Shown here: piece after piece, positions 1-64,000 of the stretch
How positions within the stretch are numbered: position 1 is the first letter of the stretch
Layout of the letters: each line of letters starts with the position of its first letter
IMG/VR virus record: IMGVR_UViG_3300009514_000004
Location: 62,001-126,000 of that record
Source: a virus
Reading direction: 5' to 3' (one strand)
Length of the DNA stretch: 64,000 bases
Made by a program: the position numbers and the translations under genes
The notes under the pieces: model-generated
What the model saw: the letters and a program-made list of their open reading frames with translations, nothing else
What the model was told of the DNA's origin: nothing
The model's database searches: none

Positions 1-1
1 T

Positions 2-412
2 TCCCATATCGGAGGTGGACTTTCGGGTATAGGCGGGTCTCACTTTGGCGCTTTGGTGGACGGACTTTCAGCACGTCACGGTCGAAAGGTGGCACAGAGT
101 TTGGCCAGGATTCGTGCGGGTTCGAAGTCCGACCCCACGATCCAGGTGGCGCGTTTTCTGTGGGCAACCGTATCTAAGTGGCTCTCGGTCGCGAATCTTC
201 TGGCCCAGGGGACGCTCGCCGAGGACGTGGCCTCTGAGCTGGACCTGAACGGTTGGTATTGCCAGAGCAAGCTGATGCCGCCGGCGAAGCGGTGGGGACA
301 GCAGGATCTGATTGCCTTGTTGAGCGCCCTGTCAGAGGGTGAGCGGGGGGTGCTCCGAGGAGCGGCAGACCCCTGGATCTACTTGTCCTGCCGGGTTTTG
401 AAGGTGATCTGA
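2..412 (+). CDS. DNA polymerase III delta-like clamp-loader subunit, C-terminal part (5' truncated by window)
   Basis: The frame is open to the left edge, so the N-terminus lies outside the window; the stop is TGA at 410-412. The visible 136 residues are helical and follow the order of the C-terminal collar domain of HolA-type delta subunits: an LVDGL / KVAQSLARI helix pair, a KWLSVANLL helix, then QDLIALLSALSEGE. A delta subunit helps load the sliding clamp; gamma/tau (21498) and a clamp (17395) are also encoded here, which supports the call. A TTG at 53 could be read as a start but would cut the first helix. Identification is by pattern only, so another helical protein remains possible. Confidence 0.45.
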   Translation, partial: SHIGGGLSGIGGSHFGALVDGLSARHGRKVAQSLARIRAGSKSDPTIQVARFLWATVSKWLSVANLLAQGTLAEDVASELDLNGWYCQSKLMPPAKRWGQQDLIALLSALSEGERGVLRGAADPWIYLSCRVLKVI

Positions 413-605
413 AAACGTCGGGGTGGATCGGGTCGGAGGTCGGTACGGTAGCCCTTCGATAGGGCTTCTGTAAGAGGAGCACATCTCCGACATAGACGAC
501 CTCGTGACGGCACGAGGAGCTACGCCTGCGCGGCCCCAAAGGTGGATGCGCAGAGCATCAGCTCGCACGCAACCTTCGGCCCGGGACCCATTCCAAGGTG
601 CAGGG
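413..605 (+). promoter_or_regulatory. Leader region of the ribonucleotide reductase gene
   Basis: This 193-base gap holds a hairpin (stem 450-455/461-466, AGCCCT with AGGGCT, 5-base loop) and the box CTTCGATAGGGCTTC at 454-468, which recurs with one mismatch at 48959-48973 ahead of the capsid unit. A purine-rich GAGGAG lies at 475-480 without a good start behind it. I read the gap as a promoter/leader. I see no convincing cobalamin-riboswitch B12 box although the downstream enzyme is probably B12-dependent. Confidence 0.35.
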
Positions 606-3600
606 ATGATTTTTGGTGATATTCGACCCGGCCGGAAGACTCGCGTCTTCCGCCTGAGCCCCTCTTTCGTCGACCAGTACCGCGGGAAGCAGCCGAAATG
701 GGGGCCGGTCGGATACTTCACTTACAAACGGACCTACGCTCGGGACGTGCCCGGCGAGAACCGGACCGAGGAGTTCTGGGAGACCTGCAAGCGGGTCGTC
801 GAGGGCACCTTCAACATCCAGAAGATTCACTGCCGCAACCTGAGCACGCCCTGGGACGAGCCCAAGGCGCAGAAGTCCGCCCAGGACATGTTCGAGAGGA
901 TGTGGGCGTTCAAGTTCACGCCGCCAGGGCGTGGGCTTTGGATGATGGGCACGCCGCTGGTCTATGAGAAGGGCAGCGCCGCGTTGAACAACTGTTTCGC
1001 TGGGGACACGGAGGTCATCACCCGGTACGGGGTGCGGACGCTCAAAGAGCTGGCGGCGGACGACGGGGATCCCATCCTCCTTACGACGGGCGGCAAGTGG
1101 GTCGAAGCCCCTGTGCGATCGTTCGGTAAGCAGAAGCTGTTCAAGCTGTGGCTGACCCGGCAGGGGGTCGACAAGGTCATCTACTGCACCGGAGACCATC
1201 GTTGGTTCACCGACCGTGAGGTGTTCTCGTTCGGGGAGAAGATAGAGATCGATGGGGTCGAAGCAATCGAGACCACGACCCGGAAAATAGGTCGTGGTGC
1301 TCGTCTTTTGAGCGTGAGTCCTTTTGAAGGGGTTGGGGGGAGCCACTGGACGGTCAAGCAGGTCGAGGAGACCGACCGGGTCGAAGAGGTCTATTGCGCA
1401 ACGGTCGAAGGTTACGGGGCGTTCGCCCTGGAAGGGAACATCCTCACCGGCAACTGCGCATTCACGAGCACGGAGAACATCGACCTCGATTTCGCCGAGC
1501 CGTTCTGCTTCCTCATGGACATGTCCATGCTGGGTGTGGGCGTCGGGGGCGACTGTCGAGGTGTCGGCAAGGTTCGACTCCGGGTCCCTCGGATGGGCAA
1601 GAAGGCCTTCATGGTGGCCGACAGCCGCGAGGGGTGGGTCGACCTGGTTCGGCAGATCCTCAATTCGTTCGTCGGCAAGGGCGTGTACCCGCGAACCGTC
1701 GACTACAAGAAGGTCCGTCCTCGAGGAGCCCCGATCAAAGGCTTCGGCGGCACGGCTTCGGGCCCTGAGCCCCTCAAGGAGATGGTCGAGTGCTTGACCA
1801 AGCTCCTGCTCCCGGACGGGGCGACGTACACGGTGACCCACAAGGGTCAAAAGGTGGTGACGGAGTTCACCAAGACCCAAAAGACGATCAAGCCGGTGCC
1901 GATCACCTCTCCCCAGATCGTCGACGTCTTCAACTACATCGGCAAGTGCGTCGTCGCCGGTGGGGTTCGCCGGACCGCCGAAATCATGTTCGGCGAGCCA
2001 GACGACGACGATTTCCGGACCCTCAAGCAAGACCAGGAGGCGCTCAACGACCGGCGCTGGGCGTCGAACAACTCCATCCTGGGCCAGGTGGGGATGGACT
2101 ACTCCCAGATCGCCGAGTCGATCGCCGTCAACGGCGAGCCGGGCATCATCTGGTTGGACAACATGCGGGCATTCTCTCGTATGGACGGCCAGAAGACCCA
2201 CAAAGACCGCCGGGTGATGGGGTCGAACCCTTGTAGTGAGCAAAGCCTTGAGGACCAGGAGCTGTGCTGTGTTTCCGGGGACATGCGCATCACCACCAAG
2301 ACGGCTGCTCCTCGGATTTCGGATGTTGTCGGGCAAGAGGTTGAGGTGTGGAATGGGGAGGCGTGGTCGAAGGTCACGCCTTTTATTGCAGGACAGGACA
2401 AGAAGCTCTATCGAGTCCATTTGAGTGATGGGTCCCATCTCGACTGCACCGACGACCACAAGTGGGAGGTTCTCCCTCCGGGTAAGCGGAAGTTCCGCCA
2501 GGTTGAGACTAGAGACCTCGTGCTTGGATCGAAGGCGGTCGAGTTCAACATCAACCTGCCCTGCGGAGGTTCCGAGCTACCTTTCGCCTATGAGTGGGGC
2601 TTCTTCACGGGCGATGGGTGGGTCGATAACGATCGGGTGATGGCGGCCCTTCACGGGCCTGACAGGAAGCTCGAAGGGGTCCTTCGAGCGGCAGTGAGAA
2701 AGGAACAACATCCCGAGGGATACGCTGAATCTTTCGTTCGCATCGATTTCACAGGTTTCTTCAGGGAGGCTTTCCCTGCCGACTATCTCGACCGAGCCCG
2801 GGCGTTGAATGACAAGACTTCTGGGTTGCCCGATTGGGTGTTTAGTATGGACCGGAAGAGCACCCTTCGGTTCGTGGCTGGGTGGATCGAAGCGGACGGC
2901 AACGTCTGTCGCCAGGTCAACACGGATAACTATCGCGTGTTCGGTACCGAGACCAAGATGCGCGACCTCCAACTGCTTCTCCGCCGGGTCGGGGTCAACC
3001 ATGCCTCGATCTACCTCATGGCTGAGGCAGGGGAGGAGTTGGTCATCAACGGAAATCTGACCACACGGAACCATGACCTGTGGGTGTGTTTGGTTCCGAG
3101 CTATGAGTGTGAGGAGATCAGCCGGTACTGCCACCTCAAGGTGGCACGCCGGTTTGGATCCCGTTTCGCCACAAACAATGCTCACCCCGAGGGTGCCCCC
3201 ATTGACCGGGCACGCAAACAGAAGATCGTGGACGTCGAGGAGCTTCCCGGGGAGCACACGACTTACTGCTTCACCGAGCCTGAGCGCCACATGGGGGTGT
3301 TCGGCAACGTGCTGACCTATCAGTGCCTGGTCGAAACCTACCCGACGCACCACGACGACCTCGACGACTACAAGGCCACCCTCAAGATGGCCTACCTGTA
3401 CGCCAAGACGGTGACCTTGGTTCCGACCCACCATCCGCGCACCAACGCGGTCATGATGCGGAATCGCCGCATCGGCTGTTCCCAGAGTGGCATCGTTCAG
3501 GCGATGCAGAAGCTCGGCCGCCGGGAGTACCTCCGCTGGTGCGATGAGGGGTACGGGTACATCCGCGACCTCGACCGCATTTACGCCGACTGGCTGTGCG

Positions 3601-5375
3601 TCCCGCGGTCGATCAAGATGACCAGCGTGAAGCCCAGCGGCTGCCGTCCATGGTACGCCCTCACGTCCACGGACAAGGGGCTGCTCACTCTGGAGGACCT
3701 GTTCGAGCACCACCCGGCCGGCCAGGAGTGGGCCAACATATCGGGGGTCGGGACAGAAGCAGGGCCGAGGGCCCTGCGTTCGGGCCACATCAGCAAGACC
3801 TACAACAATGGTGTGGCCCCGGTCTTGCGGATCACAACGTCCTACGGCATCGAGGTGGAATCCACGCCCAACCACCAGTGGTGGGTGGCCCAGCGGTATG
3901 GCCGCAACAAGTCGCAGAAGTATCAAGACGTGAACGAGTGGCGTCGGGCCGACGAGATCCGGCCCGGCGACATCCTCGACATCCAGCCGGGTGTCTACGA
4001 CACAGAAGGCGGGATCGCACTGGCCCGCCTCAACAGCCTCGCCCTCAACATGCGTGGCGACGCTGTCGAAATCCAGCAGCCGAAGCGTATGAACCCCCGA
4101 CTGGCGTGGCTGCTGGGTTACCTATGGGGCGATGGGGCGATGTCCCCGGCGAAGTACCGTCTGCGGTGGGTGGATGCTCGTCGGGAGAACCTGCAAAAGG
4201 CGCAGACAATCCTCAAGGAGCAGTTCGGTCTGGATGCCTCGATCAAGCAGGCGTCGGAGCACCGAAAGGCGGAGACACTGGAAGTCGGGTCAAAGCACCT
4301 GTGGCACTGGCTCATCCGCAACGACGTGTTCAAGCTTTACGCGGACAAGATCGACATCATCCCCAAGGTCGTGCGCGCCTCGGGCCAGGAGGAGATCCTG
4401 GCTTTTCTCGCCGGTCTTCTCGATGCGGATAGGTGGGCAGGTCTGACGGAACAGGGGGCCAAGCTGGTCTGGACGACGGCAGACAAGTTCTTCGCTCGTC
4501 ACGTTCAGGACGTTGCTCTTGCGGTGGGGCTGGTGCTGGGTCGCTCTCACATCACCGGAGGGTCGAGCTTCCAAAACAAGCGGTCGATGTACCACCTGAC
4601 GCAGAGCGCCCATGTGGACGAGCGGGGCTTCGAGCTTCTTCGTCGGCATTCGACCAAGGTGGCTGCTGTCGAGTCGCGTCCTGACTTCACCGGCTGGCAC
4701 TGCACCAAGCAGATGTCGAGCGGCAAGCTCATCCTCGGCAAGGTTCTCAAAGTCGAGCCGGTGGGGGAGATGCCCACGTTCGATGTCGAGGTCTATGGCG
4801 AGCACTGGTATTACGCCGGCGCGGTCCGTAGCCACAACACCGTCAGCCTCCTGTGCGGGGCGACGCCGGGGATCCACCACGCGCACTCGGAGCACTACAT
4901 CCGCCACATCCGGGTGGCCAACGTGTCCCCGCTGGTGCAGGCGTGCAAGGACGCCGGTTACGACGTCCACGACGACCCCTACGCACGGGACACCTCGGTC
5001 GTGGCGTTCCCGGTCAAGGAGAAGGACTTCGACCGGCCCAAGGTCGATGTCTCTATCTGGGAGCAGTTCGCGAATGCTGCCGCGCTCCAACGCCACTGGG
5101 CCGACAACCAGGTCTCTGTCACGGTGACCTTCACCCCCGACGAGGTCGACGAGATCCCGAGGTGTCTGGAGGTCTACGAGGACCAGCTCAAGTCGGTCTC
5201 CCTGCTGCCGCTGACCGAGCACGGCTACAGCTTCCCTCCGTACCAGACCATCACCGCGGCCGAGTACGAGGAGATGGTCTCGAGGGTGCAGCCGATCGAC
5301 ATGTCCAAGTCGCGCCACGAGGAGGACGACAAGTTCTGCTCGGGCGACAAGTGCCAGGTGAGCTTCGGCAACTAG
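606..5375 (+). CDS. nrdJ: Class II (adenosylcobalamin-type) ribonucleoside-diphosphate/triphosphate reductase with three inteins
   Basis: Reduces ribonucleotides to deoxyribonucleotides for phage replication. The precursor is 1589 aa from the ATG at 606, chosen because AAGG precedes it and RNR-like sequence starts there (RVFRLSPSFVDQY); a GTG at 504 would add an unrelated stretch. Removing inteins at 993-1454, 2268-3323 and 3642-4838 leaves about 684 aa, normal for the family. Extein motifs visible are GSAALNN/C, NPCSEQSLEDQELC/C, VKPSG/TVSLL and a C-terminal cysteine pair KFCSGDKC. No NrdB-type small subunit and no glycyl-radical motif are present, favouring class II. All three inteins interrupt highly conserved active-site segments. 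Class assignment is from motifs only. Confidence 0.9.
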   Translation: MIFGDIRPGRKTRVFRLSPSFVDQYRGKQPKWGPVGYFTYKRTYARDVPGENRTEEFWETCKRVVEGTFNIQKIHCRNLSTPWDEPKAQKSAQDMFERMWAFKFTPPGRGLWMMGTPLVYEKGSAALNNCFAGDTEVITRYGVRTLKELAADDGDPILLTTGGKWVEAPVRSFGKQKLFKLWLTRQGVDKVIYCTGDHRWFTDREVFSFGEKIEIDGVEAIETTTRKIGRGARLLSVSPFEGVGGSHWTVKQVEETDRVEEVYCATVEGYGAFALEGNILTGNCAFTSTENIDLDFAEPFCFLMDMSMLGVGVGGDCRGVGKVRLRVPRMGKKAFMVADSREGWVDLVRQILNSFVGKGVYPRTVDYKKVRPRGAPIKGFGGTASGPEPLKEMVECLTKLLLPDGATYTVTHKGQKVVTEFTKTQKTIKPVPITSPQIVDVFNYIGKCVVAGGVRRTAEIMFGEPDDDDFRTLKQDQEALNDRRWASNNSILGQVGMDYSQIAESIAVNGEPGIIWLDNMRAFSRMDGQKTHKDRRVMGSNPCSEQSLEDQELCCVSGDMRITTKTAAPRISDVVGQEVEVWNGEAWSKVTPFIAGQDKKLYRVHLSDGSHLDCTDDHKWEVLPPGKRKFRQVETRDLVLGSKAVEFNINLPCGGSELPFAYEWGFFTGDGWVDNDRVMAALHGPDRKLEGVLRAAVRKEQHPEGYAESFVRIDFTGFFREAFPADYLDRARALNDKTSGLPDWVFSMDRKSTLRFVAGWIEADGNVCRQVNTDNYRVFGTETKMRDLQLLLRRVGVNHASIYLMAEAGEELVINGNLTTRNHDLWVCLVPSYECEEISRYCHLKVARRFGSRFATNNAHPEGAPIDRARKQKIVDVEELPGEHTTYCFTEPERHMGVFGNVLTYQCLVETYPTHHDDLDDYKATLKMAYLYAKTVTLVPTHHPRTNAVMMRNRRIGCSQSGIVQAMQKLGRREYLRWCDEGYGYIRDLDRIYADWLCVPRSIKMTSVKPSGCRPWYALTSTDKGLLTLEDLFEHHPAGQEWANISGVGTEAGPRALRSGHISKTYNNGVAPVLRITTSYGIEVESTPNHQWWVAQRYGRNKSQKYQDVNEWRRADEIRPGDILDIQPGVYDTEGGIALARLNSLALNMRGDAVEIQQPKRMNPRLAWLLGYLWGDGAMSPAKYRLRWVDARRENLQKAQTILKEQFGLDASIKQASEHRKAETLEVGSKHLWHWLIRNDVFKLYADKIDIIPKVVRASGQEEILAFLAGLLDADRWAGLTEQGAKLVWTTADKFFARHVQDVALAVGLVLGRSHITGGSSFQNKRSMYHLTQSAHVDERGFELLRRHSTKVAAVESRPDFTGWHCTKQMSSGKLILGKVLKVEPVGEMPTFDVEVYGEHWYYAGAVRSHNTVSLLCGATPGIHHAHSEHYIRHIRVANVSPLVQACKDAGYDVHDDPYARDTSVVAFPVKEKDFDRPKVDVSIWEQFANAAALQRHWADNQVSVTVTFTPDEVDEIPRCLEVYEDQLKSVSLLPLTEHGYSFPPYQTITAAEYEEMVSRVQPIDMSKSRHEEDDKFCSGDKCQVSFGN
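993..1454 (+). other. Intein 1 of the ribonucleotide reductase (mini-intein, 154 aa)
   Basis: Starts with Cys in CFAGDTEVITRYGV (splicing block A) and ends ALEGNILTGN just before Cys of the downstream extein CAFTSTEN. The short length and absence of a LAGLIDADG motif indicate a splicing-only mini-intein that has lost, or never had, a homing endonuclease. Excision joins GSAALNN to CAFTST, a conserved RNR segment containing an active-site cysteine. Confidence 0.88.
2268..3323 (+). other. Intein 2 of the ribonucleotide reductase (352 aa, LAGLIDADG endonuclease, C-terminal Gln)
   Basis: Starts with Cys in CVSGDMRITTK and ends MGVFGNVLTYQ before the extein residue Cys (CLVETYP). Endonuclease motifs are EWGFFTGDGWV and RFVAGWIEADGNV. 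The penultimate/last residues are unusual: the last intein residue is Gln instead of the usual Asn, a known but uncommon variant that can still cyclise. Excision restores DQELC-CLVETYP, next to the NPC-S-E motif. Confidence 0.87.
3642..4838 (+). other. Intein 3 of the ribonucleotide reductase (399 aa, LAGLIDADG endonuclease)
   Basis: Starts with Cys in CRPWYALTSTDKG and ends YYAGAVRSHN, followed by Thr as +1 nucleophile. LAGLIDADG motifs are RLAWLLGYLWGDGAM and ILAFLAGLLDADRWA; in the second the usual Gly after Asp is Arg, so endonuclease activity may be altered. Excision joins VKPSG to TVSLLCGATPG, the substrate-loop segment where RNR inteins are frequently found. Confidence 0.88.
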
Positions 5376-5394
5376 CTCCCCTCAGCCGCCTTCC

Positions 5395-5404
5395 GATGGG
5401 GTAA
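5395..5404 (+). promoter_or_regulatory. GATGGGGTAA box, putative promoter element
   Basis: One instance of a recurring G(A/G)TGGGGTA box found between transcription units (also near 9937, 15066, 21481, with shorter GGGGTA versions near 8274, 26050, 52803 and 63795). It lies just after the reductase stop and 8 bases before the next ATG. I infer a -10-like element; its function is not shown by the sequence. Confidence 0.4.
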
Positions 5405-5412
5405 AGAGAGGC

Positions 5413-5919
5413 ATGGATGACGCGTTTCATGTCGTGCTTCTCGAGGGGGTCTACGCGACCCAGAACAACGCGCGGGTTGTAGTGGGGGACTCCTCGACCA
5501 CTGACGTGGTTGAGGAGTTCCGGCGTCTGACCGGCCGGGAAGTCAAAGTGCTGCTCCAGCACGTTCCTCCGGTGGTGTACTCCGACCGATGGGGGGGAGG
5601 CTCCTGCTTGTGGGAGGGGTCGGGTAACTGTCCAGCTGGTCACCACCTGAACCCTGGATTCCTCCTCAACGTCGACCTGGATGGGGTACTAGAGGAAGAC
5701 GAGGTCTCCGGGACCTGGTCGGTACGCTCCGCCACGGAGTCTCACATCCTCCCCCTCTCGATGCTGGAAGGGCACCATGTCCGTGTTGTTGTAGTCCCCC
5801 TACCTGACCTCGAAGCCATGAAGGCGTCACTCGAAGCTGGTGACCCCACCAAGGCCCTCGAGCTGGGCGCGCAGATAAAGCGGCTCAGCGAAGTCCTCTC
5901 TCAGCTCCGGAATCTCTAG
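5413..5919 (+). CDS. Hypothetical protein, 168 aa
   Basis: Not recognised. ATG follows AGAGAGG and the GATGGGGTAA box. The middle contains a cysteine/histidine-rich stretch (GGSCLWEGSGNCPAGHH) that could bind a metal; the C-terminus (EAMKASLEAGDPTKAL to LSQLRNL) is a predicted helical coil. Its TAG stop overlaps the GTG start of the helicase gene by one base, so the two are probably cotranslated. Position between reductase and helicase suggests a role in DNA metabolism, but nothing in the protein proves it. Confidence 0.75.
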   Translation: MDDAFHVVLLEGVYATQNNARVVVGDSSTTDVVEEFRRLTGREVKVLLQHVPPVVYSDRWGGGSCLWEGSGNCPAGHHLNPGFLLNVDLDGVLEEDEVSGTWSVRSATESHILPLSMLEGHHVRVVVVPLPDLEAMKASLEAGDPTKALELGAQIKRLSEVLSQLRNL

Positions 5920-8261
5920 TGGCAGCCAAGTACCACTCTGGAAGGGTCCACTCGGTTCTGTTCGAGAACCCCGCCCAGGCGTTCTACATCCTCCGGATGC
6001 TCCTCGACGGGCCTGCTGCTTTCGACGAGTTCGGCGTCCCGGTTCAGTACACCACGGTGAAGGGCTACGTCCCCGGCCTCGACGTCAAGATCGGGACGTG
6101 GTTCGGGTTCGAGGCGAGCTGGACAACCCACCCCAGATACGGCCGGCAGCTGGCCATCGCCAAAGCCCCGGTGCTCAAGAACGGGTGGGACCCCGACAAC
6201 GCAGCCAACGTCCTGGTGTCGCACGGCGTGGGATCGAGCACGGTTCTCCAGGTCCGTGGGCACTTCGGCGACGACAAGTTCGTCGCCACCCTCGACGACG
6301 TCAAGCAGCTCGAGCAGGTGCCGGGCATCAACCGTTTCACGGCGATGCACATCAACCACCGGTGGAAGACCGCCAAGGCGTTTTTCAAGACGTTGCCGTA
6401 CCTGACCGACGCCGGCATCCCGAAGTTCCGCATCGGACAGGTCTGGGGTCGGTTCGGCGACGACGTCGTCGACTTCATCAACGACAACCCCTGGAAGCTC
6501 GTCGAGGTCGACGGCATCACCTTCGCCCAGACCGACGAGATCGCGCGCAAGCTCGGCCTGGACATGACCTCTAGTCACCGCATCCGCGGCGCCGTCCTGT
6601 ACGCGTCGAGGGCGCAGAAGGTCCAGGGACACCTCTACTCGGGCTCGGGCCCGTTCGTGACGGCAGTGCGGGGCCTGCTTCGAGGGAGCGCCCCTACCCG
6701 CGACATCGTGACCAACCTGGCCGACGCCAACAACGAGGGCGTGCTCATCGTCGACCGGGACACCAAGCCGGGGACCACAGCCATCTACGAGCCGGCGGCC
6801 TACCAGCTCGAAGCCGAATCCGCCCGCCTCCTGAGTGAGCGCATGAAGACGGCCTCCCCTACGGAGCTGTACCGGGACAGCCTCAACATGTACAGCCCGG
6901 CAACCCGCAAGCTGGCTGAGGAGGGTGGGTCCCTCGACGATGTGGCCCGCCTGGCAGTCAAGGAGTGGGAGGCCTTGTCCAAGATCAGTTTCTCTCCCAA
7001 GCAGGTCACTGGCATCGTCAACGCCCTGACCAAGCCCGTGTCGGTCTTGACCGGTCTGCCGGGGACAGGCAAGACGACCAGCCTGCGTGCCTTGGTGGAC
7101 ATCCTGGCCGACTCCGGGGTCAGGTTCTTACAGGTGGCGCCCACCGGCATCGCGGCGAAGAACCTGGCCAGCGTGTCGGGGTACTCGGCGTCGACCATTC
7201 ACCGGGCCTTCTCCGCCAAGGGGGAAACCGGTGGAGACCGGGATGCGACCTACGCGGGTGTCGTAGGGGACAGCAAGGCTCCCAGCGGCAAGATCGGTGG
7301 TGGGTGGCAGTGGGGGTACTCCCCGGAGGCTCCCCACCCGGCCTCGGTCCTGGTCGTCGACGAGTCCTCGATGGTCGACCAGGCGCTGCTGTTCCAGCTG
7401 CTGCATTGCACCAGTGACCAGTGCCGCATTGTGTTCGTAGGAGACGCGGCCCAGCTTCCCTCTGTAGGCCCCGGAAACGTGCTCAGGAGCCTCGCGGGGT
7501 ACGACCCCCTCCCCAAGGTAGCCCTGACCGAAATCTTCCGTCAGAAGGACACCTCCGGCATCGTGTTCGCCGCTCACGCGATTCATGCCGGTCAGGTCCC
7601 GGACACCTCGTCGTACAAGGCCGATTTCACCCTGTTCGAGGCTCACTCGGAGTCCCGGGTCAAGGAGATCGTCGAGCGTCTGGCGATGAACCTGTACGCC
7701 AAGCGGCTCAACTTCCAGGTGCTGTCCCCGCGTCATGGCGGGACCGTCGGGGTCACCAGCCTCAACAAGCACCTGCGGGAGCTACTCAACCCCCGGGACT
7801 CCTCCAAGCGCGAGGTCAAGCTGGGGGAGACGGTGCGCGAGGGCGACCGGGTGATGATCGTCCGCAACAACTACAAGCTCGAGGTCGTCAACGGGGACGT
7901 CGGCAAGGTCGAGAAGATCGACACCTCGCGCAAGATCGTCATCGTCAAGGTGTTCGGCGCGGTTCCCCTGCACGTCGAGTTCAAGTTCAACGAGGTCGCG
8001 GTGTACTTGCGCCTGGCTTACGCGTGCACGGTCCACAAGAGCCAGGGCCTCGAGTACGACGTGATCGTGATGCCCCTGGTCGACGGGTTCAAGCACCAGC
8101 TCCAGCGGAACCTGCTTTACACCGCCATCACCCGGGCCCGACGACGGGTCGTTCTGGTGGGCACTCAGTCGGCGCTGAGCAAGGCTGTGCACAACAACAG
8201 AGAGGACGCTCGAAACACCCTGTTCATCGAGCGCCTCGAAGCCCTCCGATCAACCGCCTAG
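5919..8261 (+). CDS. recD2: RecD2/TraA-like superfamily 1B DNA helicase
   Basis: 5'-3' ATP-dependent DNA helicase, 780 aa. The N-terminal third has the RecD2 OB-fold and helix-hairpin region (VPVQYTTVKGYVPG, LEQVPGINRFTAMHI, WKLVEVDGITFAQTDEIA). Walker A GLPGTGKTT lies at residues 379-387, Walker B VLVVDESSMVD near 477, a FRQ motif (TEIFRQKDTSG) follows, and motif V/VI (CTVHKSQGLEYD and YTAITRARRRV) closes the fold. Length matches RecD2. GTG start overlaps the previous stop. RecD2 proteins act alone in repair and replication-fork processing; here it probably serves phage replication or recombination together with RecA and SbcCD encoded downstream. Confidence 0.93.
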   Translation: MAAKYHSGRVHSVLFENPAQAFYILRMLLDGPAAFDEFGVPVQYTTVKGYVPGLDVKIGTWFGFEASWTTHPRYGRQLAIAKAPVLKNGWDPDNAANVLVSHGVGSSTVLQVRGHFGDDKFVATLDDVKQLEQVPGINRFTAMHINHRWKTAKAFFKTLPYLTDAGIPKFRIGQVWGRFGDDVVDFINDNPWKLVEVDGITFAQTDEIARKLGLDMTSSHRIRGAVLYASRAQKVQGHLYSGSGPFVTAVRGLLRGSAPTRDIVTNLADANNEGVLIVDRDTKPGTTAIYEPAAYQLEAESARLLSERMKTASPTELYRDSLNMYSPATRKLAEEGGSLDDVARLAVKEWEALSKISFSPKQVTGIVNALTKPVSVLTGLPGTGKTTSLRALVDILADSGVRFLQVAPTGIAAKNLASVSGYSASTIHRAFSAKGETGGDRDATYAGVVGDSKAPSGKIGGGWQWGYSPEAPHPASVLVVDESSMVDQALLFQLLHCTSDQCRIVFVGDAAQLPSVGPGNVLRSLAGYDPLPKVALTEIFRQKDTSGIVFAAHAIHAGQVPDTSSYKADFTLFEAHSESRVKEIVERLAMNLYAKRLNFQVLSPRHGGTVGVTSLNKHLRELLNPRDSSKREVKLGETVREGDRVMIVRNNYKLEVVNGDVGKVEKIDTSRKIVIVKVFGAVPLHVEFKFNEVAVYLRLAYACTVHKSQGLEYDVIVMPLVDGFKHQLQRNLLYTAITRARRRVVLVGTQSALSKAVHNNREDARNTLFIERLEALRSTA

Positions 8262-8301
8262 ATAGCGTAACTAGGGGTAGCTACTACTTTCGGAGCATGT
8301 C

Positions 8302-8733
8302 ATGAGTCTCGAGCTGACCCCTGAAGAGCGGGCGTACTTGCGTGACATCGCGCAAAGCGTCCGCGTTACCAAGATCGTCTGCACCCGTTCCGTCAAGGGG
8401 AAGGGCGGTGACACTTTCCTCGGTTTCAGCGCCGTCTGGGACTCCGTCCAGGACGATGGCGGCCAGGACCTCGTCTCCAACCTGGAGGACGAGGAGATCG
8501 AGATCGAGGGTCAGGCCGCCGGTCGTGACCTCACCGACGCCAAGATCGCCGCCTGTTTCGTAGCCCTGACTGTCGAGGAGCAGGCATTCACCAACGCGGC
8601 AGCCAACGGTACAGTGTCGTCTGACCGGGCCAAGGCTCACATCAACCGATCCCGCCAGAACTACCTGCGCAAGATGATCGAGCTGAAGCGGGACCGCGAG
8701 GAACGGGATCGGAAGCGAGCGTCGAACACGTGA
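8302..8733 (+). CDS. Hypothetical protein, 143 aa
   Basis: Not recognised. Start ATG is preceded by CGGAG and by a GGGGTA box at 8274-8279. The protein has an N-terminal helix (LTPEERAYLRDIAQSV), a beta-rich core (FLGFSAVWDSVQDDGGQ) and a basic C-terminal helix (RQNYLRKMIELKRDREERDRKRAS) that could touch nucleic acid. Its stop overlaps the GTG start of the next gene (GTGA), so translation is likely coupled to the UvsY-like gene. Confidence 0.75.
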   Translation: MSLELTPEERAYLRDIAQSVRVTKIVCTRSVKGKGGDTFLGFSAVWDSVQDDGGQDLVSNLEDEEIEIEGQAAGRDLTDAKIAACFVALTVEEQAFTNAAANGTVSSDRAKAHINRSRQNYLRKMIELKRDREERDRKRASNT

Positions 8734-9923
8734 CAGCGACCCCACCTGCAAGCACTCCCGACCAGCCGCCACCTTCCCTTCCGGATGTCGATCAGGACTA
8801 CGTCCAGCGCGTTTTCTCCGAGCTGTCGGAGATGGACGTACCGCTCGACCCCAACCCGTTGGAGCTAGGACCTCAACGCCTCCGGGAGAAGATCGCCGAG
8901 GTGCGCCGGATGCGGTCGCGTTGCGAGGCGATCTTCTTGCAGGTGTCCAAGGACCAGTACCACTACAACCGATTCCATCGGCTGCTCTCCACCGAGCTGT
9001 CGATCAAGACCAAGCGCCTCATCGCCGAGGATCCTGAAGTCCGCGCGGGTCGAGCAGCTGTCGATCGAGAAGCCTTGGCCCACATGAAACTCTGGTCGCT
9101 GGTCGCTGAGACCGAGCGACTCAGCAACTGCTTGTCGGATCTGGACACTGTCATGAAGGTGGTCAAGGCCAAGCGGTCGGACCTCTCGGACATTCAGGGT
9201 CGCATCAAGGACCAGATGCGGCTGTGCCACGACGAGATCACACACCTCCACGGGGTCTGGGGCTCCAAGCTCCCGCCCGACGCTGACAAGACGCCGTTGC
9301 TCCCGGGTCAAGGGACCGCGATCAAGAACCCCGACGACCTCGACGATTTCCTCAAGGACATCGAAGGGGAGATGCACCTCCGTCCGGACTACACCGAGGA
9401 CTACACCGAGGACGACGACGAGGTCGAGGTCGACGAGGTCGAGCCCGACGAGGTCGAGCCCGACGAGGACGACGACGAGGTCGAGGTCGACGAGGTCGAG
9501 GAGCCCGACGAGGTCGAGGTCGAGGTCGAGGAGCCCGACGAAGTCGAGCCCGAAGGGGATCCGGATCCGGAGCCGGAGCCGGAGGTGGTCGAGGAGACCA
9601 CCGAGACGCCCGAAGAGGAGACGCCCGAAGAGGAGCCCGATCCCGAGGCAGTCGAGAACGAGCTGGTCGACGAGGTGTCCCTCGAGGATCTCGAAGAGGC
9701 ACCGATCGAGAAAGCAGCTGCGGCACCGATCGAGACAGAACCCGAGCCGGAGCCGAAGGCGGATCAGAAGCCGAAGAAGCCGCCGGAGGCGGTAGACATC
9801 CTGCCTGGGTCGGCGACCGAGGCTGACGTCGAGGCGTTCCTGACGGGCACAGTGCCCGGCTCCGAGGATCCGTTCGGCGCGGTCGGCGACGATGACGTCG
9901 AGGCCCTGCTCAATTCTTTCTGA
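8730..9923 (+). CDS. UvsY-like recombination mediator candidate with long acidic tail
   Basis: 397 aa in two parts. Residues about 40-180 are helical with spacing like phage T4 UvsY (KDQYHYNRFHRLLSTEL, AHMKLWSLVAETERL, DLDTVMKVVKAKRSDL); UvsY loads the recombinase on SSB-covered DNA. Residues about 215-350 are an acidic, repetitive tail rich in DEVE and EPDE. The C-terminus (ATEADVEAFLTGT, DDDVEALLNSF) looks like a short interaction motif repeated twice. Neighbours are a candidate SSB, RuvC and RecA, as expected for a mediator. T4 UvsY lacks such a tail. Function is inferred from pattern and context. Confidence 0.5.
   Translation: MTATPPASTPDQPPPSLPDVDQDYVQRVFSELSEMDVPLDPNPLELGPQRLREKIAEVRRMRSRCEAIFLQVSKDQYHYNRFHRLLSTELSIKTKRLIAEDPEVRAGRAAVDREALAHMKLWSLVAETERLSNCLSDLDTVMKVVKAKRSDLSDIQGRIKDQMRLCHDEITHLHGVWGSKLPPDADKTPLLPGQGTAIKNPDDLDDFLKDIEGEMHLRPDYTEDYTEDDDEVEVDEVEPDEVEPDEDDDEVEVDEVEEPDEVEVEVEEPDEVEPEGDPDPEPEPEVVEETTETPEEETPEEEPDPEAVENELVDEVSLEDLEEAPIEKAAAAPIETEPEPEPKADQKPKKPPEAVDILPGSATEADVEAFLTGTVPGSEDPFGAVGDDDVEALLNSF
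9397..9548 (+). repeat. Degenerate in-frame GAGGTCGA/GACGAGGTCGAG repeat coding the acidic tail
   Basis: Short direct repeats based on GAGGTCGAG and GACGAGGTCGAGCCC run for about 150 bases in the UvsY-like gene, encoding alternating DEVE, EPDE and VEVE units. Such tracts expand and contract by slippage, so copy number may vary between isolates. Confidence 0.75.
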
Positions 9924-9936
9924 TCAAGTCCCTCCG

Positions 9937-9946
9937 GATGGGGTAT
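9937..9946 (+). promoter_or_regulatory. GATGGGGTAT box, putative promoter element
   Basis: Same box as at 5395 and 21481, located 14 bases after the UvsY-like stop and about 70 bases before the next start, giving an mRNA with a plausible leader. It overlaps an ATG at 9938 that I reject as a start. Confidence 0.4.
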
Positions 9947-10015
9947 AGGGAGGCACACCACTGGCGCGCTTTGCTCGGAAAGAAGCCCAGCCCGCCCTTG
10001 CTAGGAGATACCAAG

Positions 10016-10735
10016 ATGGCAGTCGAAGAATTCGGAATCGACCAGGGTGACGAAAACGTCGCTGTAAACACGGAGCGCTTCAAGGCCGACAAGCGGAAGT
10101 ACCGCATCAGCTTCGCGGCCTGGCACGTCGACGACGAGGGGCACTTCAAGATGGGGCCCGAGGACGAGTCGCTGACCCCGCGCTTCCTCTCGTCCAACCG
10201 CAACTACCTCTCGGGCATCGGGTACGTGCTCAACAAGGGCAAGGCCTGGACCAAAGCCATCGGCGAGAAGGGCAAGCGGGCTGTCGGGACGGTCATCGTC
10301 ATCTGGCCGACGGACCTCAAGGGCAACATCCGCAAGGAGCTGCTCAAGGACCTGGACGCCATCCAGGTCAAGATGTGGGTGTTCGGCAAGGACAAGTACC
10401 GCGACATCAGCTCGACCCACCGCGAGTGGCCGCTGAACAGCCACGACCTGACGCTCGACTGCACGGAGACGCAGTACCAGCGCATGACGTTCACGCCGTG
10501 CCGTCAGAGCCTCCTGCGCAAGTTCAAGGAGAGCGACAAGACCACGGAGCTGTACGCGGAGATCGAGAAGCGCGCCAAGTCCTGCTGGGAGGCACTGCCC
10601 GACGAGATCGGCCAGGAGCTGTCCCCCGAGCAGATCCTCGCCAAGAAGAGCGGCGACGGAGGCAGCGTGACCGACGCGGCGGTCGATGCGGTCGCGGACG
10701 AGGAAGTCGACGAGATGCTCGACGAGATGATTTAG
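10016..10735 (+). CDS. Candidate single-stranded-DNA-binding protein, 239 aa
   Basis: Start ATG at 10016 chosen because CTAGGAGAT precedes it and MAVEEFGIDQG begins a compact protein; an in-frame ATG at 9938 lies inside the promoter-like box. The core is beta-rich with aromatic residues (RKYRISFAAWHVDD, VGTVIVIWPTD, VKMWVFGKDKYRD). The end is acidic (DEEVDEMLDEMI), resembling the protein-docking tails of bacterial and T4-like SSBs. It lies between the UvsY-like gene and RuvC/RecA. No family motif proves DNA binding, so the role is inferred from tail and context. Confidence 0.45.
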   Translation: MAVEEFGIDQGDENVAVNTERFKADKRKYRISFAAWHVDDEGHFKMGPEDESLTPRFLSSNRNYLSGIGYVLNKGKAWTKAIGEKGKRAVGTVIVIWPTDLKGNIRKELLKDLDAIQVKMWVFGKDKYRDISSTHREWPLNSHDLTLDCTETQYQRMTFTPCRQSLLRKFKESDKTTELYAEIEKRAKSCWEALPDEIGQELSPEQILAKKSGDGGSVTDAAVDAVADEEVDEMLDEMI

Positions 10736-10750
10736 CCGGCTCGGGCTGGG

Positions 10751-11428
10751 ATGCGCGTTCTAGGGCTAGACCCGTCGCTCACCCAGTTCGGCTGGGCTGT
10801 TCATGACACCGCGGAGACCGGTCGTGCACGCTGCGGCGCGCGCGGCCGGTTCCGCACTTCGTCGAAGACCTTGTTCATCGATCGCTACGTCCAGATGCGG
10901 ACGAACCTGCGGTCGCTCCTCCAGGAGATAGGACCGATGCGCGTGGGCTTGGAATTCCCGGTGTTCAACGACCTCTGGTCGGAGGGCATGTACGGGTTGT
11001 TCCTGTTCTCGTGCGAGGCGTTGCGGCTTGAGGGTCGTGACGTCGTGTTCTTCTCCCCGGGGCAAATCAAGCGCCACGCAGCGGACTTCCTCGACCGTCC
11101 TCGTGGCTGGAAGATGAAGAAGGGCGACATGGTCGAGGCGGCCAGGACCGACACCGGGGGCAAGGGTCGGTGGAACCACAACGAGGCGGACGCGTACTGG
11201 GTCGCCCGCGCGGCGGCTCGATTCTGGCAGGTCCACGATGACCTGCTGACCCCCGAGGAGTTGACCGAAGCGGAGGCGCACCAGTTCCTCCGCATCCATA
11301 CCTACAAACGAGGCAAGCGAGCTGGGCAGACCGTGCGTAAAGGCATCCTCCACCGGGAGGATGAGCGGTTTTTCCTGTGGTCTGGCCCTTCAGGAGGAGA
11401 CACCCGTGCCCCGGAAAGCCGCGCCTAA
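10751..11428 (+). CDS. RuvC-like Holliday junction resolvase
   Basis: 225 aa, RNase H fold. Acidic catalytic residues are visible in order: D7 in RVLGLDPSLTQFGW, E68 in VGLEFPVF, and H143/D147 in WNHNEADAYWVA. The tail beyond about residue 165 is basic and extends past typical RuvC. It resolves four-way junctions during recombination or prepares DNA for packaging; position directly before recA fits. The 3' end overlaps the recA start region by 23 bases, and the recA ribosome site lies inside this gene. Confidence 0.85.
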   Translation: MRVLGLDPSLTQFGWAVHDTAETGRARCGARGRFRTSSKTLFIDRYVQMRTNLRSLLQEIGPMRVGLEFPVFNDLWSEGMYGLFLFSCEALRLEGRDVVFFSPGQIKRHAADFLDRPRGWKMKKGDMVEAARTDTGGKGRWNHNEADAYWVARAAARFWQVHDDLLTPEELTEAEAHQFLRIHTYKRGKRAGQTVRKGILHREDERFFLWSGPSGGDTRAPESRA

Positions 11429-12710
11429 CACCAAGGCGGCCACCAATAAAAAGGCCACCAATAAGACCACGACGACCAAGAAGGCCAAAGGCAAGGCCAC
11501 TGCCATGGACGTGGTCGACGAGATGTTCGCCAAGGACAAGAAGAAGCTGAAGAGCCTTCAGGAGGCGGAAGTCCAGCTCGACACGACCCTGCTCAAGAAG
11601 CCCATCCCGCACAGGTCGACGGGCTCGATCGTGTTCAACTACGCGATCGGCGGGTCCAAGAACGTCTTCGGGGTACCCGCCTGCCCGGGAATCCCCAAGG
11701 CCAAGATCACCAACGTGTACGGCCCCGAGGCTTCCGGGAAGACGACCTTCGCCCTGACCTGCTGCGCCCAGGCCTGTCAGACGGGTGGGACCGCGGTCTT
11801 CATCGACCTCGAGAACGAGGTCGTGCCGAGTTACGCCAAGGCTCTCGGCGTACCGATCGAGAAGAAGCGGCAGTTCCGCCTCTACCAGCCCGAGACTCTG
11901 GATGAGGCCATCAAGCTGGCGGCCATGTACGCGGCCGCTGGCGTCGACATCATCGTCATCGATTCCGTCGGGGCCGGTATCCCGCAAGCCGCTATCGAGG
12001 CCGAGGAGAAGAACAAGAAAACCCAGCTGGGTCTCATCGCGACGATCTGGTCGCAGAAGCTGCCGCGACTCAAGCGCATCATCAAGAAGACCGGCACGTC
12101 CATCATTGGGATCGCGCAGCTGCGGTCCTCCATGGGCCAGGGCGCCAGCACCGTCCAGGGCGGCCGCGTCTGGAAGTATTACTCGGCCGTGCGGATGAAC
12201 TTCAGCGTCAAGGAGCAGGAGAAGGGCAAGGTCTACAACGCTGTCGAGAACAAGTACGAGGAGCAGGTCATCGGGGCCGAGTGCGAGGTCCGCCTCGACA
12301 AGTGCAAGGTCAGCGACCACCAGAAGCACAAGTACCGCTACTTCCTACGCTGGGGCGTGGGCATCGACGACTTCCGCTCGTACCTGCACGTGGCCCAGAA
12401 CCACAAGGCCATCGAGAAATCGGGCTCCTGGTTCAACTGGGAGCAGCCCGACGGGACCATCCTGCGGGCTCAAGGTTACGAGAAGTTCCGGCAGCTGGTC
12501 ATCGACACCCCTGGAGCTGTCGAACGTCTCGTGGAGCTGACCGTGACCCTTCTGGAGAGGGGCGCCGGGCACATCGCCTCTGATGAGGAGATAGACGATT
12601 TCATGGAGGTCGAGGACCTGCTCGCCAGCACCGGGGAGGAAGCTGACGTCGACGACATCCTGGCGGCGGCGGAGAAAGCGGTGGGTGGTAAGGAAGACTT
12701 CGACGAGTAG
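11406..12710 (+). CDS. recA: RecA-family recombinase
   Basis: 434 aa strand-exchange ATPase. GTG at 11406 is preferred because CAGGAGGAG sits 8 bases upstream; an in-frame start at 11361 lacks one. A Lys/Thr-rich N-terminal extension (residues 1-35) precedes the core. Walker A is GPEASGKTT at 106-114, Walker B VDIIVIDSVGAG, and the L1/L2 region includes GIAQLRSSMGQG. The C-terminus is acidic (DVDDILAAAEKAV), as in bacterial RecA. It works with the UvsY-like, SSB-like and RuvC-like neighbours. Confidence 0.93.
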   Translation: MPRKAAPNTKAATNKKATNKTTTTKKAKGKATAMDVVDEMFAKDKKKLKSLQEAEVQLDTTLLKKPIPHRSTGSIVFNYAIGGSKNVFGVPACPGIPKAKITNVYGPEASGKTTFALTCCAQACQTGGTAVFIDLENEVVPSYAKALGVPIEKKRQFRLYQPETLDEAIKLAAMYAAAGVDIIVIDSVGAGIPQAAIEAEEKNKKTQLGLIATIWSQKLPRLKRIIKKTGTSIIGIAQLRSSMGQGASTVQGGRVWKYYSAVRMNFSVKEQEKGKVYNAVENKYEEQVIGAECEVRLDKCKVSDHQKHKYRYFLRWGVGIDDFRSYLHVAQNHKAIEKSGSWFNWEQPDGTILRAQGYEKFRQLVIDTPGAVERLVELTVTLLERGAGHIASDEEIDDFMEVEDLLASTGEEADVDDILAAAEKAVGGKEDFDE

Positions 12711-12718
12711 AATGGGCC

Positions 12719-13951
12719 ATGGGCGTCACCGTCACCGTCACAGACTTCCAGTCGATCAAGAAGGCCGAGGTTTACATCCACGGGTTCACGGTCGTCACCG
12801 GGCCCAACAACACCGGCAAATCCGCCCTGGTGCGTGCGATCCGTGGGGTGTTCTCCAACATGCCCGGCCACAGTTTCGTCCGGCACGGCTGTAAGCAGTC
12901 CACCGTCACCCTGGAGTTCGACGATGGCAACTCCGTCACCTGGGAGAAGGGCAAGGGGGTCAACCGTTACACCATCAACGGCAAGGTCTACGACAAGGTT
13001 GACCGAGGTGTTCCACCGGAGGTTGCGGATCTGGGGGTCCACGCTATCCAGGCGGGCACCCACACCCTATGGCCGCAGATCGCGCCCCAGTTCACCGGCC
13101 AGATGTTTCTGCTCGACTTGCCGGGTTCAGCTGTTGCGGAGGCCGTCGCCGACGTCGACCGCGTCGGTGCCCTGAACCGGGCGCTGAAGGCATCCGAGAA
13201 AGATCGCCGATCGGCGGCCTCGACGCTGAAGGTCCGTCGCAAGGACCAGACCAGGCTCGAAGGGGAGCTGGAGGCGTTCAAAGGGCTCGACGACGCTCTC
13301 GCCCTGGTCGCGGAAGCAGAAGCCGAGCGTGAGCACTTGGGGAAAGTGGCCGAGGCAGCGGTGTGGGCAAAGAACCAGTTCACCAAGTACGTCGCGGCCA
13401 CGAGCCTGATCGAGCAGCTCTCCGGGGTCGACGAGGTCGATATCCCTTCGGCTGAGGACCTCCAGGCCCTCAAGGCGGAGCAGACGCGGCTCGAAGGTCT
13501 CGGGCGTCTCCACGAGAAACACAAGCAGGCCTCCGACCTGGTGGGACGTCTCAGGGGGGTGGAGAGCGTCGAGGTGCCCTCTTCCAAGGACCTCCAGGAG
13601 GTCCGTGAGGCCGCTGTAGAGCTTTCCCAGCTCGAGGCCTTGCTCCAGACCCAGACGCAGGCCCAAGCGCAGGTAGAACGTCTCCAGGGACTCGAGAGCG
13701 TCTCCCTCGACGTGGGCGCGACCGAGGCTGAGAAGTGGTTGGGGACCCTCACCTGGCTCGAAGCTCTACACAACCGAGGGAAGACCGCCAGGGACCAGGT
13801 CAAGCAGTCGCGGACCGACCTGGCCACCGCCGAGAAGGAGTATCAGGAAGCAGTCGCCGAGGTCTCCCGGTTGCTCGAAGGGTTGTCAGAGTGCCCCCTT
13901 TGCGGTTCCGCAGAGATGTCGCCCGAGCACCGGCACGAGGAAGTGGCGTAG
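12719..13951 (+). CDS. Rad50/SbcC N-terminal half: ATPase lobe, coiled coil and zinc hook
   Basis: 410 aa. Walker A GPNNTGKSA at residues 28-35 and a beta-rich ATPase lobe are followed by a long heptad-rich coiled coil (about 150-385) and a CPLC zinc-hook motif at residues 392-395, after which the protein stops. A complete SbcC would continue with the return coiled coil and the second ATPase lobe; that lobe is encoded separately at 18546, with Mre11/SbcD (14074) between. Both halves must assemble to make an ATP-binding site, so I infer a split Rad50. Repeated segments (SGVDEVDIPSAEDLQ, RGVESVEVPSSKDLQ, QGLESVSLDVG) show internal duplication in the coil. Confidence 0.82.
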   Translation: MGVTVTVTDFQSIKKAEVYIHGFTVVTGPNNTGKSALVRAIRGVFSNMPGHSFVRHGCKQSTVTLEFDDGNSVTWEKGKGVNRYTINGKVYDKVDRGVPPEVADLGVHAIQAGTHTLWPQIAPQFTGQMFLLDLPGSAVAEAVADVDRVGALNRALKASEKDRRSAASTLKVRRKDQTRLEGELEAFKGLDDALALVAEAEAEREHLGKVAEAAVWAKNQFTKYVAATSLIEQLSGVDEVDIPSAEDLQALKAEQTRLEGLGRLHEKHKQASDLVGRLRGVESVEVPSSKDLQEVREAAVELSQLEALLQTQTQAQAQVERLQGLESVSLDVGATEAEKWLGTLTWLEALHNRGKTARDQVKQSRTDLATAEKEYQEAVAEVSRLLEGLSECPLCGSAEMSPEHRHEEVA

Positions 13952-13957
13952 GCGGCG

Positions 13958-14077
13958 ATGAAATCCACAGACGACTATGATGCTCGAATTAGCGATTGGG
14001 TTGATTGGGCGGAGATCGTGTTCATCGTTTGCGGGATCCCGTTTCTCGCAGGCCTGGTCGTGGGGATGTGTATATGA
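13958..14077 (+). CDS. Small membrane protein, 39 aa
   Basis: Short frame between Rad50-N and the nuclease: an acidic head (MKSTDDYDARISDW) followed by one hydrophobic segment (EIVFIVCGIPFLAGLVVGM). Its TGA overlaps the nuclease ATG (ATGA), the same coupling used elsewhere here, which supports it as real. The ribosome site is weak (GGCGGC). Function unknown; a membrane anchor or a merely coupling frame are both possible. Confidence 0.5.
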   Translation: MKSTDDYDARISDWVDWAEIVFIVCGIPFLAGLVVGMCI

Positions 14078-15057
14078 TCAGGCTTCTCTGGCGCACCGAC
14101 CTGCACCTGTCGGACCGGACCCCGCAGTCGCGGACCGACGACTGGACTGAGGCCATCCTCGGCAAGATACGCAAGATCGGAGACATCGCCCGCGAGGTGG
14201 GTGCCGCCGGGGTCATCGACGGCGGGGACTTCTTCCACACCAAGACCCCAAGCAGGAACCCGCACCACCTGGTCGAGAAGGCGGCCCGAGCACACGAGGA
14301 CTACCCCTGTCCCGTCTGGTGCAACATCGGCAACCACGACTGCAAGTACGCTGACTACACCCTGGTCGACGAGAACCCGCTGGGGGTCCTGTTCAGCACG
14401 GGGGTGTTCAACCGGCTGTACGACGAGCACGAGGCCATCTTCACCACGCCCGAGGGCCTCAAGGTCCGCGTTGTCGGCATCCCTTACCACGGGGTCCGAT
14501 ACGACATGGAGCGCTTCCACAGCATCAAGAAAGGCGACGAGGACTGGCTCGTCGTGGTGGCGCACGTCCTGGCCTCTCCGGCGGGCGGGAAGATGTTCGA
14601 GGGCGAGGACATCGTCAAGTACGGCGATCTGCTCGAGACCGACGCCGACGTGTACTGTTTCGGGCACTGGCACATGGACCAGGGCGTCCAGTTCTTCAAG
14701 AAGCCCAACGGCGACGAGCTGGTCATCGTCAACGTCGGCAGCGGCTCTCGGGGGGCCCTGACCGAAGACGAGATGACCCGCGAGCCCAAGGTCATCGTGA
14801 TGAGGTTCGACGCCGAGGACCTGGGGCTCGGCCAGGTCACCTTGGACGTCCGACCTGCCGACGAGGTCTTCGACATCGAGGGGCGTGTTCGGGCCGAGGG
14901 TCGGCAGATGATGGTCGAGGCGTTCGTGGAGTCTCTCAAGGACGCTCTACAAGGTCAGGAGGGAGCCGACCTGGCCGAGGAAGTGCGGCAGTGGCCCAAC
15001 ATCGACGACCAGGTCCGAGAACGCGCCGTCGGGTATCTGGAGGAAGCCCAAATCTGA
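14074..15057 (+). CDS. sbcD: SbcD/Mre11-like metallophosphoesterase nuclease
   Basis: 327 aa. All phosphoesterase motifs are in order: RTDLHLSD, VIDGGDFFH, IGNHDC, VVVAHV and CFGHWHMDQ, giving a two-metal nuclease centre. Partner of the Rad50 halves at 12719 and 18546; together they process DNA ends. ATG at 14074 overlaps the preceding small frame. The C-terminal about 80 residues are helical and acidic (EVRQWPNIDDQVRERAV) and may bind the Rad50 coiled coil. Confidence 0.92.
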   Translation: MIRLLWRTDLHLSDRTPQSRTDDWTEAILGKIRKIGDIAREVGAAGVIDGGDFFHTKTPSRNPHHLVEKAARAHEDYPCPVWCNIGNHDCKYADYTLVDENPLGVLFSTGVFNRLYDEHEAIFTTPEGLKVRVVGIPYHGVRYDMERFHSIKKGDEDWLVVVAHVLASPAGGKMFEGEDIVKYGDLLETDADVYCFGHWHMDQGVQFFKKPNGDELVIVNVGSGSRGALTEDEMTREPKVIVMRFDAEDLGLGQVTLDVRPADEVFDIEGRVRAEGRQMMVEAFVESLKDALQGQEGADLAEEVRQWPNIDDQVRERAVGYLEEAQI

Positions 15058-15065
15058 TCCCCCTG

Positions 15066-15075
15066 GGTGGGGTAA
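15066..15075 (+). promoter_or_regulatory. GGTGGGGTAA box, putative promoter element
   Basis: Member of the GGGGTA box family, 9 bases after the nuclease stop and 28 bases before the kinase/phosphatase ATG, with a clear ribosome site (GGAGGAAAGG) in between. Confidence 0.4.
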
Positions 15076-15103
15076 CTACTTCTGCACGACCCAGGAGGAA
15101 AGG

Positions 15104-16075
15104 ATGTCGGGAGAGGTAGTCATCATCGCGGGGCCGCCGGCGAGCGGCAAGACAACGCAGGTCCAGGACTTCGTGGAGCGCGGTTACACCCGCATCAACC
15201 GCGACCTCCTGGACAAGCCTGGCCACGTCGCGCGGACTGACGACTGCGCCCTCCATCTGGCGCAGCTCTTCGACTCGGGCCAGGCGACCCGGTTCGTCCT
15301 CGACAACACGTACGGGACGAAGAAGCAGCGGGCTCTGCTCCTCGAGGTCGCCAGGGAGCGTGGACTCCCGGTCCACATCCGGGTCATGTCGACGACCCGC
15401 GAGCAGTGTCAGTTCCTGGCAGCGCGTCGGATGATTCAGAAGTACGGCAAGATGATGACCGCCGCCGAGATGAAGGCTTACAAGGCGGAGAACGGTCCCG
15501 ATCCCAACCTGTTCCCGCCGGTCGTGATCTCGGTCTTCTTCAAGAAGCGCGAGCAGCCGGAGCCCGAGGAGGGGTTCGCCTCCATCGAGTACATCCCGTT
15601 CGTGTTCGAGCTGGGGCCGGAGTACACCAACAGCGCGTACATCTTCGACTACGACGGGACGCTCCGGGACACGAAGAACGACGAGAAGTACCCGGTCGAC
15701 CAGGACAACATCGAGATCCGCCCGGGCGTCATCGGGGTCCTCAATCAGCTGGAGGCGCAAGGCCACCTGCTGCTCGGCATCTCGACCCAGTCGGGGGTCA
15801 CCAAGGGCGTCATGACCTGGGAGGAGTGTCAGGGCCTGTTCGAGTACACCAACGCGATGCTCGGCCACGACATCGAGACCGTGTTCTGTCCCCATCGGGC
15901 GGGGCCGCCCCAGTGCTACTGCCGCAAGCCCATGCCCGGCTGGGGCGTGTGGTTCATCGAGAAGTACAAGCTCGACCCCGCCAAGGTCGTTTACGTCGGG
16001 GACATGACGAGTGACAAGACCTTCTCAGGGAGAGCCGGGTTCAAGTTCGTCCACGCGGACCAATTCTTCGCGTAG
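15104..16075 (+). CDS. Polynucleotide 5'-kinase/3'-phosphatase (T4 Pnkp-like)
   Basis: 323 aa, bifunctional end-healing enzyme. Kinase domain first: P-loop GPPASGKT at 10-17 and INRDLL. Phosphatase domain second: HAD motif FDYDGTLRD with Asp182/Asp184, GISTQSG, and YVGDMTSDKTFSGRAG. A Cys-rich loop (CPHRAGPPQCYCRKP) is a zinc-binding feature of the HisB/GmhB-type HAD group. Domain order equals T4 Pnkp. In T4 the enzyme repairs tRNAs cut by host anticodon nucleases; no RNA ligase gene is seen in this window, so its partner may lie elsewhere. Confidence 0.9.
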   Translation: MSGEVVIIAGPPASGKTTQVQDFVERGYTRINRDLLDKPGHVARTDDCALHLAQLFDSGQATRFVLDNTYGTKKQRALLLEVARERGLPVHIRVMSTTREQCQFLAARRMIQKYGKMMTAAEMKAYKAENGPDPNLFPPVVISVFFKKREQPEPEEGFASIEYIPFVFELGPEYTNSAYIFDYDGTLRDTKNDEKYPVDQDNIEIRPGVIGVLNQLEAQGHLLLGISTQSGVTKGVMTWEECQGLFEYTNAMLGHDIETVFCPHRAGPPQCYCRKPMPGWGVWFIEKYKLDPAKVVYVGDMTSDKTFSGRAGFKFVHADQFFA

Positions 16076-16133
16076 GGATCCGGAAGCCTACGATCGCGCG
16101 GGTAGAGTGAGCGAGCCAGAGGAGGCTCGTTTC

Positions 16134-17087
16134 ATGCCACGTGCGTTCACGCTGTACTGGACCAATTTCAAGCGCTTCGAGGAGTGCCCTCAGAAGTTCC
16201 TCTGGTACAAGGGTTGGGGCACCATCGACGTCGGCGGCGGCCCGGGGAAGGGCAAACCCTATCCGGAGGAACCCTCGGAGCACCATGCCGCGATGGGGAC
16301 CGTGGTCCATGCCGGCATCGAGCGTCTCTACAAGGACGAGCTGTGGCGGAACCCTCAAACCCTGGTCGACAACCTCAAGCGGACGGTCCGCCGGGAGTTC
16401 GAGCTGGAGCTGGCGCGCCGTCACATCAACTGGTCCCACCGGGGCTGCCCCACCAAGCCCGACATGCTCCAGCTGTGCGAGACCAACGTGCTGGGTTACC
16501 TCCACACGATGAAGCACAACCGCCTCCTCGGCCCCTACGCTAAGACCGAGGTGGAGATCCTCGCCTACGCCAACCCGGAGACCCCCATCGGCGTCCGGGT
16601 CGACATCATCATTCGGCGGTCCGACACCGGCATCACGCTCCTGGATGGGAAGAACTCCAAGCGGTACAAGGACCGCAAGGGCAACCCGCTCTTCTATGTC
16701 GACCCCGACCAGCTCCGGTGGTCGGCCATGGCCTTCTATCTCAAGCACGGCCGGATGCCTGACCGCTTGGGGTTCGTCTACTTCCGCTACCCCTGGGGGT
16801 TCGTCCACGAGGGCGAAACCGAGCCTGTGACCGGTGTGGAATGGGTCCCTTTCACGATGGAGGACCTTGCGGGACTCGGTCATCGAGCTATCAAGGCCCG
16901 GGCTCAGATGGAGCGTGAAGAGTTCCCGGCTCAGCCCGTGCCCAAGATGTGCAAGTTCTGCGACTTCCAGTCGATCTGCCCGGAACGCCAGGCTCAGATC
17001 GAGAAGAACCGACGCCGGCCCAAGAACAAAGACGATTTCTGGGATGGGCTTGACGCGGAACCGGGTCTGATCGAGATCTCACTCTGA
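16134..17087 (+). CDS. PD-(D/E)XK nuclease with C-terminal cysteine cluster (Cas4/AddB-like)
   Basis: 317 aa. ATG at 16134 follows GAGGAGG; upstream in-frame starts (16011, 16107) overlap the kinase gene or lack a site. Nuclease core: MGTVVHAGIERL (motif I His), GVRVDIIIRRSDTG (Asp), LLDGKNSK (D/E-x-K variant), and QLRWSAMAFYL. One Cys lies near the N-terminus (FEECPQKF) and three near the end (CKFCDFQSIC), the 1+3 spacing of Fe-S-containing Cas4/AddB exonucleases. Probably a 5'-3' exonuclease in recombination or end processing. Confidence 0.8.
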   Translation: MPRAFTLYWTNFKRFEECPQKFLWYKGWGTIDVGGGPGKGKPYPEEPSEHHAAMGTVVHAGIERLYKDELWRNPQTLVDNLKRTVRREFELELARRHINWSHRGCPTKPDMLQLCETNVLGYLHTMKHNRLLGPYAKTEVEILAYANPETPIGVRVDIIIRRSDTGITLLDGKNSKRYKDRKGNPLFYVDPDQLRWSAMAFYLKHGRMPDRLGFVYFRYPWGFVHEGETEPVTGVEWVPFTMEDLAGLGHRAIKARAQMEREEFPAQPVPKMCKFCDFQSICPERQAQIEKNRRRPKNKDDFWDGLDAEPGLIEISL

Positions 17088-17119
17088 TCGACATGGCGTA
17101 GAAGGGGGTGGAGGTACCC

Positions 17120-17398
17120 ATGAGCGATGACCTGAAGCAGACCCTCGAGACGGCTATTCGTCGTCGGGATGAGCTGAGCGGGAAAGTGCAACGGGTCAAA
17201 GGTCGCCTGGAGAGCGCCCAGTCATCCCTCAAGGACGTGGTCGCCGAGTGCAAGGGCCGCGACATCGACCCGAAGAAGCTGGGCGCCACGGTCAAAGCCG
17301 TCAGGAAGAAGCTGACCGACTCCATCAAAACCGTCAACGACAAGATCGACGCCGCTGAGAAGCAGCTGGCGCCGTTTCTGAAGGAGGAGGCCGAGTGA
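17120..17398 (+). CDS. Small coiled-coil protein, possible Rad50 coil fragment
   Basis: 92 aa from ATG at 17120, which has GGTGGAGG upstream; a GTG at 17108 is also in frame. Entirely heptad-like (LESAQSSLKDVVAECKGRD, KKLTDSIKTVNDKI) with a GRDIDPKKLG break in the middle that resembles the turn found in return arms of SbcC coils. It lies in the same run as the split Rad50 genes and couples to the clamp gene by GTGA. Could supply part of the missing return coil; equally it may be an independent factor. Confidence 0.72.
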   Translation: MSDDLKQTLETAIRRRDELSGKVQRVKGRLESAQSSLKDVVAECKGRDIDPKKLGATVKAVRKKLTDSIKTVNDKIDAAEKQLAPFLKEEAE

Positions 17399-18540
17399 AG
17401 GTGGTCGTCGCGAAAAACGATCTGAACGCCGCGCTACAGATCGTCTCGACAAGCATCGCGTCCAAGGGGATGGAGATCGAGTCCCACTACGTGTTCCGTG
17501 CGGTGGAGGACGGCCACGTGGAAGTCCTCACGACGAGTGGTCGGGTGTTCTCGAGCGCGAAGTTTGTCGCCAAGGTCGAGGACGCCGACACGTACAAGGC
17601 TTTCACCATCGAGGGGTGGCGGCTCAAGAAGTGGTTGGGGTCGGTCGGCGACGTGGCCTTGAGTTTCACGTTCGACGGCACCCTGGTGACCGCGGCCGAG
17701 CCCAAGGGGACCAACGAGTTCCAGAGCCTCGACCCGGGGCTTTTCCCCTACTGGGATAACCACCTCCAGGAGGCGAAGTCGATCGCGACGGTGAAGGCCT
17801 ATCGGCTCCACAACGTCTTCTCCTACCTTAAGCAGTTCATGAACAGCGATGAGGGCGGCAACCCCGGCCTGTGTGTCACCGAGGTTCGGAACGGGCTGTT
17901 CTACGCGGCCACGGACACCTCAATCACGACCGTCGCGGTAGAGCCATTCAAAGACTCCACCCTGCGGGTGCACGGCAAAGACATCCCGACCCTCCAGAAG
18001 TTCCTCGCCCAGGCGGGAGATGAGGATGTCGAGGTCCTCGAGTACGACCAGGGCGTCTTCTTCCGCCGCGCCTCCGGGCCGGTGTTTGGTGAGGCTCGGT
18101 ACCGCTCCCCGTTCCCCAACGTGCGGCCACCCAAGAGCGACGACGCGGACCCGCACTGGTGGACGGTCTCGTGCGCCGAGATGGACACCAGCCTCAAGGC
18201 GGTCGAGGCGTCCGCGGCTCGCGAGGATAACCGGGTCTGGCTCAGGCCGCTCAACGGCAAGGTTCAGATCTCGATGCTGAGCCCCAACGGCCGTCATCAG
18301 AAGCGGGTGTTGGAATGCTCAGACTCGGGGACGACCGACGGCGCCCTGCCGATCCCGACCGATGGGTTCGCGATCGACCAGGTCACAATCGACCGGGTGC
18401 TGTCGCACTACGAAGGGGACGCGATCCGGCTGGGTATCACCACCAAGAGCGAGGCACCTCAGACAGGGTTCGTCAAGGTGACCGAGAAGCGCGGGGAGGA
18501 CCAGTTCCTCACGTGCGCCGCTTGGCTGATGGGGTACTAG
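17395..18540 (+). CDS. dnaN: DNA polymerase III beta-type sliding clamp
   Basis: 381 aa, close to the 366-aa norm for bacterial DnaN. Three repeated clamp domains are traceable: an N-terminal MKVVVAKNDLNAALQIV, a middle segment starting with SIATVKAYRLHNVFSYLKQF, and a C-terminal WWTVSCAEMDTSLKAVEAS with the final peptide-binding strand. Tethers the replicative polymerase to DNA; gamma/tau at 21498 is its loader. Identification by fold-like repeats and length; sequence is divergent. GTG start overlaps the previous stop. Confidence 0.75.
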   Translation: MKVVVAKNDLNAALQIVSTSIASKGMEIESHYVFRAVEDGHVEVLTTSGRVFSSAKFVAKVEDADTYKAFTIEGWRLKKWLGSVGDVALSFTFDGTLVTAAEPKGTNEFQSLDPGLFPYWDNHLQEAKSIATVKAYRLHNVFSYLKQFMNSDEGGNPGLCVTEVRNGLFYAATDTSITTVAVEPFKDSTLRVHGKDIPTLQKFLAQAGDEDVEVLEYDQGVFFRRASGPVFGEARYRSPFPNVRPPKSDDADPHWWTVSCAEMDTSLKAVEASAAREDNRVWLRPLNGKVQISMLSPNGRHQKRVLECSDSGTTDGALPIPTDGFAIDQVTIDRVLSHYEGDAIRLGITTKSEAPQTGFVKVTEKRGEDQFLTCAAWLMGY

Positions 18541-18545
18541 ACAGG

Positions 18546-19193
18546 GTGCCCGGACTTCCCTCCATGGTAGCCCTCCGATCCCAAGCCGATCGGGCGAAGG
18601 CCTTCCGGGACGCCGTGACAGGTCAACTCACGTCGGTCAACACGGAGATACAGCAGCTGGAGAACGAGGAGGCCTTGTTGGTCCTGGTCTCTGAGCTGTT
18701 CCGCCAGCTGATCGACGCCGAGATCACCTCGGGTGTACAGGCGGTCGAGAAGCTCCAGACCGAAGGCCTCCAGGCTGTATTCCCCGACATGGACCTGGTC
18801 GTCACTGCGCAGATCGAGGTCCTCCGGGGTAAGGTCTCGGTCTCTCTGCTCACCACACAGAAGCTCGACGACGGAACCGTGGTCGAGGGGTTGAGCAACG
18901 ACGCTTTCGGAGGTGCCTTGAGTACCGTTCAATCGGTCCTCATGCGAGTCATCGTGGTGCTTCGGCGCCGGATGCGCCCGCTCCTGGTGATGGATGAGTC
19001 TTTGCCGGCCTTCGACTCCAACTACGTTCACACGATGGGTCAGTTCCTTTCTCAGCTCTGTTCGCGTATGGGGGTGGATATCCTGTTGGTGACTCACAAC
19101 CCTGCCCTGGTCGAGGCAGCCGACCGCGCATTCAAGATTGTGCGCAAGAACGGCACCGTCGCCTTCCAGAGGCTCCCGATCAGCCTGCACTAG
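18546..19193 (+). CDS. Rad50/SbcC C-terminal half: second ATPase lobe
   Basis: 215 aa from GTG 18546 (ATG 18564 is an alternative; neither has a strong ribosome site). A short N-terminal coil (residues about 10-50) leads to an ABC ATPase lobe with signature-like DAFGGALSTVQSVL, Walker B RPLLVMDESLPAFDS (D-loop included) and the switch His in ILLVTHNP. There is no Walker A, which is supplied by the separate gene at 12719. Together they form a split Rad50 working with SbcD at 14074. Confidence 0.8.
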   Translation: MPGLPSMVALRSQADRAKAFRDAVTGQLTSVNTEIQQLENEEALLVLVSELFRQLIDAEITSGVQAVEKLQTEGLQAVFPDMDLVVTAQIEVLRGKVSVSLLTTQKLDDGTVVEGLSNDAFGGALSTVQSVLMRVIVVLRRRMRPLLVMDESLPAFDSNYVHTMGQFLSQLCSRMGVDILLVTHNPALVEAADRAFKIVRKNGTVAFQRLPISLH

Positions 19194-19203
19194 CGAGGTC
19201 CAC

Positions 19204-19746
19204 ATGCAGACCGAAGGCAAGATCAGACAGCAGCTCAAGCAGGTCCAGTTCCGGGCCCGCAAGAGGCTGCTCAAACAACGTCTGCGGGTTGTGCCGTGCA
19301 ACTGCGTCCACAACCGGACGCTCCAGTTACCCAACGGCCACACCGACGAAGCCGTCAGCTTCTGCGGCCTGTACGCCGAGGACAACAAGGGAGAGGACTG
19401 GCAGGGGCTGACCTGTGATGAGCGCTACGGTGGGGTCGAGCTGGCCCGGGACTGCCCTTCGTTCGAGCTGCGCCAGAACAAAGCCGAGGTCAAGGCGGAG
19501 TTCAACAGGCTCCTCCGTGGCGACCGAGGGGTGCTGGCGTCTCAGCATCCCGACATCGCCGCGTTGGCGTGGGTCCTCGACAGCAAAGACATCCTCGTCG
19601 ACGAGGATGCCGACGAGGATGTCGACGAGGAGATCGACGAGGAGCCCGTCACCCTCCAACCAGCCCCCGACCCTGACGACTCCGGTCACACCCCGCTGGA
19701 CGAGCCCAGGAGGCCTCTGTGGCGTCGCTTCTTCCGAATGCCGTGA
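19204..19746 (+). CDS. Hypothetical cysteine-rich protein with acidic tail, 180 aa
   Basis: Not recognised. A basic N-terminal helix (QFRARKRLLKQRLRVV) is followed by cysteines in PCNCVHN, FCGLY, LTCDE and RDCPSF, enough ligands for a zinc or iron-sulphur site. The C-terminal third is acidic (DEDADEDVDEEIDEE). Start ATG 19204 follows GCGAGG after the Rad50-C stop. The end overlaps the next gene by 28 bases. Context suggests DNA repair, unproven. Confidence 0.72.
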   Translation: MQTEGKIRQQLKQVQFRARKRLLKQRLRVVPCNCVHNRTLQLPNGHTDEAVSFCGLYAEDNKGEDWQGLTCDERYGGVELARDCPSFELRQNKAEVKAEFNRLLRGDRGVLASQHPDIAALAWVLDSKDILVDEDADEDVDEEIDEEPVTLQPAPDPDDSGHTPLDEPRRPLWRRFFRMP

Positions 19747-20288
19747 GCGATCTCCTGCAAGTCAGCCCTGTACCGGCCCGGAGAGGGGCGACCCCCCTGT
19801 TCATCGAGTCCAAGGTCAACCCCGAGTCCGCCCCTTTCTTGGTCTCCTCCAGGAAGGCAATGCTCTGGGTCCAGCGGTCCTCCATGGCCGGGTTCGTTCG
19901 AGCCGCTGTGCGGACGGGCGTCGAGGACAACGGGGAGATGTACCTCGAGGTGGTACGCGCGATCGCCCAGATGGGCTCCGAGGCCGAGTGGGGCAACGTC
20001 CAACCATGGACTGAGGAGGGCCTTCAGGAGGCCCTCAGCTACCTGGCCTATTTCGGGTTCACCGAGGTCGAGCTGCTCATCCCGAACACCAAAGAAGCCG
20101 CCAAGTTCGTCTCGACCCAAACCGAGTGTGAAATCACTGTCGCCGACTGGCTCGAGCCCGGGATGGTGGTCGCGATACCCAAGGACCGGTCCTTCGTGGG
20201 CAGCCTCGGCCGCATCGACGAAGACTCCGTTGTCGTGGTGGTGCACAACCCCAGTCGTGGTGTCACGGTGGTACGGCGTGAGGAATGA
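19719..20288 (+). CDS. Hypothetical protein, 189 aa
   Basis: Not recognised. GTG at 19719 has CAGGAGG at the right distance, inside the preceding gene. Protein is mixed alpha/beta: RKAMLWVQRSSMAGFVRAA, a helical EEGLQEALSYLAYFGF and a beta C-terminus (EPGMVVAIPKDRSFVG, SVVVVVHNPSRGVTVV). TGA overlaps the primase ATG (ATGA), suggesting cotranslation with the primase. Confidence 0.75.
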   Translation: MASLLPNAVSDLLQVSPVPARRGATPLFIESKVNPESAPFLVSSRKAMLWVQRSSMAGFVRAAVRTGVEDNGEMYLEVVRAIAQMGSEAEWGNVQPWTEEGLQEALSYLAYFGFTEVELLIPNTKEAAKFVSTQTECEITVADWLEPGMVVAIPKDRSFVGSLGRIDEDSVVVVVHNPSRGVTVVRREE

Positions 20289-21004
20289 CGTGGCTGGCTG
20301 ACCACCTGTTCGCGTGCTCTCTGGACGAGGAGTGCGAAGACTACGCCCTGGGCCGCGGCGCCCTACCCAAAAGCATCGTCGAGATGGGGCTCACGACTTG
20401 GGAGCCGTTGTCCGAGCCATCTCCCGATGCCAAGTTCGGGGAGCTGTACGGCAAGTACGGCGAGAAGATCGAGGGTGCCCTCATCTGCCCGCTGACCAAC
20501 CCCAGAGGAGACCTTCTCGGGTTCGAGGCGCGCAGCATCCTCGGCAAGCGCATCAGCCAGTTCAAGGTGTTCCCCAAGGCCGCCTGGAACCCCGTCTGGA
20601 TCGGGTGCCGGCGTGCCATGGCGCGCATCTATGGGGGAGGCGACATCTGGGTGGTCGAGGGGCAGTTCGACCTGTACCCGCTCGAGTGGGTCATTCCCGA
20701 GACCGATGTGGTTTTGGCGTCCTTGCGCGCCCAGCTCACCCGCGCCCAGGTGGAGTTCTTGCGGCGGGTGTCTGGGTTCGGGGGCACGGTTCACATGGTC
20801 TACGACCGTGACGAGACCGGCAAGAAGGGTGTCCACGGCTGGGTGGACGACCAAGGAAAGCGCCACTGGGGCGCGTTGGAGCAACTCCGCTATGTGGGGG
20901 TACCGTGTGACGACGTCCCCTACAGAGGCGGAGAGGACCTCGGTGAGGTCTGGGACTCGGGAGGGGTCGAGGCGATGCGCCGGGCGTTTCCCACACTGAT
21001 GTAG
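20285..21004 (+). CDS. Toprim-domain DNA primase (DnaG-like catalytic part)
   Basis: 239 aa. A DnaG-like N-terminal basic segment (LICPLTNPRGDLLGFEARS) is followed by Toprim motifs: DIWVVEGQFDLYPL with Glu125 and VHMVYDRDETGKKG with Asp174/Asp176. There is no CHC2-type zinc domain and no helicase domain, so it is a reduced primase that probably acts with a separate replicative helicase outside the window. Synthesises RNA primers on the lagging strand. Confidence 0.82.
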   Translation: MTWLADHLFACSLDEECEDYALGRGALPKSIVEMGLTTWEPLSEPSPDAKFGELYGKYGEKIEGALICPLTNPRGDLLGFEARSILGKRISQFKVFPKAAWNPVWIGCRRAMARIYGGGDIWVVEGQFDLYPLEWVIPETDVVLASLRAQLTRAQVEFLRRVSGFGGTVHMVYDRDETGKKGVHGWVDDQGKRHWGALEQLRYVGVPCDDVPYRGGEDLGEVWDSGGVEAMRRAFPTLM

Positions 21005-21014
21005 GAGGTACGAG

Positions 21015-21464
21015 ATGGATATCTGGAAGGCCGGTGAGGAGGTCTACGACCTCATGCGCGACCTGGTCGCTCAACACCACCCCCACCTGGCTCTGGTGGA
21101 GCGAGAAATCGTCATACTCATGCGTGAGAAGGCGTCCAAGAGCGGCGGCGTGACGACCATGGGCAAGTCCAGCAAGACCCCTGACTGGGTCTCTCAGCTG
21201 GGGGTCGACAACTGGAAGTTCAAGGTCGAGATCGGCTCCGACGTCTGGAAAGACCTGCCGCCGCACGAGAAACGGGCCCTCATGGACCATCACCTGTGCG
21301 CGATGGGGGTCGAGGAGAAGAAGGACGGCTCGCTGAAGTGCTTCATCAAGCCGCCGGATTTCGTCGCCTACGAGGAGGAGATCGAGCGGCACGGGGTCTG
21401 GCGCATGTCCGGGGAGTCTGTCGATCGACCCCTGGTGGAGAAGCTGTTCGGGTCCAAGAACTAG
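21015..21464 (+). CDS. Putative phage metallopeptidase
   Basis: 149 aa. ATG follows GTAGGAGGT. The family-like pattern is VTTMGKSSKTPDWV, a beta segment WKFKVEIGSDVWKDL, then the metal helix HEKRALMDHHLCAM and a final FIKPPDFVAYEEEIERHGVW. This organisation fits the widespread phage putative metallopeptidase domain. The usual HExxH is replaced by D-H-H, so metal ligands are tentative. Substrate unknown; such genes often sit among replication genes. Confidence 0.6.
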   Translation: MDIWKAGEEVYDLMRDLVAQHHPHLALVEREIVILMREKASKSGGVTTMGKSSKTPDWVSQLGVDNWKFKVEIGSDVWKDLPPHEKRALMDHHLCAMGVEEKKDGSLKCFIKPPDFVAYEEEIERHGVWRMSGESVDRPLVEKLFGSKN

Positions 21465-21480
21465 GGCTGCCGCGGGCACT

Positions 21481-21490
21481 GATGGGGTAA
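21481..21490 (+). promoter_or_regulatory. GATGGGGTAA box, putative promoter element
   Basis: Identical over ten bases to the box at 5395. It stands 7 bases before the gamma/tau ATG with no ribosome-binding site between, so if it is a -10 element the message would be leaderless or nearly so. Confidence 0.42.
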
Positions 21491-21497
21491 GTCCAGT

Positions 21498-22964
21498 ATG
21501 GGTCTGGATGTGAAATACAGACCTCGTCGTTACGGCGAGGTTCTGGGCCAGGAGGACACCGTCCGGATCCTCCGGAGTTTCGTGTCCAAGGGTATTGGGT
21601 TTCACCAGTCGTACCTGTTCCACGGCCCGTACGGCAGCGGCAAGACCACCCTCGGACGGATCCTGGCGCGCACCCTCTTGTGCGCCGATCCCGTCGAGGG
21701 TGAGCCCTGCGACAAGTGCCCCTCGTGCACGTCCATGCTCGACGGTGGTGTGGCCGAGGGATACGTCGAGGTCGACGCGGCAACCAACTCCGGCAAGGAC
21801 CACGTCCGCAAGGTCGTCGAGACCATCCAGTATTCGACCTTCTCGGGGTCCCGTCGCATCTACCTGTTCGATGAGGCCCACCAGCTCTCCAAGGACGCCC
21901 TAGACGCGCTCCTCAAGCCGCTCGAGGACGAGGAGGTGGGGAGCGAGAACAAGCGCTTGGTCTGCATCTTCTGCACGACTGAGCCTGAGAAGGTCCGCGA
22001 GACTATCTGGAGTCGGTCGGCGGCCTTCCGTGTTCGGGCGGCCGACCCCGAGGTCATCGCCGCCCGCCTGGCCTACATCTGCGACCAGGAGGCGATCGAG
22101 TACGAGCCCACGCTGCTTCAGTACATCGCCGAGGCCACCGAGTGCCACGTCCGGGACGCCATCAAGGCTGTAGAGGGGATCTCCCAGCTGGGGGCCGTCG
22201 ACCAGGCCAACGTGACGACGTTCCTGCAACTGGACCTGAATCCGATGTACCTGAAGGTCCTGGCCCACATCGGTCAGGACCTCCCCGAGGCGTTGTCGAC
22301 GGCCGACGCCATCCTGGCTCGTGTCTCGCCGCTGACCATGTATCGACAGTTGAGCGCGGTGGCCTTGATGACTTTCCGGCTATCGCTGGGCATCACCAAG
22401 CTCGACCAGTTCTGGGACCGTGACGCCGTCAAAGCGTTGGCCGACCAGCACGGGCAGTTCCTGATCACCATCGCCCGGACGTTCGCGGAACAGCCTGGGC
22501 GACCCACAGGGGCGATGCTTCAATGCGACCTGGCCCAGCTCCACTACGGTCCTGGAAGTATGCCCGCCCGCCCTCTATCAGTGCCGGCGCCGGCGGCGTC
22601 GGCCCCGCCTCCCACCCCGCCTCCCACGCCTGAGTCTGAAACCGTCCCCACGCCTGAGCCTGAACCAACCCCTGCCTCGGCATCCCCGACAACGCAATCG
22701 CGTTCGACCACCAAGAGTGTCAAGCCCACCCCGGACCTCGGTACAGTCGACGAGACTCCGCGCTTGCTAAATGGGGGCGTGTACACCGACATTAGGCTCA
22801 TCCGGAAAAGGCAACGCAACAACAACGGCGAGGGGCCTGGGTCCACCCCCGACGAGCTAAACGACGCCGAGTTCTGCCGACTCTTGAGGATGACCATCTC
22901 GAAACAAGACGAGGCGAAACAGAGGCGTGGACCAGCGGGACGAGGGAACCTGGATCGCGGTTGA
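21498..22964 (+). CDS. dnaX: DNA polymerase III gamma/tau clamp-loader subunit
   Basis: 488 aa. KYRPRRYGEVLGQE N-terminus, Walker A GPYGSGKTT at 43-51, zinc cysteines in CADPVEGEPCDKCPSC, Walker B IYLFDEAHQLSKD, and an SRC-like sensor region. Residues about 355-405 are a Pro-rich linker (PPPTPPPTPESE). The C-terminal part is short, so it resembles gamma more than full tau. Loads the 17395 clamp with delta at the left edge. The last 38 bases overlap the NusG-like gene. Confidence 0.93.
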   Translation: MGLDVKYRPRRYGEVLGQEDTVRILRSFVSKGIGFHQSYLFHGPYGSGKTTLGRILARTLLCADPVEGEPCDKCPSCTSMLDGGVAEGYVEVDAATNSGKDHVRKVVETIQYSTFSGSRRIYLFDEAHQLSKDALDALLKPLEDEEVGSENKRLVCIFCTTEPEKVRETIWSRSAAFRVRAADPEVIAARLAYICDQEAIEYEPTLLQYIAEATECHVRDAIKAVEGISQLGAVDQANVTTFLQLDLNPMYLKVLAHIGQDLPEALSTADAILARVSPLTMYRQLSAVALMTFRLSLGITKLDQFWDRDAVKALADQHGQFLITIARTFAEQPGRPTGAMLQCDLAQLHYGPGSMPARPLSVPAPAASAPPPTPPPTPESETVPTPEPEPTPASASPTTQSRSTTKSVKPTPDLGTVDETPRLLNGGVYTDIRLIRKRQRNNNGEGPGSTPDELNDAEFCRLLRMTISKQDEAKQRRGPAGRGNLDRG

Positions 22965-23856
22965 GCTGTCGAAGCAGGGCGAGCTGAAGGTCGAAGACCG
23001 CACGCTCGAGGCTTCGTTGCGCACCGATCTGGAAGTGGACGGTGCGTTCGAGATTTTCATCCCGGCGACGACCTACGTCCGTGATGGTAGGTCGGTGACC
23101 ATCCACTTGATCGAGGGGTACGTGTTTCTGCGGTCGGGGCTCCCCGAGGTGCGCTACTTCGGCCTCGAGAATTTCCCCTACGTCAACCAGGTGATGTCGA
23201 CGAAGTCCGGTCCCCACGGGATGCGGGTTCTCAGCACTATCCCGGACGTACAGATACAGACGATGCGCACCCGCCTGCGCGAGCAGGTCGTTGCGGACAT
23301 CCCTCCAGGAACACGGGTCGAGGTCGTAGAAGGGACCTACAGGCACCTCGAGGGCGAGGTGCTGTTCTCCGAACACGACATGGCGACGGTCCTGATCACG
23401 CTTCGTTCCCTCGAGCTGATCGTGAACATCCCGCTGGTGTTTCTGGAGGCGATCGAGGCCCCCAAAGAGTCGGAAGAGCCCTCGGCAGAGGCCGAGGACG
23501 TACCCCAGGAGCAGGCACCCCAGCCCGGCAAAAGGCTCACAGCGCGAGACTTTTACGAGGAGATCGTCCTGGTGCTCGGGCGCCTCACCAAGTATCAGGC
23601 AGGGGCCTTCGTCCACATGGAGGAGGTCATGCCCCTGGTGCTTCGGCAGAAGGGCATGGACCCCAAAAACCTACCCGACGGGTGGGAGCTTCGAGGGGTG
23701 GGGGGTATTTACCGCCGCGTAGGGTATGCTTTCCGGAACCAGCGGCAGGAATACTGTACAAATCCGAAGACGCTCCAGGGCGTCAGACGCGGGATGTGGG
23801 GTCTCACCGAAGAGGGGGTGGCGCTCGCATTGAGGTTGAAAGCGGGCGAGCGATGA
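22927..23856 (+). CDS. NusG-like transcription elongation/antitermination factor
   Basis: 309 aa. NGN-like N-terminal domain (TWIAVELSKQGEL, FEIFIPATTYVRDG, LIEGYVFLRSG, FGLENFPYVNQV) followed by a KOW domain (PPGTRVEVVEGTYRHLEGEV, with NIPLVFLEAIE). A Pro/Glu linker (about 180-205) connects to an extra C-terminal helical/winged region (LTARDFYEEIVLVLGRL, YRRVGYAFRNQRQEY) absent from host NusG. Probably modifies host RNA polymerase to control phage operons, as the adjacent sigma-like gene suggests. GTG start lies inside dnaX after ACAGAGG. Confidence 0.72.
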   Translation: MDQRDEGTWIAVELSKQGELKVEDRTLEASLRTDLEVDGAFEIFIPATTYVRDGRSVTIHLIEGYVFLRSGLPEVRYFGLENFPYVNQVMSTKSGPHGMRVLSTIPDVQIQTMRTRLREQVVADIPPGTRVEVVEGTYRHLEGEVLFSEHDMATVLITLRSLELIVNIPLVFLEAIEAPKESEEPSAEAEDVPQEQAPQPGKRLTARDFYEEIVLVLGRLTKYQAGAFVHMEEVMPLVLRQKGMDPKNLPDGWELRGVGGIYRRVGYAFRNQRQEYCTNPKTLQGVRRGMWGLTEEGVALALRLKAGER

Positions 23857-23931
23857 AATAAGTTCCAGACCCGTGGTACTGTAGTTGTGTTAGCTACTCG
23901 AGCTGTTTCTCCGGAGAAGAGCAGGGTACAC

Positions 23932-24540
23932 GTGACAATTTCGTGGTCCGGTCATCGCATGACCGATCCAACGGAGATGGCATCGAGGTTCGCCGTCGAG
24001 GACGGCATGGCTTTCCTCGACTCGATATTCGAGGAGCCCTCCGAAGCGGCGAAAGAGAAGATCGAGCAGGTACGACACCTCATGGAGTCCCTCCCACCGT
24101 GCGAGGCCGACTTCGTGAACCTGTACTATTTCCGGGGGCTCAAACAGACCGAGATCGCGGCGATTTTCCGGTGCTCCCAACCGACGGTCTGCTACCGGCT
24201 CCAGCGAGCCACCGCCCGCATCCAGTACCTCATGGACCTGCCGGACGTGGATCCGAGAGACCTCGAGCGGGCGATGCGTCGGTTCCTGGACGACCCGCTC
24301 GACGCTGAGATCATGATCCGGATGAACGACACGACGTGTCAGTCCGAGGTCGCCAAGGCGCTCGGCGTCAGTCAGGGTCTGGTCCGACACCGGTTCATCC
24401 GATCGCTGAAGCGGATGCAAGAAGTCCCGGCGCTCCAGCTGTTCGTCGATCTCTTCGAGTACATCGCCCAGAACCTTCCTCTCCTCCGGGAAGTCCAACG
24501 CACCAAGCGGAGGGAGAGCGTCACGTACGTCGTGGCGTAA
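23932..24540 (+). CDS. Sigma-factor-like protein with two helix-turn-helix motifs
   Basis: 202 aa from GTG 23932 (starts at 23959 and 23977 are also possible; the leader holds GGAGAAGAGCAGGG). Residues around LPPCEADFVNLYYFRGLKQTEIA and FRCSQPTVCYRLQRATARI form a sigma region-4-type HTH. A second HTH follows (CQSEVAKALGVSQGLVRHRF). No clear region 2 is seen, so it could be a transcriptional activator or anti-sigma partner instead of a full sigma factor. It may read the GGGGTA or CAAT-N8-TATAC elements found in the window. Confidence 0.6.
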   Translation: MTISWSGHRMTDPTEMASRFAVEDGMAFLDSIFEEPSEAAKEKIEQVRHLMESLPPCEADFVNLYYFRGLKQTEIAAIFRCSQPTVCYRLQRATARIQYLMDLPDVDPRDLERAMRRFLDDPLDAEIMIRMNDTTCQSEVAKALGVSQGLVRHRFIRSLKRMQEVPALQLFVDLFEYIAQNLPLLREVQRTKRRESVTYVVA

Positions 24541-24594
24541 CTCGGTTTTTCCTCTATCCAGCGCGCGAAGTAGGACGACCTGCGAGCTGGAGAC

Positions 24595-24906
24595 ATGCCT
24601 AGAGCATCTGAGAAACGCGTGGTGATGGCGAAGGAAGTCGCCCGACGGTGGCTGAGTCGCCTGGCGAGAGAGGAGCACCGTCTTCGCATCCTCTACGGCG
24701 CCGCGCGGGAGACCCGTAACCTGCCGAACTTGTTACGGTCTTTCCGAGACCGCAAGGCCACGTTCCCGGGCATCGATCCGATCAGGGACCTGGGCATCCT
24801 GGAAGGCTTCGATTTCGTCGAGGTCTGGTCCAAGGACCGCGTCGGGCTGGAGAAGCTCCGGGACTGGTTCGAGGGTCGCGGGCACGAAACCTCGGGCATC
24901 TGGTAG
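24595..24906 (+). CDS. Hypothetical protein, 103 aa
   Basis: Not recognised. Start follows GCTGGAGAC. Basic N-terminal half (KRVVMAKEVARRWLSRLAREEHRL) and a C-terminal alpha/beta end (FDFVEVWSKDRVGLEKLRDWFE). Six bases before the next gene, so it probably shares a message with the fibre genes that follow. Confidence 0.72.
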   Translation: MPRASEKRVVMAKEVARRWLSRLAREEHRLRILYGAARETRNLPNLLRSFRDRKATFPGIDPIRDLGILEGFDFVEVWSKDRVGLEKLRDWFEGRGHETSGIW

Positions 24907-24911
24907 GTCAC

Positions 24912-25598
24912 GTGGCAGCGACGCGAGTCATCTCAGAGTTCACGTTCCGGTCCACCTCGGGTGGGGCGGATTACTTTTGGGAGGTCGTGCAGGACGAGCA
25001 GGGACTCATCCAGGTGCGTCACATCCGCGCGCCGACAGGCCTGATTCGAGACACGGTCACGGGGCTCCCCCAGACGGTCGTCGACGACATCGACGAGTCG
25101 GTCCGATTGGTGCAAGCCCTGGTGTCGGAGACGACGGCTGCCTCGGGAACCCTGACCTTCACCGGGGAGACCTTCCAGGACGCGGTTATCGCCGGCGGGG
25201 TGCTCAACAACACCGAGTATCGGGTGATCTACTCGAGTCCCGACAACGTCCTGTTCACGACAACCAACAAGACGACCACAGGGTTCAGGGCCGAGACCTC
25301 GACCGCATACGGATCTCCGTCCGACCCCAAGGACGTCGACTACACGGTGTTGGTCGCGACCGCCCAGGCCAGCACGTTTTCCGGCACGGTCACGTTCACG
25401 GATGCCGAGACGACCGGCCAGATCGCAGTCGCGTTCGGGACGGCTTTCGCCACCGCCTCTTACCGTGTCCACCTGACGCCCGACGACTTCGTGCTGGCCC
25501 GCGTGATCGACAAAACGACCACTGGGTTCACGATCGAGCTGGGCGTCACCATGGACACCGGTCAAACCCTCGACGTCGGCTACGACGTTTTCGTGTGA
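24912..25598 (+). CDS. Fibre protein with lectin-like beta repeats
   Basis: 228 aa. After a unique N-terminus (residues 1-75) come two similar beta units: SGTLTFTGETFQDAV...YRVIYSSPDN...TTTGFRAETS and SGTVTFTDAETTGQIAV...YRVHLTPDDF...TTTGFTIELG. The pattern (a Y-R-V strand, a charged loop and T-T-G-F strand) is that of H-type-lectin-like tips on phage fibres, and a similar unit ends the spike at 26060. Likely a receptor-binding or accessory fibre protein. GTG start. Confidence 0.62.
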   Translation: MAATRVISEFTFRSTSGGADYFWEVVQDEQGLIQVRHIRAPTGLIRDTVTGLPQTVVDDIDESVRLVQALVSETTAASGTLTFTGETFQDAVIAGGVLNNTEYRVIYSSPDNVLFTTTNKTTTGFRAETSTAYGSPSDPKDVDYTVLVATAQASTFSGTVTFTDAETTGQIAVAFGTAFATASYRVHLTPDDFVLARVIDKTTTGFTIELGVTMDTGQTLDVGYDVFV

Positions 25599-25608
25599 GG
25601 ACCTGACC

Positions 25609-26049
25609 ATGAGCAGCCTTCGAGACGAGCTAATCCGCCTGGCCCATCGTGAGCCCGAGCTACGGGCCCCCATCGTCGCATTCCTGCGTACGGCCTCCAA
25701 GAAGCTGGACCTGGCGTCGAAGGGGGACGCCATCCGGAAACGCGTTCGCGAGGCCGAGAGGAAAGCGTGGGAGGACGGACTCAAGAATATCAAGCGGGAC
25801 CTCGTTTCAGCGTTCAAGTCCTGGGGCTACAAAGTCGACGAGAAGGCGACCTTCTTGAGCCCCGACAGGGACGGTGGTCTGGAGGGCTCGGTCGCGTTCT
25901 CCGATGAAAAAGCCACAACCCCCGGTACCGTCATCCGAGGCCGACTCCAGGTAGACCGGGAGGTCCGGGAGATCCTCGGGCGTGGCGTGGGGGGATCTCT
26001 CAACCGGGACGCCCGGAGCAACTGGGTCTTCACTGTCGACTGGGCGTGA
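25609..26049 (+). CDS. Leader-bearing hypothetical protein, 146 aa
   Basis: Residues 4-27 carry the shared N-terminal leader (LRDELIRLAHREP followed by ELRAPIVAFLR), also present at 27885, 28604 and 54213. The rest is a helix (IRKRVREAERKAWEDGLKNI) and a beta C-terminus ending SNWVFTVDWA. Starts after GGACCTGACC between two fibre genes, 10 bases from each neighbour, in a tight operon. Function unknown; I infer a virion-associated protein because of context. Confidence 0.72.
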   Translation: MSSLRDELIRLAHREPELRAPIVAFLRTASKKLDLASKGDAIRKRVREAERKAWEDGLKNIKRDLVSAFKSWGYKVDEKATFLSPDRDGGLEGSVAFSDEKATTPGTVIRGRLQVDREVREILGRGVGGSLNRDARSNWVFTVDWA

Positions 26050-26059
26050 GGGGTAGCTG

Positions 26060-27310
26060 ATGCCACAACCACCAATGCTGGTAGACGCCGTTCAGATCGA
26101 ACCTGGGTCCGGCGACACGCTCCTCATCGAGAGGGACGCGACAACCGGCGCGATGACGTTCAGGGACGCGGTCATCACGACCCCGATCACCCTGCAACAG
26201 ATCGCCGGCCTCCCTTCGATCGAGAACATCATCACCGTCGGCAAGTCGGGCGCCGGGGCGCAGTACACGACCGTCACCGCCGCCCTGGCGACCATCCCCG
26301 CGACGGCCGGCCCGACCAACCCCTACCTCGTCCTGGTGGGCCCCGGCGTCTACAAGGAGACCTTCAACATCGTCCGGGACCACGTCACCATCGTCGGTCT
26401 CGGCGGCGTCACCTTCCAGTCCCTCGCTGAGGACACCCCCAACGGCGTAGGCGCCGACAACACCGTCATCATCCACGCTGACCTGGGCACCATCCCCCGG
26501 CATGTGGTCCTGCGGAACCTGACCATCACCAACTCCCACGACCTGAAGTCCTGCGTCCGCGTCGTCGGTGCCGCGGCCTCGACGGTCGGTGCCGACATCA
26601 TCCGCCTGGAGAACTGCTTCCTTCAGGCCACCGGGGCCGGGTACCCAATCCGGGCGAACTCGGTCAACCACGTGCACATGTACGGCGGGTCGATGCGAGG
26701 GTCAGCGTCCACCTCGCTTGTCTTGGCCGAGGAGTGCGCCAGCGTCCGCCTTCAGGACGTGGCCGAGACCACCGCACTTCAGCTCGACTACGACACCACC
26801 GGGGACACCCCCTCGGCGGTGGGGTGCGACTACCGGATCCACGGTAGCGCTCAGGTGGCCATCGGCACTGCGCTGTCGCCACCGGTCAGCTCGACCCTCT
26901 CTGGCGATGGGCAGCTGACCCTGTCCAGCTGCGGCGAGGTCGGTGACGTCACGGTCGACGGCGACAGGTCGGTCCTGGTGGTGGGCTCCACGATCGGCGA
27001 CCTGACCCTCAGCTCGACGACGGCGGGGACCCTGGTCGCGTCGAAGCGCGGCACGGCGACGGGGGCGACGGCCACCCTCGAGGAGCCTGTCCTTCGTGGC
27101 GGGGCTTCGTTCGCCGCATCGGCCTCGGAGGCGGTCGTCTTCGGTGTTCCGATGCCCGACGACGACTACACCGTGGGTCTCGAGCTGTTGGCCTCCCCTG
27201 GTTCGGAGAACACCTACATCACCAGCAAGAGTGCCACGGGGTTCACCATCAACTTCACTAGCGCTGTCACCTTGGATGTGGAGTGGACAGCCATTCGGAG
27301 CTTCAGCTGA
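26060..27310 (+). CDS. Tail spike with pectin-lyase-like beta-helix
   Basis: 416 aa. Residues about 70-330 resemble a right-handed beta-helix opening with a pectinesterase-like motif (AQYTTVTAALATIP, YLVLVGPGVYKETFNI, HVTIVGLGGVTF) and N-rich turns. The C-terminal 75 residues (SEAVVFGVPMPDDDYTVGLEL, KSATGFTINFTS) match the lectin-like unit at 24912. Probably binds or degrades host surface polysaccharide; no catalytic residues can be assigned with confidence. A GGGGTA box (26050-26055) directly precedes the ATG. Confidence 0.75.
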   Translation: MPQPPMLVDAVQIEPGSGDTLLIERDATTGAMTFRDAVITTPITLQQIAGLPSIENIITVGKSGAGAQYTTVTAALATIPATAGPTNPYLVLVGPGVYKETFNIVRDHVTIVGLGGVTFQSLAEDTPNGVGADNTVIIHADLGTIPRHVVLRNLTITNSHDLKSCVRVVGAAASTVGADIIRLENCFLQATGAGYPIRANSVNHVHMYGGSMRGSASTSLVLAEECASVRLQDVAETTALQLDYDTTGDTPSAVGCDYRIHGSAQVAIGTALSPPVSSTLSGDGQLTLSSCGEVGDVTVDGDRSVLVVGSTIGDLTLSSTTAGTLVASKRGTATGATATLEEPVLRGGASFAASASEAVVFGVPMPDDDYTVGLELLASPGSENTYITSKSATGFTINFTSAVTLDVEWTAIRSFS

Positions 27311-27318
27311 GGTGCAGC

Positions 27319-27882
27319 ATGAGTGATTTCCGCGACGATTTCTGGGACAACGCCAACAGCTTCTTCGTCGATGAGCGGACGGCCAACACCGTCGACGAGT
27401 ACCTCCAGAACGAGTTCGGGGGAGAGCAGGCAAGGTCCGTCCGAGCCCTGGTTGCCTCCCAGGCGCCCGAGGACATCTGGAAGGGCGGCATCCGCGTGTC
27501 TTTCGACACCGAGAACCTGGAGGCGCTGCTGACCTACTCCGACGTCCCCGACCCTGGGACTTTGGGCACTGTGGTCACAGTGCGGACAGGCAACGGCGAC
27601 ACCACGATCGACAACGATCGCGTGTTCGTCCTCTGGGACGACGGCAAGTTCCGAGCCATCCAGGCTGACCACCTGACCATCGAGTCGGCCCGCAAGACGG
27701 CCAACGCTGTCCGCATGGTCGTGGCCGATCTCGGCGACCTCTCGGCGTTTTTCGTCTCTGGGTCCTCGGGTGAAGACCTGGTCCACAAAGCCACCAAGGA
27801 CCTGTGGTCTCTGCGCAAGGACGGCGACAACTACGTGGTCGAGCGCCTGTTCAGCGAAGACGGCGAACCCCTCAAGGTGTGA
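27319..27882 (+). CDS. Hypothetical protein, 187 aa
   Basis: Not recognised. ATG 27319 is preferred over an upstream in-frame start inside the spike gene. N-terminus is acidic and aromatic (SDFRDDFWDNANSFFVDE); the centre has an SH3-like strand pattern (NDRVFVLWDDGKFRAIQADHL); helices follow (ESARKTANAVRMVVADL). Encoded 2 bases before the next leader-bearing protein, so cotranslation is likely. Confidence 0.7.
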   Translation: MSDFRDDFWDNANSFFVDERTANTVDEYLQNEFGGEQARSVRALVASQAPEDIWKGGIRVSFDTENLEALLTYSDVPDPGTLGTVVTVRTGNGDTTIDNDRVFVLWDDGKFRAIQADHLTIESARKTANAVRMVVADLGDLSAFFVSGSSGEDLVHKATKDLWSLRKDGDNYVVERLFSEDGEPLKV

Positions 27883-27884
27883 TT

Positions 27885-28541
27885 ATGGATCTTCGGAACC
27901 GACTTCTGAAGCTGGCTCACGACAACCCTCCCCTGCGCCGGGTCCTCTTGCCCCTTTTACGCGAGGCTGACACGTCGTTGACGGGGAAGGCCTTCGAAAA
28001 CGATGACATCCGGTACCACGTGTACCGGTCGTCCGTGCGGGTATGGGATCTCACCAATGCTGGAAAGCGCGGCAAGAAGGTCGACTATTTCGCGCTCTAC
28101 GACATCGACATGGTGCGTGACCCTGAGCTGAGCAAGAAGGTTGAGCAGTGGGCCTTCCGACTCCGCACCATGAACTACCGGCAAGCGCTTCGGGCGGCCC
28201 AGGAGTTGGCGTTCGAGGGTGGCGATTACCCACCCAAGATTTCCCAACAGCAGGAGAAAGGTGTCCGGATCACCCCAGCTGGGTTCAAGCCTCTTCGAGT
28301 GCGCGGGCGGGGAGTTCTCGTGGAGTCTGAGTGGGACTCCTTCCGTGTCCGAGATCTTCTGGACACCAACAACGACCCCACGTGCATCCCTGCTTTCAAG
28401 GGCGGCAAGAAGGATGTCAAGGTTTTCTACCGGTGGGTCCGTGACAACGAGTCGGCCATCAAGCGGATGGACTTCAGACAGGTCCTCAAGCACATGGACC
28501 AGAACAACATCCGGTACCACTACTACTGCGCGATGGACTAG
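27885..28541 (+). CDS. Leader-bearing hypothetical protein, 218 aa
   Basis: Residues 3-26 are the shared leader (LRNRLLKLAHDNP then PLRRVLLPLLR). The body is unrecognised: RYHVYRSSVRVWDLTN, KKVDYFALYDIDMV, an amphipathic NYRQALRAAQELAFEGG, and a C-terminal FRQVLKHMDQNNIRYHYY. That last element is like FMKWLGDNKIAYDYV at the end of the 54213 product, so the two may be distant paralogues. Start follows GTGTGATT closely after the previous stop. Confidence 0.72.
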   Translation: MDLRNRLLKLAHDNPPLRRVLLPLLREADTSLTGKAFENDDIRYHVYRSSVRVWDLTNAGKRGKKVDYFALYDIDMVRDPELSKKVEQWAFRLRTMNYRQALRAAQELAFEGGDYPPKISQQQEKGVRITPAGFKPLRVRGRGVLVESEWDSFRVRDLLDTNNDPTCIPAFKGGKKDVKVFYRWVRDNESAIKRMDFRQVLKHMDQNNIRYHYYCAMD

Positions 28542-28557
28542 AGGCCTCAACGGGGCG

Positions 28558-28574
28558 CAATTGCTGGCCTATAC
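28558..28574 (+). promoter_or_regulatory. CAAT-N8-TATAC late-promoter-like element
   Basis: CAAT at 28558-28561 and TATAC at 28570-28574 with an 8-base spacer, the same arrangement as TTCAAT-N8-TATAC at 44310 and TTCAAT-N8-GATAC at 48960. It lies in the 62-base gap ahead of the head-assembly operon. Role as a promoter is inferred from recurrence and position. Confidence 0.45.
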
Positions 28575-28603
28575 GCTCCGACCAATAGAACCGCGAGGTT
28601 TGC

Positions 28604-29752
28604 ATGAGCGCCCACCTTCGACAAATCCTTATCCAAGCAGCCCACGAGAACCCGGCTCTGCGCAAGGCGCTGGTGCCGGTTCTCAGGGCCAGCTGGGATC
28701 CCGGCGATGTGGTTCCCGAAGGGTACGACACGGGCGGGAAGGTGCGTCGAGAGCATGACGACGTCGGGGTCGGGTCCCAGGTGCCGCCGGCGCACGATCA
28801 CAAGGGCAACCCCATCGCGGTCGACGGCGAGTTCGAGAAGGCCGCCATGCGGGTCCTCGGCAAGGACAGCCTGACCCCGGTGCTCGGCCTCCTGGAGGCC
28901 GGCGTCATGTCTCGGGTGGGCTACATCGGCCGGATCCTCGACCAACGATTTCGAGCCAAGGTGGCCGGGTACAAGGGTGGCCTGAAGCTCCGTATGTCCT
29001 TGGACCCAACCCGAAGGAAGTGGGTCATCCGGGGAGCGATGGAGCACACGCCAGGTTCCCGCCAAGAGATCCTTGAGGTCCTCGGCGAGCTTGGCGACGT
29101 GACCTTGTCGACGAAGCCGGTCGGGCTCCGGAAGCGCGGCAAGTTCGCGGACATCCCCCACGGCTCCGAGTTCTTCCTGCTCAACCCCTACTATGGTGAC
29201 CTGACCTACAAGTCGCCGGTCATCCGCGTCGGCAAGAACCTCACGACGATGTCGACCATGTCCCGGACGGCCGGTGAGGTCCGGTTCATCAAGGACAAAA
29301 GCGGCGACGAGAAGCAGTGGGGCTGGGCCAACACAGGCCCCAGCGAGCGGGAAATCACGCCCGATTACCAGTTCCGGCCGACCAAGCTGAAGCCGCTGGC
29401 AAAGACCCTACGTGCCAGCCTCGCGGCCCTCGGGCACGCGATGAGCGCCTACCACACCTTCTCGAAGATCAAGTCGGCGACGGTCAGCCCAGACGGGAGC
29501 CTGGGTGGCAAGGGCTACATCCAGAAGATCAGTGAGATGCGGCGCCAGTTCATGAACGTCGTCGAGGGCCTTTCGGCGCTGACCGACACCATCTACGACG
29601 AGCTTCAAGCGCCGCACTGGAACCCCGCGGTCAAGTCGCAGGGCGTGCGTGAGCGCGAGAAGGTCAAGGAGATCCTCCAGGACGCCGAAGAGATCCGGGA
29701 AGACCCGGAAGGATGGGCGAAAGAGGAGGAAGAGGAGATGAGCGGTGAGTGA
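28604..29752 (+). CDS. Leader-bearing putative virion protein, 382 aa
   Basis: First gene of the head operon. Residues 5-28 are the shared leader (LRQILIQAAHENP then ALRKALVPVLR). The remainder is mixed alpha/beta, including KAAMRVLGKDSLTPVLGLLE, GLKLRMSLDPTRRKWVIRG, and a helical section (SLAALGHAMSAYHTFSKI). It ends with an acidic EEEEEMSGE overlapping the next start. No family recognised; position suggests a packaged or head-associated protein. Confidence 0.72.
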   Translation: MSAHLRQILIQAAHENPALRKALVPVLRASWDPGDVVPEGYDTGGKVRREHDDVGVGSQVPPAHDHKGNPIAVDGEFEKAAMRVLGKDSLTPVLGLLEAGVMSRVGYIGRILDQRFRAKVAGYKGGLKLRMSLDPTRRKWVIRGAMEHTPGSRQEILEVLGELGDVTLSTKPVGLRKRGKFADIPHGSEFFLLNPYYGDLTYKSPVIRVGKNLTTMSTMSRTAGEVRFIKDKSGDEKQWGWANTGPSEREITPDYQFRPTKLKPLAKTLRASLAALGHAMSAYHTFSKIKSATVSPDGSLGGKGYIQKISEMRRQFMNVVEGLSALTDTIYDELQAPHWNPAVKSQGVREREKVKEILQDAEEIREDPEGWAKEEEEEMSGE

Positions 29753-31988
29753 AGACCTTCTAGCTGAGCTGTGGGTCGAAGCCGACTCCACAATCCCCTC
29801 GGACGACAAGACCCCCTCAATGGGATCTCGATTCCTTCTGGACGGGTTCGATTTCGAGCAAGAAGACAACGAGGGGGTTCTCGACCGCGCCCGGCTCCCG
29901 GAGGTTCGTGGCCTTTCGGGTCTCCCGGACGGGCTCATCCAGACGGCAGCTGACGAAGATGCCTTCAGCGTCACCCTCGGCCACGACAGCTTCGACCTGG
30001 CCGATGAAGACGGCATGGGTCTCGAGGAGCTGATGAAGGAGGCCGCCCTCCCCAACCTCGACTGGCTCGACCCCACCCAGTTCCAAGACCCCGAGCGGCT
30101 GCCGGAGAACCCGGTGGATAAGGGCATCCCCGAGCTGGAAGAGGCCTGGGGCCGTGACCTCAGCACCAGCGGGCTGGGCCTGGTGCCCAACATCGACAAG
30201 GAGGTCGCCGACTACCAGCAGTCCATCCAAGAGGGCCCCAAGTCCGATCTCCCAGGCGCCCCAGAAGACAGCCGCAACGCCCACCTGGTCACCTCGACCC
30301 TCCAGAAGGTCGCACGCCAGGCGATGCGGGAGTCACACGCGGGTCGGCCCATCGAAGGCATTCTGCGGCGCGCGGCCCTCGAGCTGGGTGAGCTGGCACC
30401 GCGAGCTTACGAGGTGATGAAGGTCATCGCCAAGCGGCACGGGCTGGCGGGAAACGTTTTCGTCCAGTCGGCCGCGTTCCCTGGACTCCTCCAAGGCAAG
30501 TGGGACGAGTTCCTCAAGAAGCACGCGAAATCGGCCAAGTACATCCTGGCGCCAAAGGACTCCAAGGTCGCCCAGGTGGACACGTACCTCGGCAAGAGGG
30601 TGGTGACCAAGGTCCCGTGGAAGAAGGCCTTGGCGCACTACGGCCCACGGCTGGAGGCTTCCGGTCACAAGGTGGCTTCGGACCTGAAGCCGCGGGAGTC
30701 CCTCCGCCGCGCGTTCCGATCGCAGCCGCAGAAGGCCGAGCGCGCCGTCCTGGACGGCAAGCCAATCGACCAGAGGCCGGCGGACCGTGTCTCCACCGAG
30801 GAGGCTTTCGAGGAGCTGGCTCAGGCTCCCAAGGACGAGCCCAAGAAGATCGCCAAGACCGGCGACCCCAAGGTCGCGTTCGTGGCTAAGCAGCTCGACC
30901 GCTGGCACAAGGCCGGACTGTTGTCCTCCGAGGCGGTCCTCAACATCAAGTCACGCGATCTGGCCCCCCGCGCGAAGCTCAAGCTGGCGGCGAAGGTCAT
31001 CGCCACCAACCGGAAGCTGTCGAAGTACCACGGCAGCGGTGTCGACATCCTCACACCCGTCGTCGACGTCTCGGTGGTCGAGGCGTTCAAGGAGCTGCGG
31101 GCCGCCGGGGACACCCCCGAGCGTCAGCAGCGCGAGTTCGAGCAGGCGCGACGGGCCAAGGTGGCTAAGGTCATCAACCGCATGGCGACGACCGGGCTGC
31201 TGTCCAAAAAGGACGCCGCCCGCATTCTGGCGCTCGACAAGACCGCCGATGAGCTTCTCGAGGTGGCCTCGGTACTGGCGCGCACCCCACGTGAGACTGC
31301 TCTGCCCAAGTCGGAGGAAGCTCGCGAGTTCCAAGGACCCGTTCTGACTCGAGCTGCGCAGCAGGCCAAGCCTGCCAAAGACTTCTCTCCCGAGCAGCTG
31401 CGGGTCATGGCGGCGGCGAAAGAGAGCGGTATCGCCTCCGGGGAGTTCCGGACCTTGCTTCGGGTGGTCCGGCGGGCGATGAGCGAGGGGGTGGCTGGCA
31501 AGCCGCTGGACGAGTTCCTTCGGGTACGGTTCTCCCCGCCTCTCCTGAAAGCTGCCAGCCACCTCCTCCACGACCTCCGTGACCAGCACGAGGGGCTCGC
31601 CGGCCATCTCTACGTCGACGCCTCGGCCTACGCCACCAAGAAAGGCATCAAGGGCTGCGACAAGGGTGGCCTCCAACACCGCGGCAACCCCATCAAGTTC
31701 GTCATGGCGATGGAGCGCTGCGGCTCGTGCGTGCACGCCAACGCCAACGGTCGGTGCACGAAGTACAAGAAGCACCTCGTGTCCTCGGTTCCGGTCGAGG
31801 ACCCCAAGGCCTACCAGACCGAGATGATTCGGCTGGCCAACGGCACCGACGCGGACATGACGGCGTCGCTGTACGACCCGACCGAGTACGGCCTCCGCAA
31901 CGAGCCTCTCGAGGAGGTCACGATCGGCGACCACGGGGCCACCCAAGAGTCTCTGGGTGAGGTCCTCTTCGGAGGTTTCGAGCTGTGA
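29745..31988 (+). CDS. Putative virion protein with duplicated domain and zinc cluster, 747 aa
   Basis: Two related blocks are visible: residues about 180-290 (ESHAGRPIEGILRRAALEL, GLAGNVFVQSAAFPGL) and about 570-690 (SEGVAGKPLDEFLRVRFSP, GLAGHLYVDASAYATKKG). The second block contains CDKGG, CGSCVHANANGRCTKYKK, a likely four-cysteine zinc site. Between them lie helical repeats (LDRWHKAGLLSSEAVLNI and INRMATTGLLSKKDAARIL). The N-terminus is acidic. GTG start overlaps the preceding stop, and its own stop overlaps the Dps-like gene. Role unknown; located in the head operon. Confidence 0.72.
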   Translation: MSEDLLAELWVEADSTIPSDDKTPSMGSRFLLDGFDFEQEDNEGVLDRARLPEVRGLSGLPDGLIQTAADEDAFSVTLGHDSFDLADEDGMGLEELMKEAALPNLDWLDPTQFQDPERLPENPVDKGIPELEEAWGRDLSTSGLGLVPNIDKEVADYQQSIQEGPKSDLPGAPEDSRNAHLVTSTLQKVARQAMRESHAGRPIEGILRRAALELGELAPRAYEVMKVIAKRHGLAGNVFVQSAAFPGLLQGKWDEFLKKHAKSAKYILAPKDSKVAQVDTYLGKRVVTKVPWKKALAHYGPRLEASGHKVASDLKPRESLRRAFRSQPQKAERAVLDGKPIDQRPADRVSTEEAFEELAQAPKDEPKKIAKTGDPKVAFVAKQLDRWHKAGLLSSEAVLNIKSRDLAPRAKLKLAAKVIATNRKLSKYHGSGVDILTPVVDVSVVEAFKELRAAGDTPERQQREFEQARRAKVAKVINRMATTGLLSKKDAARILALDKTADELLEVASVLARTPRETALPKSEEAREFQGPVLTRAAQQAKPAKDFSPEQLRVMAAAKESGIASGEFRTLLRVVRRAMSEGVAGKPLDEFLRVRFSPPLLKAASHLLHDLRDQHEGLAGHLYVDASAYATKKGIKGCDKGGLQHRGNPIKFVMAMERCGSCVHANANGRCTKYKKHLVSSVPVEDPKAYQTEMIRLANGTDADMTASLYDPTEYGLRNEPLEEVTIGDHGATQESLGEVLFGGFEL

Positions 31989-32701
31989 CCCAATCACCCT
32001 CCGTTGCTCGGGTTGTGGCGCGCCACCTGGCGCCCCGGCGGGTGGTCGACGCCTACCTGAAGAGCCCGAGCGACAACAAGAAGGACGAAATCAACATGAG
32101 GGAGTTCCTTTGCGAACTCCTGGGCTGCCTCAAGGCGATCTACTGGGCGCACTGGACCGCTCACTGGCAGTGCGCCGGCGACAGCTCATACGCCGACCAC
32201 CTGATGTTCGGCCGGATGTACGAGGCCACTGTCGACGAGATCGACACCCTGGCCGAGAAAGCTGTCGGGTACTTCGGACCGTCGGCGGTCGACCCGCTCA
32301 AGGTCACCGAGATCGAGCTGCGTCATCTGTCGAAGTGGCCCCACGTCGACCACGTCAAGAAGGCCCTGCTGTGTGAGCAGGCGCTGCTGGACTACCTGTC
32401 GGCGCTGTACGACACCATCAAGAACCTCAACATGATGACGCTCGGCCTCGACGACTTCATCATGTCGCTGGCCAGCGCCCACGAGACCAACGTCTACCTG
32501 CTCCAGCAGCGCCTGGGAGGCAAGGTCGCCTCCCATCACGAGCATCACCACTGCGACTGCCCGTGCGGTGACCACGACCATCACCACGAGCACGGTCACC
32601 ACCATGACCACGGTCACGAAGACGACCGTGTCGCGCTGACCAACCTGGAGAAGAGCTGGGGTGGGTACTCCACGTTCGCCCCGAGGAGGGATGCGCAGTG
32701 A
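31985..32701 (+). CDS. Dps/ferritin-like protein with histidine-rich tail
   Basis: 238 aa. A four-helix ferritin-like core spans about residues 38-175, with the Dps signature-like AHWTAHWQCAGDSSYADHL and ATVDEIDTLAEKAV. Dps proteins bind iron and often DNA. The C-terminus (about 180-212) is extreme: clusters such as HHEHHHCDCPCGDHDHHH that should bind Zn, Ni, Cu or Fe. The N-terminus (VARVVARHLAPRRVV) resembles that of the 38231 product. GTGA coupling on both sides places it in the head operon, so packaging in the virion is possible. Confidence 0.75.
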   Translation: MTQSPSVARVVARHLAPRRVVDAYLKSPSDNKKDEINMREFLCELLGCLKAIYWAHWTAHWQCAGDSSYADHLMFGRMYEATVDEIDTLAEKAVGYFGPSAVDPLKVTEIELRHLSKWPHVDHVKKALLCEQALLDYLSALYDTIKNLNMMTLGLDDFIMSLASAHETNVYLLQQRLGGKVASHHEHHHCDCPCGDHDHHHEHGHHHDHGHEDDRVALTNLEKSWGGYSTFAPRRDAQ

Positions 32702-33219
32702 AACGGTACATGACCCACGGCCCGGCCTTCACCATGCTGGTCGGCACGCTGAGCCATCCCTCGGACCCGAGCGCCAACATCGACCCCAAGGTCATCAAGG
32801 CCCACGGGTGGACGACACAGCAGCTCAAGGAGCACCCGGCCGGCGGCGGTCTCACCGGAGGCATTGTCCCCGACGCGCCCAAACCGACGCTCCAGGGTGT
32901 CATCACGGTCGATGACAACGACTTCTCCACAGGTCAGGCGCAGGTCACCGTCGGCGAGCGCACGATCGTTGCCGGCCTCGATTACCTGGTGGGTGGGTCG
33001 GTCGACGCTACCGCGACCAACCTGGCGGCGGTTTTGGACGCCATCCCGGGCATCTCGGCCGCTGCCGTGGGTCCGGATGTGACGGTCGACGTCCCCTACA
33101 TGATCGGCCAGGTGGATTTCCTGACGTTCCACCTGGGCACCATCACCAATTTCCTCCTCAGCCCCACAACGGGCTCTCTGTCGCCTACAGCAGCGGTGTT
33201 GAGTCCCCCCGTGTTCTAG
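32698..33219 (+). CDS. Putative structural protein, 173 aa
   Basis: GTG overlaps the Dps-like stop. N-terminal helix and loop (KAHGWTTQQLKEHPAGGG) precede a beta domain common in phage virion proteins (ITVDDNDFSTGQAQVTVGE, LVGGSVDATATNLAAVLDAI, GISAAAVGPDVTVDVPY). The pattern of a value-with-range strand repeat suggests a small virion or decoration protein; no family is certain. Confidence 0.65.
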   Translation: MKRYMTHGPAFTMLVGTLSHPSDPSANIDPKVIKAHGWTTQQLKEHPAGGGLTGGIVPDAPKPTLQGVITVDDNDFSTGQAQVTVGERTIVAGLDYLVGGSVDATATNLAAVLDAIPGISAAAVGPDVTVDVPYMIGQVDFLTFHLGTITNFLLSPTTGSLSPTAAVLSPPVF

Positions 33220-33228
33220 GGGGTCCAC

Positions 33229-33903
33229 GTGAAGAAACAACGACCGACCGAGAAGAAAGCCATCCTCAAGAACCTGGATGGTCTGGTGACCCGCATCCGG
33301 GTTCTCGACAAGGACGGCAAGCAGCGCTGGCGGAAACGGGACCAGGTCAAGGATTCCGACCGAATCGAGCTGAACGCCGCAGGGCAACCCCACGTGATGA
33401 GGGGCAAGCCGGGCCGCGCTTACAAGCCGAACATCGAGGCTGTCAGCGCAACAGTAAAGGAGCTGAAGGAGCGCAAGAGCCAGTCGATCGCCACCAACCC
33501 GCTGGTCAAGGCGGTCGCCGACACCCCCAACTCCCCCGACGTCCTTCAGTACATCATGCAGGGCATGGCCACCGAGGCGGCCAGCTTGGCCTTCGAGCGC
33601 AGCGAAGCCGAGCGGAAAGGTGAGGGCACCAGCACCATCTCGACGCGGATGATCACCGCGTACAACTCCATCGCGAACACCTGGCTCAAACGGATGGAGC
33701 AGCTCGGTAGCGGAGGCAGCCTCGAGCTGGACTCCCCGGGCACCCAGGCGCTGCTCGCGTTCCTGTTCGAGACCGTTCGGGAGGCGATGGCGGCCGCGGG
33801 CCTCCGGCGTGAGATGGCCGACACCATCTTCGCGAACATGGCCGCGAAGATGAACGACAAAGGGTGGGAGTCCGAAGCCCGGCGTCGCATCAAGAACGCC
33901 TGA
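33229..33903 (+). CDS. Candidate terminase small subunit, 224 aa
   Basis: Directly upstream of the large terminase. Basic N-terminus (KKQRPTEKKAILKNL), then an SH3-like turn (RIRVLDKDGKQRWRKRD), and a long helical region (DVLQYIMQGMATEAASLAFERSEAE, RMITAYNSIANTWLKRMEQL). The helical part and gene order fit a small terminase, but no helix-turn-helix is clear. GTG start after GGGGGTCCAC. Confidence 0.5.
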   Translation: MKKQRPTEKKAILKNLDGLVTRIRVLDKDGKQRWRKRDQVKDSDRIELNAAGQPHVMRGKPGRAYKPNIEAVSATVKELKERKSQSIATNPLVKAVADTPNSPDVLQYIMQGMATEAASLAFERSEAERKGEGTSTISTRMITAYNSIANTWLKRMEQLGSGGSLELDSPGTQALLAFLFETVREAMAAAGLRREMADTIFANMAAKMNDKGWESEARRRIKNA

Positions 33904-33914
33904 ACGGGGGTGGT

Positions 33915-35876
33915 ATGGCTATCGGTTTAGGTGATCTGGCACTTCGCTCCGGCAAGAAGTCCGACGAGCAGAAAGACGATGTCGTCGACATCATCACGTT
34001 CATCGAGGCTCCCTGGGGCCTCGGGATGCGTTTGTTCCCGGTCCAGCGGGTCATCCTGAAGGCCCACTACGGCCTCGAGCTGGACGACAACCCCTTGGGC
34101 GTGGACATCACCAAGCCCATCCCCCTGGACCACCCCAACTACGACGAGATTACCGCTCAGGTCGGGCGAGAGAAGGGCTACTACAAGAACCGGGTCGTCG
34201 TCTCCGACTGGCGACGCACGACCTTCCAGGTGTTCACCGAGGCCGGGTACCTCCGGTACCTCCACGCCAGCGGGCGCTGCAACATCAAGGAGGTCACTCC
34301 CGGTGTCGAGCTGCGGGAGTTGGTCCTGGCCATCGGGCGCCGCTCCGGAAAGACGCTGCTGGCCTCGTGCATCGCGGCTTACGAGAACTACAAGCTGCTG
34401 TCCAAGGGCAACCCCCAGGCTTACTACGGCCTGCCCGAGGGCGACAACGTCATGATCACCTCGGTGGCGACCGACAAGGACCAGGCGGGGCTGCTCTACG
34501 CCGGCGTGTCGAACCACTTCCGCAAGTGCGCCTTTTTCAGGCCGTTCACCGCCAACAACACCCAGTCGTACGCGCGCTTCCAGACACCGCTCGACATCGA
34601 GCGGTACGGGACCTACAGCGACGACCCCAAGACGTCCAAGGCCTCGATCAAGGTCACGTTCAAGAGCTGCATCGCCAAAGGCCTCCGCGGGCCCGGCAAC
34701 ATCGTCATCATCCTCGACGAGATCGCGCACTTCACCGACGCGGGGCAGTCGTCGGCCGAGGAGGTCTACAAGGCCATCACGCCGTCGATTTCGGCGTTCA
34801 CGCCCAAGGATCCCGAGGACCCCACCACGGCCATCGGTCCCGGCGAGGGTCGCATCATCTCCATCTCCTCGCCGCTGGGTCAGGAGGGCAAGTTCTACGA
34901 GCTGTTCCAGCAGGGGATGAAGGGCACCCGGAACTTCCTGTGCATCGAGGCGCCTACCTGGGAGGTCAACCCGACCGTCCCCGAGGAGGAGTTCGAGAAG
35001 CACTACCTGAAAGACCCGCGAACCTTCTTCATCGAGTTCGGCGCCGAGTTCTCCCCACGTGGTCGCGGCTGGATTGAGGACCCCAAGGACCTGCTGGACT
35101 GCGTCGACCCAGGGCTGCGGCCGAAGTTTCGCGCGCCTGCGCGCGTGCCTCATTTCATGGGCATCGACTTCGCGCTCAAGGGCGACGCGACCGCGATCGC
35201 CATCGGGCACGTCAACGACCAGAAACGCATCGTTCTGGACTGCGTCGAGCAAATCAAGGCCGGCGAGGGCGACTACGACACCTACGACCGGCTCGACTTT
35301 GAGGAGGTCGCCGACTGGATCCACGGGTTCAGCAAGCGCTTTTTCATCGCCGAGGGGATGTTCGACACCTGGTCGGGCATCGTGTTCGAGCAGGCGCTCC
35401 ACAAGCGGGGGCTGACCCAGCTGAAATCGGTCAACCTGACTCGCCAGGAATCCTCGAAGCTGTGGTTCAACTTCAAGGACCTCATGTGGGACCAGCGCGT
35501 CATCTTGTACGACTGGCCGCTGCCCGAAGGGCAGAACCACTGCCCTTACATCCAGGAGCTGCTCGAGCTACAGGAGAAGCGGCACTCCAAGCACATCATC
35601 ACGGTCTCGGCACCCAAGGTCGACGGCAAGCACGACGACCGTCCCGACGCCCTTGTCCGCATGTGCTGGTTGGCGTCGAAGATCCTCGGCAACAACGCCT
35701 ACATCGCCAGCCGTCGTCAGGGTGACCCGAGGGCGCAGGGAGCCCGCTCCTTGAGCGCCAAGGAGTACCGCAAGGCCTACGTCAAGACGCGACGCGGCGG
35801 CAGCCACCCCGACCGGATGCCCAAAGGCGTCCGAGGCAAGGGCCGAACAGGGAGGACGGCCCGCGGGAGGTGGTAG
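33915..35876 (+). CDS. terL: Terminase large subunit
   Basis: 653 aa. ATG 33915 follows CGGGGGTGGT. ATPase motor: Walker A AIGRRSGKTLLA, Walker B NIVIILDEIAHF, coupling motif ISISSPLGQEG. Nuclease (RNase H fold): MGIDFALKGDATAIA, with acidic residues in FIAEGMFDT and HDDRPDALVRM. The C-terminus is basic (KTRRGGSHPDRMPKGVRGKG). Cuts and packages concatemeric DNA through the portal. The subtype (cos or headful) cannot be told here. Confidence 0.93.
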   Translation: MAIGLGDLALRSGKKSDEQKDDVVDIITFIEAPWGLGMRLFPVQRVILKAHYGLELDDNPLGVDITKPIPLDHPNYDEITAQVGREKGYYKNRVVVSDWRRTTFQVFTEAGYLRYLHASGRCNIKEVTPGVELRELVLAIGRRSGKTLLASCIAAYENYKLLSKGNPQAYYGLPEGDNVMITSVATDKDQAGLLYAGVSNHFRKCAFFRPFTANNTQSYARFQTPLDIERYGTYSDDPKTSKASIKVTFKSCIAKGLRGPGNIVIILDEIAHFTDAGQSSAEEVYKAITPSISAFTPKDPEDPTTAIGPGEGRIISISSPLGQEGKFYELFQQGMKGTRNFLCIEAPTWEVNPTVPEEEFEKHYLKDPRTFFIEFGAEFSPRGRGWIEDPKDLLDCVDPGLRPKFRAPARVPHFMGIDFALKGDATAIAIGHVNDQKRIVLDCVEQIKAGEGDYDTYDRLDFEEVADWIHGFSKRFFIAEGMFDTWSGIVFEQALHKRGLTQLKSVNLTRQESSKLWFNFKDLMWDQRVILYDWPLPEGQNHCPYIQELLELQEKRHSKHIITVSAPKVDGKHDDRPDALVRMCWLASKILGNNAYIASRRQGDPRAQGARSLSAKEYRKAYVKTRRGGSHPDRMPKGVRGKGRTGRTARGRW

Positions 35877-35879
35877 CGC

Positions 35880-36131
35880 ATGGGTGTGCTGTCTCCCAGG
35901 AAGCCCCTGCGAGCTGATCACCGCTTCATGAAGAAGCTGATCGGCATCGTCCTCAAGGGCAAGGTGATGCTGGTTCCCGGCGAGCTGTCGCGCGTCTCGC
36001 GGGTATTCTGTCGGTTGGGGGGCTCCTGGGAGCGCCTCTTCGCCGGCTCTGTAGAAGAGGTAGTCCGACTCCGGTACCTCCTCGAGTACGCCTACGAGCA
36101 TGGCTACCTGACCAAGAAGGAGAAGTGGTGA
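35880..36131 (+). CDS. Hypothetical protein, 83 aa
   Basis: Small basic protein between terminase and portal: RADHRFMKKLIGIVLKGKV, RVSRVFCRLGGSWERLF, then a helix VEEVVRLRYLLEYAYEHGYL. ATG lies 3 bases after the terminase stop, with GGAGGTGGTAG upstream. Could be an accessory packaging factor; no motif proves this. Confidence 0.68.
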   Translation: MGVLSPRKPLRADHRFMKKLIGIVLKGKVMLVPGELSRVSRVFCRLGGSWERLFAGSVEEVVRLRYLLEYAYEHGYLTKKEKW

Positions 36132-36484
36132 GGCGGTTCAAGACGGGTCAGACGCCGGCGGAAACGGAGATGAGTAAACATCTCGCCAACGCCCGGTCGT
36201 CCCTTCAGGCGGCCTATGCGGTTGCACACAAGGCCCGTACGAACCGCCGCGTCGTGAACCGGCGCGTGGCCGAAGCCGAGTACAAGATTCGGCGAGCCCT
36301 CGGCTCCATCGGCTCCATCCGAGGCCTCCAGCCGGCCTACGACTTGGATGACCCCGATCTGATGCCCGAGGAGGACAAGAGACCACCCACGCCGGCAGAG
36401 GTGCCGGCCAAGGGACCGCCGCAGCTGGACAAGTTCGCGGAGGAGGCCCTCGTTTTAGGCGAAGCCGGAGAGGACGGTAGTTGA
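36125..36484 (+). CDS. Hypothetical protein, 119 aa
   Basis: Two adjacent GTG codons (36125, 36128) overlap the previous stop; AAGGAGAA lies upstream. N-terminal half is a basic helix (RSSLQAAYAVAHKARTNRRV, NRRVAEAEYKIRRALGSI), C-terminal half is Pro/Glu-rich (PEEDKRPPTPAEVPAKGPP). Ends one base into the portal start region. Not recognised; probable head-operon accessory protein. Confidence 0.68.
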   Translation: MVRRFKTGQTPAETEMSKHLANARSSLQAAYAVAHKARTNRRVVNRRVAEAEYKIRRALGSIGSIRGLQPAYDLDDPDLMPEEDKRPPTPAEVPAKGPPQLDKFAEEALVLGEAGEDGS

Positions 36485-38181
36485 TGGCGAAGAAAGGACA
36501 ATCAGGACGAGTCGTACGGAAGATCCCCAAGCGCCGCCGTGTACAGACGGGGAAGCCACGCAAAATCATCGCGGGGTCGATGCGGGTAGCCTACGGCGCC
36601 GGGTTCGGCGGTGCGGGAAGTAGTGGAGTCCTGATGGGAGCGGGCGGCAACGTCTACTCCCCCGAGCTGTCGACAGATTTCCTCGAGCTTCCGCAGTCCA
36701 TAGACGAGCTGCGCAACTACTTCCGGTTCTTCTACCGGCGCGATCCGTTCGTGGGCCAGGCTGTCGACCTTCACGTCACCCTGCCGCTGTCCAAGACCAC
36801 GATCAGCCGACCGGAAGCCAAGAGCCAAGAGCTGGCCGAAGAAGCCACCAAAGCCATGGTTGTGTGGGCCGATGAGATCGGGCTGCTCCACCGGCTCATG
36901 GAGATCGTCCACGACTACACCCTGATGGGTGAGGTCCATGTCTTCTGCGAGGACACCTCCCCGGACATCCCCGAGCACCTTCTGTGGGAGACGGTGCGCA
37001 TCGTCGACGACGAGGGTGCCCACGAGGAGAAGATTCGTCGCAAGGACACCGAGGCTGAGGTCGCCGAGTGGGTCAAGGCCAACTACAAGGGCTGGACAGC
37101 CATCCGGGTCTTGCCCCCCGAGCAGGTTCACATCGAGACCTTCCCGTTCACCGATGAAAAGCTCATGGAGCTGGTCCCCGACAGCAAAACCCGGGGCGTC
37201 GTGGCCCAGGCCCAACAGGGTGACCCGCGGGCGCAACGCGTCGTCGACTCGATGCCCAAGGAGATCGTCGAGCGCATCATCGCCGGCGAGAACATCCCCC
37301 TGAACACCGACCCTGACGCCGGCAGTTTCGTTCACACGATGAGCCGCCAGAAGTCCCAGTACGAGGCGCGAGGACACTCGGTGCTCGAGCGGTGTCTGCC
37401 GACCCTGGTCTACCGTGACAAGCTCCGGCAGGCTCAGACGTCCATCGCCAGCCGGCACATGACCCCGTACCGCATCGTGTACGCCGAGGACATGTCCGCG
37501 GAACAGACCGAGGACCTCAGAGATCAGGTCGACCTGGCGCTCCAGGACCCCGATTTCTCGATCGTCACCAACTTCCCGGTCGAGTGGGACGAGCGCGGCG
37601 CCGACGGGCGGCTGCTGGACCTGTCGTCCGAGTACGACCTGACCGACCGCCAGCTGTACGCCGGCCTCGGCGTCACCGAGGGCCTCCTGACGGGCGAGTC
37701 GACCTACTCCGGCGACCGCATCAGCCTCGACGTCATCAACACCCGGTTCATGCTCCTCCGCGAGCTTCTTCAGGACATGGTCGAGAAGTATTTCTTCAAG
37801 CCCATGTGCCGGAGGATGGGCTTCATCGAGGTCGATGACGACGGTCGAGAGAGGGTGATCTACCCACGACTGTCGTTCACCCGCCTGCCCCTGCGCGACA
37901 ACCAGGACACGTTCGACATCCTGTTCAACCTCTACCAGAAAGGGTCGCTGGACATCGACGTCATCCTCGAGATGCTCAACATCGACCCGATCCGGACGCG
38001 CGAGAAGCTCAAGCGCGACGCGATCACGCTGTCGGACGCCACTTTCAACGAGATCCTCCGCAGCGCCTACAGCCAGGCTGGCTCTGACCTGGCGCAATAC
38101 TCCGATCTAGTCAAGAAGGCCGCCGAAGAGCTGGACCTCAAGTACGAGAAGCCCGAGGAAGAGGGTGGGGGTCGGTGGTAG
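36484..38181 (+). CDS. Portal protein
   Basis: 565 aa. Follows the terminase as in most tailed phages. Features of the portal family: a loop-rich N-terminus, DELRNYFRFFYRRDPFVGQAVDLH, the clip/stem region with EVHVFCEDTSPDIP, and a wing/crown region with DVINTRFMLLRELLQDMVEKYF and SFTRLPLRDNQDTFDIL. TTG at 36481 is in frame, but ATG 36484 is the conventional start. Forms the dodecameric DNA channel at one capsid vertex. Confidence 0.88.
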   Translation: MAKKGQSGRVVRKIPKRRRVQTGKPRKIIAGSMRVAYGAGFGGAGSSGVLMGAGGNVYSPELSTDFLELPQSIDELRNYFRFFYRRDPFVGQAVDLHVTLPLSKTTISRPEAKSQELAEEATKAMVVWADEIGLLHRLMEIVHDYTLMGEVHVFCEDTSPDIPEHLLWETVRIVDDEGAHEEKIRRKDTEAEVAEWVKANYKGWTAIRVLPPEQVHIETFPFTDEKLMELVPDSKTRGVVAQAQQGDPRAQRVVDSMPKEIVERIIAGENIPLNTDPDAGSFVHTMSRQKSQYEARGHSVLERCLPTLVYRDKLRQAQTSIASRHMTPYRIVYAEDMSAEQTEDLRDQVDLALQDPDFSIVTNFPVEWDERGADGRLLDLSSEYDLTDRQLYAGLGVTEGLLTGESTYSGDRISLDVINTRFMLLRELLQDMVEKYFFKPMCRRMGFIEVDDDGRERVIYPRLSFTRLPLRDNQDTFDILFNLYQKGSLDIDVILEMLNIDPIRTREKLKRDAITLSDATFNEILRSAYSQAGSDLAQYSDLVKKAAEELDLKYEKPEEEGGGRW

Positions 38182-38230
38182 TCCTTCTATGAGCCACCCT
38201 GGGTGAGGCCCGACCCTCTCGAGGAAGTCT

Positions 38231-41200
38231 GTGCCAGATGGAACACTCCAGCGTGTAGCTCGGAACCTGGTGGCGCGTCACCAGATGAGGGTCGTGGTGC
38301 GCCGTCTCGCCAAGACGGCCGGCTGGTGGGCGGTCAACCCCGACAAGGGCACGGGCCAGATCGACTGGGGCAACTCCGGTGAGCCGGGCGGCCTGGCCAA
38401 TGAGATCCCCGGCGAGGGGAGCGACGACGGCAAGAGGTACAACGGCGACGGCCCGGCCGACATGATGGGCGCGGTCCTCGACGACATCGACCTGGCTTAC
38501 CGCCAGGCGTGGGGTCGGCCGGCGTACCCGGAAGAGATCGATGCGGTGTTCGAGTTTGTGTTCCGCGGCGCGCGCAAGGATTACGCGGACCCGCCGCCCC
38601 CCGACACCGACGAGTACGTGTCATGGCCGCTCAATCGATGGGTCGAGGAGACTGCTGAGTTCGCCGGGGTCACGACCGAGCGTCTGATGAAGCTCCCCTG
38701 GGAAACCCTCCAGAAGCTCCGACAATGGGACATCGACCGCCGCAACGAGGGAGGGTCCAGCTCGTCCGACTCGGAGAAGGTCAAGAAGGAGAGGGAGGAG
38801 AAGAACCGCAAGAAGTGGGAGAAGCGCATCAAGTCGGTCATCGAGGTCAAGGTGAAAGCGGCCGGCAAGACCGCCGCCCTCGTGGGGACGGACGTCGCCG
38901 AGATCTACGCCATCTCACCTGAGCAACTCAGCACCCTCATCGAAGGGGGTCGGTGGGCTGAGGAGTGGCCCGAGGACCCGTTTGCCGCCGACAAACTCAT
39001 CCGGCAGCACGGCGGCGCAGTGTTCCATACGGGGGCTGATGGGAAGTTCGATGTGAAGATCCCCGACCGAGAAGGGTCCCTCCCCATCGTCGCTGAGTTC
39101 GGGTACATGGAACCCTACGGGACCAAAGGCTACGACGAGGCCATCAAGAAGGTGGCCAAGTTCGAGTGGCAAACAGGCGACGGATCCGAGACCTGGATTG
39201 GGTTCCGCATCCCCGCGCCCCTGTGCAATGAGTTCCCCGACCTCGGTCCCGAGGACAAGAGCCCTCCTCACATCACCTTCCTGTACGCGGGCAAGGTGGA
39301 CCCGGCGCGCACCGAGGAATTCCTGGCGACGATTCGTGACTCGTTCCGTTGGGTTCCGACGGTGCGCGCCAACTTCCTGGGTCTCGACTACTTTACCCAT
39401 GCGGACAAGAACCGGCGGGTCGCGATCAACCAGGTTCGGTTCGACCGTGACTTGTCAGACATCCGCTGGCGACTGCGAGAGGCCCTCAACGACCGCGGTT
39501 TCGACGTAGAGGACAGTTACCCGCTCCTTTACAAGCCCCACGCGACCCTCGAGTACATCGACGGCCTCGACACGCCCTACAAGGGTCACGTGCCGCGTGG
39601 GGATGTCATCCTGACCGAGGTCGAGGTCTGGGGGATGCCCAAGGTCCACCGGGTCGCGTTCGGCGGGGAGCGCAGGGACCTGTCCCCAAAGAGGGTGGCG
39701 TCCCTGTACCAGAAGCGGGCGTCACAGGACGACCTGTTCGACCCCCGGTTCAACCTTCGGGAGTGCTGCAAGCACCTCATCCTCCTCGAGGACCACCTGG
39801 CGCACCCGCACAAGCGGTGCAACGACTGCATCAACAAGCACCTGCTGGCGGTGGAAGCCTTCGCCGAAGAGGGCGTGGCGCTCCAACCAGGCGGTCCCCT
39901 GTCGCAGCTTCTGGGACAGGTCGCCTCGACGGCAAGGGCGGCTCAGGGGTCTTGGTTGGCCAACCAAGACTCCGAAGGTCTCGGCGCCGTTCTGCGCAAG
40001 CTCCGCAAGTTCCTGGTGCCGCTGACCTGGGCTACCAAGATGGCCCGGATGGCCAAGACCTTCACGGTCAACGTCGGCGACCCGGTGCTGACGGGCAAAT
40101 TCCAGAACAGCCCGGGCATCGTCCGCGGGTTCGACAAGGACGACAAGGGCAACCCGCTCGTGATCGTTCAGAAGGGCAAGGAGGGCGACGGGTCCAAGAA
40201 GACCTACAAGCTCTTCAAGATCAGGTACGACCTCGCCCGTGCCGAGCAGATGAAAAAGAAGGCCTTCGATGGCACCCGGTACGAGGTCGGTGAAGAGGTG
40301 GCTTTGGGTTCGTACCGGGATAGCGACCGGCCGGACGTTGCCATCTACTACTCCGGGGTCATCCTGGGTCCTCCCGATCACCTGCGGGAGACCCGAGACA
40401 GCGACCTCCAGGTCGAAGTCCATTACTCCGACGGTACCAAAGTCGAGAAGGTCGACCCGGACACTGTCATGTCTCGGGAGGAGTGGCTCGAAGCGCATCT
40501 TGGGCAGCCCTTCCCTAAGGGTCGGGTTGAGGTGCCCTCCAAGACAGCCGACCTGATGCCCCCTCTGGGGTATCCGGGCGGTCCCTGCCACGTCGTCCAG
40601 CGCATCGACGACCAGGTCCGCAACCCGAGGGTCAAAGACAACCTGACTGACCAAGTCCAGGACGGCAAGAGCCTGTCGAACCCGTCGGCGGCCAAGGTCT
40701 ACCGACTCGAGAAGGAGAGGGGGCCGGGCGGCCCCATCAAGCAGATCCTCATCGGCCCGCACGCGCAGTACCGGATGGACCTGCGCGGCGTGACGGTGAC
40801 CGAGGTCCGCCTGGCGCTCAAGCGGTTCACCAAGCAGCTCAACGACTGGAAGTCGCGCAAGGATTTCCAGTACGAGCACTTCATCACCCGGTTCCAGCGA
40901 GGCGAGAGCTACGAGTACACCGACCCGGGCCTCAAGCTCACAGTCGTTTTCGCCGGCCACGGTCGCGACACCGCCAAGATCGTCACGACCTACTGGAAGG
41001 GTCAGCCCGACCCGCCCCCTCCTGGAGCGTGCCTCCTCCCTTCCCCCTCTCGGGTCGCGGCCAGGTACAAGAACAAGAAGGAGGTGCCCAAGGCCGACGG
41101 GAAGGGCACGACTACGGTGTACGAGTACGGCCCCCGCCAGGTGGCGAACCGGAACAAGGAGAAGGCCCAGAGGGTCGAGAAGCTCCGCAAGAACATCGGC

Positions 41201-44200
41201 AAGCTCCGGTCGCAGGTGCGGCAGGACCTGATGGACTCCGACGAGGCCAAGCGCCTCACAGCCCTGGCGGTCGCTCTCATCGACAACACTTTCGAGCGGG
41301 TGGGCAACCCTGAGTCGGCCAAGCAGGGCCACTTCGGGGTCACCGGATGGCTCGTCAAGCACGTCACGATCGGCAAGAGCAAGGCGACGCTGAAGTACGT
41401 CGGCAAGTCCGGGGTCAAGCAGGAGAAGACGATCGACGACGCAGGGGTCGTCCTGGCCCTCAGAGAGGCGATCGCCGACAAGGGCAAGGGCGACAAGATC
41501 TGCTCGGGAACCGACTGCGAGATCGGTGCCTCAGACGTCAACGCCTACCTCAAGCCTTTCGGGGTGACGGCCAAGGATCTGCGCGGGTTCCACGCCAACA
41601 CCGAGATGCAGAGGTTCCTCAAGGAGGAGCGCAAGGGCTCCCTGCCCGACGACAAAAAGAAGCGCGAAGATCAGCTCAAGAAGGAGTTCGACGCCGCTCT
41701 CGAGAAGTCGGCCAAGGCGGTCGGGCACGAGGCCTCGACGCTGCGCTCCCAGTACCTGGTCCCCGGACTCGAGGAGGCGTTCCTCAAGGACGGCACAGTC
41801 GACGACTCCCTGGTCAAGAAGGCGGGGGAGGACTGGTGGTACCGCCCGTACAGCATATATTCCCCGCCGGGGGTCTACGCGGGGACCAAGAGCGACGGCG
41901 ACAAGGAAGACGACAACGCCCGCAAGCTCATCAAAAAAGAGCCCAAGAAGAAGCCCCCGCGCCGGGACCTGCGCAAGCGTCGTCTGGACGACACCGACCC
42001 CGACATCGAGCCCCAAGGCGCCGAGAACGACCCCGACCTGAGCCTCAACTGGAAGAAGGTCTCGGCGATCCACCGCATGGCCGACTTTTGGCTGCGGCGC
42101 CGTCAGGTCCTGGCTGGTCTGGTGGCTCCCGACAAAAAGCCCAAGGCCGACGGGGACTATTGGTCGCCAGGAGACGGGAAATACTCCGGCATGGCCAATG
42201 GTGTGGTGCAGACCTTCGACAACCCCGAGTCGGCCAAGGATTACGCCTCGGGCAAGAAGAAGGAAGAGGACGACAAGGAGCCCAAGACCGAGAAGGAGGA
42301 GAAGGAGAAGGAGAAGGCTGAGAGGGAGGAGGCGAAGAAACAGGAGCAGCTGGAGAAGAAACGCAAAGAGCGGCGAGAGCGCGCGATCAGCGAGATGAAC
42401 GACAAGGTCTCGCAGGCGTTCGAGCAGATGGGTATCGAAGGGATGTCCTCGGCGGTTCAGAAGGACCTCAAGCAAGCTCTCGAGCAGATCCCTGACGGCG
42501 AGGGCAAGGCCGCCTGGGCGTTCGAGGAGCATGTCTCCAAGCTGATCGAGAGCGATATCGCGGATGCCGGGTTTACCAACGAGGCCATCGAACGCGCCTC
42601 CAAGGCACTGTCCCGGACCAAGTACGACGGCAAGGATCCCGAGAAGCTCGGGCGGCAGTACGCGGAGCTTGTTTTCGCGCAGATTGTCTCCAACCCCTCT
42701 TTGTTGGCCGCCAAACCCGTGTCCTCGACGCCGAAGACACCCGAGGCATTACAAGAGCGAGCTGAACAAGCCCACGACCAGTACATGCGGATGCCGTCAG
42801 AGCTGCGGGCAGAGGCAGCTAAGCAGCTCGTCGCGCAGATGAAGAACCTCAAAGAGGACTCGCCGGAGTATCAGGAGCTGGCAGCGATCGGCGATGGCTT
42901 GCATTTGGCGGCGGTCCAGAACGACGAACGTCTGGAGGTCGGAGGCAAGGAACTCCGGAGCCGACCGACCCCACGCCTGCGGGCCCTGCTCAAGCAGTTG
43001 GGGCCCGAAGCCGGCAAGCACACCGAACTCCTGCATCTCGACCACCTGACCTCCCCCAAGGGCCGCAAGCAGGTCCGGCAGCATATGGACAAGCTCGAGC
43101 CCGAGGAAGTGGTCGACTTCGTCGGAGGCACCGAGGGCCCGTTCGGTCAGCTTGCGGGGCTGGTCAACGACCCCGAGCTGAGCACCGAGCACCGGGAGCT
43201 GGCCCTGAAAATGCTCAAGGGCCTGGCGGTCGACGAGATGACCGTGGCCGGCGGGTTCCTCCAGCGGGCCGCCAAAGGCAACCGCGACCGCGGCGCCGAG
43301 AAGGCTGACATCCGTGAGCAGGTCGAGAAGGGCAAGGGCAAGGGCCGCAAGCTCTTCGATGAGGATGAGGAAGCCGAGACCGAAGAGGCCAAGGCCGAGA
43401 AGGAGTACCGCGAGTGGGAGTCCCGGGAGGAGAAAAAGAAGGCCAAGCGGTCGGAGCTGCTCCAGAAGTACGACGCCTCGAAGGCCAAGTACATGGAGGC
43501 CCGCAGGGCTAAAGACAGGTTCATCCAGGAACGGATGAAGGCCCGGGACCAAGGCAAGGACGACTGGAGCGAGCACGAAGAGGAGTACGAGAAGCTCACC
43601 CAGGCTGTTGAAGACCTCCAGAACGAGGTCGACGGCTGGAAAGCGGAGATGGAGGCGGTCCAGGCGGAGCCCGCCCCCGAAGGTGCCAAGGCCCCGCCCA
43701 GCTCTTCGGCGAAAAAGGCCGATGAGGTCTTCGACCGTGTAGATCAGATCTTGTCGGAGTCCAAAGGGCTCAGCGTCGACGAGCTTCGATCACGGTTCCA
43801 GTCGGAGATGTCGGTCGAGGACGAGCTGGAGAAGATTCTCGCGGAAGACAAGACGTACAAGCCGCAAACACCTCCTCCCTGGGCCAACCCCATCGGCAAG
43901 CTCGACGAATGCCTCCGGGAGGGTGGCACGTACGACACGTGCATCCAGAAGGTCCGGAAGCTGCGGCAGCAGTTCGAGGCCTGGAAGGACGAGAAGACCA
44001 GCGAACGTATCCTTGCCGAAGTCAAAGACAGCCCCGAGATGAAGAAGGCCACCGAGGAGATGTTGGAGGCCATGAGGGGCGACACCCTTTCAGTCGATGC
44101 CCGCGCCGAGGTCGAGAGAAAGTACCGGGCGGCGTATGCTCGATCTGTCCAGGGTGCCGCCCACCGGGAGTTCGGTGAGCTTTCGCCCGGGAATCCGGCG

Positions 44201-45211
44201 GCCGCTCAGATGAGTCAGGTTGCTGAGACGGGCAAGGTCGAGGAGTTCGACAACCGCTGGGAGTCGGCACCCAAGAAGGAGTCGTCCTGGAGTCCTCGAG
44301 GCGGATTTTTTCAATCACGTTTCTATACGGCCGGACATATATGCGGAGGGCGTAGCCACGCCCGTGTAAGTCCGTCGTGGAATAACAACCTCCCAAGGAG
44401 AAACCGGACGATGGCTAACGATAACAAGCAGGCGCAGTTCAAGCTCACGGCGGCAGTGGCGATGAAGATCGGCGCGGACTTCGACAAGGTGGCCAACTTG
44501 GTCACCCACATGCACGAGGTCCTCGGCATTCCCGAGAAGATCGCGATGGATTACGCCCGTCGGACCGACTACCTCTCGAGCCTCATCGAGCGCAACGCCG
44601 GGCTCGACCCGCGCAACAAACAGGCGCTGACCGAGGACCCGAACCTCAAGGTCGACTACCCGGTCAAGCCGGGCTTCGACCCCGAGGAGATCGGCGAGGA
44701 GGTCTCCGGGACCCTCGAAGGCGACGCCGACGAGAAGTCCTACATGGGCGACAACTTCTCCCAGCAGGAGAACCGCGAGCTGCGTGAGCGGCAGGAGGGC
44801 GGCGACCTGGCCAAGCTCCAGGTGATCGACGACGAGCAGTCTTCGACCCCCGGTCGACAGGCCACGCTCGACGAGACGCTGTCGAAGTTCAAGGGCACCC
44901 AGCTCCGGACTTTCATCAGCCAGCTCGAGTCCGACTACCAGGCCGCCTCGGGCAAGCTCGGTGGGACGCGGCGAGGTGATCTTCGTTCGATCGCCGGTGG
45001 GCTGGCGTACATCGCCCACAACCTCGGGAAGGCCGCGTCGGCCCTCGAGGATGACGACACGATCGTCGGCAACTACACCCGGCAGGGTATCCAGCGTGTC
45101 GCCGCGGCGGCCAACGAGGTCCTCCCGCATGTCCAGGGCGACATCGCCGAGACGGACATCCCGAAGCTGGCCCAGCTGGTCGACGCCGTCGCCGACATCC
45201 TCGCGGCCTGA
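38231..45211 (+). CDS. Giant head-module polyprotein-like frame with 2H phosphoesterase and topoisomerase IB domains
   Basis: 2326 codons without a stop. Order: leader VARNLVARHQMRVVVRRLAK (5-31); 2H phosphoesterase about 310-475 with PPHITFLY (His347) and KPHATLEY (His437); Cys domain near 512 (RECCKHLILLEDH, HKRCNDCINKH); a small domain near 840-925 (GPHAQYRMDLRGVT, GLKLTVVFAGHG) faintly like BrnT/DUF4258-type toxins; topoisomerase IB about 945-1190 with Arg1023, Lys1059, Arg1118, His1166 and Tyr1175; then long charged coiled coils (1370-2030). From about 2030 the frame crosses an AT-rich, intergenic-like stretch and continues into an apparently separate gene at 44411. Probably cut by the protease at 45776. 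RBS GAGGAAG precedes the GTG. Confidence 0.8.
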   Translation: MPDGTLQRVARNLVARHQMRVVVRRLAKTAGWWAVNPDKGTGQIDWGNSGEPGGLANEIPGEGSDDGKRYNGDGPADMMGAVLDDIDLAYRQAWGRPAYPEEIDAVFEFVFRGARKDYADPPPPDTDEYVSWPLNRWVEETAEFAGVTTERLMKLPWETLQKLRQWDIDRRNEGGSSSSDSEKVKKEREEKNRKKWEKRIKSVIEVKVKAAGKTAALVGTDVAEIYAISPEQLSTLIEGGRWAEEWPEDPFAADKLIRQHGGAVFHTGADGKFDVKIPDREGSLPIVAEFGYMEPYGTKGYDEAIKKVAKFEWQTGDGSETWIGFRIPAPLCNEFPDLGPEDKSPPHITFLYAGKVDPARTEEFLATIRDSFRWVPTVRANFLGLDYFTHADKNRRVAINQVRFDRDLSDIRWRLREALNDRGFDVEDSYPLLYKPHATLEYIDGLDTPYKGHVPRGDVILTEVEVWGMPKVHRVAFGGERRDLSPKRVASLYQKRASQDDLFDPRFNLRECCKHLILLEDHLAHPHKRCNDCINKHLLAVEAFAEEGVALQPGGPLSQLLGQVASTARAAQGSWLANQDSEGLGAVLRKLRKFLVPLTWATKMARMAKTFTVNVGDPVLTGKFQNSPGIVRGFDKDDKGNPLVIVQKGKEGDGSKKTYKLFKIRYDLARAEQMKKKAFDGTRYEVGEEVALGSYRDSDRPDVAIYYSGVILGPPDHLRETRDSDLQVEVHYSDGTKVEKVDPDTVMSREEWLEAHLGQPFPKGRVEVPSKTADLMPPLGYPGGPCHVVQRIDDQVRNPRVKDNLTDQVQDGKSLSNPSAAKVYRLEKERGPGGPIKQILIGPHAQYRMDLRGVTVTEVRLALKRFTKQLNDWKSRKDFQYEHFITRFQRGESYEYTDPGLKLTVVFAGHGRDTAKIVTTYWKGQPDPPPPGACLLPSPSRVAARYKNKKEVPKADGKGTTTVYEYGPRQVANRNKEKAQRVEKLRKNIGKLRSQVRQDLMDSDEAKRLTALAVALIDNTFERVGNPESAKQGHFGVTGWLVKHVTIGKSKATLKYVGKSGVKQEKTIDDAGVVLALREAIADKGKGDKICSGTDCEIGASDVNAYLKPFGVTAKDLRGFHANTEMQRFLKEERKGSLPDDKKKREDQLKKEFDAALEKSAKAVGHEASTLRSQYLVPGLEEAFLKDGTVDDSLVKKAGEDWWYRPYSIYSPPGVYAGTKSDGDKEDDNARKLIKKEPKKKPPRRDLRKRRLDDTDPDIEPQGAENDPDLSLNWKKVSAIHRMADFWLRRRQVLAGLVAPDKKPKADGDYWSPGDGKYSGMANGVVQTFDNPESAKDYASGKKKEEDDKEPKTEKEEKEKEKAEREEAKKQEQLEKKRKERRERAISEMNDKVSQAFEQMGIEGMSSAVQKDLKQALEQIPDGEGKAAWAFEEHVSKLIESDIADAGFTNEAIERASKALSRTKYDGKDPEKLGRQYAELVFAQIVSNPSLLAAKPVSSTPKTPEALQERAEQAHDQYMRMPSELRAEAAKQLVAQMKNLKEDSPEYQELAAIGDGLHLAAVQNDERLEVGGKELRSRPTPRLRALLKQLGPEAGKHTELLHLDHLTSPKGRKQVRQHMDKLEPEEVVDFVGGTEGPFGQLAGLVNDPELSTEHRELALKMLKGLAVDEMTVAGGFLQRAAKGNRDRGAEKADIREQVEKGKGKGRKLFDEDEEAETEEAKAEKEYREWESREEKKKAKRSELLQKYDASKAKYMEARRAKDRFIQERMKARDQGKDDWSEHEEEYEKLTQAVEDLQNEVDGWKAEMEAVQAEPAPEGAKAPPSSSAKKADEVFDRVDQILSESKGLSVDELRSRFQSEMSVEDELEKILAEDKTYKPQTPPPWANPIGKLDECLREGGTYDTCIQKVRKLRQQFEAWKDEKTSERILAEVKDSPEMKKATEEMLEAMRGDTLSVDARAEVERKYRAAYARSVQGAAHREFGELSPGNPAAAQMSQVAETGKVEEFDNRWESAPKKESSWSPRGGFFQSRFYTAGHICGGRSHARVSPSWNNNLPRRNRTMANDNKQAQFKLTAAVAMKIGADFDKVANLVTHMHEVLGIPEKIAMDYARRTDYLSSLIERNAGLDPRNKQALTEDPNLKVDYPVKPGFDPEEIGEEVSGTLEGDADEKSYMGDNFSQQENRELRERQEGGDLAKLQVIDDEQSSTPGRQATLDETLSKFKGTQLRTFISQLESDYQAASGKLGGTRRGDLRSIAGGLAYIAHNLGKAASALEDDDTIVGNYTRQGIQRVAAAANEVLPHVQGDIAETDIPKLAQLVDAVADILAA
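44310..44363 (+). promoter_or_regulatory. Late-promoter-like element plus hairpin inside the giant frame
   Basis: TTCAAT (44310-44315), 8 bases, TATAC (44324-44328), then TATATG at 44338-44343 and a perfect hairpin GGGCGT-AGCC-ACGCCC (44348-44363). It is the most AT-rich stretch nearby and looks like an intergenic promoter and leader for the gene at 44411, although the upstream frame has no stop here. Confidence 0.5.
44411..45211 (+). CDS. Putative head protein, 266 aa (independent start inside the giant frame)
   Basis: ATG 44411 has AAGGAG 11 bases upstream and a promoter-like element 80 bases upstream, so it probably begins a separate protein even though the giant frame runs into it. N-terminal helices (KLTAAVAMKIGADFDKVANL, HEVLGIPEKIAMDYARR), an acidic middle (DPEEIGEEVSGTLEGDADE), and a helical C-terminus (RSIAGGLAYIAHNLGKAASAL, IPKLAQLVDAVADIL). 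Fits a small internal head or scaffold-associated protein upstream of the protease; no family recognised. Confidence 0.6.
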   Translation: MANDNKQAQFKLTAAVAMKIGADFDKVANLVTHMHEVLGIPEKIAMDYARRTDYLSSLIERNAGLDPRNKQALTEDPNLKVDYPVKPGFDPEEIGEEVSGTLEGDADEKSYMGDNFSQQENRELRERQEGGDLAKLQVIDDEQSSTPGRQATLDETLSKFKGTQLRTFISQLESDYQAASGKLGGTRRGDLRSIAGGLAYIAHNLGKAASALEDDDTIVGNYTRQGIQRVAAAANEVLPHVQGDIAETDIPKLAQLVDAVADILAA

Positions 45212-45226
45212 TCTCCGGAGACCCTC

Positions 45227-45772
45227 TTGTCGTATCCCAACTACCAGGAACGGGCGGCTGAGTTCTCCGTAGGAGACCGGGTGTTCCCGTTCTACACCGA
45301 TGCCTACCACGCCGGGACGGTTGTCGCGGTGTGGCCGGCCATCGGGATGGTAGATGTGTCTTTCCCTCACGGGACGGCACGCATGGGGGTCGAAGAGCTT
45401 CAACGTGGTGAGCGGGGGGATGAGGCGGTTCCGCCCTCCCCCGAGAACGAGACGGTCCCGGGTGGTGTAGGCATGGTCCCCGTCTCCGCGGGACCCAACG
45501 CGACGCGGGTGGCACGAACCTTCGTTCAGCAGTCCCTCCAAAAGAACGCGCTCTACTGGGCCGCGGTCGACCGGAAGTACCGAGCCTCCCGCAGCGAGCT
45601 GGACTCCGGCAAGTACGGATGCCCCAAGTGCAAAGCGGCGGCCCTACGTCGTGCCGTGTACAAGCGCCGCGACGGGTCCAGCGAGAAGCTCTACGGCTGC
45701 CCTTCGTGTCTGTTCCTGGTCAAGCGGTGCGACATCATCGGTGACTCCCATCACGCGCCGGCGGGGGTCTGA
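45227..45772 (+). CDS. Zinc-ribbon protein with SH3-like N-terminus, 181 aa
   Basis: TTG start with CCGGAGACC upstream. N-terminal part EFSVGDRVFPFYTDAYHAGTV, MVDVSFPHGTARMGVEEL is an SH3/KOW-like barrel; a Pro-rich linker follows; C-terminal zinc ribbon has GCPKCKAAALRRAVYKRRDG and YGCPSCLFLVKR. Located between the head protein and the protease, 4 bases from the latter. Possibly a nucleic-acid-binding virion protein; unproven. Confidence 0.72.
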   Translation: MSYPNYQERAAEFSVGDRVFPFYTDAYHAGTVVAVWPAIGMVDVSFPHGTARMGVEELQRGERGDEAVPPSPENETVPGGVGMVPVSAGPNATRVARTFVQQSLQKNALYWAAVDRKYRASRSELDSGKYGCPKCKAAALRRAVYKRRDGSSEKLYGCPSCLFLVKRCDIIGDSHHAPAGV

Positions 45773-45775
45773 GTC

Positions 45776-47215
45776 ATGGGGTTCGTCAAGTACGCCAATG
45801 CTGAGGTCGTGGATCCACGGGTCAACAAGACCGCGTGGAACAACATCCGTACGGCCTCGTTTGGTACCCCAGTAGACCTGATCGAGCAGGCCTCGGCGAT
45901 CTTCGCCGAGCCGTTCAACCCCTCCAAGTTCCTCTTGACTCACGCGACGATCGTGGCGTCCGTAGATGTGGTCGACGCCCCCAACGCCAAGCTGGGGTCG
46001 CACGTCGAGAACGGGTTCAAGGTCAACCGGAAGTTCGGCGACTACCGGCTCAAGACCGACTCCCAACGGTTCGTCAACAACAACAACGACTGCTGGTCAC
46101 GGGGGGTGCTCAAGCTCGCACACCCGACGTTCGTGGGCGCCCACAACTTCGTCGAGCATGTGCAGATAGAGGAGCTGAGCAAGGGCCGCATCATCGACGC
46201 GGTGGCTCGCGACATCGGCCCCTCCATCTACACCGACATCCTGATCGCGACCGAGCTGAAGCACGCCCCTCTCATCCGTTCCATCCGGAGCGGGGAGATG
46301 TCGACGCTGTCGATGGGCTGCACGGTCGATTTCACCATCTGCACCAAGTGCGGTCACGTCGCAGCGGACGAGACCGAGATGTGCCCGCACGTCAAGTACC
46401 AGAAGGGCAACACGTACATCGACCCGATGACCGGCCAGATCCTCAAGATCGCCGAGTTGTGTGGGCACGAGAGCGTGGATCCCACTGGTGGCGTGGTCTT
46501 CATCGAGGCCAGCTGGGTCAAGACACCAGCTTTCACCGGCGCGGTGCTCCGCAACGTCCTTCAGCCGTCCAAGGAGCTGAGCCGGCAGATCGAAGCCGTT
46601 CTGGCCTCTCCGCCGAAGAAGTGGAGCGAGGACACCCAGGTCAAGGCCGCCGCTGACGCCCGACTTTCCCAGTGGGAAGAAGAGGAGACCGAGGGCGAGG
46701 GTGAAGAAGAAGAGGAAGAGGCCAAGTCTCCCCTCGATGACGTCAAGGACGAAGTCGAGCAGCACATCCTTGACCAGACGGTCAAGAAGCTGAAGAAGAA
46801 GGTCAAAGAAGATGCCGCCAAGGATGAGTTGGGTGTACTCCCCTCGTCGGCGTCCCCCAACGAGAACGTGAACAAGTGGTCAGCCGAGCGCAAGACCGCG
46901 GCACGTCACTACGTTGCGGCTCTCAAAGCGATCGCGACGACCGCCTCGTCAGACGTTGCTCTGATGAACGGCGTCGCGACGTTCAACCAGTCCGTTGGCA
47001 TTCAGATCCCGGTTCATGTGTACCGGGCCGCGCTCCAGCTCGGAGCAAGGTCCAAGTACGCGTCCGAGGCGGCGTTCAGGAAGGCCTGTCGGCAGGCACT
47101 GGGTCGGAAACCTTATCCGGCCGAGTTCCAACAGGTGCTCGCCATGAGCACCCTTCTCACGCGGAGGCACCCTTCCGCAACCACTCTTGACGGAGGTCAA
47201 AATGAGCACGCGTAA
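45776..47215 (+). CDS. Putative prohead/capsid maturation protease
   Basis: 479 aa. Protease-like domain about residues 50-270: a His in HNFVEHVQIEEL, and a serine motif GEMSTLSMGCTVDFTICTKC that also starts a zinc-knuckle-like Cys set (CTKCGHVAADETEMCPH). Residues about 300-360 are acidic, helical and repetitive (EGEGEEEEEEAK, EVEQHILDQTVKKLKKK), and a C-terminal helical domain follows. Gene order (portal, protease, scaffold, capsid) supports the role. It would process scaffold, capsid and perhaps the giant polyprotein. Catalytic residues are inferred. Confidence 0.68.
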   Translation: MGFVKYANAEVVDPRVNKTAWNNIRTASFGTPVDLIEQASAIFAEPFNPSKFLLTHATIVASVDVVDAPNAKLGSHVENGFKVNRKFGDYRLKTDSQRFVNNNNDCWSRGVLKLAHPTFVGAHNFVEHVQIEELSKGRIIDAVARDIGPSIYTDILIATELKHAPLIRSIRSGEMSTLSMGCTVDFTICTKCGHVAADETEMCPHVKYQKGNTYIDPMTGQILKIAELCGHESVDPTGGVVFIEASWVKTPAFTGAVLRNVLQPSKELSRQIEAVLASPPKKWSEDTQVKAAADARLSQWEEEETEGEGEEEEEEAKSPLDDVKDEVEQHILDQTVKKLKKKVKEDAAKDELGVLPSSASPNENVNKWSAERKTAARHYVAALKAIATTASSDVALMNGVATFNQSVGIQIPVHVYRAALQLGARSKYASEAAFRKACRQALGRKPYPAEFQQVLAMSTLLTRRHPSATTLDGGQNEHA

Positions 47216-48884
47216 GCGTACGTCGTGGGCGGATGGCAACAAGGTCGCGTCTCCGCCTCCCGCTGTCCCGGGATACCTGGAATACTGGACCGACGACGGT
47301 GGGCCACACCCTGCCGCGTACAAGGATCCGGCCTACGAGGCCTACAAGAAGGGCGACCCTTCGGCGTGGGCCGAAGATGTGCACCCGGGTCCGCACCGCA
47401 CGTCGGAGCCCCCGTCGGTTCCTGGCTACCGCCAGGAGGACGGCAAGGCCCACCCGGCCGATGACCGCGACAGCTCCAACAAGCGCGCGGCGGAGGAGAT
47501 CCCCCGTCACGAGCTGGAGGCGCGGGCTCTCAAAGCCATCCACATCGCCCAACAGCTGCTGCCCAAGACGGCCTCGGTGGCCGAGATCGAGCAGCAGGCT
47601 GCGGACCTGATGGAGATGCCCCCGGAGCGTCTCGAGAAGACCCTCGAGCGCGTCGGCGGCGGGTTCATGGGCATGGAGGAGGGCATGATGGGCTGTGGCC
47701 CGGCTGAGGGCATGGACATGCCCATGGGCGAGGACATGCCCCTCGAGGAGGAGGAAGGTGGCGACGAAGCCATGGCCTCCGGCCGCTACTCCATGGACGA
47801 CGTGCTCTCCATGATCATGGGGATGAAGCAAGAGATGGAGGCCATGAAGGGCGGCATGATGCACGCCGCCGACCAGAACGACCCCGACTTCATGTTCGAC
47901 GGTGACGGCGGGTCCGGCGGTGAGTTCTCCGAAAAGGAGGTCGACGACCGCACCAAGAACGTCACCGGCACGGGCCTGGGCATGTACGCGAAGAAGGTCG
48001 CGTCCGAGATGTTCAAGTCCATGGACACCGACGGCGACGGCTTCGTCACCGAGGAGGACTGGACGGGCGACAAGAAGCTCTTCGCGTCCCTCGACACCGA
48101 CGGTGACGGCATCCTCGCGTACGGCGAGACCATCGAAGCCCTGGCGAGTCGCTTCGCCCAGGACGACGAAGAGGACGACGACGGCGAGGAGGAGGAGGGC
48201 AAGGAAGCCGGCGAGCTGCCCGAGGCCTTCAAGAAGAACATCAAGAAGAAGGACGACGAGGAGGGCGACGACGACGACGACGACGAGGGTGAAGAGGGCA
48301 AGGAGGCCGGCGACAAGTCCGCCACCATGACGCTCTTCGCCGGTCTCGACGACGAAGCGAAAGCCATGCTCCGGCAGATGCTCGCCGAGGAAGACGCCAA
48401 GACCGCGCAGGACGAGGGCGAGGACGAGGGCGAGGACGAGGGCGAGGACGAGGGCGAAGAGGCCGAAGAGGACGAGGAGGGCAAGGAAGCCGCTCTCGTC
48501 GCGGAGGCCGGCACCTTCGCCATGGTGGACGACCCGATGGGTCTGTCCGGCGATGCGCCCGAGGACACCCTGCTCGTCGACCTGTTCACCAGGCAGGCCG
48601 AGGACGAGGAGGCCGAAGAGGGCGACGACGAAGGCGAAGAGGAGGAAGGCAAGGAGGCCACCCTGGTCGCCGACCCGGATCCCGAGACCCAGGCCAAGCA
48701 GACCGAGGTCGTCGCCAAGGTCGCATCCAAGGTCGCGTCCAAGAGCAAGCGTCGCCCCAAGGGCCGCAAGCCGTCCAAGGGCGTCAAGCAGCTCGGCCGC
48801 GTGGCCGCCGACCAGAGCGACAAGGTCAGTGACCTGTCGAACCTGTGGGAGACCAAGCCGGACGTGAGCAGCGCGTTCGAGTAG
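47202..48884 (+). CDS. Acidic scaffold/prohead core protein with two EF-hands
   Basis: 560 aa from ATG 47202 (CGGAGG upstream). Pro-rich N-terminus, Met/Gly-rich middle (GFMGMEEGMMGCG), two canonical EF-hand loops DTDGDGFVTEED (275-286) and DTDGDGILAYGE (298-309), then long acidic low-complexity tracts and a basic tail (KSKRRPKGRKPSKGVK). Size, charge and place just before the capsid genes fit a scaffold. Paired Ca-binding loops are unusual for one and suggest calcium-linked folding or assembly. Confidence 0.68.
   Translation: MSTRKRTSWADGNKVASPPPAVPGYLEYWTDDGGPHPAAYKDPAYEAYKKGDPSAWAEDVHPGPHRTSEPPSVPGYRQEDGKAHPADDRDSSNKRAAEEIPRHELEARALKAIHIAQQLLPKTASVAEIEQQAADLMEMPPERLEKTLERVGGGFMGMEEGMMGCGPAEGMDMPMGEDMPLEEEEGGDEAMASGRYSMDDVLSMIMGMKQEMEAMKGGMMHAADQNDPDFMFDGDGGSGGEFSEKEVDDRTKNVTGTGLGMYAKKVASEMFKSMDTDGDGFVTEEDWTGDKKLFASLDTDGDGILAYGETIEALASRFAQDDEEDDDGEEEEGKEAGELPEAFKKNIKKKDDEEGDDDDDDEGEEGKEAGDKSATMTLFAGLDDEAKAMLRQMLAEEDAKTAQDEGEDEGEDEGEDEGEEAEEDEEGKEAALVAEAGTFAMVDDPMGLSGDAPEDTLLVDLFTRQAEDEEAEEGDDEGEEEEGKEATLVADPDPETQAKQTEVVAKVASKVASKSKRRPKGRKPSKGVKQLGRVAADQSDKVSDLSNLWETKPDVSSAFE
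48411..48458 (+). repeat. Four tandem 12-base repeats in the scaffold gene
   Basis: GACGAGGGCGAG repeated four times (last copy ends GAA), encoding DEGE units. Perfect codon-phased copies imply recent slippage and possible length variation. Confidence 0.85.
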
Positions 48885-48910
48885 GCCGCTCCCAGGACGA
48901 AGTCCGCGGC

Positions 48911-48950
48911 AGGCGGGGTAGGATTTCCTACCCCGCCTGTCGTTTTTTTT
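48911..48950 (+). terminator. Strong intrinsic terminator after the scaffold gene
   Basis: Perfect 12-base stem AGGCGGGGTAGG / CCTACCCCGCCT with a 4-base ATTT loop (48911-48938), followed by GTCG and eight T residues (48943-48950). It separates the head operon from the capsid unit. Confidence 0.93.
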
Positions 48951-48959
48951 GGCCGGATC

Positions 48960-48978
48960 TTCAATAGGGCTTCGATAC
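48960..48978 (+). promoter_or_regulatory. TTCAAT-N8-GATAC late-promoter-like element
   Basis: TTCAAT at 48960-48965, 8-base spacer, GATAC at 48974-48978, matching 44310 and 28558. It lies right after the terminator and 115 bases before the decoration/capsid genes, leaving a long 5' leader. Also overlaps the CTTCAATAGGGCTTC box shared with 454-468. Confidence 0.5.
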
Positions 48979-49093
48979 CCAGCCCCTTATGCATGAACGA
49001 CCTTTGCGGGACGGTCTCGTAGGGGTCAGCGGACGACTTGCTTCGCCATCGGGCGGGCGGTCTACCACCCAACCTGTAAACAGGGAGTAGAGA

Positions 49094-49771
49094 ATGGCTC
49101 TGCTTGGACAGGCATCGGGAGGCTGGACAGAGTCGTCGTCGCAGTTGCGGATCCTCAACGTCGGCGTTCGAAACGCTGTCGGGGTCCTGACGGACGACGC
49201 CTTCACCCAGACCAACCCGCCTTCTGTCACAGTCGCGGCTACGATCTCGACGCAGGTCGACCAGACCCTCAACGGCGTTCTCGCCGGCTCGTGCGCCTTC
49301 GCGCGCCCCGATGTCGGCTCGAACTTCCACGGAGGTCCGGGCGACACGGGCACCATCGCAACGGTGCCTGCGGAAGAGATCGGCTACCGCGTCCTCGGCG
49401 TCTACGTCAACTCGGCCAACGGGAACGCGTTCGAGAACACGCCCGGTCCGGCCAGTGGCAAGGGCACGTACGTCTCCGCCCAGGGCACGTACGCCTCGCA
49501 ACTCTATGAGTCGCAGGCTCTTGCCACCAACGGCGCTCTCACCGCGGGGGACGACCTCACCTACGTCAACGGGATGCGGCTCATCGCCTCGCTCAACGGC
49601 TACATCATGCCGGGCGACCAGGTGATCGGCGGCGCCGTGACCTCAATGGACACCACAGACGCAGCGGCTGAGGCGGCTGTTCGTGGCGCAGACACCTCGA
49701 CGCTCCTGGGCGTCGTGAAGATGCCCCCGGACGCCACTCAGAACGAGGTCGTCTGGGACCAGCGGATCTGA
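49094..49771 (+). CDS. Putative capsid decoration/stabilisation protein, 225 aa
   Basis: Encoded immediately upstream of the capsid gene, the usual place for a head decoration protein. ATG follows CAGGGAGTAGAG. Beta-rich, Ala/Gly/Thr-rich sequence (NVGVRNAVGVLTDDAF, EIGYRVLGVYVNSANGN, SLNGYIMPGDQVIGGAV) with few charged residues, consistent with a high-copy virion surface protein. No family recognised, so a minor head role is also possible. Confidence 0.6.
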   Translation: MALLGQASGGWTESSSQLRILNVGVRNAVGVLTDDAFTQTNPPSVTVAATISTQVDQTLNGVLAGSCAFARPDVGSNFHGGPGDTGTIATVPAEEIGYRVLGVYVNSANGNAFENTPGPASGKGTYVSAQGTYASQLYESQALATNGALTAGDDLTYVNGMRLIASLNGYIMPGDQVIGGAVTSMDTTDAAAEAAVRGADTSTLLGVVKMPPDATQNEVVWDQRI

Positions 49772-49787
49772 GGGAGGCAAGAAGAAC

Positions 49788-50663
49788 ATGAGTGGTGTAA
49801 CCAACGCAACCAAGCAGCGCATCATCTCAGAGTACATCCGTACTCCCGCCGGCCGGCAGAAGCTGGCGGCGTCGATGACGCAGCCGCTCCGTACCCGCCG
49901 CGACTACGCTGCGGTCGGCCGCAAGACCTTCTTGGTCGAGCAGCTCCCGGACGGCGCGCTCCCGATCTACGACAAAGACCCGGATGTCACGGCATACGTC
50001 GTCGGCGAGGAAGGCCAGAACATTCTGGCCATCACCAAGCCGCGGCGCGTGATCTTCCCGCTGTTCGAGATCGCGAGCAACCCGGAGATCCCGCTGACCC
50101 AGATCAAGGAGCGCAGGTTCGACCTGATCGAGCGCGCTCAGGAGCTGGCGAGGGCTCAGATCCAGGCCGCCGAGGACGAGCGCGTCTTCGCCATCCTGGA
50201 CTCGATCGCGACGGCGGGCTTCGACTCGCTGCCGGCGCAGCTCAACCCCGACATCCCGGTCGTCGCCCCCATCTCGGGTGCGGTGCTCGCGGATGCCTTC
50301 GCTCTCGTGGAGCGTCACGACCTGCGGGTCGCGCGCGTCTTCATGAACGCGAGGGACTACGCGGACCTCCGCAAGTTCGGGCGGGACATCCTCGACATCG
50401 AGACGCAGGCTCAGCTGCTGAAGACCGGCCTCATGGGAACCCTGTGGGGAGCCCAGGTCATCGTCAGCCGCCTCGTCCCCGTGTCGACCGTCTATGTATG
50501 CTGCGAGCCCGAGATGTTCGGGCGCATCCCGGTGCGCACCGAGCTGACCGTGTTGTCGGCCGACGATCCCAAGGCTCGAACGATCGGATTCTCCGTGTTC
50601 GAGAACCTGGGCATCGGCGCCTACAACCCGCGCGGACTCACCCGTCTCACGATCACCCGCTAG
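49788..50663 (+). CDS. Major capsid protein (HK97-fold)
   Basis: 291 aa. ATG after GAGGGAGGCAAG. Capsid features: a helical N-terminus, E-loop-like FEIASNPEIPLTQIKERRFDL, spine helix LIERAQELARAQIQAAEDERVF, P-domain and A-domain strands ARVFMNARDYADLRKF, TGLMGTLWGAQVIVSRLVP, and C-terminal IGFSVFENLGIGAYNPRGL. It is followed by a terminator, as expected for a highly expressed late gene. Confidence 0.87.
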   Translation: MSGVTNATKQRIISEYIRTPAGRQKLAASMTQPLRTRRDYAAVGRKTFLVEQLPDGALPIYDKDPDVTAYVVGEEGQNILAITKPRRVIFPLFEIASNPEIPLTQIKERRFDLIERAQELARAQIQAAEDERVFAILDSIATAGFDSLPAQLNPDIPVVAPISGAVLADAFALVERHDLRVARVFMNARDYADLRKFGRDILDIETQAQLLKTGLMGTLWGAQVIVSRLVPVSTVYVCCEPEMFGRIPVRTELTVLSADDPKARTIGFSVFENLGIGAYNPRGLTRLTITR

Positions 50664-50693
50664 CGCAAGCTGACGGATCCGTAGGGTTTCCTC

Positions 50694-50731
50694 AAAACCC
50701 CCGACCTTCACTGGTCGGGGGTTTTGTCGTT
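50694..50731 (+). terminator. Strong intrinsic terminator after the capsid gene
   Basis: Perfect 13-base stem (AAAACCCCCGACC with GGTCGGGGGTTTT) and a TTCACT loop (50694-50725), then GTCGTT. The 3' arm with its trailer is nearly the same as in the terminator at 53610. Confidence 0.92.
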
Positions 50732-50790
50732 CTAGTCTTTTCATCCGCTGGTAGTTATCTACACTTCTAAACAATGTCATCACAGGCTCA

Positions 50791-50820
50791 TTGACTCGGT
50801 CTCACGTTTGGTTTTAGTTT
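50791..50820 (+). promoter_or_regulatory. Sigma-70-like promoter of the methyltransferase fusion
   Basis: TTGACT (50791-50796), 18-base spacer, TAGTTT (50815-50820). The expected transcription start falls at about 50827, the A of the ATG, so the message is probably leaderless; no ribosome site precedes it. Confidence 0.55.
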
Positions 50821-50826
50821 GTAAAG

Positions 50827-52776
50827 ATGAGGCAACCCCTGACACGATTGTGCTCTCCCGAGCAACTTCGACAGTGGTACGAGGTGGAACTGCTCTCGGA
50901 AAATGAGATCGCGCGACGGTTGGGTACCTACCAAGTCAACGTGGGGAGGCTTCGTCGGAAGTACGGAATCGAGACGATCACGAAGACCGAGCGCATTGCT
51001 CGGCAGCTCCCTTCCGACCTGACCTTTGAGCAAGAACAGCTCATTGTAGGGTCGCTTCTGGGAGACGGGTGGATGACCGCTTCTAGCGAGGCGTCTGCGC
51101 GGTTCCATGAGGGTCATGCGATGAAACAGGCTTCCTACACCGACTGGAAAGCCGACCAGCTGAGGCCTTTCACTTCTAAGCGGTACCCCACCACCAAACG
51201 CCAAGGAGGGAGGGAGTACCCTTGCTGGTATTTCGCCACCAAATCGTGCACCGTCCTCCGCCCCTACTACGACCTCTTCTACCCAACCCCTGAGCGGAAA
51301 CGGGTGTTTCCCTCGGACCTCTACAAGAGGATGACCCCTCTTGTCCTGTCTGTCTGGTACATGGACGATGGCAGCGTGACCAAGAGCGGTCACCCCCGCA
51401 TCCATTTCGGTCTCGACCCCCTATCTCTCAAAAGGGCGCTCAGGGCTCTCCGGACATTGGGCCTCACACCCAAGGCTTATGGTGAGGAAGGGGACAAAGC
51501 CATCTGGTTCCCTAAACAGTCGCACGCTTTCTGTCAGCTCATCGAGCCGTATGTCTCGCAGGTTCCCTGTATGGTGTACAAGCTCCCGACAGAGACCCTT
51601 CGGCAGGAAGGCGACAGGAATGCCCGTAAGCTGACCGCGGAGGTCGCCGCGAACCTGTACGACGGGGGTATGTCCACCAAGGAGATCGGTCGCCTCTACG
51701 ACGTGAGTCCAAGTACCGTGAGCCGCCGTCTGTCTAGTGCGGAGGTAGTGAAACGCAGGTCGGGACCGCGGTCCCTCTCGTACACCCAGGAGGCCTCCTC
51801 CTCCCTCCTGGCAGGGTACGACTCCAAGAAATGGTCAGACCTCCCTCCAACCACTCAGGACACCTGGGTCGCGGAGGTTTTGCAGGTCCTGCGTGTCACC
51901 CCTTTTCCGACGACCCCAGCTTTCGATCGGGTGGCAGCTTTGAAAGCTTTGGGGAAAGTAGTCTCTGCTGAGATGCGGTTGGAGGATTCCCGCGTGATGC
52001 CCATCCGCACGGTGGGGATCGGGTGCTGTTCTTCCTACTTCCCCAATCGGTACAAGGGAGCATCCCGAGGTACTCGGACTGCCTACGAGGCGTGGTACAA
52101 CGACCGGGAATTGGAGCGTGCCGTCAGGTTCCAGTTCCGGGTTGGCGATCCTGTGCAGCCTCACCGAGTGCTCCGGGCCGTGACGATGAACTGTCGAACC
52201 CCGTCGGTGTTCCGACCTACCCTGGCCCGGTTCATCTACGACCGGTACTGCCCACCTGGAGGCAAAGTCTGGGATCCCTGTGCTGGGTTCGGAGGCCGTC
52301 TTTTTGGGGCTTGCGCGGCGGGGGTTCAGTACGTCGGTACGGATGTCGACCAGGAGACCGTGACTGGGAACCTACGGTTAGCTGAGGCTTTGGGATATCT
52401 AGCTGAGGTGCACCTGTGCCCCGCCGAGGAGTTCGACGCCCCTGAAGTCGATCTGGTGTTTACGTCGTCGCCGTATTTCAACCGAGAGCTGTACTCTCAC
52501 GGGGCCAACCAATCCTGGGTGCGGCACGGGGACGATTTTGAGTCCTGGGTTGAGGGGTTCCTCCGCCCGGTGATACGGAAGGCTTACCAGGTGAGCCCTC
52601 GTCTGGTGCTCAACGTGAGTGACATCCGCGTGGGAAAGGTTGTCGTTCCCCTGGAGGAGACCACCGTGCGGGTGGCTCTCGAGGAGGGGTTCCAGCTTGA
52701 GGAGACTTTGTACATGCCGCTCCCTAAACTGAACCGGACCGACCCCAAAGAGCCTTTTCTGGTTTTCAGTCGCTGA
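50827..52776 (+). CDS. HTH - LAGLIDADG endonuclease - DNA methyltransferase fusion
   Basis: 649 aa. Residues 10-50 form a helix-turn-helix (SENEIARRLGTYQVNVGRL); 70-250 a LAGLIDADG domain with LIVGSLLGDGWM (72-82) and LSVWYMDDGSV (174-183); 270-305 a second HTH (MSTKEIGRLYDVSPSTVSRR); 330-649 a SAM-dependent DNA methyltransferase with motif I VWDPCAGFGG (481-490) and catalytic TSSPYF (546-551), an N4/N6 amino-MTase signature with Ser for the first Pro. The gene uses more T-ending codons than its neighbours and sits behind a terminator with its own promoter, suggesting recent arrival as a homing element that modifies DNA. No intein splice residues bound the endonuclease. Confidence 0.8.
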   Translation: MRQPLTRLCSPEQLRQWYEVELLSENEIARRLGTYQVNVGRLRRKYGIETITKTERIARQLPSDLTFEQEQLIVGSLLGDGWMTASSEASARFHEGHAMKQASYTDWKADQLRPFTSKRYPTTKRQGGREYPCWYFATKSCTVLRPYYDLFYPTPERKRVFPSDLYKRMTPLVLSVWYMDDGSVTKSGHPRIHFGLDPLSLKRALRALRTLGLTPKAYGEEGDKAIWFPKQSHAFCQLIEPYVSQVPCMVYKLPTETLRQEGDRNARKLTAEVAANLYDGGMSTKEIGRLYDVSPSTVSRRLSSAEVVKRRSGPRSLSYTQEASSSLLAGYDSKKWSDLPPTTQDTWVAEVLQVLRVTPFPTTPAFDRVAALKALGKVVSAEMRLEDSRVMPIRTVGIGCCSSYFPNRYKGASRGTRTAYEAWYNDRELERAVRFQFRVGDPVQPHRVLRAVTMNCRTPSVFRPTLARFIYDRYCPPGGKVWDPCAGFGGRLFGACAAGVQYVGTDVDQETVTGNLRLAEALGYLAEVHLCPAEEFDAPEVDLVFTSSPYFNRELYSHGANQSWVRHGDDFESWVEGFLRPVIRKAYQVSPRLVLNVSDIRVGKVVVPLEETTVRVALEEGFQLEETLYMPLPKLNRTDPKEPFLVFSR

Positions 52777-52800
52777 TCACATCAGCCGGCGCCTGGACGA

Positions 52801-52808
52801 ATGGGGTA
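52801..52808 (+). promoter_or_regulatory. ATGGGGTA box, putative promoter element
   Basis: Member of the GGGGTA family, 24 bases after the fusion gene and 25 bases before the next ATG. Confidence 0.35.
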
Positions 52809-52833
52809 TCGCGTAACGCACAAGAGGTGCCCG

Positions 52834-53244
52834 ATGGATGATTTCGGGATCGGCTCGGGAGATGACCACGTCCAAGTCCAAAGGGGACCCACCGACGACG
52901 AGCCTCCCTACTACATCTTCTCGGATGAGTTTGGGGCTGCGCGGGAAGCACTGATGTACCTAGCCGAAGGGGGTCAGGAGGTGATGCACATCACCGATGG
53001 AGGCGGTGGGTTTGCGGCCGAAGTTCGCGAGGGTCGCATCCAGGTGCAGGAGGGCTACTTCGGTCTGTTCGAGTTCGACTTGCAGGATCTCGACATCTGG
53101 TGGGTGCAGATCGGGCACACGATGGTTTTTTCCCTCGAGACTCTCCAAGGGAGGTTGGGTGTCCTTATCCGTAAACCTCCTGAAATTGTCGACAGTTCTT
53201 TGGTTGACGATGACGATTGGGACGCCTCTCTCGACAAAATCTAG
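52834..53244 (+). CDS. Hypothetical protein, 136 aa
   Basis: Not recognised. ATG 52834 has AAGAGGTG upstream and is preferred over 52801, which lies in the promoter-like box. Acidic alpha/beta protein: PPYYIFSDEFGAAREALMYL, EVMHITDGGGGFAAEV, LDIWWVQIGHTMVFSL. The end (VDDDDWDASLDKI) is acidic. The structured-RNA transcription unit starts 20 bases downstream. Confidence 0.68.
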   Translation: MDDFGIGSGDDHVQVQRGPTDDEPPYYIFSDEFGAAREALMYLAEGGQEVMHITDGGGGFAAEVREGRIQVQEGYFGLFEFDLQDLDIWWVQIGHTMVFSLETLQGRLGVLIRKPPEIVDSSLVDDDDWDASLDKI

Positions 53245-53263
53245 AGAAAGCGCGCTTTTCATG

Positions 53264-53292
53264 TTGACGGTCTCGAGGGTCTTCTGTAGAAC
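53264..53292 (+). promoter_or_regulatory. Sigma-70-like promoter of the structured RNA
   Basis: TTGACG (53264-53269), 17-base spacer, TAGAAC (53287-53292). Good match and ideal spacing; predicted start near 53299. No open frame of note follows on this strand. Confidence 0.6.
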
Positions 53293-53298
53293 CCCTCC

Positions 53299-53645
53299 TG
53301 CCTGGACGGGGCACCTCTCGAGAGGGAGGCGCGGCGAGCAGGCTGGCTGGTTCCCGAAAGGGGATCGACTACCCGATCTTTCAGAACGGCGCGATCGAAG
53401 CTCCCACATCACACTGTGGTCGGTGCCAGGTAGAAGGCACACAACTGACCCTATGACGTGTGGGCGCGTCCGAGAGAGCGCACAGCCAAGACCGTTGACG
53501 ACGGGGACGTGAAACACCGGCCCCGAGAGGCAAGCTGAACCGAGAGGGGATTTGCAGCCGAGCCAGCGGAACCCAACGCAGCTCCACAAAAGCACCGCGG
53601 CGGGTGACGAACCTCTGACCTAACAGTCGGGGGTTTCGTCGTTTC
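53299..53645 (+). ncRNA. Candidate structured noncoding RNA, about 350 nt
   Basis: No convincing coding frame occupies this stretch on either strand. It contains a 12-base palindrome (CCTCTCGAGAGG, 53314-53325), a 7-base-pair stem capped by a GAAA tetraloop (53349-53366), CCACA/TGTGG (53404-53419), GTGCC/GGCAC (53423-53440), further short stems to about 53605, and ends with a terminator. A promoter lies just upstream. I do not recognise tmRNA, RNase P, SRP, 6S, group I or group II core motifs. It may be a large phage RNA of unknown class. Structure was read by eye; no folding energy or covariation was computed. Confidence 0.55.
53610..53645 (+). terminator. Intrinsic terminator of the structured RNA
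   Basis: Stem AACCTCTGAC / GTCGGGGGTT (10 pairs including G-T pairs, loop CTAACA, 53610-53635) followed by TCGTCGTTTCT. The 3' arm copies that of the capsid terminator. Confidence 0.72.
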
Positions 53646-53717
53646 TGGGGCCCGTGGTCCTAACTTGGGTCCGGGCGGGCAGGAGGAGGTCCAACTTGTG
53701 GCCTCCTCCCAACGCCT

Positions 53718-54098
53718 TTAGCGGTTGCACGCTGTGCAGGGGACGTACTCAGGCTCCGGGCGGACGCGGAACAGGGTCACGATGCCCGAGTGGGACTCGT
53801 TGTCGCCTTCGAAGTTGGCCTGGAAGCACCCCGGCTGAGGAGCGGGGGCACGCTCCGGTCGGTAGATGTCGATGTAGTACCCACCACCATCGCTGAGAGT
53901 CACGCCGTCCAGGTCATCGTCGTCGAGACGTGGGAAAGCGTCCAGGGGAGCCGTCCCTTCCATGGGGGCGTCGTCGCCGTCCCTGGTGAACGCGTAGAAT
54001 ATCTCCTCGCCATCCAGCTTCCGAAGCTGGTTGAAGGTGAGGGCCGGTCCGTACCGGCGGTCACGCCCTGTGGCCTTGTCGTATTCTTGCTGGCTCAT
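53718..54098 (-). CDS. Hypothetical protein, 126 aa
   Basis: Minus-strand gene in the accessory island. ATG at 54098 has AAGGAG 8 bases upstream. The protein starts SQQEYDKATGRDRRYGPAL, has an acidic middle (DAFPRLDDDDLDGVTLSDGG), a YYIDIYRPER strand and a C-terminal pair of cysteines (PCTACNR). Driven from the bidirectional module at 54128. Function unknown; a host-takeover or defence role is possible from context alone. Confidence 0.72.
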   Translation of the reverse strand: MSQQEYDKATGRDRRYGPALTFNQLRKLDGEEIFYAFTRDGDDAPMEGTAPLDAFPRLDDDDLDGVTLSDGGGYYIDIYRPERAPAPQPGCFQANFEGDNESHSGIVTLFRVRPEPEYVPCTACNR

Positions 54099-54127
54099 GT
54101 AATGCTCCTTGCGGTTGAGGTTACACC

Positions 54128-54180
54128 CTCTCTACGAAGGTGTCCGGAGAGCTAAGCAAAATTCGGTGGTCTCTCTATAC
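54128..54180. promoter_or_regulatory. Bidirectional promoter module A
   Basis: CTCTCTACGA (54128-54137) and CTAAGCAA (54152-54159) in the same spacing as module B at 55977. Leftward, the complement reads TTGCTTAG, 14 bases, TCGTAGAGAG, suiting a -35/-10 pair for the 53718 gene. Rightward, TCTCTATACC follows before the 54213 gene. Confidence 0.55.
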
Positions 54181-54212
54181 CTCCGGTCCAGTAGACGGAC
54201 TGGAGAACCTGC

Positions 54213-54956
54213 ATGAGCGACCACGACAACGACCTCCGAAAGGCCATTCAGAAGCTCGCGTGCGAGAACCCCGACGCACGGAAGCATCTGGTGCCGATCT
54301 TGCGTCGTACGGCGCGTTACGACCTGTCTCGCACCAACTGGAGCGGAGAGGTCAAGGGATCCAAGGTCCGGATCCGGTGGAACCGCGACAGCCTCCTGAT
54401 CGAGGAGCTGCCGGGCAAGCCCTTCAAACGCAAGCTCAAGCAGACGATCTTCCTCCTGGGCCGGGCCATGCCAGGCTACGACGTCCCCAGCGCGTTCATC
54501 ATGGACAACCTCCTTCGGGACGCCAAGTTCTCCTCGAGCATGGACCACGGCAAGGCCGTCAAGGCTTTCGAGAAGGCGCTCCAGGAGGCCAAGAAGGTCT
54601 CCAAGGACATCATGCCCGACTGGATGGCCAAGGCCGTCGACAACCTCGCGGAGACCGACGACGTCTTCTACCTGGAGGTCGAGCCGGCCGACTCCGAGCC
54701 GATGACGGTCGAGGCCAAGGACTTCTCCGTCCACGCCGCCTGGGGCCGGTTCAAGGCCTACAGCCCCAGAGGCATCGACCCCCAAGAGGGCATGGGAGAC
54801 TTCATCCAGTCGAAGTCTCCGAAGTCGGCGCGGAAGTTCTTCAAGATGGCCAAGGCCAAGCCGGACCTCCTCAAGAGGACCTCCTGGTCGGACTTCATGA
54901 AGTGGCTCGGCGACAACAAGATCGCCTACGACTACGTCGGGAGCGTCTGGCGCTAG
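54213..54956 (+). CDS. Leader-bearing hypothetical protein, 247 aa
   Basis: Residues 7-30 are the shared leader (LRKAIQKLACENP then DARKHLVPILR), here far from the other three copies and in the accessory island. The body is basic early (SKVRIRWNRDSLLIEELPGK, KRKLKQTIFLLGRAMPGY) and ends FMKWLGDNKIAYDYVG, similar to the end of the 27885 product. Its TAG stop and that of the convergent gene at 54953 share one CTAG. Expressed from module A. Function unknown. Confidence 0.75.
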   Translation: MSDHDNDLRKAIQKLACENPDARKHLVPILRRTARYDLSRTNWSGEVKGSKVRIRWNRDSLLIEELPGKPFKRKLKQTIFLLGRAMPGYDVPSAFIMDNLLRDAKFSSSMDHGKAVKAFEKALQEAKKVSKDIMPDWMAKAVDNLAETDDVFYLEVEPADSEPMTVEAKDFSVHAAWGRFKAYSPRGIDPQEGMGDFIQSKSPKSARKFFKMAKAKPDLLKRTSWSDFMKWLGDNKIAYDYVGSVWR

Positions 54957-55225
54957 ACCTTCTCGAAACTGTTGGCCCAGGCGAACCACCCGATTGACCT
55001 GGGGCCGTCGAGGCCGGTGTGCTCACGCTTGAAACAGGCGATCCTGGGACCCCCACCCCGAGGACCAGTCTTCAGCTTGAACGCGGTCCCGACCCAGCCC
55101 CGGCTGGTCTTGACCCGTCCGACATTCTCAGCTGCCCAGGCGTTCACAACGGCGGCCTTGATGGCCTCGGACACGGTGAAGTCGCCGCTTTCCACGCGAC
55201 GTTTGATGACCGACAGTACGCTCAT
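54953..55225 (-). CDS. Hypothetical protein, 90 aa
   Basis: Last of four minus-strand genes. ATG 55225 follows GGGAG and overlaps the stop of its upstream neighbour. Contains a helix (DFTVSEAIKAAVVNAWAAE) and a basic beta stretch (RGWVGTAFKLKTGPRGGGP, RIACFKREHTG). Convergent with 54213, stops overlapping in CTAG. Not recognised. Confidence 0.68.
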   Translation of the reverse strand: MSVLSVIKRRVESGDFTVSEAIKAAVVNAWAAENVGRVKTSRGWVGTAFKLKTGPRGGGPRIACFKREHTGLDGPRSIGWFAWANSFEKV

Positions 55226-55563
55226 GTGGACCACTCCCGGATTTCCGTCTTGGTGAGATCCGACCGGCGCGCGAAGAACTCGCGGTTTTTTGGGTCCTGA
55301 GCCGCCCACTTCTTGCCCACCCCGACCGCGAAGGCTTTGGTGAACTCGCCGCTCAGGATGAGCTTGCGGCCATCGAGGCCGGTGGCTGACCGGACGTTCC
55401 AACCACTCGAGCATTTGACCAGCTCCGCGGATTCGCGACCCGCGCAGAACTGGTCTTTCTGGATGTCGGTGAGCGCGTCGCCGGCGTTGGCTCGCCTGAG
55501 CATTTCCTTGTCCCACCTGGAGGGATCACCCCCGAGGAGGACGAAGCCTTCTTTGTTGAGCAT
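55222..55563 (-). CDS. Hypothetical protein, 113 aa
   Basis: ATG 55563 follows TAGGGAGACC. Sequence includes KEGFVLLGGDPSRWDKEML, TDIQKDQFCAGRESAELVKC and SGEFTKAFAVGVGKKWAAQ. Two cysteines but no clear zinc site. Part of the minus operon from module B. Not recognised. Confidence 0.68.
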   Translation of the reverse strand: MLNKEGFVLLGGDPSRWDKEMLRRANAGDALTDIQKDQFCAGRESAELVKCSSGWNVRSATGLDGRKLILSGEFTKAFAVGVGKKWAAQDPKNREFFARRSDLTKTEIREWST

Positions 55564-55574
55564 CTGTGGTCTCC

Positions 55575-55781
55575 CTACTGGAAGATGCTGAGGTCTTCGG
55601 CGGCGCCGCGGGCCTCTCGATAGTTGCGGTCGTAGCGATCACCCTCGACGGGCTCGCCGGTGACCTGCTCCTGGATGAAGTCCAGGAGGCCGCGGAGGGC
55701 CCACGCCTCGTCGATCTCGCCGTTGTCGGCTTTGCGGCTGAGGGCTTTGTCGATGGTGTCGAACGCTTGCTCGAGGGTCAT
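55575..55781 (-). CDS. Hypothetical protein, 68 aa
   Basis: ATG 55781 chosen for CCGGAGC upstream; longer in-frame versions lack a site and would overlap its neighbour. Helical: TLEQAFDTIDKALSRKADNG, WALRGLLDFIQEQVTGE, ending DRNYREARGAAEDLSIFQ. Starts 2 bases after the preceding stop. Not recognised. Confidence 0.65.
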   Translation of the reverse strand: MTLEQAFDTIDKALSRKADNGEIDEAWALRGLLDFIQEQVTGEPVEGDRYDRNYREARGAAEDLSIFQ

Positions 55782-55783
55782 GA

Positions 55784-55957
55784 TCAGCTCCGGTTGTAGT
55801 CGAGGCGGGCGGCGCGGCAAGCCTTCTTGCCGCGATGGCGGCACTTGGTCTCGATGGCTTTCTCTTGGCGGTTCGGGGAGCGTCGGGATGCGTGACCGTG
55901 ACGTACGACCCACGTCTTGTCCGAGCTATGTCCTTGTGACTTGCGACCGACCTGCAT
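55784..55957 (-). CDS. Small basic protein, 57 aa
   Basis: First gene of the minus operon, ATG 55957 after CCAGGAGGCGT. Highly basic, with KTWVVRHGHASRRSPNRQEK and CRHRGKKACRAARLD; two Cys and several His could bind a metal or nucleic acid. Expressed from module B. Function unknown. Confidence 0.65.
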   Translation of the reverse strand: MQVGRKSQGHSSDKTWVVRHGHASRRSPNRQEKAIETKCRHRGKKACRAARLDYNRS

Positions 55958-55976
55958 ATACGCCTCCTGGTTCGCT

Positions 55977-56032
55977 CTCTCTACGAGGAACGGCGGGATT
56001 CTAAGCAATGCTCTTTCGGTTTCGAGTCTATG
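55977..56032. promoter_or_regulatory. Bidirectional promoter module B
   Basis: CTCTCTACGA (55977-55986) and CTAAGCAA (56001-56008), exactly as far apart as in module A. Leftward it drives the four minus-strand genes; rightward AGTCTATGTCCTCC precedes the giant fibre, whose ribosome site AGGAGG is at 56048. Confidence 0.55.
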
Positions 56033-56058
56033 TCCTCCCCCTGTAGTAGGAGGTCAAG

Positions 56059-59000
56059 GTGGCCAAAGACCGAGAAGTGACGCTAGAAAACGGGGTTCCG
56101 ACTTACCGGACCACGTCGGACAACATCGAAGACTTCAACAACGCCTCCGGTCAGGTGGCGGTCAACGATGCTGTCTACCTGTCCTCCGACGACACGGTGT
56201 CCAAGGCGATCAACACGGACACCACCCAGGAGGTCATCGGACTCGTTTTCGAGACGCCGACGGCGACGACGTGCCGGGTGCTCACCTGGGGCATCATCTT
56301 CGATTTCGACACGGGGATGACCGTCAACGACCGCTACTACCTCGGCGGCACGGCGGGTGAGCTGACTACGACGAAACCGACCGGCGGCGGAACCTTCGCA
56401 CAGGTTGTCGGCATCGCCGTCAACGGGACCGATCTCCTGGTTGTCCCTCAGGTGGGCATCACCGAGATCGACACCAGTGTCACCCTCGACGACGCCTACG
56501 ACAACGGCCACACCGTCGCCGTCGACGACGGCGCGATGCTCCTGAACCTGACCTACGACGCCTCCCCGAGCGCCGGTGAGGGGTTCACCGGCATCGAAAT
56601 CAACGTCGGTACGGCGGCCGGCGACCTGTCCAACAAGTCGACGGGGTTCGAGTACACCCTCGGCGCCGGAGCCTACACTGCCGAGCAGCGCGGCATCTTG
56701 GTTGATTTCAGCACCGCGACGTCGCTGACCGACGCCGGTGGGAATCCCTCATACGGCATCGAGCTTCTGGGTGAGTCCCAGACGTCTGGAGATTCTGTAG
56801 GTCTCTATGTCGACGCGGGTTGGGACTACGGGATCCGCCTGGTAGAGGACCAGTACATCCAGTTCGGCAGCGACGCGACGGATTTCGGGACTATCCGGTG
56901 GATTGACGCCGCGGGCTGCGTTGCGTTCGAGCTAGACGACAACGCCAATGACGCGTTCCATTTCATCGGCCCCATCGGGATGCTCGGGGATACGTCGGGG
57001 ACACCTTACGGGCTGACGACGTCGGGCTCGGACACGGGGTTCTCCATGTCGGTCATGGCCGACCAGGATGCCTCGAGCATCGCCCTGGCTGGTATCGTCG
57101 TCGACTGGCGTGGCGACAACGCCAGCAACGTCCCTGCGACCGGCTCGAACGGGCCTTCCTACGAGGCCTTGAAGATTCGGGTGTACGCGGACGCCGGCGA
57201 CACGGATGCGACGGCCAACTACTTCGGCGCCCGTATCATCTGCGAGGACGACAGTGGGTCAGCGGTCAAGACAGGCCTGCGGGTCGAGTCTGGCGGTGGC
57301 GGCGACGCCTGGGACCGTGGGATCGAAATCGACCAGGACTTCGCTGGGGGAACAGCGTTCGCTCTCTCGATGGGCGACGACAACGACCTGAAGTTCTACC
57401 ACGACGGGACCGACTCGAAGATCGACAACGGCACCGGCGATCTGGTCCTCGACAACCAGGCCACAGGGTTCATCCACCTTCAGTCGGGCAACGACACCAC
57501 CACGACCGGAACGAAGATCCTCAACAACTCGGGGACTGAGCTGGCGTTCTTCCGTTCCGACGCCAACCACATCTACAACTCGAGCGGGCGCTTCAACGAC
57601 GACTTCTACTTGTACTTCGGCACCGACACCGACTGGCAGTTCCAGTACGCCGACACCGGCAACGCGTTCACGATCGCCAACCCCAACACCCCGGCCAACA
57701 ACGTGGTCGGCAGCCCCTTTACTGTGACCGGACAGGTCGGCGCGGCAGGCGGGAGCGGCAACGCAGGGACCGTGGGGACCACGTTCTCCTGGACGGCGGG
57801 TACGGGTGGTGCTGCTTCAACAGCTGGTGGTGAGACCGCTGGTGTCGGTGGCGACTACTTCAGCTTCGGCGGGACCGGAGGCGCGGCGTCGACCGCGTTC
57901 GCCGGCGCCACGGGCGGTGAGGCCCAGTTCGCCGGCGGCTCTGGTGGTGCTGGTTCCGCGGCGCAGGCGGCTGGCAGTGGTGGTCGGTTCAAGGCCTACG
58001 GTGGAGCTGCGGGCGCTGACGGCGGCGGTGGTGGTGGCACTGGCGGTGCGGTCGAGATCGACGGCGGCACAGGAGTCACCGGCGGTACGGTCCAAATCAA
58101 CGGCGGTCTCGGTGGGACTACCGACGGCGATGTCCAGATCGGTCAGAGCAACACCAACGACATCACCTTGGGCGCCAGCAACGCGACCATCACACAGACA
58201 GGTACGGGTCAGGTTACGTTCGCCGGCAACGTGGATGCGGACGCTGGGCTCGACGTCGAGGGCAACTTCACCCACGCGACCAGTGGGACGGGTGATATCG
58301 ACCGCGCCTGGGATTTCTCTGGGGGTCTGACGAATTCTGCTGGAGAGCTGCTCGTTTCCGGCGGCAACGTCCAGCTGGACGACGACATCCTCTTGAGCTT
58401 CGGTACGAGCGACGACGTCACCATGGAGTGGAACGGCAGTGCCTTGGAGGTACTGCCAGCGGTGGATGACTCGTCTTGGCGGTGGGGTAACGGGACCAAC
58501 TCGTTCGTCATGTTCTGGTTCGGCAATAGCGCCTCGGACACCATGACGTGGGACGCAGCTACTAACAGCCTCACCCTGAGCGACAACGTCGACCTCCACA
58601 TCGGCAACAGCCAAGACCTCACGCTCGTCCACAACACGACCAATTCCGTGGTCACGTCGACGACGGGCGACCTGATCATCGACAACACCAACACCTCTGG
58701 GCAGACCATCGCGCGTCTGGGCACAGATACGAACGCGACGGATTTCGAGGTCCAGAACAACTCAGGCATTGCGCTGATGACGGTCGACGGCGCTGGGGCC
58801 GTGACCATCCCTGGGGACCTGACGGTCAACGGGACGATGACGACGGTCAGCTCCGAGTCCCTGAACATCACCAACAGCCACATCACCCTCAACTCCGACT
58901 ACAACACGGCTTCGGACATCGACGGTTGCTTGGTTGTCATCGTCGCGGGTGAGGGAACCACGGACACCGTAGCGGCGACCGGTTTCGAGTCTCAGGCGAC

Positions 59001-62000
59001 CACTGGTGGCGACGCGAAAATCCACACCACAGGAGCCGCTACGTTCTCGGCCGGCGACCTGCTTCAAGTCGCTGGCGCGAACACGGATGCCAACGACGGC
59101 ATCTATGAGGTCTCGGCGCACGCGTCCAACGAGCTGACGGTCAAGGCTTCCCCCCACGTGTCCGCTGGGTTCGTGTCCACGGATTTCACCGACGACACCG
59201 ACACCTCGGGAACCCTTTCCAAGATCGTCGTCAACATCCTCAAGTCCAACACCGACGGCACCTGGGAGATCTCAGGCGAGGTCGATGCCACTCCGATTAC
59301 CTACTCGACCCTGGCGACGGCGACCGGCGCGCTGACCCTCGACGACGCCTACACGAACGGCCGGACCATCACCCAGGACCTCGGTCCCATCGTCATCAAC
59401 GGCGACGCCACGACCACAGGCGGGGCCCTGGACATCAACCCCGATGTCCTGGCGGAGACGAGCTACCAGGTCGACGTCAGTTGGGCGGCGGGCAACTACA
59501 CAGGGACCTTGGGCGGGCTCAATGTCGATTACAGCACCGCTACGAGCCTCTCCAATGCTTCCGACATCGTTGGAGTCCGCCTCGACGGCATCACCAACGG
59601 CGGCGGAGGGGAATCTGTCGGGCTCGACATCTTGGGTACCTGGGACATCGGCATCCGGGTCGCAGATGGGATCCCGGTCAACCTGGGGTCGGGGACCTGG
59701 GTAGCGACTCCCGCGTCCACCGGCATCACCTGGGCAGGTTCCGCGGGCTCGAGTGCAACTGGCACCATCTGGTCAGCTACCGCCGGCGCCGGCGACACCG
59801 GGTTCAACGGCGGCTCTTTCTCTTGGACTGCGGGTGCAGGCGGGGTCGCTGACGTTTCCAATGAGGGCGGAGAGGGTGGTCAGCTCTCGCTGACTTCCGG
59901 GGATGGTGGAGATGCCACCACCAGCAACAATGCCGGACCAGGCGGAGCGGTAGGGCTCACTGGGGGTGCCGGAGGGACGGGAGCATCTGGTGTCGCCGCC
60001 GGCGACGGCGGGAGCATCCTGTTCACCGCGGGCGATGGTGGCGCGGCCAACGGTGGCACCGCAGGTGCGGGTGGCGGCATTCGGATGGATGCTGGCGATG
60101 GCCTCACGGCCGGCAACATCAACTTGGGTATCAACAAGGCCGCGACCATCAACCTCGGCAACACAGCCGATGCGACCAACGTCGACCTACCTGACGACGT
60201 CACCCTCCGGTTCGGTGACGGCGCCGACGCGCAGCTCAAGTGGGATGGTGCTCAGCTTGAAGTCGTGCCCGCGACCGACCACGCGGACTGGGCATGGGGG
60301 TCCAGTGGCGGCAGCGCATCCTGGAGCATCATCTGGTACGGCACGAGCGCGTCGAACTATTTCTTCTGGGACTCGACCGGCGACCGGCTCCAGTTCGACA
60401 ACGCCTCGATCGCTATCGACGATGATCAGACGGTCGGGTTCGGCAACATCACCAACCCGGATGTCGCCATCGAGTGGGACACCTCAGGTGGCGGCGGCAA
60501 CGAAATCTGGTTGTTCGACCGGCTGGGGGCCGGCAACTCGACCACGGTCTTCCGCATGGGGGCCGACACCACCGGTCAGAGCTTCATTGTCCAGAACGGG
60601 TCGGCCGCTGACATCATGCGGATCTACGGCGACTCCTCGGCGGATTTCACCGTGGCCGACAACCTGGCCACCGCTTTCCGGATCTGGGACGGGACCGACG
60701 AATACCTCAAGGTCACCACGACCAACGACTCCGAGGTGATCGCGCTGGGTAACACCAGCACGAACCCCGACCTGACGCAGCTGGGCACCGGCCAGGTGAC
60801 CTTCGCGGGCAATGTCGACGCCAATGCTGGGGTCGACCTACCTGACGACATCGAGCTGGTCTTCGGTTCCGACAGCGACATCACCATCGACTACAACTCG
60901 ACCTTGAACGCTTTCTTGGTCTCCGGGGCCAATGCGACCGGTCAGTCCGGCGGTGTCGGGATCGCAGGTGCCCGGTTCGATTTCTTCGGCGGCAATGGCG
61001 CTGATGCGGTAGCCAACACCAATACAGGTGGTGCGGGTGCGAACTTCCGTGCCTTCCCCGGAGACGGTGGAAGCGCAGCTGAAGGTACCTCCGGCCAGGA
61101 ACGAGACGCCGGGGACGGCGGCATCTTCACTTTCACCGCCGGAGTCGGGGGCTCTGGCTCAGGGGCGACTGACGCAGCCAACGCGGCTGGTGACGGCGGT
61201 GGCGGCGGAACCATCAACATCACCGGTGGCAAAGGCGGGACGGCTTCGGAGGCGTCGGGGTCGGGCACTGACCACGGCGCTGCTGGTGGGGGCGGCAACG
61301 TTTCTATCTTGGCCGGGCAAGGCGGCAACGGTACCGCTTCCGAGGTTAGTGGGGACGGAGGCACCCTTACCCTTCGCGGTGGTGCTGCGGGAACGGATAA
61401 CGGCGGAGGTGCCGGAACGGCGGGAACCGTAAGCATCGGCGACTCCAACACCGCGACCCTCAACCTGGGGAACTCGACCGATCAGACCAACATCGACATC
61501 CCAGACAACGTCACCATGCGGTTCGGCACCGGCAACGATGCACAGTTGCGTTGGGACGGCACGGACATGGACGTTCTCGCAGCTGCCGACGACCAGGTCT
61601 GGAAATGGGGCGACGGCACCAACTCGTGGGACATGTGGTGGTACGGGAACACGGCGTCGAACACCGTGGTCCTCGACGCATCTGCGGACACCTGGACGTT
61701 CGACGCTGTCGATCTCCACATCGGCGACGACGACAACCTCGTCTTCGGTGACGGAGCCGACGTTGCCATGTACTGGGACGGCCAGATGCGGTTCATCCCT
61801 GCTGTGGACGGCACCAACCTGTGGTGGGGTAACGGGACCGAATCTTTCGACATTTTCTGGTTGGGGTCGTCGGGCGGCAACTCGATGGCCTTCAACTCGG
61901 CCGCCGACCAGTTCTCGTTGGCCGCCATCGATTTCTTCGTTGACGGTGGTGACGCCGATTTCAACATGGTCGACAACACCAACTCGGCGTTCCAGGTCAG

Positions 62001-63414
62001 GGAGGACACCAACGCTTACATCGACATCGACACGACCGACTCGAGTGAGCTGATCACCATCGGTAACTCGACCACGAATCCTGACACCACGTTCGCCGGG
62101 ACCGGGACCGTCACGTGGGAGGGCAACCCGAACACCAACACGGTCGAGTGGCGGAGCGCCTCCAATTTCATGCTGTTCAACGGAGCCGATCTCCAGTTTG
62201 GGGATGATGACGAGCTTCGGTTCGGTGACAACAGTGAAATTCAGATCCAGTACACCACATCGGACACTTTTCTGATTCAGCCGGTCAACGACAACACCCT
62301 GCTGTACTTGGGTGGGACTGGTGGGTCGGCCAGTTTCGACGTCATTTGGACAGGGTCGACCAGCGGAAACGACATCCGCATGAATTCGAACACCGATGTG
62401 ATGACCCTGGACGGCATCGACCTCACCGTGACGGGGGCTTTGAACACCACGGGGACGGTCGACATCGACCTCACCGACAACACGGCCCAGGCGTTGCTCA
62501 TTGCGGAAGGTATTCGGGCCTACATCGACGTCGGGACGACCGATGCCGGAGAGTCCGTCACCTTCGGCAACGCCACCACCAACCCCGTCTACAGTTTCGT
62601 AGGGAGCGGGACGACGACGTTTGGGGGTGACGTCGAGTTCCAGGCCGACATCACCATCGACGACAACACAGCCAGCGTGTTCACGATCATCGAGGGGTCG
62701 AACAACTACCTCAACATCACCACGACCAACAGCAACGAGATTATCCAGTTCGGCAACGCCACCACCAACCCCGATTTTTCGTTCTTGGGGACAGGCACCG
62801 CCGACTTCCAGGGGCCGTTGACCATTGACGGGACCATCCGGCTCACCAACGAATCGGATCCCACCAACGTGTCGGGCAATGGGTTCGTCTACGTCAAGGA
62901 CGTCGCGACGATCTCCGAGCTGTACTACCTGGACGACACGGGGACGGCCACCCAAATCACGACCAACGGCGCCGTCACCCTCACGGAGTACATCAGCGTC
63001 CGTCGGACAGCGGTGGCGACAACCAGCCCGGACACCGAGTTCAACCCGCTGGGGACCACTACCCCCGGCGGGACGATGGCGACCGACGCCGACAGCGGTG
63101 ACATCACGTTCACCTCGACCACCGGCGTGTTCACCATCCCGTCAACAGGCGCCTACGAGTTCATCGTCACGCTGTATCTCACCCAGTCTGGCGGTGGCGT
63201 TTTGGACAGCTTCTTCCTGGAGAAGAACGGCACCACGACCATCTGGACAGGCAACGCCTTGATTCACCAGTCGGTCGACCCCAGCTGCCGGTCGTTTTCG
63301 GTCATCGTGGATTTGGCGGCCTCAGACACCGTGGAAGTGCGGGTCGACAGCAGTGGCTCCACGACCTTGACGGCTGAGCTAGGCTGCTCCTGCACGATCA
63401 AGAGGATCAGCTAA
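56059..63414 (+). CDS. Giant modular fibre/adhesin, 2451 aa
   Basis: Order: beta-rich N-terminal domain (1-140); a module with TLDDAYDNGHTVAVDDG (about 139-270) and its copy TLDDAYTNGRTITQDLG (about 1091-1215); glycine-rich blocks at about 559-690, 1228-1350 and 1628-1794 (GGSGGAGSAAQAAGSGG and similar); five copies of a beta unit of the type LRFG..D..W(D/N)G..L.V.PA.D..W.WG.G (first about 774, last about 2040); and a C1q/TNF-like tip (2311-2451; TGVFTIPSTGAYEFIVTLYL). Repeats and tip fit a long trimeric host-binding fibre. GTG after AGGAGGTCAAG. No chaperone gene is visible beside it. Confidence 0.85.
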   Translation: MAKDREVTLENGVPTYRTTSDNIEDFNNASGQVAVNDAVYLSSDDTVSKAINTDTTQEVIGLVFETPTATTCRVLTWGIIFDFDTGMTVNDRYYLGGTAGELTTTKPTGGGTFAQVVGIAVNGTDLLVVPQVGITEIDTSVTLDDAYDNGHTVAVDDGAMLLNLTYDASPSAGEGFTGIEINVGTAAGDLSNKSTGFEYTLGAGAYTAEQRGILVDFSTATSLTDAGGNPSYGIELLGESQTSGDSVGLYVDAGWDYGIRLVEDQYIQFGSDATDFGTIRWIDAAGCVAFELDDNANDAFHFIGPIGMLGDTSGTPYGLTTSGSDTGFSMSVMADQDASSIALAGIVVDWRGDNASNVPATGSNGPSYEALKIRVYADAGDTDATANYFGARIICEDDSGSAVKTGLRVESGGGGDAWDRGIEIDQDFAGGTAFALSMGDDNDLKFYHDGTDSKIDNGTGDLVLDNQATGFIHLQSGNDTTTTGTKILNNSGTELAFFRSDANHIYNSSGRFNDDFYLYFGTDTDWQFQYADTGNAFTIANPNTPANNVVGSPFTVTGQVGAAGGSGNAGTVGTTFSWTAGTGGAASTAGGETAGVGGDYFSFGGTGGAASTAFAGATGGEAQFAGGSGGAGSAAQAAGSGGRFKAYGGAAGADGGGGGGTGGAVEIDGGTGVTGGTVQINGGLGGTTDGDVQIGQSNTNDITLGASNATITQTGTGQVTFAGNVDADAGLDVEGNFTHATSGTGDIDRAWDFSGGLTNSAGELLVSGGNVQLDDDILLSFGTSDDVTMEWNGSALEVLPAVDDSSWRWGNGTNSFVMFWFGNSASDTMTWDAATNSLTLSDNVDLHIGNSQDLTLVHNTTNSVVTSTTGDLIIDNTNTSGQTIARLGTDTNATDFEVQNNSGIALMTVDGAGAVTIPGDLTVNGTMTTVSSESLNITNSHITLNSDYNTASDIDGCLVVIVAGEGTTDTVAATGFESQATTGGDAKIHTTGAATFSAGDLLQVAGANTDANDGIYEVSAHASNELTVKASPHVSAGFVSTDFTDDTDTSGTLSKIVVNILKSNTDGTWEISGEVDATPITYSTLATATGALTLDDAYTNGRTITQDLGPIVINGDATTTGGALDINPDVLAETSYQVDVSWAAGNYTGTLGGLNVDYSTATSLSNASDIVGVRLDGITNGGGGESVGLDILGTWDIGIRVADGIPVNLGSGTWVATPASTGITWAGSAGSSATGTIWSATAGAGDTGFNGGSFSWTAGAGGVADVSNEGGEGGQLSLTSGDGGDATTSNNAGPGGAVGLTGGAGGTGASGVAAGDGGSILFTAGDGGAANGGTAGAGGGIRMDAGDGLTAGNINLGINKAATINLGNTADATNVDLPDDVTLRFGDGADAQLKWDGAQLEVVPATDHADWAWGSSGGSASWSIIWYGTSASNYFFWDSTGDRLQFDNASIAIDDDQTVGFGNITNPDVAIEWDTSGGGGNEIWLFDRLGAGNSTTVFRMGADTTGQSFIVQNGSAADIMRIYGDSSADFTVADNLATAFRIWDGTDEYLKVTTTNDSEVIALGNTSTNPDLTQLGTGQVTFAGNVDANAGVDLPDDIELVFGSDSDITIDYNSTLNAFLVSGANATGQSGGVGIAGARFDFFGGNGADAVANTNTGGAGANFRAFPGDGGSAAEGTSGQERDAGDGGIFTFTAGVGGSGSGATDAANAAGDGGGGGTINITGGKGGTASEASGSGTDHGAAGGGGNVSILAGQGGNGTASEVSGDGGTLTLRGGAAGTDNGGGAGTAGTVSIGDSNTATLNLGNSTDQTNIDIPDNVTMRFGTGNDAQLRWDGTDMDVLAAADDQVWKWGDGTNSWDMWWYGNTASNTVVLDASADTWTFDAVDLHIGDDDNLVFGDGADVAMYWDGQMRFIPAVDGTNLWWGNGTESFDIFWLGSSGGNSMAFNSAADQFSLAAIDFFVDGGDADFNMVDNTNSAFQVREDTNAYIDIDTTDSSELITIGNSTTNPDTTFAGTGTVTWEGNPNTNTVEWRSASNFMLFNGADLQFGDDDELRFGDNSEIQIQYTTSDTFLIQPVNDNTLLYLGGTGGSASFDVIWTGSTSGNDIRMNSNTDVMTLDGIDLTVTGALNTTGTVDIDLTDNTAQALLIAEGIRAYIDVGTTDAGESVTFGNATTNPVYSFVGSGTTTFGGDVEFQADITIDDNTASVFTIIEGSNNYLNITTTNSNEIIQFGNATTNPDFSFLGTGTADFQGPLTIDGTIRLTNESDPTNVSGNGFVYVKDVATISELYYLDDTGTATQITTNGAVTLTEYISVRRTAVATTSPDTEFNPLGTTTPGGTMATDADSGDITFTSTTGVFTIPSTGAYEFIVTLYLTQSGGGVLDSFFLEKNGTTTIWTGNALIHQSVDPSCRSFSVIVDLAASDTVEVRVDSSGSTTLTAELGCSCTIKRIS

Positions 63415-63626
63415 CGGCAGGACCGGGGTGACGACAGGACAGCTACCTCGTCACTTTCCGGGTCGAAGCCCAACCTCACGACCCGGCTCAGTTCCCTCTG
63501 TTGCTGACGCCAGCGGAGGATCCTGTGCCTTCCCGGCCATACTCCGCACACTCCCCGCCCGATTTTGGGTCGCCCGGGGGTCTTCTTGCTGCACTTGCTG
63601 CACCCGCCTGACCTGCTTCTCGCCAT
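63411..63626 (-). CDS. Small basic cysteine-containing protein, 71 aa
   Basis: ATG 63626 follows GTGGAGGTCC on the minus strand. Sequence starts ARSRSGGCSKCSKKTPGRP and includes CGVWPGRH, so a zinc site is possible; the second half is less ordered. Its stop overlaps the fibre stop convergently. The base composition of overlapping frames is similar, so this call is tentative. Bases 63627-63839 hold nothing else I can support except the GGGGTA box. Confidence 0.42.
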   Translation of the reverse strand: MARSRSGGCSKCSKKTPGRPKIGRGVCGVWPGRHRILRWRQQQRELSRVVRLGFDPESDEVAVLSSPRSCR

Positions 63627-63794
63627 CTGGACCTCCACTGGGCGCGGGCGTTACCCGCGCGTTCGTGTAGATCCCCGGCCGGTGGGGAGGGTTCAGGAAG
63701 GTAATCCAGTACCAAGGGAAGGGCATGGATTCACGGTACGTCCAGCCCCTTCCGGAAGGAAGTCCTTTCTGTCCGTCCCAGAGGGATCGGGCCC

Positions 63795-63802
63795 GGGGTA
63801 AC
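63795..63802 (+). promoter_or_regulatory. GGGGTAAC box, putative promoter element
   Basis: Last instance of the GGGGTA family, 44 bases before the final gene and followed by GTAGGAGCG. Confidence 0.35.
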
Positions 63803-63845
63803 GTAGGAGCGTTGCGAGGATGACTTCCTGGGATTGAGGATGGAG

Positions 63846-64000
63846 ATGGACAAGCACTCGCGCCGCGTACACTGCGAGGTGGACGTCAAAGAGGGAGTCC
63901 AGTACGGGGTCTACGCCAATGCGTTCCGCGTCCTGGACGAAGGAGACGGGGACGCGGTCCTCGACTTCTGCCTCTACTCGGCGACCGAGTCGAAAGCCGT
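63846..64000 (+). CDS. Hypothetical protein, N-terminal part (3' truncated by window)
   Basis: ATG 63846 has GAGG six bases upstream; ATG 63840 is an alternative but too close to that site. The frame stays open to the right edge. Visible sequence: DKHSRRVHCEVDVKEGV, QYGVYANAFRVLDEGDGD, AVLDFCLYSATESKAV. Beta-rich start, no family recognised. Confidence 0.65.
   Translation, partial: MDKHSRRVHCEVDVKEGVQYGVYANAFRVLDEGDGDAVLDFCLYSATESKA

What the first reader, a model, noticed from the sequence alone, without database searches (positions are those of the whole stretch)
12719..19193. Rad50/SbcC split into separate genes around Mre11
The N-terminal lobe with Walker A, outgoing coil and CPLC zinc hook ends at 13951; the C-terminal lobe with signature, Walker B and switch His is at 18546; SbcD lies between and a coiled-coil protein at 17120 may supply part of the return arm. 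An SMC-like ATPase that must be assembled from two or three chains is unusual and could be regulated by assembly.
Basis: partly seen in the sequence, partly recalled or inferred. Interest (0 to 1): 0.72.

Follow-up and report, generated by a model that had tools for sequence, protein, structure and literature searches.

The report
Phage Rad50 split into three genes
A DNA-repair motor that in other organisms is one long protein (Rad50/SbcC) is here encoded in pieces, two ATPase halves plus probably a short helical arm, and the same cut recurs across many large phages and bacterial megaplasmids, some of which have rejoined the halves in swapped order.

Summary
Window 12719-13951 encodes a Rad50 N-lobe, an outgoing helical arm and a terminal CPLC zinc hook. 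Window 18546-19193 encodes the Rad50 C-lobe with a 72-residue arm helix. SbcD (14074-15057) and a ~92-aa coiled-coil protein (cc, 17120-17398) lie between.

This is not a local accident. Of 80 distinct N-half ORFs, 78 end within 25 residues of the hook. cc lies upstream of C in 60 of 65 distinct C-half loci. No viral ORF carries both halves. Complete and very large records hold one N, one C, one SbcD and no full-length Rad50, even when N and C are hundreds of kb apart.

The best support for joint function comes from megaplasmids. In at least eight, C-half and N-half are fused into one permuted ORF (C-lobe, N-lobe, arm, hook), with a small helical ORF just upstream. In Paenibacillus and Brevibacillus plasmids SbcD is fused to the N-half while cc and C stay separate. 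The breaks at hook|cc and cc|C were never seen healed.

Composite ATPase: strongly supported, unproven biochemically. cc as return arm: plausible, inferred. Regulation by assembly: untested. No description was found in the open-access papers searched.

The parts
12719..13951 (+). Rad50/SbcC N-half: N-lobe with Walker A and Q-loop (about residues 1-134), five-helix outgoing arm (136-388), terminal CPLC zinc hook (392-395)
   Evidence: family alignment A7: both hook cysteines in 63/63 aligned rows
13418..13813 (+). three tandem 44-residue arm units inside the N-half (starting at residues 234, 278, 322: L-x-G-[VL]-x-x-V loop plus helix)
   Evidence: N-arm lengths in relatives cluster near 165, 220 and 262 residues with a few longer
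14074..15057 (+). SbcD/Mre11 nuclease; residues D9, H11, D52, N87, H88, H164, H198, H200 invariant in the aligned relatives
17120..17398 (+). cc: ~92-aa coiled-coil protein, two helices around a conserved turn; proposed free-standing return-arm segment of Rad50
   Evidence: no specific relative of known structure
17395..18540 (+). DNA polymerase sliding clamp, start overlapping the cc stop (GTGA); separates cc from C in this clade
18546..19193 (+). Rad50/SbcC C-half: arm helix (7-78), C-lobe with x-G-G-A signature (122-124), Walker B LLVMDE (146-151), H-switch VTH (182-184)
11361..12710 (+). UvsX/RecA-like recombinase directly upstream of the N-half (conserved neighbour)
16011..17087 (+). PD-(D/E)XK Cas4-like nuclease (conserved neighbour between SbcD and cc)

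Best explanation
This is a Rad50/SbcC whose single chain has been cut at the tip of its coiled-coil hairpin, just after the zinc hook, and a second time in the return arm. The N-half (Walker A lobe, outgoing arm, hook) and the C-half (arm helix plus signature/Walker B lobe) assemble non-covalently into one ABC head. Two such heads sandwich ATP and act with SbcD as an Mre11-Rad50 nuclease in phage recombination. The small coiled-coil protein cc most likely completes the return arm between hook and C-half. Shown here: the folds of both halves, the conserved break points, one copy of each per genome, absence of a full-length Rad50, linkage to recombination genes, and natural fusions of the halves in swapped order. 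Inferred: physical assembly of the phage proteins, ATPase and nuclease activity, and the role of cc.
For: Folds and profiles. N-half ORFs end 6-25 residues after CxxC in 78 of 80 distinct cases and no viral ORF holds both halves. In 12 records searched with the C profile each has exactly one C-half; 9 of 10 records whose C was not in the fetched locus have it elsewhere or further on, e.g. N near 45 kb and C near 369 kb in one 376-kb contig. No full-length Rad50 in the records searched, including circular complete Tunturi_5 and complete Magritte. SbcD is present in each of ten records. Permuted fusions C-half+N-half ending in the hook, with a small helical ORF upstream, were read in eight megaplasmids, and the pMPPla107 fusion has relatives in 21 plasmid records, itself included. 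SbcD-N fusions with separate cc and C. N and C trees agree on the main clades. Solved P. furiosus Rad50 head structures contain the two lobes as separate chains (1f2u, 1ii8, 3qkr).
Against: No complex was predicted (no multimer tool) or measured. cc has no structural homologue beyond generic coiled coils. Return-arm length (cc about 92 + C-arm about 54) does not match the outgoing arm in most members (about 250 residues in the window) and hardly varies with it (r 0.2-0.3), so the arm cannot be a simple full-length two-strand coil. The signature serine seems to be replaced, so ATP-driven head engagement may differ. Magritte has N, C and SbcD but no recognisable hook or cc.
Confidence: 0.85

Rival explanations
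1. Only two chains make the Rad50. cc is a separate accessory protein (for example a clamp or nuclease partner, or a regulator) that merely sits in the operon.
For: cc has no sequence match to Rad50 arms or solved Rad50 structures; in the window clade it is translationally coupled to the clamp; Magritte seems to do without it.
Against: Where the clamp is elsewhere, cc still sits directly before the C-half (L125, L126, Bacillus phage vB_BboS-125, B. velezensis p3, Mvi-JY20) or before the permuted C-N fusion, and a weak cc match directly follows the N-half in Tunturi_5. cc HMM hits at E<0.1 among the ORFs of all loci were only cc genes and C-half arms. The one lineage lacking cc also lacks the hook.
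Confidence: 0.35
2. The halves are decayed remnants of a broken rad50 gene and do not work together.
For: Signature serine not conserved; in some megaplasmids the SbcD neighbour seems to have lost its nuclease motifs.
Against: Walker A lysine, Walker B DE and switch His are invariant in 63 and 45 aligned rows; both halves are kept in all complete genomes examined and in very divergent phages; the break points are constant.
Confidence: 0.04
3. The two halves are rejoined after transcription or translation (trans-splicing, split intein, frameshift) into an ordinary Rad50.
For: Split genes in phages sometimes carry inteins or introns (general knowledge); nothing in these loci.
Against: The halves lie from adjacent to about 320 kb apart (4.6 kb in the window); N-halves end within 25 residues of the hook with no intein-like tail; the cc piece and permuted fusions would not be needed.
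Confidence: 0.02

Closest known systems
Mre11-Rad50 / SbcCD (E. coli SbcC, P. furiosus Rad50, T4 gp46/gp47)
   Same: ABC head made of N- and C-lobes, coiled-coil arm, CxxC zinc hook, partner SbcD/Mre11, location among recombination/replication genes
   Different: Rad50 chain cut after the hook and again before the C-half arm; non-canonical signature; outgoing arm longer than the return pieces
Mre11/Rad50 fusion proteins (Mimivirus R555; PMC3175470)
   Same: Rearranged Mre11-Rad50 in viruses and plasmids; Paenibacillus/Brevibacillus SbcD-N fusions here are of that kind, and that paper noted a Bacillus phage fusion (0305phi8-36) in which one P-loop segment of SbcC was not observed
   Different: Fusion rather than fission; that paper describes no split or permuted Rad50 in the passages read
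Split DNA polymerase III alpha and split RNA polymerase subunits of jumbo phages (PMC7824862)
   Same: Large single-chain enzymes encoded as separate genes (distant ones for Pol III alpha) that must assemble in trans
   Different: Different enzymes; the same review treats jumbo-phage SbcC as an ordinary ortholog in the passages read
P. furiosus Rad50 head crystal constructs (1f2u, 1ii8, 3qkr)
   Same: N- and C-lobes as two separate chains forming one head
   Different: Laboratory constructs without most of the arm; here the split is natural and old

Membership tests
Rad50/SbcC | N-lobe with Walker A and Q-loop of the SMC/Rad50 type | tested here: met
   AAA_23/AAA_15/SMC_N hits in 43-62 of 63 members; Walker A G28, G33, K34 invariant, Q124 62/63; VIA Z 10-12 to SMC and Rad50 heads
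Rad50/SbcC | C-lobe with Walker B, D-loop region and switch His | tested here: met
   D150, E151 and H184 invariant in 45/45; best structural match Rad50 C-lobe 9a9j_B Z 13.5, rmsd 3.4 over 166
Rad50/SbcC | ABC signature LSGG[EQ] | tested here: not met
   Motif is x-G-G-[SAT] in the aligned family; serine to glycine if the invariant R134 is set on P. furiosus R805 (my alignment by eye)
Rad50/SbcC | CxxC zinc hook at the arm apex | tested here: met
   63/63 aligned N-halves; profile match to hook structures 1l8d and 6zff
Rad50/SbcC | single chain with N- and C-lobes joined through the arm | tested here: not met
   No viral ORF hit by both profiles; separate ORFs in every record searched
Rad50/SbcC | partner Mre11/SbcD encoded in the same genome | tested here: met
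   10 of 10 records
Rad50/SbcC | ATP-dependent head dimerisation and nuclease activation | not testable with these tools
   needs purified proteins
Rad50/SbcC | antiparallel coiled coil of matched outgoing and return strands | tested here: inconclusive
   Roughly matched in L125/L126, unmatched in most; no multimer model

The most novel reading that the evidence does not exclude
A widespread mobile-element lineage uses a three-chain Rad50: N-lobe/outgoing arm/hook, a free return-arm protein, and a C-lobe, so that the arm is open at its tip and its return strand is a separate, exchangeable subunit. A related clade on megaplasmids has rejoined the lobes in reverse order (circularly permuted Rad50) but keeps the arm break and a free cc-like protein. 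The covalent loop through the hook would then be dispensable for Rad50 function.
Probability: 0.6. Interest if true: 0.78.

Novelty: new variant of a known kind. Interest (0 to 1): 0.7.

Why it matters
Current models of Rad50 (rod/ring transitions, signalling along the coil, hook opening) assume a continuous chain from N-lobe through the hook to the C-lobe. A lineage in which evolution has cut the chain at the hook and in the return arm, and elsewhere re-fused the lobes in reverse order, is a natural test of which connections matter. It also gives a ready-made way to make half-sites, mixed heads and arm swaps in an SMC-like motor. Practically, it explains genes annotated 'exonuclease', 'ATPase', 'chromosome segregation protein', 'ParA' or 'hypothetical' in phages and megaplasmids as parts of one machine.

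Tried and rejected
Literature search for 'split SbcC', 'split Rad50', separate polypeptides and permuted Rad50 found nothing; only open-access PMC is held, so prior description elsewhere cannot be excluded. A genome-contig scan with the Bacillus phage N-half returned only a true SMC, so chromosomal copies in bacteria remain unsurveyed. Aeromonas phage ST4_047 was first drawn in as an N-half, but it is a single-chain relative without CxxC and was set aside. MT836631 (H13) was an unrelated ATP-dependent endonuclease-like ORF. cc against solved structures gave only generic coils; cc against the C-half arm gave a weak profile match of doubtful meaning (probability 51%). Structural coverage of the outer arm (residues beyond about 185) is too thin to say how helices 190-388 pack. 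The 0305phi8-36 record was not recovered with the Paenibacillus queries.

Full report
WHAT WAS CHECKED. The window is bases 62001-126000 of a 138,380-base virus record classed as linear or unknown-ended, so possibly a fragment. It carries recombination/replication genes (UvsX, RuvC-like resolvase, clamp, clamp loader, primase) and head genes (terminase, portal, major head protein), so it is a tailed phage.

The N-half (12719-13951, 410 aa) matches phrog_16465 (1.8e-29) and the AAA_23/AAA_15 Rad50/SMC N-lobe families. The C-half (18546 or 18564 to 19193, 215 aa) matches phrog_15167, itself a family of 211 positions, almost end to end. So the public phage family library already holds the C-half as a stand-alone protein.

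STRUCTURE. AlphaFold2 with 63 aligned sequences gives the N-half a head lobe (residues 1-134) and five long helices (136-186, 190-234, 245-278, 289-327, 334-388) before the terminal CPLC (pLDDT 86.7). VIA places the lobe among SMC, RecF and Rad50 heads, Z about 10-12. The last 60 profile positions match the Rad50 zinc-hook structures 1l8d and 6zff and stop near the apex. The C-half is one 72-residue helix plus a lobe whose best matches are P. furiosus Rad50 C-lobe chains (9a9j_B Z 13.5, 1f2u_B Z 12.7; pLDDT 93.2). In 1f2u, 1ii8 and 3qkr the two lobes are separate chains, so a split head is structurally feasible.

MOTIFS. In the family, Walker A G28/G33/K34, Q124 (62/63), Walker B D150/E151, switch H184, R134 and both hook cysteines are invariant or nearly so. 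The ABC signature is x-G-G-[SAT] instead of LSGG[EQ]. Set on R134 = P. furiosus R805 (my alignment), the signature serine is glycine. SbcD keeps its expected metal-binding residues (D9, H11, D52, N87, H164, H198, H200 invariant in three relatives).

HOW COMMON. Scans of viral contigs with the SbcD, C and N profiles brought in about 120 loci. Among loci with 74 distinct SbcD sequences the commonest order is uvsX - N - SbcD - PD-(D/E)XK nuclease - cc - clamp - C (44 loci, plus variants and truncations). Of 80 distinct N-half ORFs, 78 end 6-25 residues after the start of CxxC; the exceptions are Magritte and a wrongly included single-chain protein of phage ST4. No ORF is hit by both N and C.

In L125 and L126 the order is N - cc - C - SbcD with cc and C overlapping by a few bases. 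In Bacillus phage vB_BboS-125 it is N - HNH - cc - C, with an SbcD-like stretch just downstream that is not annotated in the record. In Microcystis phage Mvi-JY20 it is N - SbcD - cc - C, though its cc scores weakly (0.02). In Tunturi_5 (308.7 kb, circular) C lies at 19 kb and N at 127-128 kb. In Magritte (133.2 kb) they lie at 0.3 and 94 kb.

NO SPARE RAD50. Searching with phrog_77 (SbcC), PF13476 and the C profile shows one C-half per record, N and C always in separate frames, and no full-length Rad50 in the records tested, including the two complete genomes above and contigs up to 619 kb. One record (G005) has a second AAA_23 hit in a 315-codon frame that was not examined. Of ten records whose C was outside the fetched locus (or re-tested), nine have it; the tenth is a 61-kb fragment.

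REARRANGEMENTS. The C-half of L126 found plasmid relatives. In Pseudomonas pBASL58, FeN3W and pMPPla107, Bosea RAC05, Methylorubrum AM1, Alteromonas, Aeromonas and Vibrio megaplasmids a single ORF of 573-668 aa carries the C-half first (C profile 2e-11 to 3e-23) and then the N-half (7e-13 to 4e-30), ending in a CxxC hook, with a small ORF, mostly helical in look, directly upstream. Only the Bosea and Methylorubrum copies of that small ORF score with the cc profile (3.7e-8, 3e-5); the others were judged by position and pattern. The pMPPla107 fusion has relatives in 21 plasmid records (itself included) from nine genera.

In Paenibacillus and Brevibacillus plasmids SbcD and the N-half are one 840-851-aa ORF, followed by separate cc-like (95-96 aa) and C (215 aa) genes. 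B. velezensis p3 has N - cc - C - x - SbcD. Permuted and SbcD-N forms are each one group with full support in both the N-lobe and C-lobe trees, and the two trees agree on the other main clades. Fusion of the halves is the strongest evidence that they act together (Rosetta-stone argument; inference).

WHAT cc IS. cc lies upstream of C within 6 kb in 60 of 65 distinct C-half loci. Of the five others, one lies just beyond a short locus (G007), two are short loci in whose records none was found (G012, G013), in Tunturi_5 a weak cc match (E 0.01) directly follows N, and Magritte has none. cc looks like two helices around a conserved turn. At E<0.1 its profile hits only cc genes and some C-half arms among the ORFs of all loci. 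It has no specific solved relative. Its constant company is the Rad50 halves, not the clamp, which supports a return-arm role without proving it.

ARM LENGTHS. From L131 to the hook the outgoing arm is 163-356 residues, in clusters near 165, 220 and 262 with a few longer. In the window the arm holds three 44-residue units, at residues 234, 278 and 322. cc (77-106 aa) and the C-arm are nearly constant and hardly follow N-arm length (r 0.28 and 0.21). The simplest reading (inference) is that cc plus C-arm pair with a constant base of the arm, roughly the whole arm in L125/L126, and that the extra N-arm units pack on themselves or on the partner arm.

MECHANISM (inferred except where cited). Two N-halves and two C-halves form two ABC heads with ATP at N-lobe Walker A and the opposite C-lobe x-G-G motif. 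SbcD binds at the arm base. N-arm hooks can pair through zinc. cc bridges from below the hook to the C-half helix, leaving the arm open at its tip. The complex would process DNA ends for the adjacent UvsX recombinase, as T4 gp46/47 is thought to do for T4 UvsX (general knowledge).

NOVELTY. The parts are known families. The three-gene arrangement, its conservation and the permuted fusions were not found in the open-access papers searched. The nearest statements are Mre11-Rad50 fusions (PMC3175470) and split polymerases of jumbo phages (PMC7824862). I file it as a new variant of a known kind.

Noticed in passing
window 38231-45211: A 2326-aa ORF between the portal and head-protease genes carries a eukaryotic-type DNA topoisomerase IB catalytic core at residues 973-1170 (Pfam 8.8e-25).
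   Followed up: no
window 504-5375: A 1623-aa ribonucleotide reductase ORF matches its family in four separate stretches, suggesting one or more inserted elements such as inteins.
   Followed up: no
window 50827-52776: A 649-aa ORF beside the major head protein gene matches a LAGLIDADG homing endonuclease family at its start and DNA methyltransferase-like families further on.
   Followed up: no
window 56059-63414: A 2451-aa ORF without any Pfam match.
   Followed up: no
L143, L145, L151, L155, L156 (gene after the permuted Rad50): In several gamma-proteobacterial megaplasmids the protein after the permuted Rad50 looks like an SbcD that has lost its nuclease motifs (weak or no match to the SbcD profile where tested).
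   Followed up: partly
L147 (Cetobacterium p3) 2056-6460: The N-half is spread over two overlapping ORFs, and an iscB gene sits between the C-half and the metallophosphoesterase.
   Followed up: no
L131 663-3827 (Vibrio phage 1.031.O): Opposite case: SbcD and what looks like a full-length Rad50 (with CPTC hook) in one 1054-aa chain.
   Followed up: no
L006, L007 (Microbacterium phage Magritte): N-half without a terminal CxxC and no detectable cc gene in the genome: hook and cc seem to have been lost together.
   Followed up: partly
L129 about 8250-9180 (NC_048735 22426-23352): An SbcD-like stretch in Bacillus phage vB_BboS-125 that is not annotated in the record.
   Followed up: no

What the first reader, a model, noticed from the sequence alone, without database searches (positions are those of the whole stretch)
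41070..41800. Complete topoisomerase IB domain inside a head-module polyprotein
The pentad of the vaccinia/eukaryotic type IB enzymes is present in order: Arg1023 (FERVGNPES), Lys1059 (YVGKSGVK), Arg1118 (KDLRGFHAN), His1166 and Tyr1175, with His and Tyr nine residues apart as in vaccinia H265/Y274. The domain is encoded between portal and capsid protease, not among replication genes, so it may be packaged and act on DNA during packaging or ejection.
Basis: partly seen in the sequence, partly recalled or inferred. Interest (0 to 1): 0.85.

Follow-up and report, generated by a model that had tools for sequence, protein, structure and literature searches.

The report
Topoisomerase IB riding in megaphage heads
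A family of very large uncultured bacterial viruses carries a stripped-down version of the DNA-untwisting enzyme known from poxviruses and eukaryotes, built into a multi-domain protein made with the virus head, so the enzyme is probably packed in the particle and delivered with the viral DNA, though this has not been shown.

Summary
ORF 38231-45211 contains a type IB topoisomerase domain (Pfam PF01028, E=8.8e-25). All five catalytic residues are at the stated positions and are invariant in 63 distinct relatives. An AlphaFold model (pLDDT 91) matches only type IB topoisomerases among its 22 best PDB hits, variola first. The gene lies between portal and head protease. "Complete" needs correcting: only the catalytic core is present; the N-terminal clamp (~60-75 aa) is missing, also in natural 273-aa stand-alone relatives. 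About 90 relatives occur in uncultured phage contigs up to 536 kb, all in one clade. Most lie in the same place; a derived clade moved the gene to between terminase and portal, or away from the head genes. In 41 records it is almost always the only topoisomerase recognised. The carrier is a "polyvalent" protein: siblings add 2H phosphoesterase, CCA/poly(A) nucleotidyltransferase, RNA ligase, InPase, GNAT, NUDIX or LPD1 domains. A short motif, RVAxRY, sits before the topoisomerase, between other domains and at the ends of separate proteins (42 seen, 2 expected, outside the topoisomerase): a candidate head-targeting or processing tag. Best reading: a virion-packaged, DNA-relaxing cargo domain. 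Packaging, cleavage and enzyme activity are inferred, not shown.

The parts
38231..45211 (+). Multidomain (polyvalent-type) head-module ORF, 2326 aa, carrying the topoisomerase
   Evidence: relatives of 386-2837 aa in the same place
41048..41821 (+). Type IB topoisomerase catalytic core (aa 940-1197), R1023 K1059 R1118 H1166 Y1175
   Evidence: PF01028 8.8e-25; pentad 63/63; AF2 pLDDT 91; Foldseek variola 1e-11
41048..41080 (+). RVAARYKNKK motif at the start of the topoisomerase (candidate targeting or processing tag)
39689..39715 (+). Second tag copy KRVASLYQK, after the 2H domain
   Evidence: leave-window-out PSSM score 18.9; position
38249..38281 (+). Degenerate tag-like sequence QRVARNLVARH at the N-terminus
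   Evidence: read from sequence; not scored above threshold
39128..39640 (+). 2H phosphoesterase-like domain; HIT (39269) and HAT (39539) motifs
   Evidence: HxT pair invariant in 21/21 homologues; PF13563 in L017 7e-11, L003 2.3e-5, L019 6.6e-6
40586..41026 (+). Domain of unknown function (YRMD...ITTYW), on a separate tag-bearing protein in L003's genome
   Evidence: phmmer homologue in G002, score 150
41951..42088 (+). Conserved linker KPPRxDLR ... DLSLNWKKV, the most widely shared non-topoisomerase part; on a separate protein after the portal in the derived clade
44411..45211 (+). In-frame downstream segment with own ATG and Shine-Dalgarno; separate gene in most relatives
36481..38181 (+). 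Portal protein
   Evidence: PHROG 16240 1.3e-28; homologous to phage G and Tunturi_5 portals
33864..35876 (+). Terminase large subunit
   Evidence: PHROG 2, 1.3e-25
45776..47215 (+). Head maturation protease
   Evidence: PHROG 18299 4.9e-10; profile matches annotated Tunturi_5 head maturation protease
47202..48884 (+). Acidic EF-hand protein (scaffold-like by position and composition)
   Evidence: PF00036 1.3e-7
49788..50663 (+). Major head protein
   Evidence: PHROG 2522 1e-49

Best explanation
The domain is a minimal type IB topoisomerase (catalytic core only) carried as a cargo domain of a polyvalent head protein. The protein is made late with the head genes, recruited into the prohead (the RVAxRY motif being the likely recruitment or processing signal) and delivered into the host with the genome. 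There the topoisomerase relaxes the incoming, torsionally constrained phage DNA by the usual cycle: Tyr1175 attacks a phosphodiester to form a 3'-phosphotyrosyl nick, the free end swivels, and the nick is resealed without ATP. This would support early transcription and replication of genomes of up to about half a megabase that, with rare exceptions, have no other recognisable topoisomerase. Shown: domain identity, fold, catalytic residues, head-module locus, conservation, fusion to polyvalent domains, tag enrichment. Inferred: activity, packaging, tag function, timing of action.
For: Domain, fold and pentad. Head-module location and conserved gene order. Single phage clade (98*) on a branch of 1.5; arrangement changes only twice on the tree. 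Polyvalent-type fusions: InPase, RNA ligase and PolyA_pol, NUDIX and zincin-like, LPD1 and GNAT, 2H with invariant HxT pair. Tag: 42 copies outside the topoisomerase and its own tag against 1.96 expected; 75 in topoisomerase ORFs against 3.8, but 0-4 in portal, TerL, protease and EF-hand proteins; at N- or C-termini of other proteins. Only topoisomerase recognised in nearly all of 41 records: type IIA 1/41, type IA 0/41. Precedents: T4 internal proteins carry short capsid targeting sequences and are delivered into the host (PMC9026906); vaccinia topoisomerase H6R is listed among known virion enzymes (PMC1540416).
Against: No virion proteomics, cleavage data or activity assay. In 16 distinct relatives (one clade) the gene lies away from the head genes (53 kb or more from the portal where both were located), so head linkage is not essential. 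The clamp of poxvirus enzymes is missing. The strict tag pattern is rare in the window's own genome: 1 hit against 1.5 expected; only the broader profile shows an excess, 8 against 1.0 above score 10. Many records are fragments, so absence of other topoisomerases is provisional.
Confidence: 0.55

Rival explanations
1. Packaging-motor swivelase: the topoisomerase acts at the portal-terminase complex during DNA translocation, removing torsion from the concatemer, and need not be delivered.
For: In one clade a stand-alone copy of roughly 350 aa sits between terminase and portal; in the ancestral arrangement it follows the portal.
Against: 16 relatives have it far from terminase and portal. It is fused to effector-type domains with no packaging role. 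Other tailed phages package without one.
Confidence: 0.15
2. Ordinary intracellular topoisomerase for late replication, transcription or decatenation, whose gene happens to sit and fuse in the late region.
For: It is the only recognisable topoisomerase in nearly all 41 records; other jumbo phages carry larger topoisomerase I genes outside the head module (PMC7824862).
Against: Stable association with polyvalent proteins, linker and tag over a diverse clade.
Confidence: 0.2
3. Ejected effector against the host: the domain nicks or relaxes host DNA, or traps cleavage complexes, as part of a counter-defence or take-over package.
For: It shares polypeptides with polyvalent conflict domains (2H, InPase, GNAT, NUDIX, LPD1).
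Against: The topoisomerase is the constant member while effector domains vary; the full catalytic set is kept, as expected of a true topoisomerase.
Confidence: 0.08

Closest known systems
Poxvirus topoisomerase IB (vaccinia/variola H6R)
   Same: Five catalytic residues, His-Tyr spacing of 9, KDxR...N motif, fold (Foldseek E 1e-11, TM 0.71); also in the virion (PMC1540416)
   Different: About 20% identity; phage form lacks the N-terminal clamp and is usually fused to other domains; bacteriophage head locus
Bacterial topoisomerase IB (Deinococcus; 16 actinobacterial homologues used in the tree)
   Same: Same family, Pfam PF01028
   Different: Score 71-122 bits against the phage profile versus 386-400 for members; separate clade; they have 60 or more residues before the core
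Larger topoisomerase I of jumbo phages Lu11, PaBG and Rhizobium phages
   Same: Type IB superfamily, phage-encoded
   Different: 24-28% identity, about 560-606 aa, stand-alone, beside thymidylate kinase in Lu11 and PaBG; not in the clade
Polyvalent proteins of phages (Iyer et al. 2017, PMC5512222)
   Same: Multidomain protein encoded in the portal-terminase head context; 2H, InPase, GNAT, LPD1 and zincin-type domains in siblings
   Different: No topoisomerase is mentioned in that paper's main text outside the reference list; the tag and constant topoisomerase are additional
T4 internal proteins with capsid targeting sequence
   Same: Short terminal peptide shared by different head cargo proteins
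   Different: Sequence unrelated; here also between domains and at C-termini; targeting not tested

Membership tests
Type IB topoisomerase | Catalytic pentad Arg, Lys, Arg, His, Tyr | tested here: met
   63/63
Type IB topoisomerase | Catalytic-core fold closer to topoisomerase IB than to tyrosine recombinases | tested here: met
   Top 22 PDB hits topoisomerase IB (1e-11 to 5e-6); XerH 5.5e-4
Type IB topoisomerase | N-terminal clamp domain as in poxvirus and Deinococcus enzymes (typical, but not part of the catalytic definition) | tested here: not met
   Alignment starts at variola residue 62 and Deinococcus 75; 273-aa stand-alone L062 has only the core. I therefore file it as a clamp-less variant, not as a typical member
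Type IB topoisomerase | ATP-independent relaxation of supercoils | not testable with these tools
   Needs purified protein
Polyvalent protein | Two or more distinct domains in one polypeptide of an invasive element | tested here: met
   2H + topoisomerase here; several recognised enzymatic domains in relatives
Polyvalent protein | Encoded in a portal-terminase head context | tested here: met
Polyvalent protein | Contains domains curated as polyvalent-associated (LPD, InPase) | tested here: inconclusive
   Met in relatives L022 (LPD1 1.4e-7) and L008 (InPase 2.2e-37); not in the window protein
Polyvalent protein | Transferred into the host with the DNA | not testable with these tools
   No virion or ejection data
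Capsid targeting sequence (functional analogue) | Short peptide shared by unrelated cargo proteins, placed at termini | tested here: met
   18 of 35 genome-wide hits within 25 aa of an end, p=0.003; enrichment
Capsid targeting sequence (functional analogue) | Directs incorporation into proheads and is cleaved by the head protease | not testable with these tools
   Experiment needed

The most novel reading that the evidence does not exclude
Megaphages of this lineage use a short terminal and interdomain peptide (RVAxRY) as a general address for loading enzymes into the capsid. A clamp-less topoisomerase IB is the core, always-delivered cargo that conditions the genome's topology at ejection, around which varying RNA-repair and counter-defence enzymes are assembled.
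Probability: 0.35. Interest if true: 0.85.

Novelty: new variant of a known kind. Interest (0 to 1): 0.66.

Why it matters
If the enzyme is packaged, it would be a bacteriophage that brings its own topoisomerase in the particle, as poxviruses do, and would make the topology of genome ejection experimentally testable. The shared peptide, if it is a head address, would let one predict which of the many unknown megaphage proteins are injected into bacteria. A natural clamp-less topoisomerase IB is also a useful minimal enzyme for studying and engineering DNA cleavage and joining.

Tried and rejected
Chance match or recombinase: rejected by Pfam, fold and pentad conservation. Tag as the general head-protease site: not supported, as the motif is absent from portal proteins, nearly absent from the protease, and no strong hit falls in the major head protein. 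One hit inside an RNase R-like protein (G002 111281) is probably a native RNB motif and was discounted. Tag in cultured relatives: none in 25,695 aa of head, tail and nearby genes of phage G and Tunturi_5, which also gave no topoisomerase IB match. Named Pfam/PHROG identity for the C-terminal half or linker: none. Prior report of a topoisomerase IB in a phage polyvalent or virion protein: none found in the open-access library searched, which misses most subscription papers.

Full report
What is there. The + strand ORF 38231-45211 (2326 aa) contains a type IB topoisomerase domain: PF01028 at aa 973-1170, E=8.8e-25, and significant sequence matches to solved type IB enzymes including 6z01, Deinococcus and variola topoisomerases. 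They are invariant in 63 distinct sequences, the relatives being 49-68% identical to the window domain.

Fold. AlphaFold2 on 63 sequences gave pLDDT 91 and pTM 0.85. Foldseek against PDB returned 22 type IB topoisomerase chains first (variola 2h7g, E 1e-11, TM 0.71). The first tyrosine recombinase, XerH, came at 5.5e-4.

Correction on completeness. The similarity begins at residue 62 of the variola enzyme and 75 of the Deinococcus enzyme, so the N-terminal clamp is missing. It is not simply elsewhere in the polypeptide: natural stand-alone relatives begin a few residues before the core (MDPFAHRVAARFKSKK in L062; MRPDLSERVAARYKEKK in L035), and the 273-aa L062 protein folds as the core alone (pLDDT 88), with its tag region (residues 1-9) predicted as disordered. 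That vaccinia's catalytic domain works without its clamp is my recollection, not tested here.

Neighbourhood. The gene lies in a head module: terminase 33864-35876, portal 36481-38181, this ORF, a small zinc-ribbon-like gene, protease 45776-47215, an acidic EF-hand protein and the major head protein 49788-50663. Nucleotide and replication-type genes (ribonucleotide reductase, Dda-like helicase, exonuclease) lie about 25 kb or more upstream at 606-13948. Nearest cultured structural relatives are Tunturiibacter phage Tunturi_5 and Bacillus phage G (portal 36% and 26%, head protein 48% and 39%). Neither was hit in the topoisomerase search.

Relatives. A profile scan of IMG/VR gave 89 relatives, 80 kept, on contigs up to 536 kb; an uncultured 485-kb phage record is another. 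Gene order falls into three kinds. (a) Inside or as the protein between portal and protease (as far as each contig reaches), ORFs of 386-2837 aa: 39 distinct sequences, including the window. (b) A stand-alone gene of roughly 350 aa between terminase and portal: 8. (c) Away from the head genes: 16, at 53 kb or more from the portal where both were located. In a tree with cellular and other phage homologues, these topoisomerases (with two from genome bins, probably phage contigs) form one clade (98*) on a branch of 1.5. Kinds b and c together form one clade (95*), and the arrangement changes only twice. So the enzyme behaves as a vertically inherited core gene of this lineage. Among 41 records, type IIA topoisomerase was found in one and type IA in none, while all 41 have topoisomerase IB. 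Three records also hold a second, divergent topoisomerase IB.

The carrier protein. The window protein also holds a 2H phosphoesterase-like domain with both HxT motifs, invariant in 21 homologues. Siblings carry PolyA_pol/CCA-type nucleotidyltransferase, InPase and RNA ligase, NUDIX and zincin-like domains, GNAT and LPD1. The uncultured 485-kb phage has, by eye, an N-terminal HAD-type phosphatase. This is the architecture of 'polyvalent proteins' (PMC5512222), which are encoded near portal and terminase and proposed to be packaged and injected; that paper's main text mentions no topoisomerase outside its reference list. Domains fused in one phage are separate genes in another: the 40586-41026 domain is on a separate protein in the 536-kb relative, and the linker KPPRxDLR is at the N-terminus of a separate post-portal protein in clade b.

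The tag. Inspection of domain boundaries suggested a recurring RVAxRY/F motif. In topoisomerase ORFs there are 75 copies against 3.8 in shuffles. Portal, terminase, protease and EF-hand proteins have 0, 4, 2 and 0. Excluding the topoisomerase and the tag directly before it, there are 42 against 1.96, and an unbiased pattern count ranks RVA.R. second only to the PPRxDLR linker among recurring patterns. In two large relatives the motif occurs 20 and 15 times genome-wide against 2.9 and 3.4 expected, with 18 of 35 within 25 aa of a protein end (p=0.003). Examples are MKSFQRVATRYLKAD, MGLAQRIIARYLIAN and MTSQAQRLASRYTNE. It was absent from the head, tail and nearby regions examined in phage G and Tunturi_5. 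In the window genome the strict pattern is not enriched (1 against 1.5); a profile built without the window finds 8 hits above score 10 against 1.0 expected, three of them in this ORF or the next gene. The motif was noticed and tested on the same loci; the genome-wide counts in G002 and G028 are therefore the more independent test, although one locus of each was among those first inspected. By analogy with T4 capsid targeting sequences (PMC9026906) I propose a head-targeting or processing tag. This is inference.

Mechanism. Most likely the topoisomerase is late-expressed head cargo that enters the cell with the DNA and relaxes it by the usual nick-swivel-reseal cycle. Vaccinia provides a precedent for a virion type IB topoisomerase (PMC1540416). 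Rivals (packaging swivelase, ordinary intracellular enzyme, host-directed effector) are weighed above; none is excluded.

Boundary of the ORF. The last 266 aa have their own ATG and Shine-Dalgarno sequence, are a separate ORF in most relatives and fused in a few, and the junction has a weak coding signal. The 2326-aa figure should be treated with caution.

Noticed in passing
L002, L017 (topoisomerase proteins); portal, terminase and protease ORFs of L010, L012, L020, L063, L083, L084: Inteins: splicing and LAGLIDADG domains inside the nucleotidyltransferase (L002, L017), and long interruptions in portal, terminase and protease ORFs that look like inteins. The lineage seems intein-rich in head genes.
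   Followed up: partly
L003, L002, L017, L019: CCA/poly(A) nucleotidyltransferase head domain in the same head-module protein as a topoisomerase, often with a 2H phosphoesterase; L008 has an RNA ligase: an apparent RNA-repair set in a possible virion protein.
   Followed up: partly
window 56059-63414: 2451-aa ORF with no PHROG match, downstream of the head genes.
   Followed up: no
window 50884-52776: LAGLIDADG-type homing endonuclease-like ORF just after the major head protein gene.
   Followed up: no
window 606-5375: Ribonucleotide reductase ORF of about 1600 aa matched in several separate stretches, so it may contain an insertion such as an intein.
   Followed up: no
G008:C1:82816-83403, G013:C1:35232-35864, G016:C1:202198-202842: Second, divergent topoisomerase IB copies in three relatives, possibly of another phage type.
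   Followed up: no
L004 7042-8343 and 10511-11794: Two ORFs that look like TnpB-type transposon proteins flanking the terminase gene of the 485-kb uncultured phage.
   Followed up: no
L090 and L091 (GTDB genome bins): Contigs binned as an Actinomycetota and an uncultured bacterium MAG carry clade members; probably phage contigs, possibly host hints.
   Followed up: partly
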